Origin: Methylomonas sp.
GTDB taxonomy: Bacteria > Pseudomonadota > Gammaproteobacteria > Methylococcales > Methylomonadaceae
Reading direction: 5' to 3'
Assembly: GCA_002929135.1 (NCBI GenBank)
Contig: PESC01000056.1
Span: 1-64,000 of the forward strand
DNA length: 64,000 bases
Both the position numbers and the translations under genes were made by a program. Every line of letters starts with the position of its first letter. Within the stretch, counting starts at the first letter, position 1. Positions 1 through 64,000 of this stretch are shown here, piece after piece. Below the pieces are notes generated by a model. It searched no databases. It was not told where the DNA came from and saw nothing but the letters and a program-made list of their open reading frames with translations.

Positions 1-37
1 TCACTTTTTCACGTAAATCAACAGAATAGGGTTTCAT
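1..37 (-). CDS. IS630-family transposase, N-terminal start only (partial)
   Basis: The minus strand opens an ATG at 37-35 and reads MKPYSVDLREKV before the window ends. This is the usual first dozen residues of IS630-type transposases, just before their N-terminal helix-turn-helix. A Shine-Dalgarno match (AGGAG) lies 8 bases upstream of the ATG. The rest of the gene, the DDE domain and the far terminal repeat lie outside the window, so it cannot be said whether the element is intact. The bases between 38 and about 120 probably contain the near terminal repeat, but without the partner end it cannot be drawn. Confidence 0.7.
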   Translation of the reverse strand, partial: MKPYSVDLREKV

Positions 38-124
38 CACGCACACTCCTGCAAATGGTTGGATGCCTGTACTGTATCGAATCAGTTAGGGGGTTGCTAT
101 AAGCCGACGCCGACTGCCACAAGC

Positions 125-397
125 TCAACGGTAGTCGTTTCTGCATGCGCCTCGTCCATTTTGGATGGGCAGGATAGGCGTCATGTCGATGCGACGATGA
201 AAAACCAAGTTATGCAAAATTGCGTTATGCACCACCATACCGTCGTTGTAATCGTAAAACCCGGTTTCGTTCGGGGTGTCTTGCTGCAATTCGGCCTCGT
301 CCTTGAGCACGCCATCAACAGCTTTCGCACAACCCGCAAGCCCACAGGCCAGTATCATTGCCATCGCGACGGGCAATGCGCCATGCAATTTATTCAT
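125..397 (-). CDS. small predicted lipoprotein
   Basis: This is a 90-residue protein of unknown function. A short positively charged start, a hydrophobic stretch and a lipobox ending in LAGC (cysteine near residue 23) predict lipidation by signal peptidase II and a periplasmic membrane-anchored location. The remainder is polar and shows no domain I recognise. It begins 3 bases after the stop of a 66-residue reading frame upstream, and its own ribosome binding site is weak, so expression may be coupled. It lies beside the IS630-type element and could be truncated or decaying. The lipoprotein signal is clear; the function is not known. Confidence 0.5.
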   Translation of the reverse strand: MNKLHGALPVAMAMILACGLAGCAKAVDGVLKDEAELQQDTPNETGFYDYNDGMVVHNAILHNLVFHRRIDMTPILPIQNGRGACRNDYR

Positions 398-400
398 AAG

Positions 401-601
401 TTAAGCAAGCTCAGCAGAGGTGTACCAATCAAACGGCGGCAGAAGACCGTAGGGGTATTTTTTCACAGGTGGGGTGAATATGCGCTGACTTTGGCAAGCG
501 GCTGCCCCATCAGGCGATTGCGCTGTCTGTGCTTTGGGAATGCTTGCGGGGGTAGGAGCAGAGGGTGCAGCGGGGTGGACTGTGTATGGCTTCAGCATCA
601 T
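401..601 (-). CDS. possible small proline/alanine-rich protein
   Basis: A 66-residue frame rich in Pro and Ala precedes the lipoprotein on the same strand with a 3-base gap. It has no signal peptide, no membrane segment and no motif I recognise. The close spacing hints at a two-gene transcript, but composition and length alone do not prove it is coding. It could equally be the tail of a gene broken by nearby insertion activity. Low confidence. Confidence 0.25.
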   Translation of the reverse strand: MMLKPYTVHPAAPSAPTPASIPKAQTAQSPDGAAACQSQRIFTPPVKKYPYGLLPPFDWYTSAELA

Positions 602-606
602 CCCTG

Positions 607-644
607 CCCGGGTAACAGCGCAATCCTTATGGATGTTACCCGGG
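607..644. repeat. 11-bp perfect inverted repeat, hairpin
   Basis: CCCGGGTAACA at 607-617 is matched by TGTTACCCGGG at 634-644. A second small stem (ATCC/GGAT around TTAT) lies in the loop. No T-run follows on either strand, so a classical terminator is unlikely. It sits between the small ORF and the Hsp70 operon end (603-881), a stretch where I see no gene. Confidence 0.5.
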
Positions 645-881
645 GATCTTTCCTTGGCGTCTTAATGCTCCATGTTCACGGGGGAGAGAACTTATTTCCA
701 TGATACCTGCGACTTTAGTGCAATTGCCATGCCATGTTATTTATGCCTGTTTTCCCCGGTTTTTCTGTTTCCTGACGGATGGAATCGCTTCATTTGACAC
801 TATCTGTGTTATTTAACAATGTAATCTCAACTTTGGACACTCAGCGCCGAGTCCGTCAGTCTGTTCCGACTCATGCCGCGC

Positions 882-1304
882 TCATCTGTCGGGGCTTATG
901 AAATTTGATGCGATTGTCCTGTCGCGGGCTGATGACAGTTGTACGATCATCTCATCGAACCGTGCCAAGGTTTCATTCTGGCCGTGCAGTCGGCGCAAAT
1001 GGTTCAGCGTGTTGTGCGCATCCTGCCAGTGCTGCTTGGCCAAATCATCGTAAAGCGTTCGGTAAAGCTGCTGAACCAGAAAGCCTTTGAGCAATCTGGC
1101 CGCCGGGCTTTGTTTGAAACTGGCTGCCCGCAGCACCGCCGATACGGCGACATCAGTCCGTCTGCAGCGCAGGCTGTGCAAGGCTACGCCTAACCACTGT
1201 TTCGCCAGATGCTCAGTCGTCTGGATGCGGCTCAGGTCGGCACCGCAACGCGGGCAGAGCGTGGCACCGCTCAGCCGTGCGTTGCAAACAGGGCAGCGTT
1301 GCAT
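882..1304 (-). CDS. double zinc-ribbon/helical protein ending the Hsp70 operon
   Basis: This is a 140-residue protein. Its first 20 residues carry a CxxC-x9-CxxC zinc ribbon (Cys4, Cys7, Cys17, Cys20), and the rest is predicted to be mostly helical. The ATG at 1304-1302 overlaps the TGA of the Hsp70 gene by one base (TGATG), a hallmark of translational coupling. A GTG one codon upstream is possible but less likely. It is last in an operon with Hsp70, GrpE-like, J-domain and TPR proteins, so an adaptor or substrate-binding role for the chaperone is a reasonable guess. No specific family was recognised and no enzymatic motif is seen. Confidence 0.75.
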   Translation of the reverse strand: MQRCPVCNARLSGATLCPRCGADLSRIQTTEHLAKQWLGVALHSLRCRRTDVAVSAVLRAASFKQSPAARLLKGFLVQQLYRTLYDDLAKQHWQDAHNTLNHLRRLHGQNETLARFDEMIVQLSSARDRTIASNFISPDR

Positions 1305-3034
1305 CACGATTCCAAGTAATACAGGATGTCGTTCAAACGTTCGACGGCTTCGCGCAGTCCGGCATCGTCGCCGCGTTCCAGGCCATCGGTGATGGCTTCG
1401 ATCAAATCGACCATGTCTTCCTTGTCTTCAGCGGATACGTTGTCGAGCCATGATTCGGCTTTTTTGATCAATTGCCGGGCTGCGATAGCTGCCGCGCTTT
1501 CCTCGGCTGCGGCATCGTCGTTTTCACCGAACAAGTCGCCTATGCGTTGTTTGGCCGTGCTCAGCGCTTCGGTTTCGAAGCGGGAAATCGCGTTGTTGAT
1601 GGTGATGGCTTTTTCCTTGCCAGAGGCTTTTTCCCGCGCCGATACGTGCAGGATGCCGTTCAAGTCCAGATCCAGCGTCAGGGTGATGATGTTGCCTGCC
1701 GGGACGTCCAGCAAGTCCTCGATCAAAAATTCGCCGATTTCGATATTGTTCAGCGCATCGGGGTCTTCGCCCTGGAAGATGCGCACCTTCACTTCACGCT
1801 GGCTGTCCTGGTGGGTCATGAAGGCTTCGGATTTGCGTGTTGGCAACACACTGTTCTTGTGAATGATGGGCACGTACTGGTAAGGGTAGGGCTGGCCGTC
1901 CAGATAGCCAATGGCGCTGGTGCCGTAGGTGTACGGCGTGACATCGACCAGCACGGTGCCGATATTCTGGCCGTTGATCATGGCGGCCTGCATCGCCGCG
2001 CCCATTGCCACACACAGATCGGGGTCGACTTCGCCGTGCGGTTCGAAGCCGAATTCGTCGAACAAACGCTGGCGTATGCACGGAGTGCGGGTCGAACCAC
2101 CGACCAAGATGATTTCATCGATGTCGGACGCCGTCATCCGGGCGCCTTTCAGTGCGATGTGGGTGGCATCCATCGTGGCGTTGATGTGATCGGCGATCAT
2201 GTCTTCGTAGGTGGAGCGCGCCAGTTCCAGCGACAGGTGTATCGGTGCGCCCTGGTGATCGAGCAGGTATTCTTCCTCGATTTGGACATAGGGTTCGTCG
2301 GACAGCAACCGTTTGGCCTGCTCTGCGGCCCGGGTGATGCGAGCCATGGCCTTGCTGTGTTCGTCGATCTCGATGCCGGGCTGCTGGCGTAGATGATCGC
2401 GGATGTGATCGACGATGAGCTGGTCGAAATCGTCGCCGCCCAGATGATTGTCGCCGTGGCTGGACAACACCTCGACGACGCCGCTTTGCACGTTGACCAC
2501 CGAGACGTCGAAGGTGCCGCCGCCCAGATCATAAACCAGCATGCGCTTGGCGTCGTCCTGGCCTGCACCGTAAACCAGCGCGGCGGCTGTGGGTTCATTG
2601 ATCATGCGCACCACATCTAGCCCGGCGATTTCCCCGGCTTCGCGCGTGGCCTGGCGCTGGGCATCGGAAAAATAGGCCGGTACGGTAATGACCGCCTTGC
2701 TGATGGCCTGGCCGACATGGGCTTCGGCAATGGCTTTCAGGCGCTTGAGGATGATGGCGGAAATTTCCTGCGGGCTGTAGTGCTGCCCGGCCATGACGAC
2801 GTGGCTGTTCTGTCCCATCAGCCGTTTGATCGATTTGATGGTGCGCTCGGGGTAAATCAGCTGCTGATTGCGTGCGGTTTCGCCAACCAGAATCTCGTTG
2901 TTGTCATCGACGCCGACGAAAGACGGCAGGATTTTCTTGCCTGCATCGCTGATGACACTGACGTTGCCGTTTTCGACGATGGCGACTTCCGAGTTGGTGG
3001 TGCCAAGGTCGATGCCTATGATGATGTCGTTCAT
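1304..3034 (-). CDS. Hsp70-family chaperone (short, auxiliary DnaK)
   Basis: This ATP-dependent chaperone has 576 residues, against about 640 for housekeeping DnaK. The N-terminal actin-like ATPase domain starts with GIDLGTTNSEVAIVENG and contains the DLGGGTFDVSVV phosphate loop and the GGSTRTP adenosine motif. A beta-sandwich substrate domain follows, then a shortened helical lid. The C-terminus ends YYLES and lacks the acidic tail typical of DnaK. It starts 15 bases after the GrpE-like gene and overlaps the zinc-ribbon gene. Its own dedicated J-protein and exchange factor suggest a specialised client rather than general proteostasis. The family assignment is certain; the client is unknown. 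Confidence 0.93.
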   Translation of the reverse strand: MNDIIIGIDLGTTNSEVAIVENGNVSVISDAGKKILPSFVGVDDNNEILVGETARNQQLIYPERTIKSIKRLMGQNSHVVMAGQHYSPQEISAIILKRLKAIAEAHVGQAISKAVITVPAYFSDAQRQATREAGEIAGLDVVRMINEPTAAALVYGAGQDDAKRMLVYDLGGGTFDVSVVNVQSGVVEVLSSHGDNHLGGDDFDQLIVDHIRDHLRQQPGIEIDEHSKAMARITRAAEQAKRLLSDEPYVQIEEEYLLDHQGAPIHLSLELARSTYEDMIADHINATMDATHIALKGARMTASDIDEIILVGGSTRTPCIRQRLFDEFGFEPHGEVDPDLCVAMGAAMQAAMINGQNIGTVLVDVTPYTYGTSAIGYLDGQPYPYQYVPIIHKNSVLPTRKSEAFMTHQDSQREVKVRIFQGEDPDALNNIEIGEFLIEDLLDVPAGNIITLTLDLDLNGILHVSAREKASGKEKAITINNAISRFETEALSTAKQRIGDLFGENDDAAAEESAAAIAARQLIKKAESWLDNVSAEDKEDMVDLIEAITDGLERGDDAGLREAVERLNDILYYLES

Positions 3035-3049
3035 GATTGCCTTTTGAGG

Positions 3050-3700
3050 TTAGAGTTTATTGACTTTGACGTCGGCCAGACGCAGTACCTGGTCGTCGAA
3101 CAGAAAGCCCTTACGCAGCTCTTCGAGTACGACGGCGTTTTCGTACTCCGGATCATTGCCGATGGCAATGGTGGTCATGGTGCGGGCATCGAACGGTCTG
3201 CCGACGCATTCGATGGCGAAGACACGGCGGCGTTGCAGCGATTGTTCCAGGCGTTTGAGGGTGATTTCCTGGCCCTGGCGCACGCTGTCGATGAAGCGTA
3301 CATCCTGTTTTTGGGAATGCTTGAACCATGAGTCGATCGGTCGGTAGTTTTGCAAGGCCTTGCAGGCTTCGCTAAGCCGGTCGTGGACATCGATCAGTTC
3401 CAGCAGCATGGTGCGCTCGACATCGCGGCGCTGCTGGCGCAGACGCTCTTCGTTTGCCGCCAGTTGCGCCGTTAAGACCTGGTTGTCGGTTTTCAGGATT
3501 TCGACCGCTTCGTTCAGGGTATCCAGCGTGGCTCTGAACTGGCGCGATTCGGCCTTGATTTCGGTTTTTAGGCCAGCGAGGTCGCTGAACAAGGTAGTCA
3601 GATCGGGCTGTTCGATCGCGTTCAGATGAGCGAAATCAGTAGCCTGTAGATACTGTCGCAGGTCGTCGAGCAGTGCGTCTTGCGAGTGTTCTGTGGTCAT
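3050..3700 (-). CDS. GrpE-like nucleotide exchange factor
   Basis: This is a 216-residue protein. The N-terminal half is a long coiled coil (about residues 35-110) and the C-terminal part resembles the GrpE beta-wing, ending in a VLRLADVKVNKL strand like that of GrpE proteins. Family members release ADP from Hsp70. The start overlaps the J-domain gene stop by 4 bases, and the Hsp70 gene follows after 15 bases. It is divergent from housekeeping GrpE, so it probably serves only the neighbouring Hsp70 (inference). Confidence 0.85.
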   Translation of the reverse strand: MTTEHSQDALLDDLRQYLQATDFAHLNAIEQPDLTTLFSDLAGLKTEIKAESRQFRATLDTLNEAVEILKTDNQVLTAQLAANEERLRQQRRDVERTMLLELIDVHDRLSEACKALQNYRPIDSWFKHSQKQDVRFIDSVRQGQEITLKRLEQSLQRRRVFAIECVGRPFDARTMTTIAIGNDPEYENAVVLEELRKGFLFDDQVLRLADVKVNKL

Positions 3701-4032
3701 GATGGGGTTTTGTTCAAGGTCGCGAGCGTCTGCTCGATTGAGAGAGTGTTCAACAGCTTGAGAAAATCATCCGCTGGCATGGGTTGCAGGCTGCCATCGC
3801 GCGCAAAAGCGCTGTCGAGCAGCGCGTCGAATGTTATGTCCGGAAAATCAAACAGGGCGTGACGCAGACGGCTGTCTTCGTCCTTGATCGCTTCGAACGC
3901 TTGCTGGATTTGCCGGAAACGCTGGGAATCGCGGTCGGGTGGATGGTCTTTCACTGCCTGGAGATAGGCGTTTTTGATGTCGGTGTCGGTGGCCTGCTCG
4001 GTTACACCCAGGATTTGATACGGTAAATTCAT
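3697..4032 (-). CDS. small J-domain co-chaperone
   Basis: This 111-residue protein consists of a J domain (about residues 1-60) and a short acidic tail. It lacks the Gly/Phe region, zinc fingers and C-terminal substrate domains of DnaJ. The signature loop between helices II and III reads HPPD (residues 30-33) instead of the canonical HPD, followed by RDSQRFRQIQQAFEAI, a normal helix III. J domains stimulate ATP hydrolysis by Hsp70. It sits 9 bases after the TPR gene and overlaps the GrpE-like gene by 4 bases. The extra Pro may be a subfamily trait or a change tuned to the partner Hsp70. Confidence 0.85.
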   Translation of the reverse strand: MNLPYQILGVTEQATDTDIKNAYLQAVKDHPPDRDSQRFRQIQQAFEAIKDEDSRLRHALFDFPDITFDALLDSAFARDGSLQPMPADDFLKLLNTLSIEQTLATLNKTPS

Positions 4033-4041
4033 GGCAATGGC

Positions 4042-6534
4042 TCAATTGAATGGAAACCGGGATTGCGGCGAGTCGTTTTCGAAGCGTTCGATGATGTCTT
4101 CGAAACGAATGCCGGTGTCGATCTTCAGTTCCCCGGCGCTGATAAACAGCACCATCGCGAACAGAGCATCTTCACTCGCGAACAAGCGTTCAAGACGTTG
4201 TGGATCGATGCGATCGGCATATTGACGGATGATTCTGGCCGCAAACTGATTCGGATCGGTTTTTTCTAGGATATGCCTGGCTCTGATGGCGATTCTCTCG
4301 AAAACTCTGTCAGGAATTTGGCCGAACAAGTCTTCGAGCACATCATCATTATTCTGGTCGGATTCATCGCTATCGAATGCCATGGATGGCAAAGGGTGTT
4401 GGGCCATTCTGGCCTGTTCGATCAGCCGGGTGAGCAGCATGACCGCTGTCTTGTCGTTGGCGTTACGGGCATTTTGAAGTGCCTGTTGCAAGCCGAACAA
4501 GTCCATGAAATTCAGGTTGCGGGCATCGCCCTGGCATTCGGCAAGCCGCTGGTAATACAGCCACACCGGTTTCCACCATTTTCTGTTCGCCAGTTTGGCA
4601 GAGTGTTTCAGCAGCTCGAAATGTCCTGCCGTTGCCAGGGTTTCGCACCACTTTTGCAACAAGGCTTCATGGTCGAGCAGCCATTCCACTGATTTCTTCA
4701 GCGGCGCCTTGATCTTGTCCAGAGCTTTCATCAGCAGGGTTCTGTCATCCAGTTGCCTGTCGTAGCCATCGATCAATGTCATCAGCCGTTCGAGTTCCGG
4801 GGCAGACAGCAAATAATCCTTGAACGCCGGTAGGGCGCGGGTCAGTGCCGTGGTTGGCACACCCAGCAGTCCGGCTTCGATCTGCGCCTGAAACTGCATG
4901 GCGACAGGGTCGGCATTGAGCTTGGTCAGCTTGTCAACGATGTGTTGCACACCTTGTTTTTTGTCCTCCGCCTGCCATAGGTAGAAACCGCGCAACAAAT
5001 CGGCCTGACCGAGCTGGTTTTTGTCGAGACTGAGTTGCTGGGCGGCCTGGATTTCCTTCTCCACCAGATGAAATTTGCCGGTTTTCAGCAAACGGCGGGC
5101 ATGAGCCATGTGGTTGCTGAACAGCAGTTGCTTGGCCAAAGTATTGACGGGGTCGATCTTCAACAGGGTTTTGGCATAAGCGGCGGCTTTTTTGAAGGAT
5201 TTGCGCCTGGCCGCCGATTGCGCCGCCCGCACCAGTAAATCGGTATCGGTGGGGAAGCGTTCCAGACTGCGTTCCAGCCAGTGCTCGTAATTTGCAAGGT
5301 TGGGCAGGTGATCTTCGTAAATACGCAACAGCTTTAGATGGCTTTGTTTGTCGTTCGGGTCGTATTCCAGGCTGTCGATCAGTGAGTCTGCCGCCTCTCT
5401 GTAAGGCTGCCTTTCGGCCATGTGCCTGAGTATCAGTGCGATTTTTTTGTCATTTGCCGGACGGTCTGTTTGCAGACTGTCGATACAGCGGTGCCAGAAA
5501 AACACGGCGTCGTAGCTGTTTTTGCTCTGATTCGCCAGTAAGGCTTGTAACCGGTTGTCTTCGAATGAATTTTTCGCCGGAAAGCACTTGAGATACTCCT
5601 TGTGGCCACCGGGATGATCGACCAGATATTGTAGGCAATAGGCTTGCGCGGCATCGGTTCCGAACAGGTCGCGATGGTTTAGTGCCAGCTCGAAGCGCAT
5701 CTTGTCGGTCAATGGGGTTTTTTGTTTGACCAGGGTTTCCAGCAGATTCAGGTGCTTGGCAGACAGGCCTCTGGCCTGACCGATGATCCGACGCTGATTG
5801 AGATCAAGGCCCGCCATGGCTGCGATGAAATCCGCGCCAGTTTGCCAGTACGCCAGGCAGGCGTCGGCCAATGGTCTGTAGGGCGATGTGGCGGGTATTT
5901 TGGATGCCATGGCCGAACCGTGTTCGAGAGCGCCGACATCCAGCCATTGCAGTTTCAGCAAGGTACGCAAGTCTCGAAACGGTGAGCGAAACGGCAGGTT
6001 TTTCAAGGCTGCGTTGCAGCGTTCCCGTTCGCCATTGCGGTAAGCCTCCAGTGCATCGCGCACTGTGTGCCAGTGCTTTGCCACGGCGGAATCGGGCGGT
6101 AACTGCGGCAGCAGCTCACTTGCACCGGTCACCAGCAAAACGCTCAGGCAAGCGGCCAGATCGGGGTAATCTTCATCCAGTTGCCGGGCATCGAAGTCTT
6201 TGAGCGCCGCATAAGCCTTGCGCGAGTTTTTGCTGGCCAGCAGCCACAGCACATAGCTATCGCGGGCTTGCAGCGGCGCTTCGCCATGGGCCGTATAGTT
6301 TTCCCACAGCACACAGGCTTCCTTGAACAGGGCCTTGCCTGCCATGGCTTTTGCCCGTTGCAGATAACAATCGGCCAGATAGCGTTTGTATTCGGCGTTA
6401 TTCGGCTGCTTCAGCAAGTCTTTGAACGCATCGCTGGCTTCTTTGTAACGCCGGGCGGCATAGTGGGCCAGGGCCGTTTGCTGCAAGCTCGCGTCAGTAA
6501 GCCCTGTCGACATCTTCTGGATGATTTTTTTCAT
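4042..6534 (-). CDS. large TPR-rich protein, first gene of the auxiliary Hsp70 operon
   Basis: This is an 830-residue cytosolic-looking protein with no signal peptide or membrane segment. It is almost entirely alpha-helical. Tetratricopeptide-like repeats are clear at the N-terminus (for example AHYAARRYKEASDAFKDLLK near residues 24-43) and again around residues 380-520. The last 150 residues are a less repetitive helical region with an acidic patch. TPR proteins commonly scaffold chaperone complexes. As the leading gene of the operon it may select clients for the Hsp70/J/GrpE set (inference). The ribosome binding site is weak, and the 111 bases upstream (6535-6645) should hold the operon promoter, though I see no convincing -35/-10 pair. 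Confidence 0.8.
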   Translation of the reverse strand: MKKIIQKMSTGLTDASLQQTALAHYAARRYKEASDAFKDLLKQPNNAEYKRYLADCYLQRAKAMAGKALFKEACVLWENYTAHGEAPLQARDSYVLWLLASKNSRKAYAALKDFDARQLDEDYPDLAACLSVLLVTGASELLPQLPPDSAVAKHWHTVRDALEAYRNGERERCNAALKNLPFRSPFRDLRTLLKLQWLDVGALEHGSAMASKIPATSPYRPLADACLAYWQTGADFIAAMAGLDLNQRRIIGQARGLSAKHLNLLETLVKQKTPLTDKMRFELALNHRDLFGTDAAQAYCLQYLVDHPGGHKEYLKCFPAKNSFEDNRLQALLANQSKNSYDAVFFWHRCIDSLQTDRPANDKKIALILRHMAERQPYREAADSLIDSLEYDPNDKQSHLKLLRIYEDHLPNLANYEHWLERSLERFPTDTDLLVRAAQSAARRKSFKKAAAYAKTLLKIDPVNTLAKQLLFSNHMAHARRLLKTGKFHLVEKEIQAAQQLSLDKNQLGQADLLRGFYLWQAEDKKQGVQHIVDKLTKLNADPVAMQFQAQIEAGLLGVPTTALTRALPAFKDYLLSAPELERLMTLIDGYDRQLDDRTLLMKALDKIKAPLKKSVEWLLDHEALLQKWCETLATAGHFELLKHSAKLANRKWWKPVWLYYQRLAECQGDARNLNFMDLFGLQQALQNARNANDKTAVMLLTRLIEQARMAQHPLPSMAFDSDESDQNNDDVLEDLFGQIPDRVFERIAIRARHILEKTDPNQFAARIIRQYADRIDPQRLERLFASEDALFAMVLFISAGELKIDTGIRFEDIIERFENDSPQSRFPFN

Positions 6535-6645
6535 TGCGCTGCCAATGCTGATTTTTCAGTTTGGTTGATCATAAATAATGATAAGGGCTGAACGGTTATT
6601 CCTGAACGATAATTTCTGAGCCTGTGCTGGATGCCAGTCAACGCA

Positions 6646-8013
6646 TCAAAAATCCGCCAGTACCGCCAACACATCCTGAACGCTGCTGACGGCGTGTATC
6701 GTCAGAGGCTTGACGGTTTCCTTCGGCAGATTGCTTTTCGGAATCACGGCGCGTTTGAAGCCGTGCTTGGCGGCCTCATTGAGTCGGGCGTGGCCATTGG
6801 CGACCGGGCGGATTTCGCCGTTCAAGCCAATTTCGCCGAAAAACACCGTGTCGTAAGGCACGATGCGATCACGCAGGCTGGACACCACGCCAACCAGAAT
6901 CGCCAGATCGCTGCTGGTTTCACTGACTTTGATGCCGCCCACCACGTTGGCGTAGATTTCATCGTTGCCGGTAAAAATGCCGCCATGGCGTGACAAAATC
7001 GCCAGTAACATCGCCAACCGGTTTTGATCCAGACCCACCGCCAGCCGCCTGGGGTTGCCGTACTGGCTTTCGGTGACCAGCGCCTGAATTTCCACCAGCA
7101 AGGGCCGCGTACCTTCCCACAAAACCGTCACCACGCTACCCGGCGAGGGCTTTTCCGCGCGTGACAAAAACATTGCCGACGGGTTTTTGACTTCCTTCAG
7201 CCCGCTGCTTTCCATCGCGAAAAACCCCAGCTCGCCGACACTGCCGAAGCGGTTTTTATCGGCCCGCAGCACCCGGAAACGGGCATCGTCGGTGGACGAT
7301 AATACGACTTGGGCATCAACGATATGACTCAGCGTCATCGGCCCGGCCAGTGATTGATCCTTGGTGACATGGCCCACCATAAAGAAAGCCACTCCGCTGC
7401 GCTTGGCGTATTGCGTCAGAAAGCTGGCCGATTCGCGCACCTGCGAAACCGAACCCGGCGCCGAATCGGTATCGGCGGTGTACATCACCTGAATCGAATC
7501 GATGATGACCACCTCGGGTTTTTCGTCGTCGAGGATTGCGCAAATCTGTTGTACCGATGTTTCGGCCAGCATGTTGATGCTTTGTGTATTCAGTTTCAGC
7601 CGATGCGCCCGTTCGGCAATCTGTTGCAGCGATTCCTCGCCCGACACGTACAGCACGGGCCGCTGCCCAGCAATATGGGCAATGGTCTGCAACAACAACG
7701 TACTCTTGCCAGCGCCCGGCGCGCCGCCGATCAAGGCCACACTGCCTTTGACGATGCCACCGCCCAGCACCCGGTCGAATTCGGTCAGGCCGGTCGATAA
7801 TCTTTCCGCCTGCGCCAAATCGACATCCGCCAGCCGTTGTACGCCGCTTCTGCTACCGGCATAACCTGTGTGCTCGCGCAGCGTCTTCTGGCTGCCCAAG
7901 TGCACTTGCTTGATGCTGTTCCACTCGCCGCACTGGCTGCATTGCCCAGCCCAGCCGGGATAATCGGCACCGCACGCCGTGCAGACAAAGGCCGATTTCT
8001 GCTTTTTAGCCAT
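6646..8013 (-). CDS. radA: DNA repair protein RadA/Sms
   Basis: RadA is a RecA-like ATPase that promotes branch migration in recombinational repair. The 455-residue protein has an N-terminal C4 zinc finger (Cys11, 14, 25, 28), a Walker A GGAPGAGKST near residue 98, the RadA-specific KNRFGS motif and a C-terminal Lon-like domain. The start is set at ATG 8013-8011, giving MAKKQKSAF, the normal N-terminus. Longer readings upstream only translate the end of alr. It overlaps alr by 8 bases and is third in a dnaB-alr-radA operon. Confidence 0.95.
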   Translation of the reverse strand: MAKKQKSAFVCTACGADYPGWAGQCSQCGEWNSIKQVHLGSQKTLREHTGYAGSRSGVQRLADVDLAQAERLSTGLTEFDRVLGGGIVKGSVALIGGAPGAGKSTLLLQTIAHIAGQRPVLYVSGEESLQQIAERAHRLKLNTQSINMLAETSVQQICAILDDEKPEVVIIDSIQVMYTADTDSAPGSVSQVRESASFLTQYAKRSGVAFFMVGHVTKDQSLAGPMTLSHIVDAQVVLSSTDDARFRVLRADKNRFGSVGELGFFAMESSGLKEVKNPSAMFLSRAEKPSPGSVVTVLWEGTRPLLVEIQALVTESQYGNPRRLAVGLDQNRLAMLLAILSRHGGIFTGNDEIYANVVGGIKVSETSSDLAILVGVVSSLRDRIVPYDTVFFGEIGLNGEIRPVANGHARLNEAAKHGFKRAVIPKSNLPKETVKPLTIHAVSSVQDVLAVLADF

Positions 8014-9103
8014 GATGATCGTCGATGATGGCCACGCGCTGGGTGATGCCGCACAGCAAGGTGTAGGGAATGGTATCGGCATGAAGGGCCACTTCCTCGA
8101 CGGCAAGGCCGTCACCCCACAATACGACGGGATCGCCTGGCCTGGCCTCCGGCTGGCTGCCCAGATCGACCGTTATCATGTCCATCGACACCCGGCCAAT
8201 CAACGGCACACGCTTGCCGTTGACCAGCACCGGTGTGCCGCTGGCGGCATGGCGATGATAGCCGTCGCCATAGCCGATCGAAACCACGCCCAGCCGGGTG
8301 GGTGCCTGGCAAAGCCATGTACCGCTGTAACCCACGGTTTCGCCGACGGCGATGTCCTTGACCGCAATCAGTCGTGAATGCAGACTCATCACCGGCTTCA
8401 GGCCGAAATCGGCACCGGTCTTGCCAGCGAACGGCGAGCAGCCATACAGCATCAGACCGGGCCTGACCCAATCGATACGGTTGCCCACGCTTAGGGTCGG
8501 CCAACCCATGATGCCGGCCGAATTGGCGATGCTGCGTTCGCCGGGGTAATCCTTGACCGCCTCGTTGAACCAATCGATCTGCCGACGGGTTTTGTCATCG
8601 AGCAGATCGTCGGCATTGGCGAAATGGGTAATCAAATGGATGGGTTGCTGCACGGCGGCGCAGGCCAGCAAGGCTTGATAGGCGGCGTTGAAGTCAGCGC
8701 CCTTGAAGCCTAGGCGATTCATGCCGGTGTCCATTTTCAGCCAGATGCTTAACTGTCCAGGGCCGACATGCTGTTGCAGCATGGCGATCTGCTGCGGCGT
8801 ATGCACCACCGCCGCCAGTTGCTGTTGCAACAACAATCGCAGTTCATCGGTGCAGACAAAACCCTGCAACACCGTGATCGGTTGGGTGAAGCCCGCGCGG
8901 CGCAACTTGACGCCTTCATCGACACGGGCGACGGCAAAACCATCGGCATTTTGCAGTGCCGATGCGACGCGTTCTATGCCGTGACCATAGGCGTTGGCCT
9001 TGATGACGGCCATGATGCAGGCATTCGGTGCGTAGCAACGTACCTGGGCCAGATTGTGCCGGGCTGCATCCAGATCAAGATGGACATAGGCGGCGGGTGT
9101 CAT
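8006..9103 (-). CDS. alr: alanine racemase
   Basis: This PLP enzyme interconverts L- and D-alanine for peptidoglycan. It has 365 residues, typical for the family. The PLP-binding lysine lies in AVIKANAYGHG (Lys35) and the second catalytic residue is the Tyr of VGYSGTW in the C-terminal beta domain. It overlaps dnaB by 4 bases upstream and radA by 8 bases downstream. dnaB followed by alr is a common gammaproteobacterial order. Confidence 0.95.
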   Translation of the reverse strand: MTPAAYVHLDLDAARHNLAQVRCYAPNACIMAVIKANAYGHGIERVASALQNADGFAVARVDEGVKLRRAGFTQPITVLQGFVCTDELRLLLQQQLAAVVHTPQQIAMLQQHVGPGQLSIWLKMDTGMNRLGFKGADFNAAYQALLACAAVQQPIHLITHFANADDLLDDKTRRQIDWFNEAVKDYPGERSIANSAGIMGWPTLSVGNRIDWVRPGLMLYGCSPFAGKTGADFGLKPVMSLHSRLIAVKDIAVGETVGYSGTWLCQAPTRLGVVSIGYGDGYHRHAASGTPVLVNGKRVPLIGRVSMDMITVDLGSQPEARPGDPVVLWGDGLAVEEVALHADTIPYTLLCGITQRVAIIDDHHG

Positions 9104-10491
9104 TCGTAATCCTCGCCGCCGTAATGGCCGGCAAAATTCTCGAACCGGGTGTACTGGCCCAGAAAGGTCAGCCGTACCGTGCCCAGTGGGCCGTTACGCT
9201 GCTTGCCGATGATGAGTTCGGCCATACCTTTGTCCGGGCTGTCTTCGTTATAAACCTCGTCGCGATAGACGAAGATGATCAAATCGGCATCCTGCTCGAT
9301 CGCCCCCGATTCCCGCAAATCCGACATCACGGGCCGCTTGTTGGGGCGCTGCTCCAGATTGCGGTTGAGCTGCGACAAGGCAATGACCGGCACGGCGAGT
9401 TCCTTGGCCAGCGCCTTGAGACCGCGCGAAATGTCGGAAATCTGCTGCACACGGTTGTCGCCGCTGCTGGGCGACTGCATCAATTGCAGGTAATCGATGA
9501 CGATCAGGCCCAACTGGCCGTGTTCGCGAGTCAGCCGTCGCGCCCGCGAACGGACTTCGGTGGGCGTCAGCGCCGGGGTGTCGTCGATGAATAGCCGGGT
9601 TTCGGCCAGCAGGTTGATGGCCGAGGTCAGGCGCGGCCAGTCGTCGTCGTCGAGCTTGCCGGTGCGAACCTTGTGCTGATCGATACGGCCCAGCGACGAC
9701 ATCATCCGCATCGCCAGGGCTTCACCCGGCATCTCCATGCTGAACACCGCCACCGGCAACCCGGTTTTCAGCGCCACGTTTTCGGCCATGTTCATCGCTA
9801 CCGTGGTTTTGCCCATCGACGGCCTGCCTGCCACGATGATGAGGTCAGATGGTTGAAGGCCGGAGGTTTTTTCATCCAGGTCTGTGAAACCGGTGCTGGC
9901 GCCGGTGATGTCACCATCCCGTTCGTACAGCATTTCGATTTTGTCGACCGCCTTGGCCAGCAGCGACTTGATGGATGAAAAACCGCCTTGGCCTTTTTGT
10001 CGTTGCTCGGCGATTTCAAACACCTTGCGTTCGGCGAATTCCAGTAATTCCGCCGTTTCCCGGCCTTCCGGCGTGAAAGCCGAATCGGAAATTTCGGTGC
10101 CGATATGGATGAGCTGGCGCAATACCGAGCGATCGCGGACGATATTGGCATAAGCAACGATATTGGCCGCACTGGGCGTTTCGGCGGCCAGCATGCCGAG
10201 ATAAGCCAGACCGCCAATGTCGTGCAATTCGCCGCGTGCCTCCAGCACTTCCGACAAGGTCACCACATCGAACGGATCCTGTTTTTCCGCCAGTTGCGCG
10301 ATGGCGCGGAAAATCAGTTTGTGGTCGCGGCGGTAGAAGTCGTCTTCGCCCAGTTTGTCGGCGACTGAATCCCAGGTCTGGTTGTCGAGCATCAGGCCGC
10401 CGAGTACCGATTGCTCGGCCTGCATCGAGTTCGGCGGCACTTTTAACGATTCAACGGCGTGGTCTGGGGGGTAAAAATAGTCGTTGGCCAT
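9100..10491 (-). CDS. dnaB: replicative DNA helicase DnaB
   Basis: DnaB is the hexameric 5'-3' helicase of the replication fork. The 463-residue protein has the N-terminal DnaB domain (PPNSMQAEQSVLGGLMLDN near the start), a linker, and a RecA-like motor with Walker A GRPSMGKTT and the SDLRESGAIEQDAD segment. There is no sign of an intein. It is the first gene of a dnaB-alr-radA run. The 5' flank (10492-10606) shows no other gene. Confidence 0.96.
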   Translation of the reverse strand: MANDYFYPPDHAVESLKVPPNSMQAEQSVLGGLMLDNQTWDSVADKLGEDDFYRRDHKLIFRAIAQLAEKQDPFDVVTLSEVLEARGELHDIGGLAYLGMLAAETPSAANIVAYANIVRDRSVLRQLIHIGTEISDSAFTPEGRETAELLEFAERKVFEIAEQRQKGQGGFSSIKSLLAKAVDKIEMLYERDGDITGASTGFTDLDEKTSGLQPSDLIIVAGRPSMGKTTVAMNMAENVALKTGLPVAVFSMEMPGEALAMRMMSSLGRIDQHKVRTGKLDDDDWPRLTSAINLLAETRLFIDDTPALTPTEVRSRARRLTREHGQLGLIVIDYLQLMQSPSSGDNRVQQISDISRGLKALAKELAVPVIALSQLNRNLEQRPNKRPVMSDLRESGAIEQDADLIIFVYRDEVYNEDSPDKGMAELIIGKQRNGPLGTVRLTFLGQYTRFENFAGHYGGEDYE

Positions 10492-10606
10492 GGGCGGGCA
10501 GTGGGGGGTGCCAAAGAAAAGGCAGGCATTATAATCGACCCGGCCATGGCGACAGGACGTTCAGTCACCCGGTTATTTTGACCGATGTTCGCTGTATGTG
10601 GGAATC

Positions 10607-10727
10607 AGGAGACTGTCCGAGAAGGCAAAATTTCAAAATTAACAACTACATATAGTGTCTATAGCCAGGATAATCCGCTATATGTAGTGCTAAAAATTTT
10701 GATAGCGCTATTCCCGGACAGCTTCCT
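10607..10727. mobile_element. MITE-like element, 121 bp, with palindromic core
   Basis: The left end AGGAGACTGTCCGAGAA (10607-10623) and the right end, whose complement is AGGAAGCTGTCCGGGAA (10711-10727), form 17-bp terminal inverted repeats with three mismatches. Inside, ACTACATATAG (10645-10655) is perfectly inverted at 10678-10688, and CAAAATTT-type blocks also mirror each other, so most of the element can fold on itself. It has no ORF. Closely related end sequences occur at 58819-58869, which supports a repeat family. The parent transposase is not in the window and target duplications are not obvious. Confidence 0.6.
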
Positions 10728-10830
10728 AGGCATTGTGGCCGACATGAAGCTGTGTTGGCTGAATGCGTTGCACCAGCCTTATCTGGTGCTGCACTGTGGC
10801 TGGTTGAATCCCTGTTTTTGAGGCTGCTAT

Positions 10831-10857
10831 GCGTTCCCTCGCGGAGCGCGGGAACGA
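10831..10857. repeat. REP-like palindrome (copy 1)
   Basis: GCGTTCCCTCGCGGAGCGCG followed by GGAACGAG forms a hairpin with CGTTCCC/GGGAACG arms. It belongs to the family of 'cgttcccacgctccgcgtgggaa' palindromes seen again near 14592, 16833 and 22360. It lies just beyond the stop of the minus-strand pterin gene. Confidence 0.6.
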
Positions 10858-10874
10858 GAAAAACGAGAAAACGT

Positions 10875-12281
10875 TTATCGGTTTTCGTCATGCCGTTTAG
10901 CCAATGTTGTACCGGCGGGTTTGAAGGTATGCAGATCGGCTTCGGCTTCGGCACTGTCGGCGGCGCATCCCCAGGTTAGGGCTTGGTCTTGGGTGAAGCG
11001 TTTGCCCAGTTGCCAGGCGATTTGCGCACGCGCCAGTTCGACACCCAAATAAAAGGCATGACCGCCGTCGCTTTCGACGCCGAGTTTCGGGAACAGGTCG
11101 AACGGATCGCGTGCGGTGTGGAAGCCGTCGCGGTTGAAGACGTGCAGGCCGTCGCGGCTGACCTGGATGCGATAGCTTGGGTCTTTGATTTCGGCGGCGA
11201 GGGCGGCGATTTCGTCCAGCGTGTACGGAAACGGCGCTATGTCGTGCATGGTTAGTAAATCCGCCGCGATGTGTTTGGGCAGGCTGTCGGCTTGTTTGGC
11301 TGCGTACATGATGCGGCGGGCACGATCGGCTTCGCGGATGGCGCGGCAGGCATGTTGGCTGACTTCCGTGGCCAGGATGTGGTTGATGTTGAGTTCCGAG
11401 CAAATGCCCAGTAACAAGGCGTTGATGCCTGAGGTATCGGCATGGGTGAGTTCGGTGAGGTTACCAACGCCCAGCATCATGTCGATCTCGGGGTGGCGCT
11501 GGCGCAACTGGTAATTGCGCACGATGGATTCGGTGAAGCCGAAGTGGATGGGATCGAGTATCGGGTCGACGATGAAGGCGCGGTTCTTGCGTTGTAGGCG
11601 GTCGATGGCGGCGTCCAGCGTAGTTAAATCGCCGTGAACTGTGGGGATGAGGATGGGGGTGGCGGCAACTTCGTCGGCAATCCACAGGCTTTTTTCGGTC
11701 AGGCTCAGCAGGTAATCGGCACCGGCGCGGCCACCGGTGAGCAGGTCGTCGTCGGTTAGCGAGTCGATGCTGACGCTGAAGCCTTCCTGTTTCAGCGTGC
11801 GTATGCTGTCGGCCAGGTGCGGAAACGCTGTGCCGGGCAGGCAGCCAATGTCGATGACGTCGGCCCCATTCTTTCGGTAATACTGCGCACGTTCGATGAT
11901 GGCGTCGACACTGATGTTGGGTGCATCGACGATTTCGGCGAAAATTTTGACGCGATAGTCCGACAGGTCGTAACGATGCGCATCTTTGCCGAAGTATTGC
12001 GGCAGGTCTTTGACTTCTTCCGGCCCGCGCTCGACCGGCACGCCCAGGTGTTGCGATAAGGCTTCGATGTCGCCCCGACAGCGGCCGGGAATGACGATGC
12101 GGGTGGCGCCGTCGGTGTCGGTCAGGCGGCGGGCGATCATGTCGGTGGTCATCAGCGCGGCCACTTTGACGCCCATTTCCCTGACCTTGTAATAAAACTC
12201 CGGTGCCATGGCTGCCAGAATTTGGCGCAACTGCTTTTCCGCCAGCTTGCCGGTCAGAAACAGGATGCGCTCATCACTCAT
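10875..12281 (-). CDS. dihydropteroate-synthase-like protein (DUF6513 type)
   Basis: This 468-residue protein combines an N-terminal domain (about residues 1-130, starting MSDERILFLTGKLAEKQLRQ) with a TIM-barrel related to dihydropteroate synthase (GADVIDIGCLPGTAFPHLAD, then ILDPIHFGF). In methylotrophs such proteins are linked to tetrahydromethanopterin biosynthesis, and the exact step is inferred. The start is ATG 12281-12279, overlapping the flavoprotein stop as ATGA. Upstream in-frame codons only read through that neighbour. It lacks canonical folP motifs, so it should not be called folP. Together with its partner it supports C1 metabolism in this organism. Confidence 0.8.
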   Translation of the reverse strand: MSDERILFLTGKLAEKQLRQILAAMAPEFYYKVREMGVKVAALMTTDMIARRLTDTDGATRIVIPGRCRGDIEALSQHLGVPVERGPEEVKDLPQYFGKDAHRYDLSDYRVKIFAEIVDAPNISVDAIIERAQYYRKNGADVIDIGCLPGTAFPHLADSIRTLKQEGFSVSIDSLTDDDLLTGGRAGADYLLSLTEKSLWIADEVAATPILIPTVHGDLTTLDAAIDRLQRKNRAFIVDPILDPIHFGFTESIVRNYQLRQRHPEIDMMLGVGNLTELTHADTSGINALLLGICSELNINHILATEVSQHACRAIREADRARRIMYAAKQADSLPKHIAADLLTMHDIAPFPYTLDEIAALAAEIKDPSYRIQVSRDGLHVFNRDGFHTARDPFDLFPKLGVESDGGHAFYLGVELARAQIAWQLGKRFTQDQALTWGCAADSAEAEADLHTFKPAGTTLAKRHDENR

Positions 12282-12817
12282 GCCAGTGTCGCCAGACGTC
12301 GGAGTACGGCATCTTTGAGTTGGTCTACACTTTCCACCACCTCGGTAAACGGAAACTGGCGAATTCTGGCGGTGCCGTCCAGGTCGATCGGCCTGGGGTA
12401 AACCATGACTTTCTTGTTGCCGGGGGCCGTGGTTTCCATGGCCGGGGCGATGTCGCACGGGTAGACAATGCTAGGTATCCGGCATTTACCGGCCTGGGAG
12501 TAAAGGTTGGTCACTAGGGTGTCGGCTATACCCAGGACACACTTGGCGATGGTGTTCGACGTGGTCGGTGCCATGACGAAGGTGTGGTAATAACCTTTGT
12601 AGAACAGGCCGACCGGCGGTGCCGATGCGGCCTTGTCGCGGTAAACCGGCACATGGGTTTTGATGTCGTTCAACGAGATGCCATACATCTTCAATACCTC
12701 TTCGCCAGCCTGACTGAGATAGAGGTCGACATCCTCCAGACCCAGCGCGAATTCAAGGCATTCCTCTATATAATGCCCCGAGCCGGTAATGGCCCAGGCT
12801 AGACGCGGTGGCTTCAT
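12278..12817 (-). CDS. DmrB/AfpA-like flavoprotein, probable dihydromethanopterin reductase
   Basis: This 179-residue flavoprotein has the flavin-decarboxylase/flavodoxin-like fold. It begins MKPPRLAWAITGSGHYIEEC and carries the PTTSNTIAKCVLGIADTLV segment typical of FMN-binding relatives, with several Cys in the second half. Homologues annotated as archaeoflavoprotein or dihydromethanopterin reductase reduce the pterin cofactor in the last step to tetrahydromethanopterin. The 4-base overlap with the DHPS-like gene supports that pathway. The start is ATG 12817; 161 bases separate it from the divergent MinD-like gene and should hold both promoters. Confidence 0.75.
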   Translation of the reverse strand: MKPPRLAWAITGSGHYIEECLEFALGLEDVDLYLSQAGEEVLKMYGISLNDIKTHVPVYRDKAASAPPVGLFYKGYYHTFVMAPTTSNTIAKCVLGIADTLVTNLYSQAGKCRIPSIVYPCDIAPAMETTAPGNKKVMVYPRPIDLDGTARIRQFPFTEVVESVDQLKDAVLRRLATLA

Positions 12818-12978
12818 GTTGGTCAAAAGATAAGAAACGGCCCGCATTATAACCGAGCACGCCATGGCTTTCGTTGTGGACTCGGGCGACGCGATGGTCG
12901 CGCTGCCGACACTACCTTGGGACAATTGGCGAAATCAGGGAGGTTGGCGATAGTGTGTACTCGCTTTTTATAAACACC

Positions 12979-14583
12979 ATGGAACACAATCACTTTATTG
13001 ACACAGCTTCTTCGTCCAATCCAACCCATCTGCTGGCGTTTGCCAGCGGACGTAGTGGTGTCGGCAAAACCTGCGTAATCACCAATGTCGCGGCGGCCAT
13101 GGTGCGTCGTGGCGTCAATGTCTGCATCCTCGACGCCGACAAGGGACAAAATAACGTCAATACTCTGCTGGGTTTGCGGCCCGAGTACACGCTGGATCAC
13201 GTTCTGAGCGGTGAGAAAACCGTCGACGACGTTTTACTCAAAACGACGGAAGGCATCGCCGTGCTGCCGGGGGCGTCGGCTATCGCTGACCTGGCCACGG
13301 GTAACATCGACAAACTCCGGCGTTTATCAAATGCACTTGCAGAACTGGAAAAAAGCTACGACTTTTTTCTGATCGATACGGCCACGGGCATTGGCGACAG
13401 CATTGTCGGCCTCATTGAAGCCACACCAACAACCTTTCTGATCGTTACGCCCGAACCCGCCACGCTCAACGATGCCTTTTCCTTGCTCAAGCTGCTGAAT
13501 GCCAAGGGGTATCGCGGACGCTTGCGCGTCGTAGTCAATCAAGCCATCGATTATCCCATCGCAAGCGAAACCTATCGCCGCTTCGCCAACGCGGTTGAAA
13601 AACACCTCCAACTCAATGTGGAGTATGGCGGCTTTATCGCTCGGGACGATAACGTGCCGCGTTCTGTGGCGTTACAGGTGCCGGTGATCGATCTGGCGGC
13701 AGATTCGCCCGCCAGCCGCTGCCTGTATGCCTTGACCGACAATGTCTTGAAATACATTGGCCACAACGACACCCCGGTCGGTTTGAGCGATTACTGCCAG
13801 ACGTTGCAGAAAGGCAATGCGCCGACATTCCCGGATATCGATGATGCGTTTGGTATTCCGCTTGCCACGGCAACCAAGCCGACAGCACTGGATTTCGAAC
13901 ATCTGGCCTTGCAACTGGCGGGCGCAGTCAACAGCACCGACGCCGATCGTACACGCATCGATCGGGCGCTATCGGATTTGATAGACGCCTATGTGCGTCG
14001 TTTCGAGCGCTTCCCGGCACCGGCCCGGCAATGGTTTTTCCGCTGGCTGGAAACCGAAGAATACTCCGCCGCCCGCCTGCTGGAGCTGACGGCAACCCTG
14101 GAGGCGCTGCACATGGCACGCCATCGCAAGCCACTGTTTACACTGGAAGACAGTGTGGCGCGGCTGGTTGCGCAATGCCAGGGGTCGCAACAGCGTTTCA
14201 AGGCGCTGATCGATCATTTACGCGCTGCGTTTCGCCAGGCCTTCAAAACCGACGTCATTGATGCTCGGCGTGAAGTATTGGCCGTTATCAAGAGCGAGGA
14301 CTTCAGCGAGGCGCGGTTCGAGGCTCTGCTGTCCGAATTGCGCGAAGCTCACAGGCAACGGTTTGGCCATGCCTATCGCGGCCAGAGTGAACGGCTGATT
14401 GAATCCACACTAAACGCATTGAGCGGCATGGACGCAGAAGAACAGCGTATCAGGCAGCAGATCGACGCGCTGATGGAGAGCTTCCACCATCTCATCACCC
14501 GGCGGGATACCTTATTGAACCAGCTTACCGATGGCCAGGATGACGAAGCCCGCCCGGCATCGAGAAGCGTTGGCGACAGCTAA
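12979..14583 (+). CDS. MinD/ParA-family ATPase with long helical C-terminal domain
   Basis: This is a 534-residue protein. Residues 15-275 form a FlhG/MinD2-type ATPase: a deviant Walker A GRSGVGKT (residues 24-31, with Arg-Ser in place of the usual Lys-Gly), CILDADKGQNN, and FFLIDTATGIGDS. The remaining 250 residues are charged and helical, with heptad-like stretches (about 440-510), and match no family I can name. Such ATPases position flagella, pili or other machines at the cell pole, but no such genes are near. The start at ATG 12979 is chosen because the homologous region begins there. It is divergent from the pterin genes. Confidence 0.8.
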   Translation: MEHNHFIDTASSSNPTHLLAFASGRSGVGKTCVITNVAAAMVRRGVNVCILDADKGQNNVNTLLGLRPEYTLDHVLSGEKTVDDVLLKTTEGIAVLPGASAIADLATGNIDKLRRLSNALAELEKSYDFFLIDTATGIGDSIVGLIEATPTTFLIVTPEPATLNDAFSLLKLLNAKGYRGRLRVVVNQAIDYPIASETYRRFANAVEKHLQLNVEYGGFIARDDNVPRSVALQVPVIDLAADSPASRCLYALTDNVLKYIGHNDTPVGLSDYCQTLQKGNAPTFPDIDDAFGIPLATATKPTALDFEHLALQLAGAVNSTDADRTRIDRALSDLIDAYVRRFERFPAPARQWFFRWLETEEYSAARLLELTATLEALHMARHRKPLFTLEDSVARLVAQCQGSQQRFKALIDHLRAAFRQAFKTDVIDARREVLAVIKSEDFSEARFEALLSELREAHRQRFGHAYRGQSERLIESTLNALSGMDAEEQRIRQQIDALMESFHHLITRRDTLLNQLTDGQDDEARPASRSVGDS

Positions 14584-14591
14584 GGATTTTT

Positions 14592-14690
14592 CGTTCCCAC
14601 GCTCTGTGCGGGAATGCATACGAACGTTGCAAGAGGGTAAACCTGCGTAGAAAAGCCGGTATGGGTTTCCACGGAGACCGTGGGAACCAG
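14592..14690. repeat. REP-like palindrome pair (copy 2)
   Basis: CGTTCCCACGCTCTGTGCGG (from 14592) plus GAATGC, and about 50 bases later GGTTTCCACGGAGACCGTGG plus GAACC (14664-14688), form two hairpins in the typical head-to-tail layout of REP/BIME repeats. They fill the gap between convergent genes and may also terminate transcription. Confidence 0.6.
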
Positions 14691-14754
14691 AAAAATCGCG
14701 TATCGAATGCGGGTTGCCGTCGCTATAAGTCAACAGCATTGGAGTGGCGGAGGT

Positions 14755-15243
14755 TCAAATAGCGGCTGCCAACTGCCGATAGGCACCGCTGTAGTACAGC
14801 AATGGCTCGCCGCTGCGGCAAATGACTTTCTGCACTTCGGCGATGACAACCCAGTGGGTACCGGCCAACACCTGTTGCACCACTGTGCATTCCAGGCTGG
14901 CCAGCGCCTCGGTCAGAATGGGGGCGCCGTTATCGCCGGTTTCCCAGGCAACCTGGGCAAAGCGCTCTTCCTGCGTAGTGCCACCGGCAAACTGATTGGA
15001 TACCGCCTGCTGCTGGCTCGTCAGTATGTTGACGGCAAACTGCCGGGTTTCGAGCACGATAGCGCCGGTATCGGTGAGCTGGTTCAGGCACACCAGTATC
15101 TGTGGTGGTTCGATTGACAGGCTGCTGAACGACGTCGCCGTCATGCCTTTCAGCCCCTGTTCTTCCGATTGCGCGGTCACGACGGTGACGCCACTGGCCC
15201 ACAGTTTGAGTGCGTTTTTGAATTGATTTGCATCGACAGTCAT
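14755..15243 (-). CDS. flavin reductase family protein (HpaC-like)
   Basis: This 162-residue FMN-binding split-barrel protein contains GVTVVTAQSEEQGLKGMTAT, SFSSLSIEPPQILVCLN and the ETRQFAVNIL strand, all typical of NAD(P)H:flavin oxidoreductases that feed reduced flavin to two-component monooxygenases. No partner monooxygenase is adjacent. Of three Met codons, the ATG at 15243 is preferred because AAAGGA lies 5 bases upstream. The others would place the codon on top of that ribosome binding site. It follows lysS by 36 bases on the same strand and may be co-transcribed. Confidence 0.85.
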   Translation of the reverse strand: MTVDANQFKNALKLWASGVTVVTAQSEEQGLKGMTATSFSSLSIEPPQILVCLNQLTDTGAIVLETRQFAVNILTSQQQAVSNQFAGGTTQEERFAQVAWETGDNGAPILTEALASLECTVVQQVLAGTHWVVIAEVQKVICRSGEPLLYYSGAYRQLAAAI

Positions 15244-15279
15244 AATCATCCTTTTCAAAGCGGGCTGTTCATCAGCCCT

Positions 15280-16779
15280 TCAACAGTTTTTCGTCCGCAT
15301 GTGCGGAAACAGCAGCACGTCGCGGATGCTGGCCGAGTTGGTGAACAACATCACCAGACGATCGATGCCTATGCCTTCACCGGCGGTGGGCGGCATACCG
15401 TGTTCCAGTGCCGTAATGTAATCGGCATCAAAGTGCATGGCTTCGTTGTCGCCGGCTTCCTTGTCTTCCACTTGTTTGCGAAAACGCTCGGCCTGATCCT
15501 CGGCATCGTTCAACTCGGTGAAACCATTGGCGATTTCACGGCCACCAACGAAAAACTCGAAGCGGTCGGTGACATGCGGGTCGTGGTCATTACGCCTTGC
15601 CAGCGGCGAGACTTCCACCGGATACGCCGTGATGAAGGTTGGGTTCATCAAACGGTGCTCGACGGTTTTTTCAAATATCTCGATCTGCACCTTGCCCAGG
15701 CCATAACCGGGTTTGAGCGGAATTTTCAGACGCTCTGCCGTCCTGGTTGCAGCGTCCAGCGTGGTCAGATCGGCCATGCTCAAGCCGGGGTTGCAGTGCA
15801 GGATAGCTTCCAGCACCGTCATCCGTGCAAACGGTTTGCCGAAATCGTAGGTTTCGCCCTGATACTCGATGGCGCTCTGGCCGACGATGTCTTGGGCGAT
15901 ACCGCGCAACATGGCTTCGGTAAGATCCATCAGGTCATCGTATTCGGCATAGGCCTGGTAGAACTCCAGCATGGTGAATTCCGGGTTGTGCCGGGTCGAC
16001 AAACCTTCGTTGCGGAAATTGCGGTTGATTTCGAATACCCGTTCGAAGCCGCCGACCACCAGACGCTTCAGGTACAGTTCGGGGGCGATGCGCAGATACA
16101 AATCCATGTCCAGCGCGTTATGGAATGTGGTGAACGGTCTGGCGGTGGCGCCGCCCGGAATCACCTGCATCATCGGCGTTTCCACTTCCAGGAAGTCGCG
16201 ATGGCTCAGAAATTCGCGGATGTAGTTGACGATTTTAGAGCGCATGACAAAGGTGTTACGGGCGTCGCCGCTCATGATCAAATCCAGGTAACGCTGGCGG
16301 TATTTGATTTCCTGATCGGCCAGGCCATGGAATTTTTCCGGCAAGGGCCGCAAGGCCTTGGTCAACAGGCGAATGTCGTCAACTTTGACGCTCAATTCAC
16401 CGGTTTTGGTCTTGAATAGCACCCCTTCGGCGCCGAGGATGTCGCCGATGTCCCACTTCTTGAACTGATCGTTGTACAAGCCATCCGCCAGATTGTCGCG
16501 TGCCACGTAAACCTGAATCTGGCCCGACATATCCTGCAAATGACAGAAACTGGCCTTGCCCATGATACGGCGCGTCATCATCCGGCCAGCCACCTTGACC
16601 CGAACCGGCTCTGCCAGTAATTCGTCCTCGGATTTGTCGCCATATTCGGCCAGCAGTTCGCCCGCCACGACGTTGCGGCGAAAATCGGTTGGAAAGGCAA
16701 CGCCCTCTTCCCGGATGGCATTGAGCTTTTCCCGGCGTTGCCTGATTTGTTCCTGTTCGTCTTGCACGAGTTCTGACAT
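15280..16779 (-). CDS. lysS: lysyl-tRNA synthetase, class II
   Basis: This enzyme charges tRNA-Lys. At 499 residues it is of normal length. The N-terminal OB-fold anticodon domain includes [20 protein letters not shown]. The catalytic core has motif 2 ([20 protein letters not shown]) and motif 3 ([13 protein letters not shown]). It is probably the first gene of a two-gene unit with the flavin reductase. Confidence 0.97.
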
Positions 16780-16808
16780 GGAATGATTCTAAAGTTAAGT
16801 GAATTGGT

Positions 16809-16974
16809 AACTATTCAGCGTCCAGTTGGCTCCTCGTTCCCACGCTCCGCGTGGGAATGCCACCTGCCGCGCTCTGCGCGGCGTAAGCGTTCGGGACGCA
16901 GAGCGTCTCGGTCTGCGTTCCCACGCGGAGCGTGGGAACGAGAACATGGCCCGTTCCTGCGTCGCTGAATAGTT
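16809..16974. repeat. composite palindromic repeat (copy 3) with outer inverted repeat
   Basis: A core at 16833-16942 has two mirrored REP-like units (CGTTCCCACGCTCCGCGTGG plus GAA at one end, its complement at the other) and an inner palindrome around GCGCTCTGCGCGGC. Outside, AACTATTCAGCG at 16809-16820 is exactly inverted at 16963-16974, so the whole 166-bp block is symmetrical. The CAACTATTCAG motif appears once more at 23681-23692. The block could be a non-autonomous mobile repeat. It occupies most of the lysS-YfiR gap (16780-17175), in which I see no gene. Confidence 0.6.
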
Positions 16975-17175
16975 GCAGTGAATTTAGGTTAGGTAGCCAA
17001 TTATAAAGCCAGGAAACCCGGCAGGCTTGCATTTCTGCCGTGGTAAAGCCCGTCGGCATTGCCGTTGTCGATGAGGGAAAAGGCCAGTATGCTGGCGGCG
17101 AGCTTTGTCAAGTACAATCCGGCAGCCATTAAAATTGAACTACGCTTGATTGACCGCCTGCAATCACCATCCTTG

Positions 17176-17712
17176 ATGTCACATTTCCGCCGCCTGCCAT
17201 CGTTCAGTATCGTTGCCGTGTTTGTCGGCCTGGCGATGGTTGCGGCATTGGCTTTCGCCCAGGGTGATGCCGAGCTGGAATATAAAATCAAGGCGGCTTA
17301 TCTCTACAACTTCACCAAGTTCATTCAATGGCCACCCAAAAACAGCAGCGTCTTCACGATCTGCATCGTCGGTGACGATCTTTTCGCTGGCTTGATCGAT
17401 GAGTTGGAAACCCGGCAGGCGTTTGGCAAACCCATACAAATCCAGCGCAACATGGCATCGAGGTCTGTCGATGGCTGTGATATGGCCTATGTCGGTCGCA
17501 AGGAGGCTTTGCCGAAATCCGGGCTGCATGGCGTGCTCACGGTCGGCAGCGATGCAGGCTTCGTCGAAGCGGGCGGCATGATCGGGTTCGTCGTCGAAGA
17601 CCACAAGATCAAACTGCACATCAATCTGTCGGCAATCAGGCATAGCGGTCTGGACATCAGCGCCAAACTGCTGGAAGTGGCTACCGTGATACGGGAGAAC
17701 GGCCATGACTAA
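17176..17712 (+). CDS. YfiR-family periplasmic protein
   Basis: This 178-residue secreted protein has a signal peptide ending ALAFA near residue 29 and the YfiR/DUF4154 start EYKIKAAYLYNFTKFIQWP. YfiR in Pseudomonas is the periplasmic repressor of the diguanylate cyclase YfiN. Here the next gene, overlapping by 8 bases, is a membrane GGDEF/EAL protein with a periplasmic CHASE8-type sensor, so direct control is likely (inference). The start is ATG 17176; upstream in-frame codons lack signal-peptide character. Confidence 0.85.
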   Translation: MSHFRRLPSFSIVAVFVGLAMVAALAFAQGDAELEYKIKAAYLYNFTKFIQWPPKNSSVFTICIVGDDLFAGLIDELETRQAFGKPIQIQRNMASRSVDGCDMAYVGRKEALPKSGLHGVLTVGSDAGFVEAGGMIGFVVEDHKIKLHINLSAIRHSGLDISAKLLEVATVIRENGHD

Positions 17713-20140
17713 GCCGTTTGCAACATACCCGATCAAGGCCAAGTTGTTTTTCATCGCCATTGCCTCCAGTCTGTTCGCCATGCTGGCGGCCCTGCTGATT
17801 CTGGTGGTCATCAATGTCATCGATCTGAAGCGTAAAACCCAGGATGACCTGGTTGCCGTGACCAAACTGATTGCCAATCGCAGCGTCGCTGCCCTGTTGT
17901 TCGACGATCGCAATCTGGCCCGGGAAAACCTGGGGGCGCTCGACAAGCTGGCCGGGCTGCAAAAAGCCTGCATCTACGACGCATCCGGCGTGTTGTTTGC
18001 CGCGCTGCCCGCCAGCCAGCCGCCATGTGACGACAGGGCCAGCAATCTGAGCACCCATTACGACGGGCTGATGCTGCATGTTGCCGAAGCCATCGTGCTG
18101 GAGGGTGAAAGCCATGGCGGCGTGTTGGCCGTGGTCGATCTGACGCCGGGGCTTTGGCGGCAATTCCGCTTCATCGGCCTGGTGCTGGTCGTGTTGTTCG
18201 TGGCCTTGTCGCTGGCCTTTCTGCTGACCGCGCCCTTGCTCAACCGGGTGGCCATGCCGATTGCTGCACTGGCCAGAACCGCGCAGCAGGTGCGCAAGAA
18301 AACCGATTTTTCCTTGCGCGCCCGTAAGCAGTCTGATGATGAAATCGGCATTCTGGTCGATGCATTCAACGCCATGCTGGAAACCGTCGAAGCCCAGAAC
18401 CGAGCGCTAGTTGCCGTGAAGAACAATTACCAGGCACTGTACGACAACAACCCCACCCTGATTTTCAGTCTGGATGCCAGCGGCAAAATTTTGTCGGTGA
18501 ATGCCTTCGGCGCCAAACTGCTCGGTATGCCGGTCGACTGGCTGCAAGGCCGCTCGCTGTTCGGCTTCATCCATCCTGAGGACATCGTCGAAACCCGCCG
18601 CGTATTCCGCCGCTGCATCGAAAACCCGGCGTCGCTGCAAAAGAGCGAAGGCCGTCTGTTATGCCGGGATGAACGGGTGGTCTGGGTGAACAAGACCGCC
18701 CGTCTCATCAGTCACGACAACCAAAATTACGACAACCAAAATTACGACAACCAAAATTACGACAACCAGAACCCCGGCAGCCAGATCCACAACAACCAGG
18801 CTCCTCACCTGCTGCTGGTGTGTGAAGACGTCACCGAAACCCGGCGTCTGGCAGAAAAAATTGCCTATCAGGCCAGCCATGACGAATTAACCGGCCTGGT
18901 CAATCGTCGTCAGTTCGACAGCCTCGTCCAGCAACTCGTCAAGCGGACGCAAGACGACGGCAGCGCCCACGTTCTGTGTTATCTCGATCTCGACCAGTTC
19001 AAAGTGGTCAACGACACCGGCGGTCACCTGGCCGGTGACGAATTGTTGCGGCAACTGGGTGCGCTACTGCGGGAACAGGTGCGCAAAACCGATGTTCTGG
19101 CCCGTTTGGGCGGCGATGAATTCGGCATTCTGATGTTGCATTGCTCGATCGATCAGGCCCAGCAGGCTGGCAAGAAATTGCTCGATGCGGTGCGGGATTT
19201 CCAGTTTGGCTGGGACAATCGCATCTACAGCGTGGGCGTCAGCATCGGTCTTGCCCCGATCAACCGCGCCAGCGGCAATGCCGTCGAGGTTCTAAAGCAA
19301 GCCGATGCCGCTTGTTATGCGGCAAAAGACCGGGGCCGCAACCGCCTGCACGTCTTTACGCCGGATGACGAAGAACTGGCAGAGCGGCAAGGCGAAATGC
19401 AGTGGGTGGATCAGATACGCCAGGGCATAGAGCACAATCGTTTCGAGCTGTTCGGCCAATTGATTGCTCCGGTGAAAAACGCTGAAAACGGCCTGCATTT
19501 CGAAACGCTGATCCGTTATCGCGATGCCAGCGGCCACCTGGTGCCGCCCGGCGCCTTCCTGCCCGCCGCCGAGCGTTACGGTATTGCCCCGGCGCTCGAT
19601 CGCTGGGTGATTGCCACGCTGTTTGAATACATGGCAACCACGCCGGGCTTTGTCGAACGGCTGGCGCTGGTGTCGGTCAACCTGTCCGGGCTGTCGTTGT
19701 GCGACGAAACCTTGCTGGCATTCATTGCCGATCAGTTGCGCCACTGGCACATTCCAACCCGCAAGGTTTGTTTCGAAATCACCGAGACAGCCGCGATCGT
19801 CAATCTGTCCGATGCCAAACAGTTCATCGACGCCTTGCGCAAAAAAGGTTGCCGCTTTTCGTTGGACGACTTCGGCAGCGGCTTGTCGTCGTTCGCCTAC
19901 CTGAAAACCCTGCCGGTGGATTTTTTGAAAATCGACGGCTTGTTCGTCAAGGACATCGTGGAAGATCGTGTCGATTTTGCGATGGTCAAGGCCATCAATG
20001 AGGTCGGCCAGATCATGAACAAGAAAACCATCGCCGAGTTTGTCGAGAATGACGCCATTCTCACCATATTGAAGCAACTCGGCGTTGATTATGCGCAGGG
20101 CTATGGTATTGCCAAACCCGTGCCCTTGCGTGATTTGTGA
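17705..20140 (+). CDS. membrane cyclic-di-GMP enzyme: CHASE8-HAMP-PAS-GGDEF-EAL
   Basis: This is an 811-residue inner-membrane protein. TM1 is at about residues 15-38, a periplasmic CHASE8-like sensor spans about 42-145 (with VAALLFDDRNLARENLGALD), TM2 lies at about 155-180, then come HAMP, a PAS domain (about 240-380), GGDEF with intact GGDEF at 469-473, and EAL. The EAL signature reads ETL at 600-602, but the later EITET and DDFGSGLSS metal/catalytic motifs are present, so phosphodiesterase activity is possible. An Asn/Asp/Gln/Tyr tandem repeat lies in the PAS region at residues 338-356. It overlaps the YfiR gene by 8 bases and is followed directly by a TonB-dependent receptor. It probably makes or breaks cyclic-di-GMP in response to a periplasmic or outer-membrane signal. 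Confidence 0.88.
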   Translation: MTKPFATYPIKAKLFFIAIASSLFAMLAALLILVVINVIDLKRKTQDDLVAVTKLIANRSVAALLFDDRNLARENLGALDKLAGLQKACIYDASGVLFAALPASQPPCDDRASNLSTHYDGLMLHVAEAIVLEGESHGGVLAVVDLTPGLWRQFRFIGLVLVVLFVALSLAFLLTAPLLNRVAMPIAALARTAQQVRKKTDFSLRARKQSDDEIGILVDAFNAMLETVEAQNRALVAVKNNYQALYDNNPTLIFSLDASGKILSVNAFGAKLLGMPVDWLQGRSLFGFIHPEDIVETRRVFRRCIENPASLQKSEGRLLCRDERVVWVNKTARLISHDNQNYDNQNYDNQNYDNQNPGSQIHNNQAPHLLLVCEDVTETRRLAEKIAYQASHDELTGLVNRRQFDSLVQQLVKRTQDDGSAHVLCYLDLDQFKVVNDTGGHLAGDELLRQLGALLREQVRKTDVLARLGGDEFGILMLHCSIDQAQQAGKKLLDAVRDFQFGWDNRIYSVGVSIGLAPINRASGNAVEVLKQADAACYAAKDRGRNRLHVFTPDDEELAERQGEMQWVDQIRQGIEHNRFELFGQLIAPVKNAENGLHFETLIRYRDASGHLVPPGAFLPAAERYGIAPALDRWVIATLFEYMATTPGFVERLALVSVNLSGLSLCDETLLAFIADQLRHWHIPTRKVCFEITETAAIVNLSDAKQFIDALRKKGCRFSLDDFGSGLSSFAYLKTLPVDFLKIDGLFVKDIVEDRVDFAMVKAINEVGQIMNKKTIAEFVENDAILTILKQLGVDYAQGYGIAKPVPLRDL
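18716..18775 (+). repeat. in-frame 15-bp tandem repeat coding DNQNY
   Basis: GACAACCAAAATTAC is repeated exactly three times (18716-18760), with a fourth, degenerate unit to 18775. Because the unit is 15 bp, copy-number change would insert or remove five residues without breaking the frame. It lies in the PAS segment of the GGDEF/EAL protein, before its last strand. Confidence 0.9.
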
Positions 20141-20151
20141 GTTGCAACCAC

Positions 20152-22296
20152 ATGGAAAAACCAAGACACATATCTCTGAAACCACTGATTCTGATGGTTT
20201 TTTGCCTGAACGCCTTGGCGCAGGCCGATCATGACCTGGACGATTTGATGGAACTGTCGCCTGCCGAATTGGCCGATATTTCGGTCAGCATCGCCTCCGG
20301 CACCCGGAAAAAACTGTCGCAGTCGGCGGCGGTCACCAGCGTCATCACGGCGGAACAAATTGCCGCCATGGGCGCTACCGATCTGCATGAGGTGCTGATA
20401 ACCGTTCCTGGCATACACGCGACCATACAGCCCGTTACCAACGACATCAGTTATTCGGTTCGGGGTATGCGCAATGACAGCAACGCCCAGGTATTGATGA
20501 TGCTCAACGGCACCCGTTTCACGCTGCCTTACCAGGGCACGCACATGGTGGGCATGACTCTGCCGGTGGAAGCGATCCAGCGCATCGAGGTCATCCGTGG
20601 CCCCGGTTCCGCGCTGTATGGCGCCGATGCTTTCGCCGGGGTCATCAATATCGTCACCAAGAAAGCGGGCGACATCGACGGCACGACGCTAGGCGCACGT
20701 GGCGGCAATCACGACAGCAAAACCAGTTGGGGACAGTACGGTGGCCATTGGCAAGGCTGGAATGTGGCCGCCAGCCTGCAATACAGCCGCCAGGGCCTGG
20801 AGCCTGACCGCATCATTGCAAGCGATGCCCAGACTGCATTTGATACCCAGTTCGGAACGCGCGCCAGCCTGGCCCCAGGCCCGATGCAGACCCAGCAGAC
20901 ACGCTGGAATGCCCATCTCGATCTGCAACGTAAACACTGGAATCTCGGGTTTTGGGTGTACGACAACGACTCAGGTATGCGTGCCGGTGGCGCCGGTGCA
21001 TTGGATGACAGAGGTTTTCTGCAGGGCCGCCAGTACCTCGGCGACCTCCGCCATTCCACCGAAGACGACATCGACAATCTGGAAATCCAGACCCACGTCA
21101 GCTTTCTGCATGCCGATGCCACCAGCGATGTCACGGGTTTCCCGCGCGGCGCCAGATTGCCGATCGATGGCAGGGGCAACGTGGTGACCTCGGCTTTGAC
21201 GCCTGTCGCCGGTATTGTCGGTTTCCCGGAGGGCATGCGTTTCGATGCCGGTTTCACAAACACCGTGCCCAGCGTGGAGCTGACCGGCATTTACAAAGGG
21301 CTGAGCGATCATATCGTCCGCCTGACCAGCGGTTTCCGTTACGAACAACTCCACACCCGTGAGGCCCGCAATTTCGGGGTTGGCGTTCTGAACCCGCTGC
21401 AAGGCAGCGCCGGTGCCATGCAAAACCTCACCGGTACGCCGTTGACCTTCCTGGCTGATCAAAGCCGGGCGGTGTGGTCGCTGGCGGCGCAGGATGAATG
21501 GCAGTTTGCGCAACGCTGGCATTTGACCACCGGATTACGCTTCGACCATTATTCCGATTTTGGCGCAACCCTGAACCCGCGTGCGGCTCTGGTCTGGGAT
21601 ATTCATGACGAACTGACGGCAAAACTGCTGTACGGCCAGGCATTCCGGGCACCGAGTTTTCTGGAGCTGCATCAAAGGAACAGCCCGTTTTTCAACGGCA
21701 CGCCGACGCTGCGACCCGAAACCATCGAAACCACCGAACTGGCGTTCGATTATCACCCCGGCCAGCGCCTGCGCACGGCGCTCAACCTGTTTTATTACCA
21801 AATCCGGGATTTGATTGGCGGCGAACTCGGTGTGACTCCCGGCGCATTGACATCAAGCAATATGAAGGGCCAACAAGGTTACGGTGGCGAACTGGAATGG
21901 GACTGGCGCTTCGTCGACGACTGGAGCCTGCGAGGCAATTACGCTTGGCAACATGCAGACAACTTGACGACCAACTATCGGGTGACAGGGGTGCCTGAAC
22001 ACCAGATTTACACGGCGGTGGCCTGGCAGTTTCTGCCGAAATGGCAGATTCAGAGCCAGGTCAATTGGATAGGTACACGGCTTACCAGCCCGAACGATCC
22101 GCGCGGCAACCTGCCGGGCTACGAAACCATCGACATCACGCTCAATGCCCAGCGCCTGATGGGCCACCTGGACTTGACGGCCTCGGTACGCAACCTGCTC
22201 GACAGCCGGGGCCGCGAACCCGGCATACTCACCTACACCCACAATTTGCCGATCAACACCCAGACTTTCTACTTCGAAGCGTCCGTGCATTTTTGA
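20152..22296 (+). CDS. TonB-dependent outer-membrane receptor
   Basis: This 714-residue protein has a signal peptide ending LNALAQA, a plug domain (SQSAAVTSVITAEQIAAMGA through VEAIQRIEVIRGPGSALYG) and a 22-strand barrel ending in an aromatic strand (FYFEASVHF). The substrate cannot be told from sequence. It begins 11 bases after the GGDEF/EAL stop. A GTG at 20137 overlapping that stop is an alternative, but ATG 20152 gives the better signal peptide. The linkage YfiR / c-di-GMP enzyme / receptor suggests that ligand binding outside is coupled to second-messenger output inside. Confidence 0.88.
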   Translation: MEKPRHISLKPLILMVFCLNALAQADHDLDDLMELSPAELADISVSIASGTRKKLSQSAAVTSVITAEQIAAMGATDLHEVLITVPGIHATIQPVTNDISYSVRGMRNDSNAQVLMMLNGTRFTLPYQGTHMVGMTLPVEAIQRIEVIRGPGSALYGADAFAGVINIVTKKAGDIDGTTLGARGGNHDSKTSWGQYGGHWQGWNVAASLQYSRQGLEPDRIIASDAQTAFDTQFGTRASLAPGPMQTQQTRWNAHLDLQRKHWNLGFWVYDNDSGMRAGGAGALDDRGFLQGRQYLGDLRHSTEDDIDNLEIQTHVSFLHADATSDVTGFPRGARLPIDGRGNVVTSALTPVAGIVGFPEGMRFDAGFTNTVPSVELTGIYKGLSDHIVRLTSGFRYEQLHTREARNFGVGVLNPLQGSAGAMQNLTGTPLTFLADQSRAVWSLAAQDEWQFAQRWHLTTGLRFDHYSDFGATLNPRAALVWDIHDELTAKLLYGQAFRAPSFLELHQRNSPFFNGTPTLRPETIETTELAFDYHPGQRLRTALNLFYYQIRDLIGGELGVTPGALTSSNMKGQQGYGGELEWDWRFVDDWSLRGNYAWQHADNLTTNYRVTGVPEHQIYTAVAWQFLPKWQIQSQVNWIGTRLTSPNDPRGNLPGYETIDITLNAQRLMGHLDLTASVRNLLDSRGREPGILTYTHNLPINTQTFYFEASVHF

Positions 22297-22330
22297 AGCG
22301 ACGTGAACGTGCGGCTAGTTGCAACGCCCG

Positions 22331-22386
22331 GTTTTCTCGTTTTCTCGTTTTCTCGTTTCTCGTTCCCACGCTCCGCGTGGGAATGC
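22331..22386. repeat. TTTTCTCG microsatellite plus REP-like palindrome (copy 4)
   Basis: Four near copies of (T)TTTCTCG at 22331-22362 run into CGTTCCCACGCTCCGCGTGG plus GAATGC (22361-22386). The palindrome is the same family as copies 1-3. The short tandem run may be a replication-slippage product at the repeat border. Confidence 0.6.
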
Positions 22387-22482
22387 AGACCGGACTCGAA
22401 GATCGGGATTCGTGCTCGTCCGCTATGCCCCTCGCAGACTGTGGAAACCCGAACGAGGAAAGCTCCAAAACCGGCGCATAAA

Positions 22483-22508
22483 AAAGGGAAGGCAGATGCC
22501 TTCCCTTT
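22483..22508 (-). terminator. Rho-independent terminator of the outer-membrane protein gene
   Basis: AAAGGGAAGGC (22483-22493), loop AGAT, GCCTTCCCTTT (22498-22508). Read on the minus strand, the 11-bp stem is followed by a run of T. It lies 27 bases after the stop at 22535. Confidence 0.85.
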
Positions 22509-22534
22509 GTGGAGCCAGCCTGAGGTAGCGCGGC

Positions 22535-23449
22535 TTAGAACTTGAAGCCGACCGAGCCACCGGCGCTGAAACCGTCGGTTGGTGTACCGTCGATTTTGCT
22601 GGTGGAGTAGTGGTAACGGGTATCGGCGCCCAGCACGATGCCACGATACAGTTCGTATTCCACACCGCCGCCGAACTGCATGCCGGAGTTCAACACGGAA
22701 ACCGCGTTGGACGGTACGCCCAGGATGTTCAACTCAAGACCGACCGGGATGATCCACGGACGCAGTCTGCTGCCGTGCATGAACTTGATTTTGGGTGAGG
22801 CGTTGATGCGCAGGCGGTTGTCGGTGGAGTGGTCTGGGCCAATTACTGGGGCGCCTCCTGCTACCACTGCATCGACCGCAGTTGTCAAATTATTACGCCC
22901 GACTCCAAACTCGGAGTATTCCACGCCCAGCTCCACCATAAACGAAGTGGCGTCCATCAAGCCGAACAAATCGTTGTTGACGTTGAAGTCGAACGCGCCA
23001 CCGAAATAAAAGCCATCGGCATTGGCATTGTCCGACAACATATTGCCGCCGCTATTCATGTTGGTGTTCAGACCACCATGATTGGTACCCCTTGCATCAT
23101 CCAACCGCACCCAACCGCCACGAACCGATACCAGGTTGTCTTTAGAGGTAGACGCCGCAGGCGCAGCTTTCATCGCGCCCATCCACTGATCCAGTTCCTG
23201 GATTTTTGCGGCTTCGGTGGAGGCTTTGGCCGATGCCGAGGTTTTAACGCGGCTCAATTCAGACTGCATGGCCTGCATTTGATCGGCCATCTGTTGCATT
23301 TGCGCTTCCAGGGCTTCGGCTTTTCTGGCCGCAGCATCGGCAACGCGCTCTGCCTGGCGGGCATCGGCAGCTTGCGCGGGCGCAATCAGGGCTACTGAGA
23401 AAGTGGCGGCGGCAATGCCCAGCGCCAGTTGCGTTTTAGTGAATGTCAT
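22535..23449 (-). CDS. porin-like outer-membrane protein with N-terminal coiled coil
   Basis: This 304-residue protein has a signal peptide ending APAQA (about residue 27), a coiled-coil region rich in Ala/Glu/Gln (about 30-95), and then a beta-barrel of alternating strands ending in a C-terminal Phe (GGSVGFKF), the BAM recognition pattern. The coiled coil could bind peptidoglycan or trimerise, as in OprF/SlpA-like proteins. A strong AGGGGA ribosome site precedes the ATG, and a terminator follows, so it is monocistronic and likely abundant. No specific substrate can be named. Confidence 0.8.
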   Translation of the reverse strand: MTFTKTQLALGIAAATFSVALIAPAQAADARQAERVADAAARKAEALEAQMQQMADQMQAMQSELSRVKTSASAKASTEAAKIQELDQWMGAMKAAPAASTSKDNLVSVRGGWVRLDDARGTNHGGLNTNMNSGGNMLSDNANADGFYFGGAFDFNVNNDLFGLMDATSFMVELGVEYSEFGVGRNNLTTAVDAVVAGGAPVIGPDHSTDNRLRINASPKIKFMHGSRLRPWIIPVGLELNILGVPSNAVSVLNSGMQFGGGVEYELYRGIVLGADTRYHYSTSKIDGTPTDGFSAGGSVGFKF

Positions 23450-23726
23450 TGTCGTTCCCCTGCGAGGTATTGGTGTTGTTAGTTAGTGTGTCATTTGCAA
23501 AATTGCAACATGGTTTCATGACGCGGGCAATGATAGCAGCAAGATTGCATCCTTACAAGCTTTGAGATTATTTTTTTCTATTTTTTTTTGCTTTTAATTT
23601 CAATAAATTGCAGCTTAATTGTAAAAAATAACTCATGATTGTTTAAAAAAAACAACATGTCGTCTGCTTTTTTACACAAGCAACTATTCAGCCTATGGGT
23701 GTGCTTTTTTCTGGCTTTCGCGCTCG
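23450..23726. other. AT-rich intergenic region, promoter side of the OMP gene
   Basis: No gene is seen. The stretch 23560-23680 is very AT-rich with long A/T runs, unlike the surrounding DNA. The motif CAACTATTCAG at 23681-23692 also occurs in the repeat near 16809. The OMP promoter should lie in 23460-23600, but no clear consensus was found. Confidence 0.5.
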
Positions 23727-24035
23727 GTGTGGGGCAGAAGGCATATAAGCGAAGAGCGTGGCAATGATGGCGACAAGAAAGTCAAAGGTCATAAGCGGCA
23801 TATCGCGGTACGGCGGTTAGCTTCGCATCCGCCAAACTCGGAATGGCCTTGCCTATTTCGGAAAAAATCGAAGGCAGGGTGTTGTTCTGCCCAAGCGATG
23901 GGTAGAAAGAGAGGGCTGTTTCTTGGGTTAGGCTATTTCCGGCGCCTGGCAAGGGGTTGCGAAATATTGTCGGCGACCACTGAAAACATGATGTGTATCG
24001 CCATGCTGCAAATAACGCCTGCAAAATGCAATTGA
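23727..24035 (+). pseudogene. decayed IS5-family transposase
   Basis: The 5' part encodes SEERGNDGDKKVKGHKRHIA, the conserved GxDxGKKxKGRKRH block of IS5/ISL2 transposases. The middle of the catalytic domain is missing. The C-terminal block VVLPKRWVER lies in the next frame (from 23881), and then GYFRRLARGCEILSATTENM returns to the first frame, as expected after a deletion and frameshifts. It cannot make an active transposase. It lies immediately upstream of the tRNA terminator. Confidence 0.75.
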
Positions 24036-24066
24036 TGTTTTGCCAGGCAGCTTCTAAAAGCAAAAA

Positions 24067-24094
24067 AAAAGCCTTGCAGCAATGCAAGGCTTTT
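24067..24094 (-). terminator. terminator of the tRNA-Arg/tRNA-Asn unit
   Basis: AAAAGCCTTGCA (24067-24078) and TGCAAGGCTTTT (24083-24094) form a 12-bp stem with a 4-base loop. On the minus strand it is followed by a long T-run. It sits 7 bases after the CCA end of tRNA-Asn. Confidence 0.9.
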
Positions 24095-24101
24095 ATTTAT
24101 T

Positions 24102-24177
24102 TGGCTCCCCCGGACGGGCTCGAACCGCCGACCTAGTGATTAACAGTCACCCGCTCTACCGACTGAGCTACAGGGGA
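24102..24177 (-). tRNA. tRNA-Asn (GTT)
   Basis: This is a 76-nt cloverleaf on the minus strand beginning TCCCCTGTAGCTCAG, with T-arm GGTTCGAGCC and an encoded CCA. The anticodon GTT is read from 24144-24142. It is second of two tandem tRNAs sharing one terminator. Confidence 0.97.
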
Positions 24178-24191
24178 ATAATTGTGGCAAA

Positions 24192-24268
24192 TGGCGCGCC
24201 CGGAGAGATTCGAACTCCCGACCGCTCGGTTCGTAGCCGAGTACTCTATCCAGCTGAGCTACGGGCGC
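24192..24268 (-). tRNA. tRNA-Arg (ACG)
   Basis: This is a 77-nt cloverleaf on the minus strand beginning GCGCCCGTAGCTCAG, with anticodon loop CTACGAA (anticodon ACG, 24234-24232; A34 normally becomes inosine) and an encoded CCA. It lies 14 bases before tRNA-Asn. Confidence 0.97.
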
Positions 24269-24776
24269 TTAATTCAAGCGGCCTATTTTGGTGTTTTTTG
24301 CATTTTCTGTCAACAACTGATTTGCGGCTGAGGCAGGGTTTTAGCTTGAGGGTTCAAATATTCCTTGCTGCTTATGAAGTTGGTGTCAAATGAGGCGGCC
24401 AGGTCTTTATTTAGGGTCAGAGCCTAAGCCGACAAAATAGCTGCATAAAATTTTTACAGTGAAGCGAAAATTGGCTTGAATTTTTTCGAACAATGTATTC
24501 AGGGGTGTTGGCCATTGCAGGACAACTCTCTGAGACCTGACAACGCTTGTCATGACACGTCAAATTTGTCATTCATGGTAGCCAGGCTTAGGGATGCGCC
24601 ATCATCCATGGCATCGGAGCCGTTGTGTTTTCAGCGGGTAGAGGGTTTGAGTTTATTGTTAAGATAGTTGGCATCGTATTTGCTTTGGCAGGTTGGCTTG
24701 CAAAAAGTGTCCGCTTCAACTGGGACATTACGCAGTATTCCGAGCAGATAAGACAACGACATTCGAGGATTTGAAA
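24269..24776. other. intergenic region without a recognisable gene
   Basis: About 500 bases lie between tRNA-Arg and the small ORF at 24777. The tRNA promoter should be in 24270-24330. Short open frames are present on both strands, but none has a ribosome site or recognisable protein character. Confidence 0.5.
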
Positions 24777-24995
24777 ATGATAAGAATAAAACTGTTCGAT
24801 TTAAGTCTGACCTTGGCCGCATTTGCCACTCTGCTGTTCCTGTTGCCACCGGATCGCGAACCCGTCGTCAGTGAAAGTCTTCAAACACCCGCTGAGCAAG
24901 GCGCAACCGCTACGATGAATGACGGCCAACAAATATCGGCACCCCGTCGTCTCTTGATCCAGACGACGCCAATCGTCGTCACTAAAAGCGCGTGA
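24777..24995 (+). CDS. small single-pass or secreted peptide
   Basis: This is a 72-residue ORF. A GAGGA ribosome site lies 8 bases upstream of the ATG. The N-terminus MIRIKLFDLSLTLAAFATLL is a plausible signal anchor, followed by a polar, proline-containing tail without motifs. Its end overlaps the convergent Fe-alcohol dehydrogenase gene by 14 bases. No family is recognised. Confidence 0.45.
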   Translation: MIRIKLFDLSLTLAAFATLLFLLPPDREPVVSESLQTPAEQGATATMNDGQQISAPRRLLIQTTPIVVTKSA

Positions 24996-26175
24996 CCAGA
25001 ATCTCGGTGATTTCGTCGTCGGTCAGTTCGATGGGATTGGTTTGCATGCTGCTGCCGCGACTGTTGGCGACAATCATCGGAAAATCGTCTTGCAGTATGC
25101 CGTAGTCACGCAGCGGCGGTAGCTGCAGACGCTCGCTCCAATCCTTCAAAACACTGACCAGCGCCGAACGCGCGGTGCCATCATCGAGATCATCCCGGTT
25201 GCTGAGAAGTCGTCCAACCTGGGCATATTTTGTCAGTGCCGGATGAGTCGGCTGCCGCGCTGTCAGGGCGCGGATGTTGACATCGGTTGCGGCGGCAACC
25301 AGTGTTCCACAAACGACGCCGTGCGGAATCGGGTAAAACGCACCCAGCGGCGACGCCAGACCATGCACCGATCCCAGTCCAACCTGTGCCAGCGCAATAC
25401 CCGACAGCAGCGAGGCATACGCCATGGCCGCGCGGCCTTCGGATGCTTCCGGTTCCGCGCCGCTCCAGGCCGCGAAGAACCCGGCTTTCACTGCTGTCAT
25501 GCCACTCCAGGCCAACGCATCGATCAAGGGGTTGGCCTTGCGCGAGACATACGATTCAAGCAACTGGGTGAAGGCATCCATGCCGTCAGCGGCAATCAGC
25601 TCGGGCGAGCAGCTCGACAGCAGGTCTGGATCGATCACTGCGTGTTGCGCAATCAGGCCGTCGTCGCGGAAGGATTTTTTGAAGCCGTTCGGGCCTTGTG
25701 TACTGAGCACGGCATTCTTGGTGGCCTCGCTGCCGGTGCCCGCTGTGGTCGGCACGGCGATCAGCGGTGTGCTGGGTCCGGTGTACGGCAGGTTGCGCCC
25801 GACACCTTCCAGATGATCCATCACCGAATTGCCATGCGGTAACAAGCCGGCAATTGCTTTGGCGGCATCGAGTACGCTGCCGCCGCCGATGGCCACCACC
25901 ACATCAATGCCTTCAGTGCGAAAACGTGATACTGCATCGTCCACCAGTGCCGGTGACGGCTCACCCGACACGGTGACATGGCACCAGCTCATGCCTTTTT
26001 CAGCTATTGCATCGATCAAAACCTGCCAGCGCGGTGTGGCGACGAACGACTGTCGACCGGTGACCAGCAAGGCCTTGCTGCCGTAGTTTGCCGCCAGCGT
26101 TGGTACGTCGGCGATGCATCCCCGACCGTAATGAATGCGTGGCAGGCGTGAAATGGAAAAAGGCGGAAATAGCAT
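24982..26175 (-). CDS. iron-containing alcohol dehydrogenase family protein
   Basis: This 397-residue NAD(P)-dependent dehydrogenase has GGGSVLDAAKAIA and PTTAGTGSEAT, both typical of group III Fe-ADHs. Of the four usual metal ligands, Asp200, His271 and His285 are visible, but the first His is Gln204 (DAFTQ instead of DALTH), so metal choice or activity may differ. ATG 26175, with AGGA 9 bases upstream, starts 4 bases after the stop of the ABM-domain gene, making a two-gene operon. The substrate is unknown; an alcohol or aldehyde of C1 or aromatic metabolism is possible. Confidence 0.85.
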   Translation of the reverse strand: MLFPPFSISRLPRIHYGRGCIADVPTLAANYGSKALLVTGRQSFVATPRWQVLIDAIAEKGMSWCHVTVSGEPSPALVDDAVSRFRTEGIDVVVAIGGGSVLDAAKAIAGLLPHGNSVMDHLEGVGRNLPYTGPSTPLIAVPTTAGTGSEATKNAVLSTQGPNGFKKSFRDDGLIAQHAVIDPDLLSSCSPELIAADGMDAFTQLLESYVSRKANPLIDALAWSGMTAVKAGFFAAWSGAEPEASEGRAAMAYASLLSGIALAQVGLGSVHGLASPLGAFYPIPHGVVCGTLVAAATDVNIRALTARQPTHPALTKYAQVGRLLSNRDDLDDGTARSALVSVLKDWSERLQLPPLRDYGILQDDFPMIVANSRGSSMQTNPIELTDDEITEILVTRF

Positions 26176-26179
26176 TCGG

Positions 26180-26476
26180 TCAGTCCTGCGGAAAAAGGCC
26201 ACGATACGCTACGCCCTGACGCGGTTCAGCCATCCAGTCGGCCACGTTATTGCGCCAGCTCAGGTAATGGGCGGTTTGTTTGTGGGCTGTCGCAGCGTTG
26301 GCATCGACATAGGCTTCGTACAGTATGAAGCGTGAGGCATCGTCGGGTGCTTGCAGCACGTCGAAACGGCGGTTGCCAGGCTCCTGGATCGATGCTTGAT
26401 GATTCAAGCGGGTTGCGGCAATGAAATCGTCGATATGGTCGGCTTTGACATGTACATGAACCAGGGTGACGTGCAT
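26180..26476 (-). CDS. ABM-domain protein (LsrG/quinol-monooxygenase-like)
   Basis: This 98-residue dimeric ferredoxin-like protein of the antibiotic biosynthesis monooxygenase family begins MHVTLVHVHVKADHIDDFI and contains FILYEAYVDANAATAHKQT, the usual beta-strand/helix with an active-site His. Members oxidise or isomerise small aromatic or quinone-like compounds or, as LsrG, phospho-AI-2. It is co-transcribed with the Fe-ADH, so the two probably act on one small-molecule route. Confidence 0.8.
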   Translation of the reverse strand: MHVTLVHVHVKADHIDDFIAATRLNHQASIQEPGNRRFDVLQAPDDASRFILYEAYVDANAATAHKQTAHYLSWRNNVADWMAEPRQGVAYRGLFPQD

Positions 26477-26545
26477 GATCGAACCTCTTTTTTTGAAAAC
26501 GCAAGGGTCAAGAGTACGAAATTATACGGCAAGCCGACAGGCATA

Positions 26546-27628
26546 TCAGTCCTGGAACAGGTCGAGCTGACGCCAGGGTGGGCGTATGTCGTTGTTGAGC
26601 GCACTGAGCGTCACGCCCAACAAGCGCACCGGCAGGTGACCGGCCTCGGTATTTTTCAATAATTCCGCCAACAGTGGATGCAGCCGTGTCGCATCGGTGA
26701 TGGGGCTGGGCAGTGTGCGACCGCGCGTGACCTGTACGAAATTGCGGTATTTGATCTTGATGGTCAAGGCATGTGCCGTCATGCGTTTGTCGTTGAGACG
26801 AAGCAGGGCTTGGTCGAGCAGTAATCGCAGATGATGAACGATGTCGGCGACAGCGGTAATGTCGTGCTCGAATGTGGTTTCCACACCAACCGATTTACGT
26901 GGCCTGTGATGGTTGACGATTCGATGATCGATGCCACGGGCGATGTCGTGGTAATACGCCGCGTTTTTGCCAAACGGTGCTTGCAGGCGGGCAAGCGACC
27001 ACTCACGCAAATCGGCACCGGTTTCGATGCCAAGCTCGCGCATCTTGCGTTCGGTGGCAGGGCCTATGCCGTGAAAGCGGCGAATCGGCAGGCTGGCGAT
27101 CAAGGTATTGGCTTGGTCGGGGGTGATGATGTACAAGCCGTCCGGCTTGCCCAGGTCGGAGGCGATCTTGGCGAGAAACTTGTTGTACGACACGCCTGCC
27201 GATGCGGTCAGGCCGGTTTCGCGGCGAATGTCCTGTTTGATCTGCCTGGCCAGCAACGATGCCGAGCCGTGAAACCAGGGGTTGTTGCTGACATCGAGAT
27301 AGGCTTCGTCCAGCGACAAGGGTTCGAATCCATCGCAATAGCGCCCGAAAATATCGCGGATGGCTTGCGAGGCTTGCCGATAGGCATCGAAACGTGGTTT
27401 GACGAAAATGGCCTGCGGGCACAAACGGTAGGCTTGCGACGATGGCATGGCCGAATGCACACCAAATGCGCGAGCTTCGTAGCTGCAGGTGGCAACTACG
27501 CCCCGCGAATCGGGCTTGCCGCCGACGATGACGGGCTTGTTGCGGTATTGCGGATGGTCACGCTGTTCGACCGCCGCATAAAATGCATCCATGTCGATGT
27601 GGATGATTTTGCGCGGCGTGTCGTGCAT
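26546..27628 (-). CDS. dinB: DNA polymerase IV
   Basis: This is an error-prone Y-family polymerase of 360 residues. It has IIHIDMDAFYAAVEQRDHPQ (catalytic Asp), the LSLDEAYLDVS motif, helix-hairpin-helix thumb motifs and a little-finger domain ending with a beta-clamp-like QLDLFQD. The start at ATG 27628 gives MHDTPRKIIHIDMD. It lies 2 bases from the preceding DUF4389 gene, suggesting a shared transcript. I see no LexA box directly upstream. Confidence 0.95.
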   Translation of the reverse strand: MHDTPRKIIHIDMDAFYAAVEQRDHPQYRNKPVIVGGKPDSRGVVATCSYEARAFGVHSAMPSSQAYRLCPQAIFVKPRFDAYRQASQAIRDIFGRYCDGFEPLSLDEAYLDVSNNPWFHGSASLLARQIKQDIRRETGLTASAGVSYNKFLAKIASDLGKPDGLYIITPDQANTLIASLPIRRFHGIGPATERKMRELGIETGADLREWSLARLQAPFGKNAAYYHDIARGIDHRIVNHHRPRKSVGVETTFEHDITAVADIVHHLRLLLDQALLRLNDKRMTAHALTIKIKYRNFVQVTRGRTLPSPITDATRLHPLLAELLKNTEAGHLPVRLLGVTLSALNNDIRPPWRQLDLFQD

Positions 27629-27630
27629 GG

Positions 27631-27936
27631 TTATTTCGGGTCTGACGACTCCAGTTCTGCTGTCAGATTCCACTCGGAAAACGGGAACGGCAGGCGTTCG
27701 GTGTTGAAGGTCAGAAACAGCAGCAGATGGTAGTGATAGGTCGACAGGTTGCGGCCAAAACCCAGGATGTTGTTGTTGACGCTGCCGGTCAGTAATACGG
27801 AGCCGACCTGCAACAGCACCACCAGCCAGATCAACAGTTTGACCATGCTGTCGATCAAGGCATAAATCAGCATGAAGACGATGCGCTTCCAGGTCTCGAT
27901 TTTTTTCAGGTTTTCGTTGATGCTGATATCCTGCAT
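27631..27936 (-). CDS. DUF4389 membrane protein
   Basis: This 101-residue protein has two closely spaced hydrophobic segments (about residues 18-55), with YHYHLLLFLTFNTERLPFPF after them, typical of DUF4389. Function is unknown. It sits between DUF2333 and dinB with gaps of 4 and 2 bases, so the three genes probably form one operon. Confidence 0.8.
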   Translation of the reverse strand: MQDISINENLKKIETWKRIVFMLIYALIDSMVKLLIWLVVLLQVGSVLLTGSVNNNILGFGRNLSTYHYHLLLFLTFNTERLPFPFSEWNLTAELESSDPK

Positions 27937-27940
27937 GGCA

Positions 27941-28960
27941 TTACCCCCTGTTCATCACGTCGCGCAAGTCAAGCGCAGCAGCATTGGCGCGCGCAATGTA
28001 ATTGGCCATTGCCAGCGAATAGTTGGCAAATATGCCGAAGCCGTCGCCATTCAATACGACCGGACTCAGTGTGGGTGTCAGCGCGTTTTCCAGCGCCTGA
28101 ATCATGTTGTCCAGCGTATTCATCGCCCGTTTATCGAGCAGGATGTCGGAAAAATCATGTTTGATGGCTTTCAATATGTGCAACAAGGCCCAGCAGGAGC
28201 CACGGGCTTCGTAAAACACGTTGTCGATTTCCAGCCAGGGTGTTTCGCCCAGCGTGGGCATGTTCATGTTGAGGGCATTGGATGGATCGCCATGGGCGGC
28301 GCCGGAGAACCGGTCGGTACTGGCGGCAAGTCGTGTATTCAAGCCGCCCAGACGTTTGATGACGACTTCGGTGTACTGCCACAGGTTGTCGGCACGGGAA
28401 TGAAACTGAGCCGGCTTGGAGGTCGATGTCGGGTTTTGCAGACGACTCATGTAGTTATGCAGGGCTTCGACACCTTTTTCGTATTCGGCTTCCGTCGCCG
28501 GCAGCGCCCATGAGTTGTGATCGTAGTAAAAATAAGGTTCGGCCTGAGCCAGGTCTTTATCTTCGGCAGATTGCGATTGGTCGCGGGCAAAATGGTTTCT
28601 CAGTGCCGTGGTGGCATCGCGCAACATCACCAGTGCACCGTACTCCCAGCTCTGAATGTTGTCGCAAAACACGCCGGGCGGTGCCACGTCGTTGGTCAGG
28701 TAACCACCCGGTTTGTGCAGAATGACTTCCGCGATGTGCGCCAGGGTGTTGGCATAAACGTAGCCGGCGGGCATCTGGTCGGTGTGCGTCACCTCCATGC
28801 GCTCGATGGCTTCGTCAGTCACGTTGAATTGTTGAGGTTCCCGGCTCCACCATTCACCCAATACCAGCAGAGCAATCACGACAATGGCGAGCAACGAACC
28901 GAATCCCCAGAGTATGCCTTTAGACTTTGCGTCTTCGAAAGAGTGTGGATTGTCTGACAT
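27941..28960 (-). CDS. DUF2333 family membrane-anchored protein
   Basis: This 339-residue protein has one N-terminal membrane anchor (about residues 15-37) and a long periplasmic helical domain containing PGGYLTNDVAPPGVFCDNIQ and QSWEYGALVMLRDATTALRN, conserved in gammaproteobacterial DUF2333 proteins. Function is unknown, and a cell-envelope role is likely. The start at ATG 28960 omits an N-terminal extension without homology-like character. It is the first gene of a DUF2333-DUF4389-dinB run. Confidence 0.8.
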   Translation of the reverse strand: MSDNPHSFEDAKSKGILWGFGSLLAIVVIALLVLGEWWSREPQQFNVTDEAIERMEVTHTDQMPAGYVYANTLAHIAEVILHKPGGYLTNDVAPPGVFCDNIQSWEYGALVMLRDATTALRNHFARDQSQSAEDKDLAQAEPYFYYDHNSWALPATEAEYEKGVEALHNYMSRLQNPTSTSKPAQFHSRADNLWQYTEVVIKRLGGLNTRLAASTDRFSGAAHGDPSNALNMNMPTLGETPWLEIDNVFYEARGSCWALLHILKAIKHDFSDILLDKRAMNTLDNMIQALENALTPTLSPVVLNGDGFGIFANYSLAMANYIARANAAALDLRDVMNRG

Positions 28961-29350
28961 GTGTTGCGTATCCTGATGAGACTGTGCGGGGAAGTGCGGC
29001 ATGCGTCACTGATGCTCGGCGAGTTATGGTAGCACGGTTTGTACCAAGGGCCAGCGTGTTCACTGCGGGGGTGGAGCGCAGGGTTTTCATGGCCACCTGC
29101 TTAACGATGCAGGCTCCTAACTGCCTACGCGGCAACAGACCTGATTCCGGTGTAACCGTTCAACCCCATCGCAAATCGCATCTCCCGGTGAGGACATGAA
29201 ACAGACAGGATTGAACAGATAGATTCAGGCTAACGCCACTACGGTTTCGGTTTTCCCTGTATCAGACTCGCCTGTTAAAATGCCGTCCATTTTCGGCTCA
29301 TGCCGCATCCAGTCCGCTTTTCACCCATCTGCCACTCTTTCGAAATCATT
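28961..29350. other. divergent intergenic region before gpmI
   Basis: This 390-bp gap carries the promoters of the DUF2333 operon (leftward) and gpmI (rightward). TGTTAAAAT at 29273-29281 resembles an extended -10 for gpmI, but the -35 is poor. CTGCCTACGCGGCA (29121-29134) resembles the stem of a type I-F CRISPR repeat, as a single copy. No gene is seen. Confidence 0.4.
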
Positions 29351-30994
29351 ATGAAATTAGAACAATCGCCCCGTTTCCCCGCTTGTCCCGGCCCTGTGGT
29401 CACCATCGTGCTCGATGGCGTGGGGCTGTCGCCGCGCGAGGACGGTGATGCCATCAAGGCCGCGCGCACCCCCATGTTGGACAAGCTGATGACTAATTTC
29501 CCGATGATGGCGCTGTGTGCTCACGGCACTGCCGTTGGTATGCCGAGCGACGACGACATGGGCAACAGCGAAGTCGGTCATAACGCCATCGGTGCCGGAC
29601 GGGTGTTCGCCCAGGGGGCCAAACTGGTGGCCGAATCCATTGCCAGCGGCCATTTGTGGCAGGGCCAGTCCTGGCGCGAGGTGGTGGCAACAGCCCAGCA
29701 AGGCGGCACCCTGCATTTCATCGGCTTGTTTTCCGACGGCAATGTCCATTCGCATATCGATCACCTGAAAGCCATGATCGAACGCGCCAAACAGCAAGGC
29801 GTCGGCAAGGTCAGGCTGCACATCCTGCTCGATGGCCGCGATGTCGGCGAAACTTCGGCGCTGGATTATGTCGATCCGTTCGAAGTCTATCTGGACGGCC
29901 TGCGCAGCGCCGATTTCGACGTGGCCATCGCTTCTGGTGGTGGTCGCATGACCATCACCATGGATCGCTACGAAGCCCACTGGCCCATGGTCGAACGTGG
30001 CTGGGCCATTCACGTTCGTGGCGAAGGTCGGCAGTTTGCCAGTGCCCATGATGCCATCGTCACTTACCGCAACGAATCGAACGTGATCGACCAGGATTTG
30101 CCCGGCTTCGTCATCGCCCAAGATGGCCAGCCGCTTGGTCCCATCGTTGATGGCGATGCCGTGGTGTTCTTCAATTTCCGTGGCGACCGTGCCATTGAAA
30201 TTTCTCGCGCCTTCACCGAAGCAAGCTTTACCCCGTTCAATCGTGGCCCGCTGCCCAAAATCACCTACGCCGGCATGATGCAGTACGACGGCGACACCAA
30301 GCTGCCGCCCCGTTTTTTGGTTGAACCACCGGCCATCGACCGTACTTTGGGCGAATATCTGGCGAAAACCGGTATTTCGCAATACGCCATCAGCGAAACC
30401 CAGAAATACGGCCACGTCACCTATTTCTGGAATGGCAACCGCTCCGGCAAGTTCGACGAGGCGCTGGAAACCTATGTCGAAATTCCCAGCGATGTGGTTC
30501 CGTTTGAACAGCGGCCCTGGATGAAATGCGCCGAAATCACCGACACCCTGATAGACGCCATCCGCAGCGGCCAATACCGCTATTTGCGCGTCAACTACGC
30601 CAATGGCGACATGGTGGGTCATACCGGTAATTTCGAAGCCGCCGTCACCGCGATGCAGTGCCTCGATTTGCAACTGGCGCGGCTGATTCCGGTGATTGTG
30701 GCAGCCGGTGGCGTTGCCCTTGTCACCGCCGACCATGGCAACGCCGACGAAATGTACGAGTTGGACAAAAAAGGCTTGGTCGTGCGCGACGCCGAAGGCC
30801 GCACCAAGGCCAAGACCGCGCACACCCTCAATCCGGTACCGTTCATCCTGATTTGCGGTGATGCCGAGCCGCCGTACAAGTTGCGCCAGGATATGCCGAC
30901 ACCGGGCTTGTCGAACATTGCCGCCACCGTGCTGAATCTTCTGGGTTACGACGCGCCCGACGATTACGACCCCAGCTTGATCGAAACGGCGTAA
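29351..30994 (+). CDS. gpmI: 2,3-bisphosphoglycerate-independent phosphoglycerate mutase
   Basis: This Mn-dependent glycolytic/gluconeogenic enzyme interconverts 3- and 2-phosphoglycerate. The 547-residue protein has VTIVLDGVG (metal Asp22), the catalytic Ser73 in [17 protein letters not shown], and [14 protein letters not shown] at the C-terminal metal site. The start at ATG 29351 excludes an unlikely N-terminal extension. Confidence 0.96.
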
Positions 30995-31079
30995 CTTCGA
31001 AGTCGTTCTCCGGCGTTGACGCACTCAGCGCCGGGATCGACTTTCCCGATACCCCATCCACTGTTTCGATAGCGCACCC

Positions 31080-32390
31080 GTGACCACACTGTTTCAAATT
31101 CCGCATAACCATCCACAGCGTTTCATCCTGCATAACGAAGTTCATGCCCGGGCGTCGCCGATTCTGCGTCTGCCGGTCAGTGCCAGCTACCTGGCGTTGT
31201 CGTTGTCGGGTGAAGAAAAGGCGAGAGAGCGGCAACACATCACCGCTTTGTGCCAACGCTTCGGCTGTCTGCCGCCGGGCGCGGATGCCGATCATTTCAG
31301 TGCCAGTTTTGATGCGTTTCAGATGAGCTGGGAGCAGCATGGCGAATTCAGCGCCTACACGTTTTACACCTACGATACGGCAGGTGCGCCGTTTTCCAGC
31401 CCCGCGTTGACCAGGGTGCCGATCGATTGGCTGGCGCGGATTGGCGGGCAAACCGTGGTCGCCGCCCATGCCTGCATCGTGGCGGCAGAAGACATCGGCT
31501 ATCACGACGAAACCGATCTGTCGCCGGTATCGGTTTTTTTCGCCGGTAATCCGGTGGTCGGCTCCAATGTCACCGGTGGCGCCGCCTCGGCGTTTACCGA
31601 TTTCAAAATCCATGTTGACGGCTTCAGCCGTTTTCTGGTGGTGAATCACTCGCTGAAAACCGCGCAGGCCGGGCGCTTGTTGCACCGGCTGTTCGACATT
31701 GAGGTTTACCGGGTGCTGGCTCTGCTGGCCTTCCCGATTGCCCGCACACTGTACCCGGAGCTGAAGAAGGCCGATCGCCAGTTGTATGCCCTCACCAGCT
31801 CGATGACGCAAGCCGACGCCAACGACGCCAAATTACTCGATGAACTGACCGCGCTGGCTGCGCTGGTAGAAAATCACATCTCCAGCAACCAGTTCCGTTT
31901 CGCTGCCGCCAGCGCCTATCACCAACTGGTTGGTCAGCGTCTGGTGGATTTGCGCGAGACCCGCATCCAGGGCATCCAGACCCTGGGTGAATTTCTGAAA
32001 CGGCGACTGGAACCGGCGATGACCACCTGTCATTCGATCTCGCACCGCTTCAATCTGGTGTCGGAACGAATCAGCAACGCCAGCCAGTTGTTGCGCACCA
32101 AGGTGGATATCCTCATCGAGCGGCAAAACCAGGCCTTGCTGGCGTCGATGGCCTTGCGCGCCAAGATGCAGTTGCGTATGCAGCAAATGGTCGAAGGCAT
32201 TTCGATGGTGGCTATCACCTATTATGCAGCCAGTCTGGTCGGCGCGGTTGCCGAAGCCGTGCATGCCTTTGGCTGGCATGTCGAACCGGCCATCGCGGAA
32301 GGCGTGGCGATTCCGTTCATTCTGATCGTCATTGTGCTGGGTCGTAAACGGATGCACGCCATCATCGCGAGCACCACCGATGCGGCCTGA
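31080..32390 (+). CDS. DUF3422 family protein, putative membrane protein
   Basis: This 436-residue protein begins with a GTG codon at 31080. The N-terminus LHNEVHARASPILRLPV is the DUF3422 signature. The C-terminal quarter has a coiled-coil-like stretch and two hydrophobic segments (about residues 375-425), giving an architecture like a CorA-type membrane protein. Function is not established. It stands alone, 85 bases after gpmI, and converges on dsbB. Confidence 0.85.
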   Translation: MTTLFQIPHNHPQRFILHNEVHARASPILRLPVSASYLALSLSGEEKARERQHITALCQRFGCLPPGADADHFSASFDAFQMSWEQHGEFSAYTFYTYDTAGAPFSSPALTRVPIDWLARIGGQTVVAAHACIVAAEDIGYHDETDLSPVSVFFAGNPVVGSNVTGGAASAFTDFKIHVDGFSRFLVVNHSLKTAQAGRLLHRLFDIEVYRVLALLAFPIARTLYPELKKADRQLYALTSSMTQADANDAKLLDELTALAALVENHISSNQFRFAAASAYHQLVGQRLVDLRETRIQGIQTLGEFLKRRLEPAMTTCHSISHRFNLVSERISNASQLLRTKVDILIERQNQALLASMALRAKMQLRMQQMVEGISMVAITYYAASLVGAVAEAVHAFGWHVEPAIAEGVAIPFILIVIVLGRKRMHAIIASTTDAA

Positions 32391-32422
32391 TTTGATGCGT
32401 GATGAACGATGCCGTTTTGCTT

Positions 32423-32932
32423 CTAAGGCGCTTTGATGCGCTCCAGCCACAGGACGGCGAGGCTGAATGCTGCCAGCAGCACAAATGCCACCAGAGTCCA
32501 TGCCGGGATGCCCATACCCAGAAATACGCCGTCGATCTGTGCGCATTCACCGGTGCCGGTCAGCATCAGCCTGAGGGCATCGGCCAGCGGGAAATGTTGA
32601 AACACATAGTCCAGACCGGGGCTGCATTCGGGTACTTGGTCGGGGGGCAAGTGCTGCAACCAAACATGACGGGCGGACAGGCTGGCACCGACCAGCGCCA
32701 TCACTGCGGCGCTGAAGGCATAGGCCTTGACCGCTCGATTATGCGCAGCGCCGATCAGCAAGATCAACCCCGTTGCCAGGATCGCCAGACGTTGCGAAAT
32801 ACACAGTGGGCAGGGTTCCAGTTCCTCGGCGAATTGCAGATAGGCGCCAAAGGCCAGCAAGCCGACGCAGCCGAGAAAGCCGATGAAAAACCAGAGGCGA
32901 GGGGTCAGGCTGGAGAGTAAGGTTTGCCACAT
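32423..32932 (-). CDS. dsbB: disulfide bond formation protein B
   Basis: This inner-membrane enzyme reoxidises DsbA with quinone. The 169-residue protein has four membrane helices, a first periplasmic pair C41PLC44 and a second pair Cys103/Cys130. ATG 32932 is preferred because it places the first TM segment at the N-terminus as usual. Confidence 0.92.
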   Translation of the reverse strand: MWQTLLSSLTPRLWFFIGFLGCVGLLAFGAYLQFAEELEPCPLCISQRLAILATGLILLIGAAHNRAVKAYAFSAAVMALVGASLSARHVWLQHLPPDQVPECSPGLDYVFQHFPLADALRLMLTGTGECAQIDGVFLGMGIPAWTLVAFVLLAAFSLAVLWLERIKAP

Positions 32933-33119
32933 GATGAAAATACCGGGAAAGATTGAAAAACCCTGTGAATTGTATACCGGGTGCATTGCAAATTCTGACG
33001 GTTCTCAAGTATGGGAATAACTGAGAGCGGCGCTTTTAGGAGCGCAAATCCGCTAGAATGGCGTCCTTTTCCTAGTTATTTACTCAGGAATTTACCTTGG
33101 CTTTTATCGGAGCGTTGTT

Positions 33120-34211
33120 ATGACAGTCATTGACAAGACTACTGTCGAAAATGTGCTGAAATCGTTTATCGACCCCAATGTCGAGACCGATCTGGTTTCG
33201 GCAAAATCGGTCAGGCACATCAGTGTCGAGAACAATGACATCAGCGTGAAGGTGGAGCTGGGTTATCCCGCCAAAACCTGGTTGCCGGAGCTGAAAGCCC
33301 GGCTGGAAAAAACACTTGCGGCAGTGCCCAATGTTGGTCATGTCGATGTCGAGGTGGGCGTGAACATCGTATCTCACGCTGTTCAAAAAACCCTCAAACC
33401 GTTGCCCGGCGTGAAAAACATCATTGCCGTCGCTTCGGGTAAGGGTGGGGTCGGTAAATCGACCACATCGGTGAACCTGGCCCTGGCTTTGGCCGCAGAA
33501 GGTGCGCGGGTGGGCATACTCGATGCCGACATCTACGGCCCCAGTATTCCAACCATGCTGGGTGTGTCGGGCAAGCCCGATGTGGTGGACGGCAAAGCGA
33601 TGCTGCCGAAAGTGTCGTTCGGTATCCAGAGCATTTCCGTCGGTTATCTGATCGAACCCGACCAACCCATGATCTGGCGCGGGCCGATGGTGACCGGTAC
33701 GTTGCAGCAATTGCTGACGCAAACCCGCTGGGACGATGTCGATTATCTGATTATCGACCTGCCGCCGGGTACTGGCGACATTCAGCTTACGTTGGCGCAG
33801 CAGATTCCGGTCAGCGGCGCGGTGATCGTCACCACGCCGCAGGATATTGCGCTGATCGATGCGCAACGTGGTTTGGGCATGTTCGAGAAAGTCAATGTGC
33901 CGATACTCGGTTTGATCGAGAACATGAGCATCCACGTTTGCAGCGAATGTGGTCACGAGGAAGCTATTTTCGGCCAAGGTGGGGGCGTGGCGATGGCGGA
34001 AAAAAACCATGTGGCGTTGCTGGGTGCGTTGCCGCTGGACATGGGCATACGCCAGAGCGCAGACAGTGGCCGACCCACAGTGGTGGCCGACCCCGACAGT
34101 CGCGCGGCGCAAATGTATCGGGAAATCGCGCGCAAAATGGCGGCGAAACTGGCGTTGCGAACGCGCGATTACAGCGGCAGCTTCCCTAAAATCGTGATTC
34201 AGAATACCTGA
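33120..34211 (+). CDS. apbC: Mrp/ApbC-type iron-sulfur cluster carrier ATPase
   Basis: This 363-residue protein has an N-terminal MIP18/DUF59 domain (about 1-85), a P-loop ATPase with VASGKGGVGKSTTSVNLALA, and the cluster-binding CxxC (Cys274, Cys277). It binds and transfers 4Fe-4S clusters to apoproteins. GGAG lies 7 bases upstream of the start. It is divergent from dsbB. Confidence 0.94.
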   Translation: MTVIDKTTVENVLKSFIDPNVETDLVSAKSVRHISVENNDISVKVELGYPAKTWLPELKARLEKTLAAVPNVGHVDVEVGVNIVSHAVQKTLKPLPGVKNIIAVASGKGGVGKSTTSVNLALALAAEGARVGILDADIYGPSIPTMLGVSGKPDVVDGKAMLPKVSFGIQSISVGYLIEPDQPMIWRGPMVTGTLQQLLTQTRWDDVDYLIIDLPPGTGDIQLTLAQQIPVSGAVIVTTPQDIALIDAQRGLGMFEKVNVPILGLIENMSIHVCSECGHEEAIFGQGGGVAMAEKNHVALLGALPLDMGIRQSADSGRPTVVADPDSRAAQMYREIARKMAAKLALRTRDYSGSFPKIVIQNT

Positions 34212-34225
34212 TGCGCTAAAACACG

Positions 34226-34248
34226 AAGGCCCGGTTGAGCCGGGCCTT
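34226..34248. terminator. terminator hairpin between apbC and proB
   Basis: AAGGCCCGG (34226-34234), loop TTGAG, CCGGGCCTT (34240-34248), with a broken T-run after it on each strand. It lies between the convergent apbC and proB genes and probably serves both. Confidence 0.75.
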
Positions 34249-34254
34249 TGTTCT

Positions 34255-36412
<2,158 letters not shown>

Positions 36413-36429
36413 TTAACCGGTACAAACAA

Positions 36430-36456
36430 AAAAGCCCCGTTTGGAACGAGGCTTTT
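36430..36456 (-). terminator. terminator after rpmA
   Basis: AAAAGCCCCGTT (36430-36441), loop TGG, AACGAGGCTTTT (36445-36456). The one mismatch on this strand becomes a G-U pair in minus-strand RNA, and a T-rich tail follows, so it is directed against rplU-rpmA transcripts, with some read-through to obgE likely. Confidence 0.85.
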
Positions 36457-36489
36457 AAGCAATATCCGTGCCCAAGGCACTGTTCAGGT

Positions 36490-36747
36490 TCAGGCTGCGG
36501 CGATACTGACGTATCTGCGGTTTTTAGGGCCTTTTTCGCCAAACACTACTTTCCCGTCCGTCAATGCAAACAGGGTGTGGTCTTTGCCGATGCCGACATT
36601 GTCGCCGGGGTGAAATTGGGTGCCGCGTTGGCGAACCAGGATGTTGCCTGCCTTGACGATTTGGCCGCCGAAACGCTTTACGCCTAACCGCTGGGCATGG
36701 GAGTCGCGACCATTGCGGGTACTACCGCCTGCTTTCTTGTGAGCCAT
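36490..36747 (-). CDS. rpmA: 50S ribosomal protein L27
   Basis: This is an 85-residue ribosomal protein reaching the peptidyl-transferase centre. [20 protein letters not shown] is the standard proteobacterial N-terminus. It is 18 bases after rplU in the usual rplU-rpmA-obgE order. Confidence 0.97.
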
Positions 36748-36765
36748 TTTTCAATCTCCGTTTAC

Positions 36766-37077
36766 TTATGCAGAAATGCCAGTGATTTGCACTTCGGTGT
36801 AGTACTGACGATGCCCCATTTGTTTCATGTGGTGCTTGCGTCGTTTGAATTTGATGATTCTTACTTTTTTGTGCCGACCTTGCGAAACCACGGTGGCGGT
36901 GACCTTGCCGCCTTCCACGTAGGGTTGGCCTACCTTGACGCTGTCGCCAGATTGAACCATCAGTACTTTGTCGAATTCGACGTTGTCGCCCGAACCCAAC
37001 TCAAGTTTTTCGATTTTTAAGGTAGCGCCTTCAGTGACACGATACTGTTTACCACCTGTTTGAATTACCGCATACAT
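36766..37077 (-). CDS. rplU: 50S ribosomal protein L21
   Basis: This is a 103-residue ribosomal protein that binds 23S rRNA. The start at ATG 37077 gives [14 protein letters not shown], the canonical beginning. [20 protein letters not shown] is the conserved basic C-terminal part. The promoter should lie in 37078-37201. Confidence 0.97.
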
Positions 37078-37201
37078 CAAAGTAAGCTCCATCAAGCATT
37101 ATTCTGTTTAAAGTGAACGCGGCATTATATTCCCAACGAATATGCAGCGTCAAACACAACACGCGGCCAGTGCAGTCAGGGTGGTGGTTTGGTCTCACCG
37201 C

Positions 37202-38533
37202 TCAAATGCCCGGTTTCAATTGCGCCAGTTCTTTTCTGGCCGCCTCCAGTAGTTGGGTGAGATGGGCGCAGCGTATTTCCAGATTGGCCTTGTCTGCTTC
37301 CAGTAATTTGCATTTTTTGTTCAGGTGCTGAATCACGACGAACGGATCCAGGCCATCGGGCAAGGCCTTCTGCCGGTTTTGGATTTCGGTTGATGGTTCG
37401 GCGCTGATGTCGCTGACAGGGCTTTGCAGGTTGCTGGTTTCCACGCCATCGTCGATGGTGAAAGTGGCAGGTTCTATCACATGGTCACGAGCAGCCCCTT
37501 GTAATCCGCCTTTCAGAATCAGGGCGGTGAATTTTTGCCTTAGCAAAATGAAGGCGGCAGCCTCGCTGGTTTTGCTGTCGTCGCAGGCAACAATTATCGG
37601 CTGCTGCCGATTCAGCGACTTGATATGCATCCTGAGCGAAAAAAACGGCATGTTGACGCTGTGCGGCAGGTGGCGTTTGCCGAATTCGTCCGGCCCGCGC
37701 ACGTCGATCAACAGGGCGCCCTGTTTCAGGTGATCGTCGATATCCTTGTATTCGATGAATTTCAGCGATGGGTTTTTGATGAGATTGATGAACTGATCCT
37801 TGTTCAGGCGCAGCAGGCTGACAGGGGTTAGTGCAGTGACGGTGACGTTTCGGGGCTTGCCGGAAATCAGGGCATCCTCGCCGAATGAGTCGAGATCGCC
37901 CATTTCGCCCAAGCGGATGTCCTTGGCATTCGGTGTTGGCTTGCGGCTGAACAGTACGCGACCTTTCTTGATGATGTAGTAGTAGTCGCCGGGGTCGCCC
38001 TGGCTGATGATGACATCGCCTGGATTGGCTTGTACTTGTTGCAGGCTTATCAGGATTTTTTGCAGATTGGCAGGCGACAGACCACGAAAAACCGGTGACT
38101 TCAGCAGAGTTGCCATCCAGTCGTCGCCTGTTTCGATGTCTTCGTCGTCTTCCGTCATAGGGTTGTCAGTCTGTTCGCTGGCTGATTGTCGGGCTTTGAG
38201 CATATCGGCATTCAGACGCAAAAAACGGATTTTAGTCTCGGCAATCGCATCGATTTTTCGTGGGCATTGATGCGCGATTGCAAATTTTGCCGAACCGGTA
38301 GCGGCTTTGATTACGTCTATCGTCAAGCTATCCATCCGAAGAGCAATCACACCGGACAGCAAATAATACAGATTGGCGTCAGTATCGCCGCGCCGGAACA
38401 GGTAGTTGCCCGCTTCCAGTGTTTCGATTTCCACTGTTTCGCACAATTGGGCGAATTGGTTGATCGATAGATGGCTCAGCGGTATCAACTGCCGGATCAT
38501 TCGTCCTTCGTCGGCGTTAATGTCGACAGCCAT
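37202..38533 (-). CDS. tandem cNMP-binding domains + rhodanese + coiled coil
   Basis: This is a 443-residue cytosolic protein. Two cyclic-nucleotide-binding folds (about 15-115 and 148-255, the second with GDPGDYYYIIKKGRV and FGEDALISGKPRN) precede a rhodanese-like domain (about 262-350, with LLIDVRGPDEFGKRHLPHSV and Cys in VACDDSKTSEAA) and a C-terminal coiled coil (about 400-440). There is no helix-turn-helix, so it is not a CRP-type regulator. The first cNMP domain is degenerate. The combination suggests a nucleotide-gated scaffold or sulfur-transfer protein; function unknown. Confidence 0.8.
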   Translation of the reverse strand: MAVDINADEGRMIRQLIPLSHLSINQFAQLCETVEIETLEAGNYLFRRGDTDANLYYLLSGVIALRMDSLTIDVIKAATGSAKFAIAHQCPRKIDAIAETKIRFLRLNADMLKARQSASEQTDNPMTEDDEDIETGDDWMATLLKSPVFRGLSPANLQKILISLQQVQANPGDVIISQGDPGDYYYIIKKGRVLFSRKPTPNAKDIRLGEMGDLDSFGEDALISGKPRNVTVTALTPVSLLRLNKDQFINLIKNPSLKFIEYKDIDDHLKQGALLIDVRGPDEFGKRHLPHSVNMPFFSLRMHIKSLNRQQPIIVACDDSKTSEAAAFILLRQKFTALILKGGLQGAARDHVIEPATFTIDDGVETSNLQSPVSDISAEPSTEIQNRQKALPDGLDPFVVIQHLNKKCKLLEADKANLEIRCAHLTQLLEAARKELAQLKPGI

Positions 38534-38666
38534 AAAATCTTCAGCAGAACCTGGAATCTGGGTTAAAAGTCGCCATCATCATAGCGAAAATATAAGGTAA
38601 CATTTTTTGGAACCGGTCTTTGCTTTGGCTGGTCTTCGCCTCCGTTATTGCAGGAAACCAACTTTT

Positions 38667-40019
38667 ATGACTAAAACCGTGCTGAAAATAATACTGTTAT
38701 CGCTGGGTCTGTATACCTCGCAGGCCATGGCCTTATTGCCAACCGAAGTGAACGGGCAAGGGTTGCCGACACTGGCGCCGATGCTGGAGCGCAGCATGCC
38801 GGCCGTCGTCAACATATCGACGTCGATCAACGTCAGGCGGCAACAGCAGAATCCGCTGATGAACGATCCGGTATTCCGCTATTTCTTCGGTGTTCCCGAT
38901 CAACCCAGGCAGCAGCAGCGCAACAGCCTGGGTTCGGGTGTCATCATCGACAAGGATGAAGGTTACATCCTGACCAACAATCATGTAATCGAAAAAGCCG
39001 ATGTCATTACCGTAACGCTCAGCGATGGTCGGCAATTGAATGCCAATGTATTGGGTACCGACCCTGAAGCCGATGTCGCCGTCATTCAGATACCCGCCGA
39101 CAATCTGACCGAAATCCCCGTTGCCGATTCCAGCACGCTGCGTGTCGGCGATTTCGTCGTGGCAATCGGCAATCCGTTCGGTTTGGGGCAAACCGTAACC
39201 TCGGGCATCGTTAGCGCCTTGGGGCGCTCCGGCTTGGGCATCGAAGGCTACGAAGACTTTATTCAGACCGACGCCTCGATCAACCCCGGCAACTCGGGTG
39301 GCGCACTGGTCAACCTGAACGGCGAATTCGTCGGCATGAACACGGCGATTCTGGCGCCGAGCGGCGGCAACGTCGGTATCGGTTTTGCCATTCCGTCCAA
39401 CATGGCGATGACCATCAAGGCATCGCTGGTCAAGCATGGTGAGGTCAGGCGAGGTTTGCTGGGTGTGACCACCCAGGATTTGACGCCGGAACTGGTCAAG
39501 GCTTTCTCGCTGAAAGGTCGGCAAGGGGCCGTCGTCAGCCGGGTGGAATCCGGGTCGGAGGCTGAAAAAGCCGGTCTGGAGCCGGGCGACATCATCGTTG
39601 CGGTCAACGGCCAGGATATCCGTGGCGGCAGCAACCAGATTCGCACGATGATAGGCCTGATGCAGATCGGCGATACCGCCAGCATCGAGATTTTGCGCGG
39701 TGACGAGCGCAAGACCGTGCAGGCAACCATAGGCAAGCCCAAGCGCCCGCAACTGGCGGGCGAACAACTGCATCCCTTGCTCAAAGGCGTGAATTTGGGT
39801 GTGGCTGGCAGGGGTCAGGTGGAAGGCGTGGTGATGGAAACCATCGACAACCGGTCACACGCCTGGCGAGTGGGTTTGCGTCCGGGGGACGTCATTCTGT
39901 CGGCCAATCGTTTCAGGGTTCGTAACCTCGATGAATTGCGACAAGTCGTCGATCCACGTTCGCCGTTGCTGATCAACCTGCAACGCGGCGGCGAAGCGTT
40001 TTTCGTGGTGTTGCAATAA
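38667..40019 (+). CDS. periplasmic serine endoprotease, DegP/DegQ family
   Basis: This is a 450-residue trypsin-like quality-control protease. A signal peptide ends near AMA (residue 22). The triad is His106 (LTNNHVIEKAD), Asp136 (DPEADVAVI) and Ser210 (NPGNSGGAL). Two PDZ domains follow (about 255-340 and 365-450). The long Q-linker and loop near residues 57-85 resemble DegQ/DegP LA loops. The start at ATG 38667 is preceded by AGGAA. It is next to, and possibly co-transcribed with, the lipoprotein hydrolase. Confidence 0.92.
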   Translation: MTKTVLKIILLSLGLYTSQAMALLPTEVNGQGLPTLAPMLERSMPAVVNISTSINVRRQQQNPLMNDPVFRYFFGVPDQPRQQQRNSLGSGVIIDKDEGYILTNNHVIEKADVITVTLSDGRQLNANVLGTDPEADVAVIQIPADNLTEIPVADSSTLRVGDFVVAIGNPFGLGQTVTSGIVSALGRSGLGIEGYEDFIQTDASINPGNSGGALVNLNGEFVGMNTAILAPSGGNVGIGFAIPSNMAMTIKASLVKHGEVRRGLLGVTTQDLTPELVKAFSLKGRQGAVVSRVESGSEAEKAGLEPGDIIVAVNGQDIRGGSNQIRTMIGLMQIGDTASIEILRGDERKTVQATIGKPKRPQLAGEQLHPLLKGVNLGVAGRGQVEGVVMETIDNRSHAWRVGLRPGDVILSANRFRVRNLDELRQVVDPRSPLLINLQRGGEAFFVVLQ

Positions 40020-40080
40020 ATTCTGGCTTGCATGAAGGCAGCGCAAGACGTTTTTCGTAAGTATAGGCGCAGTGGGCGGC

Positions 40081-41109
40081 ATGGCCGGATTGCCTGACAA
40101 GCCGCGCTGGCTGGCAGGTTTTCTGCTGTGTATGTTATTGGCAGGCTGCGCTCCCGTCATGATCGTGCCAGGTTCGGTCACAACCCAAAGCCGGATCACT
40201 GACGACGCCTTCATAACGGCAGACGGTGCTGTACTGAAACTCAGTCGCTGGGATGCCATTCAACCCAAGGCGATCGTCGTTGCGATTCACGGTTTCAACG
40301 ACTATCGCCGATTTTTTTCGGCGGCTGCCGAGTATTTGAGCCAACGGGGAATCACCAGCTACGCCTACGACCAGCGCGGTTTCGGCGAAAGCCCCCATGC
40401 CGGGTTATGGGCGGGTAGTGATGCTTACGCCGATGATTTACGCCAATTCAGCCGGCTCATCAGAATTCGCCACCCAGGCTTGCCCGTCTACCTGTTGGGT
40501 GAAAGCATGGGGGGCGCCATCATCATCGACGCGATGGCCAGGCCGGAAAGGCCGGATGCCGATGGTGTCATCCTGTCGGCACCCGCAGTCTGGGGGCGCG
40601 AAACCATGCCCTGGTATCAAACCTCGCTGCTATGGACGCTGCATCACACCTTGCCCTGGTTGACATTGAGCGGGAGAGGCCTGGGGTATTTGCCGTCGGA
40701 CAACATCGACATGTTGCGGGCGCTGGGTAGCGACCCTTTCGTTATCAAGGCAACGCGGGTGGATGCCATCTACGGCCTGACCAATCTGATGGATTCGGCA
40801 CTGAATTCGGCGCAAAAACTCAATATCGACACCTTGCTGCTCTACGGTCAGAACGACCAGATCATTCCTGCCGAACCCACGTCGCTTTTCGTGCAAGACC
40901 TGCTGTTGCATGGCAACGGCCAAAAAACTGTTGCCTTTTACGAAAACGGCTACCACATGCTGCTGCGCGACTTGCAGGCTCCGGTGATCTGGCAGGACAT
41001 TGCCCACTGGATCATCGAAGACAGCACGACCTTGCCGTCGGGAGCCGATCGTAATCTGGATAAATTGCTGTCGAAAATGCCAACCGACGACCGCGTGAAT
41101 GCCCATTGA
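40081..41109 (+). CDS. alpha/beta hydrolase lipoprotein (monoacylglycerol-lipase-like)
   Basis: This 342-residue protein has a lipobox LLAGC (Cys23), so it is probably membrane-anchored in the envelope. The hydrolase domain has VAIHGFNDYRRFF, the nucleophile elbow GESMGG (Ser142), an Asp in LLYGQNDQIIP and a His in ENGYHMLLRD, matching serine aminopeptidase S33/monoglyceride lipases. The ATG is preferred over a GTG at 40072. It overlaps no gene but ends 40 bases before the PfkB start. Confidence 0.83.
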   Translation: MAGLPDKPRWLAGFLLCMLLAGCAPVMIVPGSVTTQSRITDDAFITADGAVLKLSRWDAIQPKAIVVAIHGFNDYRRFFSAAAEYLSQRGITSYAYDQRGFGESPHAGLWAGSDAYADDLRQFSRLIRIRHPGLPVYLLGESMGGAIIIDAMARPERPDADGVILSAPAVWGRETMPWYQTSLLWTLHHTLPWLTLSGRGLGYLPSDNIDMLRALGSDPFVIKATRVDAIYGLTNLMDSALNSAQKLNIDTLLLYGQNDQIIPAEPTSLFVQDLLLHGNGQKTVAFYENGYHMLLRDLQAPVIWQDIAHWIIEDSTTLPSGADRNLDKLLSKMPTDDRVNAH

Positions 41110-41149
41110 TCGGGGCGGCCATCTGACAACACCAGCCAGGACCAATCCC

Positions 41150-42064
41150 ATGCCAGCCAGCCCCATCACCGTATTTGGCGAAGTGCTGTTCGATCAGTTT
41201 CCCGATGGCCATCGGTTGCTGGGAGGCGCACCGTTCAATGTTGCCTGGCATTTACAGGCGTTCGGCCTGTCCCCGCATTTCATCAGTCGGGTGGGTAACG
41301 ACGGCCAGGGTGACGACATCATTGACGCCATGAGAGCCTGGGGCATGGATGTGACGGGTGTGCAGCGCGACGATACTCATCCGACCGGCCAGGTACTGGT
41401 GCGTTTCATCGACGGCGAGCCGCATTACGACATCGTTGCCGGACAAGCCTACGACTTCATCGATGCCAGTTTCGGCGCCCGTTCACACGGCTTGCTCTAC
41501 CACGGTAGCCTGGCGCTCCGTCATCCGGTATCGCGGGCAGCACTGGACCGGCTGAAACGCCAGCAGGGTGGCCGGATTTTTGTCGATGTCAATTTGCGGC
41601 CACCCTGGTGGCAGATCACCGATCTGGTGCAATGGTTTAGTAGTGCAGACTGGGTGAAGCTCAATCTCGCTGAATTCAGCTTGCTGGGGGGCGGCGGCCT
41701 GGACATCGTGCGCGAAATGGCCGACTTTCTGAAACGCTACCAACTGGAAGGACTGGTCGTGACGCTGGGGGAGGGTGGTGCTCACGCCCTTACGCATGAC
41801 GGCGAACACCGAATGGTCGTGCCGCAGATTACAAGTGGTGTGATCGACACGGTCGGTGCGGGCGACGCTTTTTCAGCCGTGGTCTTGTTGGGCCTGCACT
41901 ACCGCTGGTCGTTGTCCACCTTGCTTGAACGGGCGCAAGACTTTGCCAGCGCCATTGTGCGTCAGAGGGGTGCAACCCCCGCTGATCGAGGGCTTTACCG
42001 GAGTTTCAAGGTGCAATGGCGCTTGGGGAACGCTCAGGAATCGTCGACGTCATCGGCAAACTGA
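41150..42064 (+). CDS. PfkB-family carbohydrate kinase
   Basis: This 304-residue ribokinase-like kinase has the N-terminal GGAPFNVAWHLQAFG motif and the C-terminal anion-hole/catalytic GAGDAFSAV. The likely substrate is fructose or another ketose, but sequence alone does not settle it. A fructokinase would fit sucrose or glycogen metabolism of methanotrophs (inference). It is convergent with purK and overlaps it by 31 bases at the 3' ends. Confidence 0.85.
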   Translation: MPASPITVFGEVLFDQFPDGHRLLGGAPFNVAWHLQAFGLSPHFISRVGNDGQGDDIIDAMRAWGMDVTGVQRDDTHPTGQVLVRFIDGEPHYDIVAGQAYDFIDASFGARSHGLLYHGSLALRHPVSRAALDRLKRQQGGRIFVDVNLRPPWWQITDLVQWFSSADWVKLNLAEFSLLGGGGLDIVREMADFLKRYQLEGLVVTLGEGGAHALTHDGEHRMVVPQITSGVIDTVGAGDAFSAVVLLGLHYRWSLSTLLERAQDFASAIVRQRGATPADRGLYRSFKVQWRLGNAQESSTSSAN

Positions 42065-43128
42065 ATCAGTTGCGCCAGCGTGTTTTCGAACACGGCGGCC
42101 TCATCGGCCCGAACCGTTGCGTGAGCAACCTTGCGCCCCTTGCGCGGCTGTTTGTCGTAAAGGTGGAGATGAACGTTGCGGCAGGCCAGCAGGTGTGTGC
42201 TGGCCGGTAATCCACCGATGAAATTGACCATGGCGGTATGGCCGCGTGTTGCGGTGGCGCCGAGTGGCAGGTCGAGAATGGCGCGCAAATGGTTTTCAAA
42301 CTGGCTGGTTTCCGCGCCTTCGATGCTCCAGTGGCCGGAATTATGTACGCGCGGTGCAAACTCGTTGACCAGCAGGCGGTCGCCGACATCGAACAGTTCC
42401 AGCGCGATCACGCCGACGTAGTCCAGTTTTTCCAGCAACCGCCTGACGTAGACTTCTGCCATTGCCTGCATGGGGTCATCGTGACAGGCGCGCGCGACGC
42501 GCAAGATGCCGCCGTCGTGGCGATTTTCCGAAAGCGGATAAAACGCGATGTCGCCCGACGGACGGCGGGCGGCGATGATGGACAGCTCGCGGCGATAATC
42601 GACAAAACCTTCGACGATGGCCGCGGCGCCTTGCATGGCGGCCATTGCCGGTTCGAGGTCACTGGCGGAACGCAGTACCACCTGACCTTTGCCGTCGTAG
42701 CCCATGTGTCGGGTCTTGAGTACCGCCGGATAACCGAGCGCCACCATGGCCAGTTGTAAATCGGCCAGGCTGTCGACGCTGGCGTAAGCGGCTGTGGCTA
42801 TGCCAATGTCGTTGAAAAAGGTTTTTTCCAGCAGCCTGTCCTGAGCGATTGCCAGGGCATTCGATGGTGGGTAAACCCGCGTGCGTTGGCTAAGAAATTC
42901 GGCGACATGCGCCGGTACGTTTTCGAATTCGTAGGTGACGACATCGGCATGTTCTGCCAGTTGCGCCAGAAGCTGTGGATCATCGTAGGCGCCCAGCAGG
43001 TGTTCACTCAGCGGGTCAGCACCGGCGTCGGGGTCGGGGTCGAGGACGATGAAGCGCAAGCCCAGCGGATAGCCCGCCAGGGCAAGCATGCGTGCAAGCT
43101 GGCCGCCGCCCAGAATGCCGATCTTCAT
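42034..43128 (-). CDS. purK: N5-carboxyaminoimidazole ribonucleotide synthase
   Basis: This ATP-grasp enzyme converts AIR plus bicarbonate to N5-CAIR in purine synthesis. The 364-residue protein has [16 protein letters not shown] at the N-terminus and the [20 protein letters not shown] active-site block. It overlaps purE by 4 bases. Confidence 0.95.
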
Positions 43129-43622
43129 GCCTGCACCTGCCGGGGATCGGGGTTGCTCAGCACATTGTCAGTCTGTTGCTGGCGCCAGGCATGCAAAGCG
43201 GCGCGAAACTGCGGGTGCTTGTTGCCGACGATGGCGGCGGCAAGCAGGGCGGCATTGACAGCGCCTGCCCGACCTATCGCCAGCGTGCCCACCGGAATAC
43301 CGGCTGGCATCTGCACGATGGAGAGCAGCGAGTCCATGCCGTTGAGGGTTTTGGATTGCACCGGTACGCCCAGTACCGGAATTGCCGTCTTGGCTGCCGT
43401 CATGCCAGGCAAATGGGCCGCGCCACCGGCACCGGCGATGATGACTTCGATGCCGCGTTGCTCGGCGCTTTCAGCGTACTGGAACAGCTTGTCGGGCGTC
43501 CGGTGCGCCGATACCACCTCGACTTCATGCGGAATCTCAAGGTGTTCAAGGGTTTGCGCGGCATGTTGCAGGGTTTCCCAATCCGAGGTGGAACCCATGA
43601 TGATGCCTATCAATGCGGTCAT
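43125..43622 (-). CDS. purE: N5-CAIR mutase
   Basis: This enzyme converts N5-CAIR to CAIR. The 165-residue protein has [16 protein letters not shown] and [16 protein letters not shown], both class I PurE signatures. The start at ATG 43622 is chosen over an upstream codon to give the normal N-terminus. purE-purK is the usual order. Confidence 0.95.
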
Positions 43623-43766
43623 GCAAGCTCTCCAAATACTAACTGTCATGTTTCAATTCGACCGGCGATTATCGCACAAAAGGTTTTTTTCACCGGCTGC
43701 GAGAGTGTGGCGCTTGGAATTGTTGATAGAATGCCCGGCTCAAAATCGACCGGTCATGTCTTGTGT

Positions 43767-44399
43767 ATGGATGGTAAATGCTCCAACGGGCTACAGGTTT
43801 CCGGGCTGGCGTGCAGCCGCGATGACCGCTTGCTGTTCAGTGGTTTGAGCTTTGTGGTGGCACCGGGCGAGGCCTTGTTGCTGGAAGGCAGCAATGGCAG
43901 TGGCAAGACCTCATTGCTGCGCATCCTGTGTGGTTTTCGTGACGCCGACGCTGGCGAGCTGTTTTGGCGGGGTCGCCCGCTGGTCGATAGCGATTATTTA
44001 GTCGAAATGGCTTATGTCGGCCATGCCGAAGGCATCAAAAAAGAGCTGACGGTGCTGGAGAATCTCAGGTTCAGCCGGGCGTTGAACCAGCCCGGAAAAC
44101 TCTCTATCGATCAGGCCTTGGCCAAAGTCCAGCTCGCGGGGTTTGACGACAATGCCGTGCAAACCCTGTCCGCCGGTCAGAAGCGTCGTTTATCGCTGGC
44201 GCGATTGCTCATCACCGCCAATACGCTGTGGATACTCGATGAACCTTTTACCTCGCTCGACCGTCAGGGCATGGCGCTGATCGAAACACTGATCGGCGAG
44301 CATGTCGCAGCGGGCGGTATGGTGGTGATGACATCGCATCACGATCTGAACCTGCCGGTTGCCCGTCTGCAACGCATCCATCTCGATACATGTCACTGA
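43767..44399 (+). CDS. ccmA: heme ABC exporter ATPase CcmA
   Basis: This is the ATPase of the CcmABCD complex that releases holo-CcmE for cytochrome c maturation. The 210-residue protein has Walker A GSNGSGKTS, signature LSAGQKRRLSLARL and Walker B LWILDEPFT. The start at ATG 43767 is chosen by family length. It leads an eight-plus gene ccm operon and overlaps ccmB by 10 bases. Confidence 0.95.
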   Translation: MDGKCSNGLQVSGLACSRDDRLLFSGLSFVVAPGEALLLEGSNGSGKTSLLRILCGFRDADAGELFWRGRPLVDSDYLVEMAYVGHAEGIKKELTVLENLRFSRALNQPGKLSIDQALAKVQLAGFDDNAVQTLSAGQKRRLSLARLLITANTLWILDEPFTSLDRQGMALIETLIGEHVAAGGMVVMTSHHDLNLPVARLQRIHLDTCH

Positions 44400-45064
44400 C
44401 CGCCGCTTTTTTTGCGATCATCCGCCGGGATTTGCTGCTGGCGTTTCGCCGCCGCGCCGAAATGGCCAATCCCTTGTTCTTCTTCGTACTGGTGGTGACC
44501 TTGTTCCCGCTGGCCGTCGGTGCTCAACCCAATCTGTTGCAAACCATGGCGCCGGGGGTGGTCTGGGTGTCGGCATTGCTGGCGGCGCTGTTGTCGCTGG
44601 ACGGTATGTTTCGCAGCGATTTCGAAGATGGCTCGCTGGAACAAATGTTGCTGAGCGCACAATCGTTACCAGTGCTGGTGCTGGGCAAAGTCGTGGCCCA
44701 CTGGCTGGTCACTGGTTTGCCTTTGCTGGTGATTGCGCCGCTGTTGGCGCTGTTTCTTGGTCTGCCCGAACGCGCCATGCCAACCTTGTGGCTGACGCTA
44801 TTGCTGGCGACACCGGTTTTGAGTCTGATCGGTGCCATTGGCGTGGCGCTGACCGTTGGTTTGCGTCGTGGTGGCATGATTCTGTCGTTGCTGGTGCTGC
44901 CGCTTTATGTGCCCGTGCTGATCTTTGCCAGCAGCGCGGTCGACCGTGCGGCCGGTGGTCTGCCGGTTTCGGCGCAAATCAATATCCTGCTGTCGATGTT
45001 GCTGGCAGCAGCCGTTGTTACACCGCTGCCGACGGCGGCAGCCTTACGCATGAGTGTGAATTGA
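44390..45064 (+). CDS. ccmB: heme exporter permease CcmB
   Basis: This 224-residue inner-membrane protein has six hydrophobic segments. DGMFRSDFEDGSLEQMLLS is a conserved CcmB block. It is the partner of CcmA and CcmC. Confidence 0.95.
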   Translation: MSLTAAFFAIIRRDLLLAFRRRAEMANPLFFFVLVVTLFPLAVGAQPNLLQTMAPGVVWVSALLAALLSLDGMFRSDFEDGSLEQMLLSAQSLPVLVLGKVVAHWLVTGLPLLVIAPLLALFLGLPERAMPTLWLTLLLATPVLSLIGAIGVALTVGLRRGGMILSLLVLPLYVPVLIFASSAVDRAAGGLPVSAQINILLSMLLAAAVVTPLPTAAALRMSVN

Positions 45065-45065
45065 C

Positions 45066-45827
45066 ATGGCCTTCATCCCTGAACCGATAAGCCGTTTTTT
45101 TCATAGAACGGCGTCACCGCCGCATTTTTATGCTCTGGCAAACAGGCTGATTCCGTGGTTGAGCGTCTTGCTGGTACTGGGCTTGGCCTACGGCCTGTAC
45201 GGCGGTTTGTACCTGGCGCCTGCCGATTACCAACAGGGCGACAGTTATCGCATCATTTATATTCATGTACCGGCGGCGTGGATGTCGCTGTTCGTTTATG
45301 TCGTCATGGCCATCATGGGCGGCATTGCACTCATCTGGCGGATGAAGCTGGCCGAGGTCATGCTCATCAGCAGTGCGCCCATCGGTGCCGGGTTCACCTT
45401 CATTGCGCTGGTGACGGGTTCGTTGTGGGGTAAGCCGATGTGGGGCGCCTGGTGGGTGTGGGATGCCCGGCTGACATCGGAGCTGATCCTGCTGTTCCTC
45501 TACCTGGGCATCATCAGCCTGTACGGTGCTATCGAAGATAAGCGCAGCGCCTCGCGTGCGGTGTCGATTCTGGCGCTGGTCGGCGTGGTCAACATCCCTA
45601 TCATTCATTATTCGGTCGAATGGTGGAACACGCTGCATCAGGGGGCGACGGTCAGCAAGCTCGACAAACCGTCGATACACATCAGCATGCTGATTCCGCT
45701 GCTGACCATGGCGGTTGCCTTCAAACTGTATTACGCCGTTGCGGTGTTGCAGGCGGCCAAGCTGGAACTCATCAAGCGCGAACCCTCGGCGCAATGGGTC
45801 AAAAATCTGCTGGAGACATCGGCATGA
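45066..45827 (+). CDS. ccmC: heme-handling protein CcmC
   Basis: This 253-residue protein has six TM segments and the tryptophan-rich WGAWWVWDARLTSELIL motif, with conserved periplasmic His residues that present heme to CcmE. It overlaps ccmD by 4 bases (ATGA). Confidence 0.95.
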   Translation: MAFIPEPISRFFHRTASPPHFYALANRLIPWLSVLLVLGLAYGLYGGLYLAPADYQQGDSYRIIYIHVPAAWMSLFVYVVMAIMGGIALIWRMKLAEVMLISSAPIGAGFTFIALVTGSLWGKPMWGAWWVWDARLTSELILLFLYLGIISLYGAIEDKRSASRAVSILALVGVVNIPIIHYSVEWWNTLHQGATVSKLDKPSIHISMLIPLLTMAVAFKLYYAVAVLQAAKLELIKREPSAQWVKNLLETSA

Positions 45828-45988
45828 CGGTGCAGGAATTCTTCGCGATGGGCGGTTACGCCTTTTACGTCTGGACGTCTTACGGCATCACGGCAGTGGT
45901 GTTGATCGTCAATTTGCTGCTGCCGGTGATGCAGCGCAAGCAATGGCTGCGGCGCATCGCCCTGAAATTAAAACGGACGGCACCATGA
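45824..45988 (+). CDS. ccmD: heme exporter protein CcmD
   Basis: This is a 54-residue single-pass protein starting MTVQEFFAMGGYAFYVWTSYG. The FAMGGYAFYVW pattern and the basic tail are typical. It helps release heme-loaded CcmE. Overlaps with ccmC (ATGA) and ccmE (4 bases) indicate strict coupling. Confidence 0.92.
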   Translation: MTVQEFFAMGGYAFYVWTSYGITAVVLIVNLLLPVMQRKQWLRRIALKLKRTAP

Positions 45989-46428
45989 AACCGATACGCA
46001 GACAACGCTTGATCCTGATCGTACTGATGCTGGCAGGCATAGGCCTGGCAGCCACGTTTGCGCTGAAAGCCTTCAACGAAAACCTGATGTATTTCTTTTC
46101 GACCACTGATGTCAAGGACGGCAAAGCGCCGAAAGATGCGCTGTTTCGGCTGGGCGGCATGGTCGTCAAGGGCAGCGTCGAACGGCCCGATGCCGATCTT
46201 TTGGTACGCTTCCGTCTGACCGATTTCAGCCAGGAAGTCACGGTGGAATACAGCGGCATCCTGCCGGATTTGTTCAGGGAGGGTCAGGGTATCGTCACCA
46301 AGGGCCGTTTGAATGAACGCGGCGTGTTCGTTGCCGAAGAAGTGTTGGCCAAACACGATGAAAACTACATGCCACCCGAAGTTGCCGACAGCCTGAAGCA
46401 GCCGCAGGCAACACAGGATCAACCATGA
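45985..46428 (+). CDS. ccmE: periplasmic heme chaperone CcmE
   Basis: This 147-residue protein has an N-terminal membrane anchor and an OB-fold. The heme-binding His124 lies in LAKHDENYMP, the standard HxxxY form. It carries heme covalently from CcmC to CcmF. Confidence 0.95.
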   Translation: MKPIRRQRLILIVLMLAGIGLAATFALKAFNENLMYFFSTTDVKDGKAPKDALFRLGGMVVKGSVERPDADLLVRFRLTDFSQEVTVEYSGILPDLFREGQGIVTKGRLNERGVFVAEEVLAKHDENYMPPEVADSLKQPQATQDQP

Positions 46429-48359
46429 TCCCCGAACTTGGCCACTTCGCGTTGATTCTGGCGCTGTGCATGGCGCTGGTTCAGGGAACGCTGCCATTCG
46501 TCGGCGCATCGCGGCGCATCGTCGGCTGGATAGCCATCGCCCGTGCTTCGGCGTATGGCCAGTTGCTGTTCATGGCCACGGCTTATGCCTGCCTGACCTA
46601 CAGCTTCATCGTTCACGATTTTTCAGTGGCCTATGTCGCGCAAAACTCCAATACGGCGCTGCCGTTGCTGTACCTGGTATCCGGCGTCTGGGGCGCCCAT
46701 GAAGGTTCGCTGTTGCTGTGGGCCTTGACATTGTCGATCTGGATTGGGTTGGTAGCGGCTTTCAGCCAAGCCATCCCGGACACCACCCGCGCCCGAGTGC
46801 TGGGGGTGATGGGCCTGGTCAGCGTCGGCTTCATCCTGTTTCTGCTGATGACATCCAACCCGTTCGCCCGGCTGTTTCCGGCACCGGCGCAAGGTCGCGA
46901 TCTCAACCCGTTGCTGCAAGACCCCGGCCTGGCGATACATCCGCCCATGCTTTACATGGGTTATGTCGGCTTTTCGGTGGCGTTTGCCTTTTCGATTACC
47001 GCCTTGCTGGAAGGCAGGCTGGATTCCGCCTGGGCGCGCTGGTCCAGGCCGTGGACCAGCATCGCCTGGATGTTTTTGACGCTGGGCATCACGCTGGGCA
47101 GCTGGTGGGCGTATTACGAGCTGGGCTGGGGCGGCTGGTGGTTCTGGGATCCGGTCGAAAACGCCTCGTTCATGCCCTGGCTGGTGGGCACCGCCTTGAT
47201 ACACTCGCTGGCGGCTACCGAAAAACGCGGGGTGTTCAAAACCTGGACGGTGTTGCTGGCGATATTCGCCTTCTCGCTGAGCCTGCTCGGCACCTTTCTG
47301 GTGCGTTCGGGTGTGTTGACTTCAGTCCATGCTTTCGCCAGCGATCCAACGCGCGGCGTGTTCATTCTGGTGTTTCTGGCGTTGGTCGTCGGTGGTTCGC
47401 TGTTGCTGTATGCCGTTCGCGCCCCCGAGGTCAAAAGCAGCGCAAGTTTCGACTGGGTGTCGCGCGAATCGGTATTGCTGGTCAACAACGTGTTGCTGGT
47501 GGCCACCGCCGCCAGCATACTGCTGGGCACCCTGTACCCCTTGATTATCGACGCACTGGGCATGGGTAAGCTGTCGGTAGGGCCGCCGTACTTCAACGCG
47601 GTGTTCGTGCCGCTGATGGCACCATTGACTGTAGCGGTTGGCTTCGGAGTGCTGCTGCGCTGGAAGCGGGATGACATCAACCGCCTGAACCCGGTTTTGC
47701 TGGCGGCAGGCATGGCCAGTCTGGCGCTGGCTTGTTTGCTGCCGCTGCTGATGCCGTTTTACTCCGTCGCCGCCGCCCTGGGCTTGTTGTTGGCTTTGTG
47801 GACGCTGGGCATCTCGGGTTACGCCTTTGTGCAACGCCTGCCAGGTTTTTCGCTGGCGCAGTTACGCCAGATTCCCGCCGGGTTTTACGGCATGACACTG
47901 GCCCATGTCGGCATGGCGGTATTCGTTGTCGGCGTGACATTCACCTCGGTTTACAGCCTGGAGCGCGACGTGCGGCTGGCGCCGGGCGAATCGGTCGAAC
48001 TGTTCGGTTACGTTTTCACGTTTTACGGCGTCAATCACAATCAGGGGCCGAATTATGTCGCAGACCAGGGCCATCTGACCGTCAGTCGTGGCGATGGAGA
48101 AGTCGCCGAACTGGCACCGCAGAAGCGGGTCTATCGCGTCCAGTCCATGCCGATGACCGAAGCGGCGATCGATGTCGGCTTGTTCCGCGACCTGTTCGTT
48201 GCACTGGGCGAGCCGCTGGGCGGCGACGGCGCCTGGAGTGTGCGGGTGCATTACAAAGCCTTCATACGCTGGATTTGGCTGGGTGGCGTGTTGATGGCGC
48301 TCGGCGGCTTGCTCGGTGCGCTGGACAGACGCTACCGACTCATGAACAAAACGCGGTGA
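46425..48359 (+). CDS. ccmF: cytochrome c heme lyase subunit CcmF
   Basis: This 644-residue polytopic protein has the tryptophan-rich GGWWFWDPVENASFMPWL motif and conserved His residues. It ligates heme to apocytochrome c together with CcmH/I. It overlaps ccmE by 4 bases. Confidence 0.96.
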   Translation: MIPELGHFALILALCMALVQGTLPFVGASRRIVGWIAIARASAYGQLLFMATAYACLTYSFIVHDFSVAYVAQNSNTALPLLYLVSGVWGAHEGSLLLWALTLSIWIGLVAAFSQAIPDTTRARVLGVMGLVSVGFILFLLMTSNPFARLFPAPAQGRDLNPLLQDPGLAIHPPMLYMGYVGFSVAFAFSITALLEGRLDSAWARWSRPWTSIAWMFLTLGITLGSWWAYYELGWGGWWFWDPVENASFMPWLVGTALIHSLAATEKRGVFKTWTVLLAIFAFSLSLLGTFLVRSGVLTSVHAFASDPTRGVFILVFLALVVGGSLLLYAVRAPEVKSSASFDWVSRESVLLVNNVLLVATAASILLGTLYPLIIDALGMGKLSVGPPYFNAVFVPLMAPLTVAVGFGVLLRWKRDDINRLNPVLLAAGMASLALACLLPLLMPFYSVAAALGLLLALWTLGISGYAFVQRLPGFSLAQLRQIPAGFYGMTLAHVGMAVFVVGVTFTSVYSLERDVRLAPGESVELFGYVFTFYGVNHNQGPNYVADQGHLTVSRGDGEVAELAPQKRVYRVQSMPMTEAAIDVGLFRDLFVALGEPLGGDGAWSVRVHYKAFIRWIWLGGVLMALGGLLGALDRRYRLMNKTR

Positions 48360-48365
48360 TCCGAC

Positions 48366-48899
48366 ATGTTTAAGCACACGTTACCTTTGCTGTTGTTCAT
48401 CGTACTGGCGGTCTTTCTGGCGATAGGCCTGGGCCTGAATCCCAAGGAGATTCCGTCGCCCTTGATCGGCAAACCGGCACCCGCCTTCAACTTGCCGCTG
48501 CTGTCGTCACCGGAAAAAACCCTGAAACCCGACGACCTGAAAGGCCGGGTCTGGCTGCTGAACGTCTGGGCCTCCTGGTGCGTATCCTGCCGCGAGGAAC
48601 ACCCGGTTCTGGTCGACATGGTCAGACGCAGGCATACGACTATCATCGGACTCAATTACAAGGACGAAACCGCTGCCGCGCAACGCTGGCTCGATCACTT
48701 CGGTAATCCGTATGAAGCCAGCGTGGTCGATGCCGATGGCCGGGTGGGTATCGATTACGGTGTCTATGGCGTACCGGAAACCTTCGTCATCGACAAGCAC
48801 GGCACGGTACGCTACAAACACACCGGCCCTGTCACCCCGGTCGATGTCGATCGCATCTTGCTGCCCTTGCTGCGACAACTCGATGCGGAGGCGTCATGA
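48366..48899 (+). CDS. ccmG: thiol:disulfide interchange protein CcmG/DsbE
   Basis: This 177-residue membrane-anchored thioredoxin has active site Cys72-Val-Ser-Cys75 in WASWCVSCREEHP, and the GVYGVPETFVID cis-Pro region. It reduces the apocytochrome CxxCH thiols before heme attachment. Confidence 0.94.
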   Translation: MFKHTLPLLLFIVLAVFLAIGLGLNPKEIPSPLIGKPAPAFNLPLLSSPEKTLKPDDLKGRVWLLNVWASWCVSCREEHPVLVDMVRRRHTTIIGLNYKDETAAAQRWLDHFGNPYEASVVDADGRVGIDYGVYGVPETFVIDKHGTVRYKHTGPVTPVDVDRILLPLLRQLDAEAS

Positions 48900-49369
48900 A
48901 AACGTTGCTGGCAGGCGTGCTGTTCTGGTTGTCGGTGATTTGGTTCCCGGCATCATCTTTCGCCGCCGTGGAATACCATGCCTTTGCCGACCCGGCAAAA
49001 GCACAGGCCTATAACAACCTGATAAACGAACTGCGCTGCCTGGTATGCCAGAACCAGACCATCGCCGACTCCAACGCCGATCTGGCCAAGGATTTGCGGC
49101 AACAGGTACACGATATGTTGCAGCAAGGCAAAACCGAACAGGATGTCGCCGATTTCATGACCCAACGCTACGGCGATTTCGTACTGTACCGGCCTGCATT
49201 CAAAGGCAAAACCCTGGTGTTGTGGCTGGCGCCGGTGGCGTTTTTGCTGGTAGGCCTTGCCACCATCGTGGTGTTGCTGCGCAACAAAAAACGCACACAG
49301 CCGACCGAACCCGACGCCCGCCAGCAGGCAGAACTGGACGCGCTGTTGCGCAAGGCTGACGAACCGTGA
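48896..49369 (+). CDS. ccmH: cytochrome c-type biogenesis protein CcmH (CcmL type)
   Basis: This 157-residue protein has a signal peptide, the LRCLVCQNQ redox motif (Cys48, Cys51) and a C-terminal TM segment. It corresponds to the N-terminal half of E. coli CcmH. Confidence 0.93.
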   Translation: MKTLLAGVLFWLSVIWFPASSFAAVEYHAFADPAKAQAYNNLINELRCLVCQNQTIADSNADLAKDLRQQVHDMLQQGKTEQDVADFMTQRYGDFVLYRPAFKGKTLVLWLAPVAFLLVGLATIVVLLRNKKRTQPTEPDARQQAELDALLRKADEP

Positions 49370-50568
49370 CCGCAACCTTCTGGATCATCATCGGCCTGAT
49401 GCTGGTGCTCGCCGTCGCCATCGTCACCGTACCGTTGTGGTGGCGCAGCCGTCGCATCGACGACGACCACAAACAGCGCAACATTGCCATTGCCCGGCAA
49501 CGACTGGCCGAACTGGATGCGCAAAAAAACAGTGGCGTGTTGTCTGAGGCAGCGTTCGACGAGTGTTACCGAGAACTCAAGGTTTTGTTGAGCGATGATC
49601 TGGCCGCAGAACCCGCCGAAGTGACATCGGCAGCCACGCAGGGCCGCTGGATTGCGCCACTGTTGATGACGGCCATTCCGGTTCTGAGCCTGTATCTGTA
49701 TTTCACCCTGGGCGATGCCAACGCCCAGCGCAAGCTGGCGGCGCAACAAACCGCAGAACAGGGCGCTCAAGACATCGAAGCCATGCTGGGCAAACTGGTG
49801 GCCAAACTCGAACGCAACCCGGACGACACGGAAGGCTGGCTGATGTTGGGGCGAGCCTACAGCTACCTGCAACGCCACGACCAGGCAGCCCAGGCGTTTG
49901 CCGAACTGTACAAGCGCAAACCCGATGATGTCGAAGCCCTGTTGCAGTATGCCAACAGCCTGGCACTGGCGCGGGATGGCCGGGTGAGCGGCGAACCCGA
50001 GCAACTGGTCGAGCAGGTGTTGCGCAAGGAACCCGCCAACGCCAACGCCTTGTGGCTGGCCGGCATGGCCAGAATGGAGCAGGGGCGTCTGGACGAAGCC
50101 GCCGCACTTTGGCATCAGCTCGTGCCATTGCTGCCCCCTGATTCGGAATCCTTGCAACAGGTTCAAGCCATGTTGCAGTCGCTGGAGCAGCAGATGGCCG
50201 CAACCTCATCGGCAGCCGCGCCGCTACGCATCAGCGTCAAGGTCGATGTCGTTCCCGCCGCCAAGAGCCGGGCCGATGCGGCGCAAACCGTGTTCATTTA
50301 CGCGCAAGCCATCGACGGCCCCAAAATGCCGCTGGCCATCGTCCGCAAACAACTTGCCGATTTGCCGGTCGAGGTCGTCCTCGACGATACGGCAGCCATG
50401 CAGCCCGGCACTCGCCTGGCTGATTTTCCCAGGCTGCGCATCGTGGCCAGGCTTTCGCAGTCTGGTCAGGCCATGCCCGCTGCGGGCGACTGGCTGGGCA
50501 GCGTCGAAATCGAGCGGCCCCTGGGCAGCCACCCCGTCACCGTTCTAATCGATCAGGAGATCAAATGA
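49366..50568 (+). CDS. ccmI: cytochrome c biogenesis TPR protein CcmI
   Basis: This 400-residue protein starts with GTG, overlapping ccmH by 4 bases. It has two N-terminal TM segments with a conserved cytosolic loop (about 25-95), then TPR units (for example GWLMLGRAYSYLQRHDQAAQ) and a C-terminal beta domain. It binds the apocytochrome C-terminus and delivers it to CcmF/H. Confidence 0.9.
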   Translation: MTATFWIIIGLMLVLAVAIVTVPLWWRSRRIDDDHKQRNIAIARQRLAELDAQKNSGVLSEAAFDECYRELKVLLSDDLAAEPAEVTSAATQGRWIAPLLMTAIPVLSLYLYFTLGDANAQRKLAAQQTAEQGAQDIEAMLGKLVAKLERNPDDTEGWLMLGRAYSYLQRHDQAAQAFAELYKRKPDDVEALLQYANSLALARDGRVSGEPEQLVEQVLRKEPANANALWLAGMARMEQGRLDEAAALWHQLVPLLPPDSESLQQVQAMLQSLEQQMAATSSAAAPLRISVKVDVVPAAKSRADAAQTVFIYAQAIDGPKMPLAIVRKQLADLPVEVVLDDTAAMQPGTRLADFPRLRIVARLSQSGQAMPAAGDWLGSVEIERPLGSHPVTVLIDQEIK

Positions 50569-51947
50569 TGGACCAATCAATCCAGTTCGACCTCGATCTC
50601 ATCAAACGCTACGACAAATCCGGGCCGCGCTACACCTCCTACCCAACCGCTCTGGAGCTGCACGAAGGCTTTGGCGACACCGACTACCGAAGGCAAATCG
50701 CCGCCTCCAATGCCGCAGGCGGCCCGCTGTCGCTGTATTTCCACATTCCGTTTTGCGACACGGTGTGCTTTTACTGCGCCTGCAACAAAATCATCACCAA
50801 GAATCGTGCGCATTCCACACCTTACCTCGACAATCTGGTCAAGGAAATCGCCCTGCAGGGCGCCTTGTTCGACAGCGATCGCGTCGTCAACCAACTGCAT
50901 TGGGGTGGCGGCACGCCGACCTTCCTGAATCCAGAACAAATGAAGCGGCTGATGGACGCCACCCGCCAGCACTTCAATCTGCGTGACGACGACCAGGGCG
51001 AATACTCCATCGAAGTCGATCCGCGCGAAACCCGGCAAGACACCATCGCACAATTGCGCCAACTGGGTTTCAATCGCATCAGCCTGGGCTTGCAGGATTT
51101 CGACCCCGACGTGCAAAAAGCCGTCAACCGCATTCAAGGCAAGCAACAAACCTTTGCTGTACTCGACGCCGCCCGCAAGGAAGGCTTTCGTTCCACCAAT
51201 ATCGACCTGATTTACGGACTGCCGAAACAGACCGAAGACACTTTTTCACGGACGTTGGCCGACGTTCTGGATTACTCACCGGATCGCTTCTCGATTTTCA
51301 ACTACGCCCACATGCCCAGCCGTTTCAAGACGCAACGGCAAATCAACGAGGCCGATATGCCCGCGCCAGCAGTCAAGCTGGAAATCCTGCAAAGGGTAGG
51401 CCGCATGCTGACCGAGGCGGGCTACGTCTACATCGGCATGGATCATTTCGCCAAACCGGACGACGAACTGGCCGTGGCGCAGCGGCAAGGCAAGCTGTAC
51501 CGCAATTTTCAGGGCTATTCGACCCATTCCGATTGCGACCTGGTTGGCCTGGGCATCACCTCGATAGGCCGTGTCGGCGACGCCTACATCCAGAACGTCA
51601 AGGAGCTCGATCAGTACGATGACTTGATAGGGCAGGGCAGCTTGCCGGTGTTTCGCGGCGTAGAACTCGATGCCGACGACAGGCTCAGACGCGCCGTCAT
51701 CACCCAGATCATCTGCCATTTCGAACTGACTTACCGCACCATCGAGCAGGCGTTCGCCATTCGATTCAGCGATTATTTCGCCGCCGAACTTGAGCAACTG
51801 GCAGAGATGCAAAACGACGGCCTGCTGACACTGAACAGCGAAGGCATTCAGGTATCGACGGCAGGTCGCTTGCTGATAAGAAACATCTGCATGGTTTTCG
51901 ACCGATACCTGGCACAAAAGCAGCAACAGTTCTCGAAAGTCATTTGA
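50565..51947 (+). CDS. hemN: oxygen-independent coproporphyrinogen III dehydrogenase
   Basis: This radical-SAM enzyme performs anaerobic heme synthesis. The 460-residue protein has the cluster motif CxxxCxxC (Cys64, Cys68, Cys71) and the full HemN N-terminus KYDK/RYDKSGPRYTSYPTA. Its ATG overlaps ccmI by 4 bases, so heme supply is tied to cytochrome c maturation, an uncommon but logical extension of the ccm operon. Its stop is 6 bases from the left repeat of the defence island. Confidence 0.95.
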   Translation: MMDQSIQFDLDLIKRYDKSGPRYTSYPTALELHEGFGDTDYRRQIAASNAAGGPLSLYFHIPFCDTVCFYCACNKIITKNRAHSTPYLDNLVKEIALQGALFDSDRVVNQLHWGGGTPTFLNPEQMKRLMDATRQHFNLRDDDQGEYSIEVDPRETRQDTIAQLRQLGFNRISLGLQDFDPDVQKAVNRIQGKQQTFAVLDAARKEGFRSTNIDLIYGLPKQTEDTFSRTLADVLDYSPDRFSIFNYAHMPSRFKTQRQINEADMPAPAVKLEILQRVGRMLTEAGYVYIGMDHFAKPDDELAVAQRQGKLYRNFQGYSTHSDCDLVGLGITSIGRVGDAYIQNVKELDQYDDLIGQGSLPVFRGVELDADDRLRRAVITQIICHFELTYRTIEQAFAIRFSDYFAAELEQLAEMQNDGLLTLNSEGIQVSTAGRLLIRNICMVFDRYLAQKQQQFSKVI

Positions 51948-51953
51948 CGATTG

Positions 51954-51984
51954 CGGCTCAGCCGCCTGCCATGATCGGGAGCAT
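51954..51984. repeat. left att-like direct repeat (marC 3'-end relic)
   Basis: CGGCTCAGCCGCCTGCCATG and onward match 58174-58204 in the same orientation, with 26 of 31 positions identical. Read on the minus strand it encodes MLPIMAGG-stop, compared with LFPILAGG-stop at the end of the intact marC gene. It is therefore a relic of a marC-type 3' end, not chance. It also forms a small GCGGCT/AGCCGC stem just after hemN. Confidence 0.7.
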
Positions 51985-52060
51985 ACGCGTGGCGAAGGTT
52001 TCTGATCTGATTCTGCCGGTCGCGTAGGGGTGAGCAATCGAACAATGAGGAGCGTAACCA

Positions 52061-52261
52061 ATGCTTGGACTGACTTTGACCGACATCCCTTTCGTGCCTC
52101 CAGTCGCATTGCAAATCGACCGCCCGCACGGCGTACACCTGCTGACGCTGGGCCGCAGAAAGTGGCGTAGCCAGGGCGGTTACCCAACGCTGACGCACGG
52201 CGGCCTCTCGCTGCTGGAGGTGCTGTCGCCGTTTGTTGAACTATCCAGAACCGGAGGCTGA
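52061..52261 (+). pseudogene. PglZ-like C-terminal fragment
   Basis: This is a 66-residue ORF. GGYPTLTHGGLSLLEVLSPF resembles the last strands of PglZ alkaline-phosphatase-like proteins (HGGxSxxExxxPxx), which are normally 600-900 residues long. The catalytic body is absent. GAGGAG lies 8 bases upstream, and its stop is one base before the ATG of the next gene, whose ribosome site lies inside this ORF. The fragment may thus be kept as a coupling leader. The assignment is by motif only. Confidence 0.5.
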
Positions 52262-52262
52262 C

Positions 52263-53978
52263 ATGGCGGCTACCCATTTCAACACCGAGAACCGCACCTA
52301 TCGGCAGCTATTGGGCAACGGCCTGACCTACCGCATTCCGCACTTTCAACGCGACTACTCCTGGGGCGAAGAAGAATGGGAAGACCTTTGGGCCGACATC
52401 CAGAGCACCTTGCCTACCGATGGCGAGCCTGCCCACTACCTAGGCTATCTGGTGCTGCAAACGGCGGATAACCGAATCTATGAAGTGATCGATGGCCAAC
52501 AAAGGCTGACGACCATCAGTTTGATCGTGCTGGCCACCATGCGACTGCTCGGCAAATTAGCCGATGAGGGGGGGAAAAAGGACAACAATCGAACGCGACT
52601 CGAACAACTACGCGCCACCTACATTGGCTACCTTGACCCGGTAACACTGACCACCCGCAACAAACTTTCGCTGAATCGCAACAACGACAGCTATTACCGA
52701 GACTATCTGGTGGCGCTGGCCGAGCATCTGCCGCAACGCGGTTTTCCAGCCTCCACGCACGCGATGCGCAAGGGTTTCGAATGGTTCGAGCGTCGTTTGC
52801 GCGAGCAGGTCAAGAATGCGGCTGACCCTGGCATGGCGCTGGCGCAGTTTGTCGAAACCCTCAGCGACAAGCTGTTCTTTACGGTCATCACCGTCGCCGA
52901 TCAACTCAACGCCTACAAGGTCTTTGAAACGCTCAATGCCCGTGGCGTGCGCCTGTCGGCTACCGATCTGCTGAAAAATTACCTGTTTTCCGTGCTGGCG
53001 CGCGGCGATGAAGCCACGCATGAAATGGATGAACTGGAACGTCGCTGGGAAGTGATCGTAGATCGCCTTGGCAGCGAGAGCTTCCCGGATTTCTTGCGCA
53101 TGCACTGGAACAGCCGCCAGAGTTTTGCCCGGCAGACCGAGCTATTCAAGGTTGTTCGTAGCCGCATCCAGGCCCGCGAGGCCGTCTTCGCTTTATTGCG
53201 TGAGATGGACGAGGACATCGACACCTATCTGGCGCTGACCCAACCAGAGGGCGCGCAATGGATTCCCGCCTGGAAGCAAAGCGCACAAGAACTACGCATG
53301 TTTTCCGTGCGCCAGCCCTACCCGATGTTGATGGCCGCCAAACGCAATTTGTCCGATGCCGATTTTGGCGACTTATTGCGCGCCACGGTGGTCATCGCCT
53401 TCCGCTACAACGTCATTGGCGCCCAGCATACCGGTGAGCAGGAACGTGTCTATCACGCAGCCGCCATGCAGTTGCATAACAAGGAAGCCGCCACGCTCGG
53501 GCAGGTACTGGCCACGCTGCGGCAGGTCTATCCGGGCGATGACGCATTCAAGACCGACTTTGCCGAAAAGGTCATCAAGACCACCCAGAGCCGCAACGCC
53601 AAGATCGTGCGCTATATCCTGTGCAAACTGGAGAAGCAGGCCGACGGCATCGACTTCGATGCAGACTCCCCCAGCTATACCATCGAGCATGTACTGCCAC
53701 AATCGCCAGAAGGCGGCTGGGATGCGTTCAATGATCGCGATCTGGAAGCCTTTGTCTATCGGTTGGGCAACATGGCGATGCTGGAAGCGGGCAAAAACAA
53801 AGCGATCGGCAACCAACCCTATGCGGGCAAGCGCCCGGTTCTGCAACAGAGCACCCTGCAACTGACCCAAAAACTGGCGGCAGAAAACGCCGACTGGCTT
53901 CCCGAAAGGCTGGCTGCCCGGCAAAAACAACTTGCAAACCTCGCCACCAGCGTGTGGCGCATCGCCCAGCTTTCTTGA
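52263..53978 (+). CDS. GmrSD-type protein: DUF262 + DUF1524 (HNH) fusion
   Basis: This is a 571-residue predicted type IV restriction-like enzyme. The N-terminal DUF262 (GmrS-like) domain has YRIPHFQRDYSW (23-34) and IDGQQRLTT (76-84), thought to bind and hydrolyse nucleotides. The C-terminal DUF1524 (GmrD-like) domain has IEHVLPQS (His476) and the RLGNMAMLEAGKN block of the HNH nuclease fold. Such proteins cleave modified phage DNA or act in abortive defence. GGAGG lies 5 bases before ATG 52263. It is the first full gene of the island operon. Confidence 0.85.
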   Translation: MAATHFNTENRTYRQLLGNGLTYRIPHFQRDYSWGEEEWEDLWADIQSTLPTDGEPAHYLGYLVLQTADNRIYEVIDGQQRLTTISLIVLATMRLLGKLADEGGKKDNNRTRLEQLRATYIGYLDPVTLTTRNKLSLNRNNDSYYRDYLVALAEHLPQRGFPASTHAMRKGFEWFERRLREQVKNAADPGMALAQFVETLSDKLFFTVITVADQLNAYKVFETLNARGVRLSATDLLKNYLFSVLARGDEATHEMDELERRWEVIVDRLGSESFPDFLRMHWNSRQSFARQTELFKVVRSRIQAREAVFALLREMDEDIDTYLALTQPEGAQWIPAWKQSAQELRMFSVRQPYPMLMAAKRNLSDADFGDLLRATVVIAFRYNVIGAQHTGEQERVYHAAAMQLHNKEAATLGQVLATLRQVYPGDDAFKTDFAEKVIKTTQSRNAKIVRYILCKLEKQADGIDFDADSPSYTIEHVLPQSPEGGWDAFNDRDLEAFVYRLGNMAMLEAGKNKAIGNQPYAGKRPVLQQSTLQLTQKLAAENADWLPERLAARQKQLANLATSVWRIAQLS

Positions 53979-53986
53979 GACGACCA

Positions 53987-54322
53987 ATGGCCACCAAAAA
54001 ACAAATACTCGCTCAGGAAGTCGCCAAAGCCGTCGGCGCAGGCAAGGCGGTTGCGCTTGAAACCGTCGATTTCAACGATACGAACCGTCCCAAGACTTGT
54101 CTGGAGGTGGATTTTCCGATCCTGCCTGTCAACAGCATCGCGCACTTCAAATCACATGTGGCGCTTAAAGCCCTGCTGGAATGGTTGCAGAAGAACGGCC
54201 CGGATCAAACCACCCGCAATGCGGCCTCGCGTACGGTGGCTATCCTCAATACCTGGCAAGCCAGCCAGGCACCCAAGCCGCAGCAGGGTTCGCTGTTTGA
54301 TGACAATAGGGCGTATGCGTAA
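53987..54322 (+). CDS. small protein resembling an internally deleted DUF1156 methylase
   Basis: This 111-residue protein starts 8 bases after the GmrSD-like gene. Residues 31-43 (PKTCLEVDFPILP) look like the opening of DUF1156/COG1743 DNA methylases, which run to about 900 residues, but no SAM or NPPY motif follows. The rest (LLEWLQKNGPDQTTRNAASR, then QGSLFDD) resembles a protein C-terminus, so an in-frame deletion of a methylase is one reading. The alternative is a genuine small protein. The stop overlaps the next ATG (TAATG), so it is translated with its neighbours. Confidence 0.6.
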   Translation: MATKKQILAQEVAKAVGAGKAVALETVDFNDTNRPKTCLEVDFPILPVNSIAHFKSHVALKALLEWLQKNGPDQTTRNAASRTVAILNTWQASQAPKPQQGSLFDDNRAYA

Positions 54323-55524
54323 TGCAGCCATTCACAGACGATCAACTTCACCCATTGCTGACAGACCTTGAATCTGACCGGGTCGAGCGCAAGGAATCCT
54401 TGCGCGGAAAATCCCCTGAAGCCGTGCGCGAGGCGGTGTGTGCCTTTGCCAATGACCTGGCCGGGCATGCCGCACCGGGAGTGGTGCTGATTGGTGTACG
54501 CGATGACGGCACACCCATGGAGGGTTTTGCGGTGACCGACGAGTTGTTGCGACAGTTGGCCGACATCAAGACTGACGGCAACATCGTGCCACCGCCATCG
54601 CTGTTGGTTGAGAGGCGTCTGATTCAGGGCCGTGACGTGGCGGTGATTACTGTCTGGCCCTGCGATACGCCGCCGGTTCGCTACAAGGGGCGCATTCATG
54701 TGCGCTGGGGGCCGCGCAGAGGATTGGCGGTCGCGCAGGATGAACGCATTCTCAACGAACGGCGCCGCCATCGGGACAAACCGTTCGATATTCAGCCGGT
54801 GCCATCGGCTACTTTGGCGCAATTGAGCCGGGTGCGCTTCGAGCATGAATACCTGCCCGCGTTGGTGGCCCCCGATGTGATTGAAGCCAATGAACGAAGC
54901 TACGAACAGAAGCTGGCGGCGACCAAGATGATCGTAGATGAGGCCGATCCGATACCCACGGTGCTGGGTCTTTTGACACTGGGCAACAAGCCATCGGATT
55001 ACATTCCCGGGGCTTATGGCCAGTTTCTGCGCTTCAGAGGAACGGATGCGGCATCGGAGGTTCTGGACGAAGCTACTATTCAGGGCACTGTGAGTGAGCA
55101 GATTCGGCGCATGGAAGAAAAGCTGGCGGCACACAATGTCCGCCGGGTGCGCTTTGTGGATGTGCAAACCGAGCAGCGTCACGATGACTATCCGGCAGAG
55201 GCGCTGCATCAACTGGTTCGCAACGCCTATCTGCACCGGAGCTACGAAAATACCCATGCGCCCGTCCGCGTTTATTGGTTTGACGACCGTATCGAGATCA
55301 GTAACCCCGGCGGGCCTTATGGCAGTGTCACGATCGATAATTTCGGGCAGCCCGGATTGGCTGATTACCGCAATCCGAATCTTGCTGAATCCATGCGTGC
55401 CTTGGGCTGGGTGCAGCGCTTCGGTGCTGGCATCGTCATCGCCCGCAAAGTGTTGGGGGCACGCTTGAGCTTCGATGTCCAAGCTACGGCGGTGATTGCC
55501 AAAATTCGCTTGGAGACTACCTGA
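54322..55524 (+). CDS. AlbA_2/Schlafen-type ATP-binding protein
   Basis: This is a 400-residue protein. An N-terminal AlbA_2 domain has DRVERKESL and CAFANDLAGHAAPGVVLIGV (about 19-60). A middle helical region follows, and a C-terminal segment (ALHQLVRNAYLHRSYENTHA, then IEISNPGGPYG) looks like a GHKL/HATPase_c_4 fold. Proteins of this type are RNA/DNA-binding regulators or effectors and are frequent in defence islands; some Schlafen proteins cleave tRNA. A nuclease role is not shown here. It is coupled on both sides (TAATG and TGATG). Confidence 0.8.
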   Translation: MQPFTDDQLHPLLTDLESDRVERKESLRGKSPEAVREAVCAFANDLAGHAAPGVVLIGVRDDGTPMEGFAVTDELLRQLADIKTDGNIVPPPSLLVERRLIQGRDVAVITVWPCDTPPVRYKGRIHVRWGPRRGLAVAQDERILNERRRHRDKPFDIQPVPSATLAQLSRVRFEHEYLPALVAPDVIEANERSYEQKLAATKMIVDEADPIPTVLGLLTLGNKPSDYIPGAYGQFLRFRGTDAASEVLDEATIQGTVSEQIRRMEEKLAAHNVRRVRFVDVQTEQRHDDYPAEALHQLVRNAYLHRSYENTHAPVRVYWFDDRIEISNPGGPYGSVTIDNFGQPGLADYRNPNLAESMRALGWVQRFGAGIVIARKVLGARLSFDVQATAVIAKIRLETT

Positions 55525-56036
55525 TGCGACAAATCATCGATACGGTATGGCAACGGCGCGGCACCAGCTGGTTGTGGGATGAGGACGCACGCAACACAGT
55601 GTGCGCGGCGGGCGAGGTGTGGAGCTTGCGGCAGTTTTTGCAGGCCGCGATTCCGAATGGGAATGGTTGGCCAGAAGACCTGCCCAGCAACGACAACCAG
55701 ACGTTGGTGGTGGCAGGTCTTGAAGGCAGCCTTGACTTGCTGGCTCCCGATCAGGGTGAAATCTGGCTGGGCGACACCATCAAACACGCCATCCTGTCGT
55801 TTCAGGACGCCTACGCGGGCGAGGCCGCGCTGATTTTCTGGCTACCGCAGGGGCATAACCGTATCAAGGTGCAGACGTCCAGCGATGCGGTGAGCTGGCT
55901 TTGCGAAGCCCCGCACCGGGGCAGCCAGATCGACTTTGGCCGCTTGCTTTGGGGTGAGGCCCGCGAGTATCCGCAGGAAATCCGGCTGCGCGAGGGCGGC
56001 AAATCGGCGGGGCTGTTTCATTTGCGGATTACTTAG
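55524..56036 (+). CDS. unrecognised 170-residue defence-island protein
   Basis: This soluble protein has no signal peptide and no membrane segment. It is rich in Trp (8) and predicted to be mostly beta, with a mid-segment WLGDTIKHAILSFQDAYAGE and a later FWLPQGHNRIKVQTSS. I recognise no family. ATG 55524 overlaps the previous TGA, and the AAA ATPase follows after 9 bases, so it is part of the operon. It could be an accessory or specificity subunit of either the AlbA_2 protein or the ATPase pair. Confidence 0.75.
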   Translation: MRQIIDTVWQRRGTSWLWDEDARNTVCAAGEVWSLRQFLQAAIPNGNGWPEDLPSNDNQTLVVAGLEGSLDLLAPDQGEIWLGDTIKHAILSFQDAYAGEAALIFWLPQGHNRIKVQTSSDAVSWLCEAPHRGSQIDFGRLLWGEAREYPQEIRLREGGKSAGLFHLRIT

Positions 56037-56045
56037 GAGGCTGCG

Positions 56046-57116
56046 ATGAGAACCTTACGCATGGTCAAAATCGAGGGGTTCAAATCCATTTCAAGCGCAG
56101 AGCTGACGCTGGGTGACATTAATGTGATCATCGGTGCGAACGGATCGGGAAAATCGAATCTGATTGGCGTCTTCCGCCTCTTGGAGCGGGTGCTGACGCA
56201 CAACCTCCAACTTTACGTGGCCAGCGAGCCGGATCGGTTTTTACACCACGGACGCAAAACCACGCCCGCGCTGGCACTCGATTTTGTCTTCGACGAGAAC
56301 GCCTATGGCTTCAAACTCAAAACCGCGCAGGACAGGTTGATCTTCGAGTACGAACGTGTGGAATATAGCGGTTTTTGGAACTATGGCGAGCCAATTGCTG
56401 CAGGGCACAAGGAAAGCAAGCTGGAGGATGCCGCGCAGTCGTATCACAACAAGATCCCGATGCACGTATTCCCAAAAGTGCGGAATCTGGTGGTTTATCA
56501 CTTCCACGACACCTCGGATACCTCGCCAGCCAAACAAACCTGCGATCTATCAGATAACCGTAGCTTCCGTCCGGATGCCGCCAATTTACCAGCTTACCTG
56601 TACTGGTTGCAGGAGAAACACCCGGCGCAGTTCCGTCACATCGAAGAGCATATCCGGCTGGTAGCACCGTTTTTTGATCGTTTCGAGCTGGCCCCTTCGC
56701 GCCTGAACGAACAGAAAATCAAGCTTGAATGGCGACAAAAAGGATCGGACGCCTATTTCGATGCCTACTCACTATCCGATGGCACGATACGTTTTATTTG
56801 TCTGGCGACTTTGTTGTTACAACCCAAACCGCCTGCACTGATTTTGATGGATGAGCCCGAGCTAGGTCTGCATCCATTTGCCATTCGCATCCTGGCCGAA
56901 ATGATCGAGGCAGCATCAAAGCGCGTACAGGTGATTCTGGCAACGCAATCAGTCACGTTGTTGAACAATTTCGAGCCCAAAAGCGTGATTGTGGCCGAAA
57001 ACGATGGCCTCAAGACCACGTTTAATCGGCTGGACGAGGAGAAACTCAAGCACTGGCTGGATGAATTTAGCATCGGCGAGCTGTGGGAGAAGAATGTGCT
57101 GGGAGGCCGGCCATGA
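56046..57116 (+). CDS. AAA-15/21 ABC-like ATPase (OLD/RloA-like)
   Basis: This is a 356-residue single-polypeptide ABC-type ATPase with Walker A GANGSGKSN (30-38), a short helical insert in place of the coiled coil, signature-like SLSDGTIRF, Walker B LILMDEPELGLHP (Asp269, Glu270) and the ATQSVTLLNNF switch. It has no nuclease domain of its own. A strong AGGAGG site precedes the ATG. It overlaps the DUF4276 gene by 4 bases. Such pairs behave like split OLD nucleases or abortive-infection modules. Confidence 0.87.
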   Translation: MRTLRMVKIEGFKSISSAELTLGDINVIIGANGSGKSNLIGVFRLLERVLTHNLQLYVASEPDRFLHHGRKTTPALALDFVFDENAYGFKLKTAQDRLIFEYERVEYSGFWNYGEPIAAGHKESKLEDAAQSYHNKIPMHVFPKVRNLVVYHFHDTSDTSPAKQTCDLSDNRSFRPDAANLPAYLYWLQEKHPAQFRHIEEHIRLVAPFFDRFELAPSRLNEQKIKLEWRQKGSDAYFDAYSLSDGTIRFICLATLLLQPKPPALILMDEPELGLHPFAIRILAEMIEAASKRVQVILATQSVTLLNNFEPKSVIVAENDGLKTTFNRLDEEKLKHWLDEFSIGELWEKNVLGGRP

Positions 57117-57787
57117 CACGGCTTTTGATGCTGGTAGAAGGCCAGTCGGAGGAGATTTTTGTTAATCGAACACTAAAACCTTACCTTGCGGAACGGGGTG
57201 TCTTTATCGAAGGGCCGATTGTGTTGTGGACAAAGCGTCTTCCGAGTGGAGGCGGCTATCGCGGCGGCGTATCTAGCTGGAAAAAGATTCAAGATAACCT
57301 GCGGCCATTGACCAAGGATGGCAATGCTTGGGTTACAACGTTGCTCGACTTTTACGGTTTGCCGGAAGATGTACCCGGCTTCCAGGCAGCGCGAGGCCCG
57401 GGCAATCCTCGCGATAATGTCCTTGCACTTCAAGAGCGGTTGGCTGTTGAGATCAATCACCCGAGGCTCATCCCTTTTCTGGCCCTGCATGAATTTGAAG
57501 CATGGGTTTTTTGTGCTCCGGATGTCGTGGCCACGCATTTTGATCTGCCTACCGTGGCGCAAAAAGTTCAGCAAGCTATCGCCCATGCCGGTGAGCCAGA
57601 GCTTATCAATCACGGGGAAACTACCCACCCCAAAGCGCGCTTGAAGGCGATGGTAAAGAGCTACAAGGAAACTTCTGACGGCCCCACCTTGATGGACAAA
57701 ATCGGCATTCCAGCCATTCGTGTCGCTTGCCCGCATTTCGCAGGCTGGCTGCAACGCCTGGAAGCCCTGGGTAGGGACGCGCAGTGA
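57113..57787 (+). CDS. DUF4276 protein, Toprim-like partner of the ATPase
   Basis: This 224-residue protein begins MTRLLMLVEGQSEE, a Toprim-like VEGxSE motif (Glu9, Glu13, Glu14). LLDFYGLPEDVPGF and LALHEFEAWVFCAP are typical DUF4276 blocks with acidic residues suited to metal binding. DUF4276 genes usually sit beside an AAA ATPase, as here (ATGA overlap). Together they probably form a nuclease effector triggered by the ATPase (inference). Confidence 0.85.
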   Translation: MTRLLMLVEGQSEEIFVNRTLKPYLAERGVFIEGPIVLWTKRLPSGGGYRGGVSSWKKIQDNLRPLTKDGNAWVTTLLDFYGLPEDVPGFQAARGPGNPRDNVLALQERLAVEINHPRLIPFLALHEFEAWVFCAPDVVATHFDLPTVAQKVQQAIAHAGEPELINHGETTHPKARLKAMVKSYKETSDGPTLMDKIGIPAIRVACPHFAGWLQRLEALGRDAQ

Positions 57788-58173
57788 CGGATGTCGTGTC
57801 TTTATTCAACCCGGCGAACGTATCACCCGCCACGAATCCGGCTAGGGTGTCGTTCTTGACCCGGCGCACGATGGCTACTTGCACGTTTTCTTCGGTGTGG
57901 GCGAGCGCCGCAGCTCTCACGCACCGAGCGCATCCTGATTGCCTTGGCGGCGGGCCCGGATCTGCGCCGCCAAGGCAATCAGGGGCGTACGTTCGGTTTT
58001 TTGATGGCTATCTTCCAGAAAATCGCGGCATCGCTTTGCCGCCGCACGCTCAAGCGCCGTCTGCTGATGCTGACACTTTGTTGCTGCGCGCGGGAGCGAG
58101 GAAAACTGTGCGTGAATCGCTATAAATTTCTTCTTCCGCTGGGGAGAGCGAAGCCGTTAGGGTGAGGGACAGT
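57788..58173. other. island right flank without a recognised gene
   Basis: The stretch has short open frames on both strands but no ribosome sites or recognisable products. It holds the strong hairpin at 57932-57981, a T-run at 57992-57997, and near its end a CTTCCGCTGGGGAGAGCGAA segment that resembles common intergenic repeats. No integrase or recombinase is present. Confidence 0.5.
57932..57981. repeat. 19-bp perfect inverted repeat, probable operon terminator
   Basis: CCTGATTGCCTTGGCGGCG (57932-57950) is exactly inverted at 57963-57981 with a 12-base loop. It lies 145 bases past the DUF4276 stop and is followed, after about 10 bases, by TTTTTT. It may end the defence operon or be a mobile-element relic. 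Confidence 0.7.
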
Positions 58174-58204
58174 CGGCTCAGCCGCCCGCCAGTATCGGGA
58201 ACAG
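58174..58204. repeat. right att-like direct repeat (3' end of marC)
   Basis: CGGCTCAGCCGCCCGCCAGT and onward are the last codons of marC plus four bases past the stop. It pairs with the copy at 51954-51984. Together they bound the defence island. Confidence 0.7.
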
Positions 58205-58813
58205 TTCACTTGCCCCGCTGGCGATGAACTCGACGGCAAACGATGTCAGCAACAGGCCCATGACCCGTGTCACCACATTCATGCCGGTTTGGCCCATGAC
58301 GATGACGATGCGCTGCGCCAGCAGCAGCGTGACCAGTACGATGAGGCTGATCGAAACGATGACCGCGCTGAACAGCAGGTAATGCGCCAGCGATAAATCG
58401 CGCTGGGCGAAGACGATGGTGGTGCTGATCGCGCCGGGGCCGGCCAGCAACGGGATGGCCAGCGGCACCACGGCCACCGACGATTTGTCGTGCGATTCCG
58501 CGTTTTCTTCCGGCGTGTGGCGCGAGCGGTCGTCGCTTACCCGCAGCATCGAAATACCCATTAACAGCAGCAATACGCCACCGGCGACACGGAATGCCGA
58601 CAGTCTGATCCCCAGAAAATGCAGGATAGGCTCACCGCCCACCAGGGCTATGAACAGCACCATCGCCACGGCAAACGCTGTAACCATGGCGGTACGTCGG
58701 CGTTCAGCCGGGGTTTTGCGGGCGGTCAGCGACAGAAACAGCGGCATCGCTCCGCCTGGATTCACCACGGCAATCAAGCCAATCAGTAGCTGTGCGTATT
58801 CGTTCCAGTTCAT
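58178..58813 (-). CDS. MarC/UPF0056 family membrane protein
   Basis: This 211-residue protein has six predicted TM segments. GLIAVVNPGGAMPLFLSLT and IPLLAGPGAISTTIVFAQRD are MarC signatures. Its substrate is unknown, and the old link to antibiotic resistance is not supported for this family. Its 3' end is the proposed insertion site of the adjacent island. It is 94 bases downstream of cysN on the same strand. Confidence 0.9.
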   Translation of the reverse strand: MNWNEYAQLLIGLIAVVNPGGAMPLFLSLTARKTPAERRRTAMVTAFAVAMVLFIALVGGEPILHFLGIRLSAFRVAGGVLLLLMGISMLRVSDDRSRHTPEENAESHDKSSVAVVPLAIPLLAGPGAISTTIVFAQRDLSLAHYLLFSAVIVSISLIVLVTLLLAQRIVIVMGQTGMNVVTRVMGLLLTSFAVEFIASGASELFPILAGG

Positions 58814-58818
58814 GCGCT

Positions 58819-58869
58819 CGGACAGTCTCCTGGCTTGACGTCCGGATTTGCGCCGGACAGCCTCCTAGG
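58819..58869. repeat. MITE-end-like sequences between cysN and marC
   Basis: CGGACAGTCTCCT (58819-58831) is the exact complement of the left 13 bp of the MITE at 10607. CGGACAGCCTCCTAGG (58854-58869) differs by one base from the right end at 10715-10730. GTCCGG/CCGGAC (58840-58858) adds a hairpin. Both ends are in the same orientation, so this is a remnant or nested pair rather than an intact copy. Confidence 0.65.
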
Positions 58870-58907
58870 TTTTGAGAAAACTGCAATCCGGTCAGGCGAG
58901 CGGTGCG

Positions 58908-60236
58908 TCACTCAACGATCACACCCGCCGCCACCGTGTTCAACGTTACCGGATCGATGACGATGAAGCTGCCGGTGGTGCGGTTGTCGGTGTAGGCGTC
59001 GATCAGCAAGGGTTGTTGCAGCTTCAGCCTGACCCGCAGAATGTCGTTCATGGCGGCTGTTTCCGGCGCTGCCTGTTGCGCCAGGGTGTTGACATCGACA
59101 CGGTAGAGCAATTCATCGAACAAGGCGTTGACGGTGCGGGTGGTGTGCTTTATCAGATATTTGCCGCGCGCTTGCATGGGCTGTTCCGACAGCCAGCAGA
59201 TGTCCGCCGTCAATGTTCTGACCACCTGCGCTGGCTGGGCCGGGGCAACCAGCATGTCGCCGCGCGAGACATCGATGTCTCTGTCCAGCGCTACCACGAT
59301 GGCTTGATCCTCGTTGGCCTGCTGCAATGCGCGTTCGCCAATGCTGATGCCGGTGACGCGGGCCTGCTGGCCCGATGGCAATACCGCCACTTCGTCGCCC
59401 AGATGCAGGTGGCCGGATGCCAGCGTGCCTTGATAGCCACGGAATTCCTCATCGTTGGCGCCGCTGGCTGCATTGCCTAGCATGACGCGCACCACGCGCT
59501 GTACCGGTAGCCGCACCGGTGCCAGATCGGTATCGCGCCGGGCCGGGATGTATTCCAGGTGTTCGAGCAGGCTGGGACCGTCGTACCAGCTGATGTCGGT
59601 CGCGCGGCTTGCCAGGTTGGCGCCGGTGAGCGCCGACAGCGGGAATGCCTGGACGTGATGACGGCCCAACTGGCTGATGAAGCCGTTGAATTCATCGACG
59701 ATGGCTTGATAAACCGATGCTTGCCAATCGACCAAATCCATCTTGTTGACCGCCAGCACCAGCTCGCTGATGCCGAGCAGATGCGCCAGATAGGCATGGC
59801 GGCGGGTCTGGGTGATGACACCTTTGCGGGCATCCACCAGCAGAATGGCCAGATCGGCACTCGACGCTGCCGTGACCATGTTGCGGGTGTATTGCTCGTG
59901 GCCGGGGGCGTCACCGATGATGAATTTGCGTTTTGCTGTCGAGAAATAGCGGTAGGCCACGTCGATGGTGATGCCTTGTTCGCGCTCGGCCATCAGGCCG
60001 TCGGTTAGCAGCGACCAGTCGATTTCCGCCAGCCCGCGTTTTTGCGAGGTGGCCTCGATCGAGGCCAGTTGGTCGGCGGCAACGTTGCCGGTGTCGTACA
60101 GCAAGCGGCCTATCAGTGTGCTTTTGCCGTCATCGACGCTGCCGGCGGTAATGAAGCGTAAAAGGCCAGAAGGTTTTATGTCGTGTTCGTCGTGGATCAT
60201 GTCGGCAGGGTCTGTGGGCTGGGTTGGGGTGGTCAT
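58908..60236 (-). CDS. cysN: sulfate adenylyltransferase subunit 1
   Basis: This is the GTPase subunit of ATP sulfurylase, which drives APS formation. The 442-residue protein has G1 GSVDDGKST (32-40), a GDAPGHEQYTRNM switch and NKMDLVDW. There is no CysC kinase fusion. The ATG overlaps the cysD stop (TGATG). Long in-frame reading upstream is only read-through of cysD. Confidence 0.95.
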   Translation of the reverse strand: MTTPTQPTDPADMIHDEHDIKPSGLLRFITAGSVDDGKSTLIGRLLYDTGNVAADQLASIEATSQKRGLAEIDWSLLTDGLMAEREQGITIDVAYRYFSTAKRKFIIGDAPGHEQYTRNMVTAASSADLAILLVDARKGVITQTRRHAYLAHLLGISELVLAVNKMDLVDWQASVYQAIVDEFNGFISQLGRHHVQAFPLSALTGANLASRATDISWYDGPSLLEHLEYIPARRDTDLAPVRLPVQRVVRVMLGNAASGANDEEFRGYQGTLASGHLHLGDEVAVLPSGQQARVTGISIGERALQQANEDQAIVVALDRDIDVSRGDMLVAPAQPAQVVRTLTADICWLSEQPMQARGKYLIKHTTRTVNALFDELLYRVDVNTLAQQAAPETAAMNDILRVRLKLQQPLLIDAYTDNRTTGSFIVIDPVTLNTVAAGVIVE

Positions 60237-61171
60237 CAGAAATAGCCTTCTTTTTTGCGCAATTCCATGGCGGCGTCCGAGGTGCGGTCGTCCATGCGGG
60301 TGGCGCCGCGCTCGGTCAGCAGGCATTGCGCGGTTTCGACGATGATTTCGGCAACGGTGGCGGCGGTCGATGCCACCGGCGCGGTGCAGGAAATGTCGCC
60401 GACGGTGCGGAAGCGGCAACTGACGGTTTCCACCTTGTCGTCGGGCTTGGCCGGTGTCAGGAAGGTTACCGGTATCAGGATGTCGCCCCGGCGCACGACT
60501 TCGCGCTGATGGGCGAAATAGAGTTCCGGCAGTTCGATCGCCTCGCGCGCTATGTATTGCCAGACATCGAGTTCGGTCCAGTTCGACATCGGGAATACCC
60601 GGATGTGATCGCCAGGTGCCACGCGGGTGTTGTACAGCGACCACAGTTCGGGGCGTTGATGCTTGGGTTGCCACTGGCCGAATTCGTCGCGCACACTGAC
60701 GATGCGTTCCTTGGCGCGGGCTTTTTCCTCGTCGCGCCGTGCGCCGCCCAGACAGGCATCGAAGCCCAACTCGCCTATGGCCTCCATCAGCGTCACCGAT
60801 TGATGGGCATTGCGCGATTCCAGCGCGTGACGCAAACGCACCGTGCCGCGTTGCATCGAGTCTTCGACACGGCGGACGTGCAAGCGGCAACCGTAGCGTT
60901 CCGCCATGCGGTCGCGATAGCTAATCACCTCGTCGTAATTGTGGCCGGTGTCGATATGCAGCAGCGGAATGCCGATACGTTCCGGGTGAAACGCCTTGTA
61001 AACCAGATGCAGCAATACTGCCGAATCCTTGCCGCCGGAAAACAGCACGACCGGTTGACGGCATTCAGCAATGACTTCGCGCACGATGAACAAGGCCTCG
61101 GCTTCCAGCAGATCGAGATGATCGGCCGGTATCTGCGATGGGTTGCATGCGTCGTTCGCTTGCAGGTTCAT
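60236..61171 (-). CDS. cysD: sulfate adenylyltransferase subunit 2
   Basis: This is the catalytic ATP sulfurylase subunit. The 311-residue protein has PP-loop SGGKDS (45-50) and the C-terminal basic end. AAGGAG lies 7 bases before ATG 61171. It is first in a cysDN operon. No cysC, cysH or cysG is adjacent. Confidence 0.95.
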   Translation of the reverse strand: MNLQANDACNPSQIPADHLDLLEAEALFIVREVIAECRQPVVLFSGGKDSAVLLHLVYKAFHPERIGIPLLHIDTGHNYDEVISYRDRMAERYGCRLHVRRVEDSMQRGTVRLRHALESRNAHQSVTLMEAIGELGFDACLGGARRDEEKARAKERIVSVRDEFGQWQPKHQRPELWSLYNTRVAPGDHIRVFPMSNWTELDVWQYIAREAIELPELYFAHQREVVRRGDILIPVTFLTPAKPDDKVETVSCRFRTVGDISCTAPVASTAATVAEIIVETAQCLLTERGATRMDDRTSDAAMELRKKEGYF

Positions 61172-61279
61172 GACATGACTCCTTAGGTATGATCGGAAAC
61201 AGCCCGCCATTGTCGCATTTTGAGGTAGCGATGGCACTGACCATCGGAAGATTCGCAGGGCTTACCGCGCTATCGGATC

Positions 61280-63337
61280 CTAGCGCAGCAAACCCTGAAA
61301 CTCGTTCAAGTGCATCGGCTTGTTCCAGAACAAGCCCTGGCCGCTGTGGCAGCCCAGTTGCCGCAATTGTTCGGCTTGTTGCCCGGTTTCCACGCCTTCG
61401 GCCAGGGTTTCCAGGCCCAGGCTGTTGCCCATTTGCACGACAGCCTGGACGATGGCGAGGTCTTCTACATTGCCGGAGTCCAGTTCCTGGACGAAGGAAC
61501 GGTCGATTTTCAACTTGTCGACGCTGAATTGCCTCAGATAACTCAACGACGAATAACCGGTGCCGAAATCGTCGATGGCAAAGCGAACGCCGATGGCCTT
61601 GAGGCTGCGAATCACGCCGATGACGGCCTGGGTGTCCTCCATCAACACCGATTCGGTCAGCTCCAGCTCCAGGAACGTTGGGTGCAGCCCGGCATCGGCT
61701 AGCGCCCTGGTCACGGTGTCGGTCAGGTTGCCGCGCTTGATCTGAACCGCCGAGACATTGACCGAAATCACCAGCGGGTAGCCCTGGTCGTGCCACTGCC
61801 GGTTTTGCTGGCAGGCCTGATGCAGCACCCAGTTGCCGATCGGCAAGATCAGGCCGTTGTCTTCCGCCACCGGGATGAATCGGTTGGGCAGCATCATGTG
61901 GCCGTCATTGCCGCGCCAGCGTAGCAAGGCTTCGACGCCGACGATGCGGTCGTCGGCCAGCGCATGCAGCGGTTGGAAATAAAGCTGGAACTGCTGCTGT
62001 TCGAGCGCGCCGCGCAGGCCGTTTTCGATGTGCATGCGTTCCAGCGTTGCCTGCTGCATGGCTTCGGAAAAAAACCGGTAGGTATTGCGGCCTTCGCGTT
62101 TGGCGGCATACATCGCGGTGTCGGCCTTGTTGAGCAATTCGCCGAAGTCACGGCCATCGGTCGGGAACACGCTGATGCCGATGCTGAACGACGATGACAG
62201 ACTGATGCCTTCGAGCTGAAATGGCGGATGCAGGTGGTGCAGAATCTTCATCGCGATCCGCTCGGCGGTTTCCCTGTCGGGCAGTTCGTTCAGAATCACG
62301 ATGAATTCGTCGCCGCCCTGGCGGCAGATGGTATCCAGTTCGCGGGTGCATTGCTTCAAACGTTTGGCAATGGCTTTGAGCAAATGGTCGCCGATGTCGT
62401 GCCCCAGCGTATCGTTGATGTATTTGAAGCGGTCGAGGTCAAGAAACATCAACGCTACCTGCATGTTGCGGCGCACGGCATGGGCTACGGCCTGATCGAA
62501 GCGATCTTGCAGCAGTGTGCGGTTGGGCAGCCCGGTCAGCGGGTCGTGGCAGGCAAGATATTCGATGCGGGCTTCGGCAGCCTTGCGCGCGGTGATGTCG
62601 GTTTGTGTGCCCAGCATGCGTAGCGGCCTGCCGTTGGCTTCGGTTTCGACGATGCGGCCTATCATCAACAGCCATTGTCCATCATCATCGCTTCCGCGTT
62701 GGCGGAATTCGGTGCGGAACTCGGCGGTCGGGTTTTGCAGATAGTCGCGATAGCTTTGTTCAACCTGTGGTGCATCGCCGGGGTGAATCGATGCCAGCCA
62801 TTGGCCCAGCGGCATCTGGCCGACAAGCCGTTCGTCGTGGTCTGCCATTTCGCCGTCGATTACTATCAGGTTGCGCTCGACATTCAGCTCCCAAAGCCCC
62901 TGACGGGCGGCGGCCAGCGACAGCCGCAACCGGGCCTCGCTTTCCTGTAACTGACGCTTGGTGCGTTGCGCGTGCAACAGATAATCGATGCGATAGGGCA
63001 GCAGTAGCCATTGGATGGGTTTGTCGATGAAGTCGGTGGCGCCCAGCGTGTAGGCTTGCTGGACGCAATCAATGTCTTCGACGGCGGTCATGATGACGAC
63101 AGCGGTATCGTGTGCGGGCATCTGCCGGATGCGGCGCAGGCATTCGAAGCCATCGAGATCGGGCATCAGCAGGTCCAGCAGTACCAGATCGAAAGTTTCA
63201 TGAGCGAGCGATGCCAGACCGCTTGATCCGCAATCCGCCTCCGCGACCCGGAACCCCCGTTGTTCCAGTACCTGTCTTACCAATAGCCTTGTCATGGCGT
63301 CGTCGTCGATGACCAGTATGTGTCCTGTTTCAGTCAT
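61280..63337 (-). CDS. response regulator with PAS, GGDEF and EAL domains
   Basis: This is a 685-residue soluble protein. The receiver domain (1-120, phosphoacceptor Asp55 in [12 protein letters not shown]) is followed by a PAS/PAC domain (about 140-265), GGDEF (341-345 intact) and EAL (469-471 intact, with LTESVLM and [10 protein letters not shown]). It is thus potentially both cyclase and phosphodiesterase, switched by phosphorylation. The ATG overlaps the stop of the upstream hybrid kinase by 8 bases, so that kinase is its likely phosphodonor. Confidence 0.93.
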
Positions 63338-64000
63338 GGCTTGCTCGTGTGGGGGTTGGAGGGTGTTTCATGGGTGCTGTTTCAGCGGCGTTAGTCTCGG
63401 GTTGAAAAGCTGATGCATCAATGTGCGCAGCAAAATGTTTGTCGAGACGGCTCAGGGTTGTGGCTAAGGCTTGCCGCAGTGTTTGCAAGCTGTCGCTGTC
63501 CAGCGTTGGCTGGCCGTCATGCGCGGCCCGTTCGGTGCTACGCGCCAGTTCGGCCAGCCTGACACCGCCGACATTGGCGGCGGCTGATTTCAGGCTGTGG
63601 GCGGTGCGGCGCAGGGTGTCGGCGTTTTGATGCAGGCTGGCGGTTTCCAGCAGGTCGACCTGCGCGGCAGCGCTGGTGCGGAACAGGCCGATCAAGCGCC
63701 GTACCAGATCGTCGCCACCGATGCGGTGTGCGGTTTGCAAAGGCTTGGGGTCGAAATCGATGGACGCCTCGCTGGTGGCCAATGGCTGCAAGCCGCTGTC
63801 CGCATGCGACTCCGATGGCCGATGCGGGTGCAAGGCCAGCAGCGATGCCATTTTGTCAGCCAGTTCGGCCAGCAGAAACGGTTTGGCCAGATAGTCGTCC
63901 ATGCCGACCGCGAGGCAGCGGTCGCGCTCGTCGCTTTGGGCGTTGGCGGTAACGGCCAGAATGGGTACGCGCGCTGTCTGGCGAGCCGTTTCCAGGGCGC
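63330..64000 (-). CDS. hybrid sensor kinase, C-terminal receiver + HPt (partial)
   Basis: The gene continues beyond the window. Visible are the end of a receiver domain ([20 protein letters not shown], then DDYLAKPF) and an HPt domain (about 100 residues) with phosphoacceptor His in [16 protein letters not shown], ending in a Pro-rich tail. The kinase core is not visible. It would pass phosphate from its HPt to the overlapping response regulator. Confidence 0.9.

What the first reader, a model, noticed from the sequence alone, without database searches (positions are those of the whole stretch)
51954..58204. Defence island bounded by imperfect direct copies of a marC 3' end
A 31-bp segment at 51954-51984 matches 58174-58204 (26/31), and both translate to nearly the same marC C-terminus (PI-M/L-AGG-stop). 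Insertion at a gene 3' end that leaves the old tail at the far side is the signature of site-specific integration. The cargo is seven genes or fragments that look like anti-phage functions. No integrase remains, so this may be an immobilised element or a hot spot where cargo is swapped by homologous recombination.
Basis: partly seen in the sequence, partly recalled or inferred. Interest (0 to 1): 0.85.

Follow-up and report, generated by a model that had tools for sequence, protein, structure and literature searches.

The report
Gutted defence operon, cargo kept intact
The stretch is the wreck of a large anti-phage system: its main enzymes are cut down to stubs, while the smaller defence genes that had been nested inside it look untouched, which suggests that these can work without it.

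Summary
The repeat is real. The 31-bp pair at 51954 and 58174 (26/31) is the only match of 22 or more in the window, and 0 of 3000 random pairs of 200-bp ends reached it. The insertion model is not borne out. hemN and marC lie 0.41-2.63 Mb apart in the 8 same-genus genomes with both on one contig. 0 of 19 marC loci have a downstream tail copy above 21/31. No PF00589 integrase match is on this contig.

The cargo is the main finding. A same-genus genome, G027, carries an intact system fitting published Type-3 BREX-related (BR) systems. In the window its ATPase and PglZ-like genes are one 66-aa stub, its methylase a 111-aa stub (both in frame), its helicase a pseudogene. GmrSD, AlbA/Schlafen-HATPase, a 170-aa protein, an OLD-type ATPase and DUF4276 stay full length, pairwise dN/dS 0.07-0.13. 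The 3-4 small lesions counted lie in the 273-bp helicase remnant; 5,178 bp of cargo have no stop or frameshift. Another genus of the family, G237, keeps an intact IetAS pair between stubs of the same system. Accessory defences may outlive their host system; autonomous function is inferred.

The parts
50565..51947 (+). hemN, left chromosomal flank (ccm-hemN block conserved in relatives)
   Evidence: NCBIfam TIGR00538 E 5.8e-193; synteny
51954..51984 (-). left copy of the marC 3' tail (MLPIMAGG-stop), 6 bp after the hemN stop
   Evidence: 26/31 to 58174-58204
52035..52075 (+). leader and first 5 codons of the DUF499-type ATPase gene
   Evidence: 85% to L151 108-148, E 4e-6; 79% to L101, E 0.004; leader block found in 5 of 16 loci given
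52061..52261 (+). 66-aa in-frame stub: ATPase start fused to the last ~54 residues of the PglZ-like protein; junction 52076-52086
   Evidence: PglZ block from 52087 (or 52089) in 14 of 16 loci given; 91% aa over 54 residues to G027
52263..53978 (+). GmrSD-type (DUF262/HNH) restriction enzyme, HEC-06; full length
   Evidence: Pfam PF03235 3.5e-38, PF07510 4.8e-28; PADLOC HEC-06 3.7e-229; 80% aa to G054 over 571/571
53987..54322 (+). 111-aa in-frame stub of the DUF1156-type methylase: about the first 49 residues fused to about the last 58; junction 54133-54143
   Evidence: In the 13 loci with both blocks the head block ends at 54132 and the tail block starts at 54144 or 54146
54322..55524 (+). 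AlbA_2/Schlafen with HATPase_c_4; full length; also next to the methylase in G082 and G309
   Evidence: Pfam PF04326 5.5e-13, PF13749 6.6e-14; 72% and 68% aa
55524..56036 (+). 170-aa conserved core-locus protein, full length; perhaps the iSTAND subunit (by elimination)
   Evidence: 33 of 39 available sequences aligned, 28 invariant columns; iSTAND tests inconclusive
56046..57116 (+). OLD-type/AAA_21 ABC ATPase, HEC-01A; full length
   Evidence: PADLOC HEC-01A 1.2e-141; 92% aa to G027, dN/dS 0.074
57113..57787 (+). DUF4276 protein, HEC-01B; full length
   Evidence: Pfam PF14103 5.9e-46; PADLOC 4.2e-71; dN/dS 0.107
57805..58077 (+). helicase pseudogene: part of the head and one middle block, with a nonsense codon at 57843 and several small deletions
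57934..57983 (.). hairpin with 18-bp perfect arms at the helicase deletion junction; the left arm reads as an inverted copy of the right-hand helicase block
   Evidence: self-match; fold z -5.07, 0 of 200 shuffles as good; comparison with relatives
58174..58204 (-). right copy: 3' end of intact marC and the bases just after its stop
58178..58813 (-). marC, right chromosomal flank (next to cysN as in relatives)
   Evidence: Pfam PF01914 3.5e-53; 84% to G028; synteny

Best explanation
The segment is a decommissioned Type-3 BREX-related (BR) defence locus. Shown by comparison: an ancestral operon of the kind intact in G027 lost its enzymes by internal deletions. About 3.6 kb from ATPase codon ~6 to near the end of PglZ is gone in frame, and about 2.9 kb inside the methylase in frame. 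Most of the helicase is gone, with an inverted copy left at the junction and further small lesions. The genes nested between and behind these (GmrSD, AlbA/Schlafen, 170-aa protein, OLD-type ATPase with DUF4276) kept full length and a low pairwise dN/dS. Inferred: they are still expressed as one translationally coupled operon, the in-frame stubs being tolerated or favoured because they keep ribosomes running into the next gene. They protect without the methylase or PglZ: GmrSD by cutting modified phage DNA, the ATPase pair and the Schlafen-type protein by abortive responses. How the segment came to lie between hemN and marC is open; the duplicated marC tail fits an old insertion, but no machinery for it was seen.
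For: Intact homologue with the same order in G027 and full-length core genes in many other relatives. Homology blocks end within 11 bases of each other at the first two junctions. No other copy of the core in the own genome at DNA level (40 of 48 candidates scored, genome 95.9% complete). Helicase lesions against intact cargo: 3-4 lesions, all in 273 of 5,451 bp, conditional P 1.3e-4 to 6.3e-6. dN/dS: 170-aa 0.082, ATPase 0.074, DUF4276 0.107 (vs G027), AlbA 0.13 (vs G082), GmrSD 0.092 (vs G054). The ATPase keeps stretches around Walker A and B invariant in 5 of 5 sequences (motif names recalled). Overlapping or near-touching stops and starts along the operon. Independent parallel: G237 has one 271-aa ORF of HTH + ATPase 558-660 + PglZ 234-339, full-length IetA and IetS, then a methylase head stub. 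Possible third case: Rhizobium CF122 L179 keeps the 170-aa protein between a methylase tail and a helicase head.
Against: dN/dS is pairwise and includes time before the gutting; the stubs themselves are equally low (0.05-0.08), so the gutting may be recent and the cargo may simply not have decayed yet. The lesion count is small, from one remnant, and depends on the alignment. In-frame junctions: 4 of 4 upstream of retained cargo (window 2, G237 2), chance 0.012, but noticed after the fact, and the frames in L179 were not examined. No promoter-like site was listed upstream of the stub (from 51850). The window is a contig of a 63-contig assembly, so a chimeric join cannot be excluded. Most relatives are intact: of 12 order genomes with the PglZ tail 2 are gutted; 7 of the other 10 were checked for architecture, 3 were not. 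The 170-aa protein's iSTAND identity has no direct support.
Confidence: 0.8

Rival explanations
1. One reading: a mobile island integrated by an integrase at the marC 3' end, leaving the displaced tail beside hemN, then lost its integrase.
For: Tail duplication above chance (with only 2 of 10 candidates scored); 13 identical bases including the stop; left-tail stop 10 bp from the hemN stop; differences within the tail are conservative at protein level. The principle is described for tRNA genes in the Islander abstract (PMC4383910).
Against: No PF00589 match on the contig; hemN and marC not adjacent in the relatives seen; 0 of 19 marC loci with a tail repeat above 21/31; only 26/31; by my reading the left copy resembles marC no further upstream.
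Confidence: 0.35
2. Two-step rearrangement: the BR locus lay at another place, and a genome rearrangement later joined the hemN and marC neighbourhoods around the relic; the tail repeat arose by a local templated duplication like the one seen in the helicase.
For: The flanking blocks are far apart in relatives; an inverted copy is visible at the helicase junction.
Against: It needs a tail copy to land within 6 bp of hemN; no intermediate was seen.
Confidence: 0.4
3. Plain neutral decay: the whole locus is dead and the cargo simply has not yet broken.
For: The stubs are as conserved as the cargo, so the gutting may be recent.
Against: 3-4 lesions in 273 bp of helicase against no stop or frameshift in 5,178 bp of cargo; G237 shows the same pattern with other cargo.
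Confidence: 0.2
4. Assembly chimera or misassembly of a draft genome.
For: 63 contigs; an adjacency not seen in relatives.
Against: In-frame fusions and operon spacing preserved; no second copy of these genes found in the assembly; parallel case in G237.
Confidence: 0.07

Closest known systems
Type-3 BREX-related (BR) systems (PMC12839542; passages seen)
   Same: Intact relatives have the DUF499-type ATPase, a standalone PglZ-like protein, a methylase and a BrxHII-like helicase; the cargo types (GmrSD, OLD-ABC pairs, Schlafen with minimal kinase domain) are catalogued there as auxiliary or backup effectors of BREX and BR systems.
   Different: In the window all four enzymes are stubs or a pseudogene; only the auxiliaries and the 170-aa protein remain. 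DUF4276 is not named in that paper's main text.
Hma system and Hma-embedded candidates HEC-06, HEC-01 (PADLOC; PMC8565338 and PMC12988326, passages seen; the HEC preprint itself was not read)
   Same: Cargo proteins match HEC-06 and HEC-01A/B models strongly; a passage in PMC12988326 says that several HECs including HEC-06 showed antiviral activity.
   Different: HECs were found by their embedding in a host system; here the host system is gone. PADLOC's HmaA and HmaB match the G027 helicase and methylase only partly, and no PADLOC model matched its ATPase at E 1e-5.
IetAS in the gutted BR locus of G237
   Same: A full-length two-gene defence (IetA 1.9e-145, IetS printed as 0) framed by stubs of the same BR system.
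   Different: Other cargo, other genus, other neighbours; only the slot between PglZ and methylase is kept.
Genomic islands at gene 3' ends (Islander, PMC4383910, abstract passage)
   Same: A duplicated gene 3' end marks both ends of the segment.
   Different: A protein gene, an imperfect repeat, no integrase seen, no empty site known.

Membership tests
Type-3 BR system | DUF499 AAA+ ATPase | tested here: not met
   Only leader and ~5 codons remain; the intact G027 copy matches DUF499 at 1.9e-7
Type-3 BR system | standalone active PglZ | tested here: not met
   54 of 340 residues remain; even the G027 copy has no Pfam match and no PADLOC match at 1e-5
Type-3 BR system | DUF1156-type N6 methylase | tested here: not met
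   about 107 of 1069 residues remain; the G027 copy hits N6_N4_Mtase 7.6e-7, DUF1156 only at 0.0078, below its cut-off
Type-3 BR system | BrxHII-like helicase without nuclease fusion | tested here: not met
   pseudogene; the intact G027 copy matches PADLOC BrxHI/BrxHII 2.2e-103
Type-3 BR system | iSTAND subunit | tested here: inconclusive
   170-aa protein full length; 0 PADLOC families in 33 members at E 1; no PDB fold match at E 0.001, best E 0.19, query TM at most 0.26 in the 50 listed; profile search of the PDB gave 3 short matches over ~37 columns (two designed Scone proteins, one PQQ-named protein), best E 1.7e-6 with no stretch passing alone; assigned by elimination
HEC-06 / GmrSD | GmrSD_N and HNH-type C-terminal domain, full length | tested here: met
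   IDGQQR and EHVLPQ stretches visible (motif meaning recalled)
HEC-01A/B | AAA_21 ATPase next to DUF4276 | tested here: met
Integrase-generated island at a gene 3' end | duplicated target 3' end at both ends | tested here: met
Integrase-generated island at a gene 3' end | integrase in or beside the element | tested here: not met
   PF00589 only; serine recombinases not searched
Integrase-generated island at a gene 3' end | empty site in relatives, or the site reused | tested here: not met
   0 of 19 marC loci, no adjacency; no close strain available

The most novel reading that the evidence does not exclude
Gutted BR loci are a stable, selected state: the embedded defences, perhaps with the 170-aa iSTAND-like sensor, form a smaller self-sufficient immune operon, and the in-frame stubs of the dead core are kept as translational connectors and as homology arms for swapping new cassettes in and out.
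Probability: 0.15. Interest if true: 0.75.

Novelty: new variant of a known kind. Interest (0 to 1): 0.48.

Why it matters
The published BREX/BR survey (passages) reads nested nucleases and ATPase pairs as backup effectors of the host system. A locus whose core is gone while the nested genes stay intact, seen in two genera with different cargo, suggests that they can be autonomous, and gives a natural core-less construct to test. It also shows how orphan embedded defences may arise, and warns that fragments at an island's edges can be the ends of dead core genes.

Tried and rejected
Rejected: marC as a general integration hot spot. The left tail as part of the BR leader: relatives' leaders align only from about 52032-52036. 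A second BR core elsewhere in the genome (DNA level, 40 of 48 candidates scored). The methylase-tail hit in G091, which lies in a DUF433-like ORF by my reading (name recalled). G240: by my reading of the ORFs the locus is interrupted by transposase-like genes, not cleanly gutted; these were not searched against a library, and G240 is not counted as a parallel. The right intergenic piece as a repeat: only weak matches. Rfam: none at the gathering cut-off. iSTAND identity of the 170-aa protein: inconclusive; the best of five AlphaFold models has pLDDT 84.3, the others 61-72. Plasmid search with the ATPase: 252 records, all below 60% identity, so no near mobile relative there. Paper searches on ietAS/BREX/remnant (3 papers), pseudogenized defence (0), lost core genes (0) and marC with integration terms (8 of 196 shown; 'marc' also matches unrelated words) listed no report of gutted BR loci with intact cargo or of islands at marC; for these I saw listings and abstract starts only.

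Full report
OBSERVATION. Across the window 5 direct pairs reach 26/31: three are a REP-like repeat, one looks like chance, one is this pair. Each copy's second-best match in the window, both strands, is 21/31. Among 3000 random pairs of 200-bp ends the best was 24/31. A BLAST of 51930-52062 against the own genome lists only the right copy besides itself, E 0.0019, with 2 of 10 first-look candidates scored. So the duplication is very probably real.

INSERTION MODEL. In relatives hemN follows ccm-type genes and marC follows cysN, as in the window, but in different places. Of 19 same-genus genomes with a strong marC and a full-length hemN, 8 hold both on one contig, 0.41-2.63 Mb apart, and 11 on different contigs (positions; G014, G015 and G017 left out as weak or lacking one gene). 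0 of 20 fetched hemN loci contain marC and 0 of 19 marC loci contain hemN (downstream stretches 0.2-8 kb and 0.3-17 kb). No marC locus of 19 has a downstream tail copy above 21/31, direct or inverted. The 6 PF00589 matches of the genome are on other contigs; serine recombinases were not searched. No genome close enough to show this lineage's own empty site was seen; the nearest marC is 84% identical. The model is possible but unsupported.

WHAT THE CARGO IS. G027, same genus, holds at C1:1498000-1517900 (L101) an operon of HTH, DUF499-type ATPase, PglZ-like protein, a 321-aa protein, methylase, 170-aa protein, AAA_21 ATPase, DUF4276 and SNF2-type helicase, downstream of F-type conjugation genes TrbC, TraU and TraN. 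The PglZ name rests on weak PADLOC and NCBIfam matches of the window stub (E about 0.006) and on the locus type; the G027 protein itself had no Pfam match and none in PADLOC at 1e-5. The arrangement fits the Type-3 BR systems of PMC12839542 (passages). Other relatives show the same order with variable slots: PglZ followed directly by the methylase in G074, AlbA after the methylase in G082 and G309, ATPase + DUF4276 in G293 and L161.

THE GUTTING. The window's 66-aa ORF is the ATPase start joined in frame to the end of PglZ (junction 52076-52086). Its 111-aa ORF is the methylase head joined in frame to its tail (junction 54133-54143). 57805-58077 is a helicase remnant with a nonsense codon at 57843, a 25-bp deletion and smaller ones. 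At the helicase junction an 18-bp stretch is present as an inverted copy, giving a hairpin with z -5.07; I read this as template switching. Relative to L151 about 3.6 kb and 2.9 kb are missing at the first two junctions. No other copy of the core was found in the own genome at DNA level (40 of 48 candidates scored; genome 95.9% complete).

THE CARGO IS INTACT. GmrSD, AlbA/HATPase, 170-aa, ATPase and DUF4276 are open over full length and match relatives end to end or nearly so. Pairwise dN/dS is 0.07-0.13. The 3-4 small disabling lesions counted all lie in the 273-bp helicase remnant; 5,178 bp of cargo have no stop or frameshift (conditional P 1.3e-4 for 3, 6.3e-6 for 4). Against this: the stubs are as conserved as the cargo (dN/dS 0.05-0.08), so the gutting may be young, and the lesion count depends on the alignment.

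A PARALLEL. Of 311 order genomes, 12 carry the PglZ tail. The window and G237 are gutted; G027, G074, G082, G309, G096, G285 and G293 have ATPase, PglZ and methylase at full or nearly full length (the G309 helicase matches in two pieces); G141, G125 and G097 were not checked. In G237 one 271-aa ORF joins HTH, an ATPase piece and the PglZ tail; then come full-length IetA and IetS and a methylase head stub. 13 order genomes matched the methylase tail: 10 in long frames, the window stub, G240 (interrupted), and G091, which I reject. An even draw of 369 class genomes gave 4 matches to the PglZ tail including the window; the other three were not checked. Among 30 loci with the 170-aa protein in named genomes, several of them cut by contig ends, L179 of Rhizobium sp. 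CF122 keeps it between a methylase tail and a helicase head only.

MECHANISM. Shown: deletion of the core by comparison with relatives, integrity of the cargo, overlapping or close stops and starts. Inferred: continued expression by read-through from hemN or an unseen promoter (none listed upstream), translational coupling through the stubs, and defence by GmrSD against modified DNA and by the ATPase pair and Schlafen-type protein through abortive responses (from the named families and PMC12839542 passages). In-frame junctions upstream of kept cargo: 4 of 4, chance 0.012, noticed after the fact.

STATUS. The window locus fails the defining features of a Type-3 BR system (four core enzymes absent) and is a relic of one. 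It also fails two of three tests for an integrase-made island. Its parts are known kinds; the gutted-but-loaded state is the new point. I found no report of it in the searches, which cover only the open-licence library and of which I saw listings only.

Noticed in passing
L182 (G237:C150), 4485-8969: Full-length IetAS pair framed by a fused HTH-ATPase-PglZ remnant and a methylase head stub: a second gutted BR locus.
   Followed up: yes
L101 (G027), 103-5707: The intact BR operon lies just downstream of F-type conjugation genes (TrbC, TraU, TraN), which suggests carriage by a conjugative element.
   Followed up: partly
L179, 9621-10884: Rhizobium CF122 keeps only the 170-aa protein between a methylase tail and a helicase head: perhaps a third gutted locus.
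   Followed up: partly
window 10825, 14586, 16825, 16909, 22351: REP-like palindromic repeats (GTTCCCACGC...GCGTGGGAA) in several copies.
   Followed up: no
window 55524-56036: The 170-aa family has 28 invariant columns in 33 sequences, but its window member has no match in Pfam or NCBIfam at E 0.01 or in PADLOC; best AlphaFold model pLDDT 84, only weak RecA-like fold matches.
   Followed up: partly
window 57934-57983: 18-bp inverted copy at the helicase deletion junction, a likely template-switch scar.
   Followed up: yes
L090 (G035:C1:3850972-3851128): A 157-bp match (71%) to the HATPase part of the window's AlbA gene lies about 2 kb downstream of marC in G035, without a tail repeat there.
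   Followed up: partly
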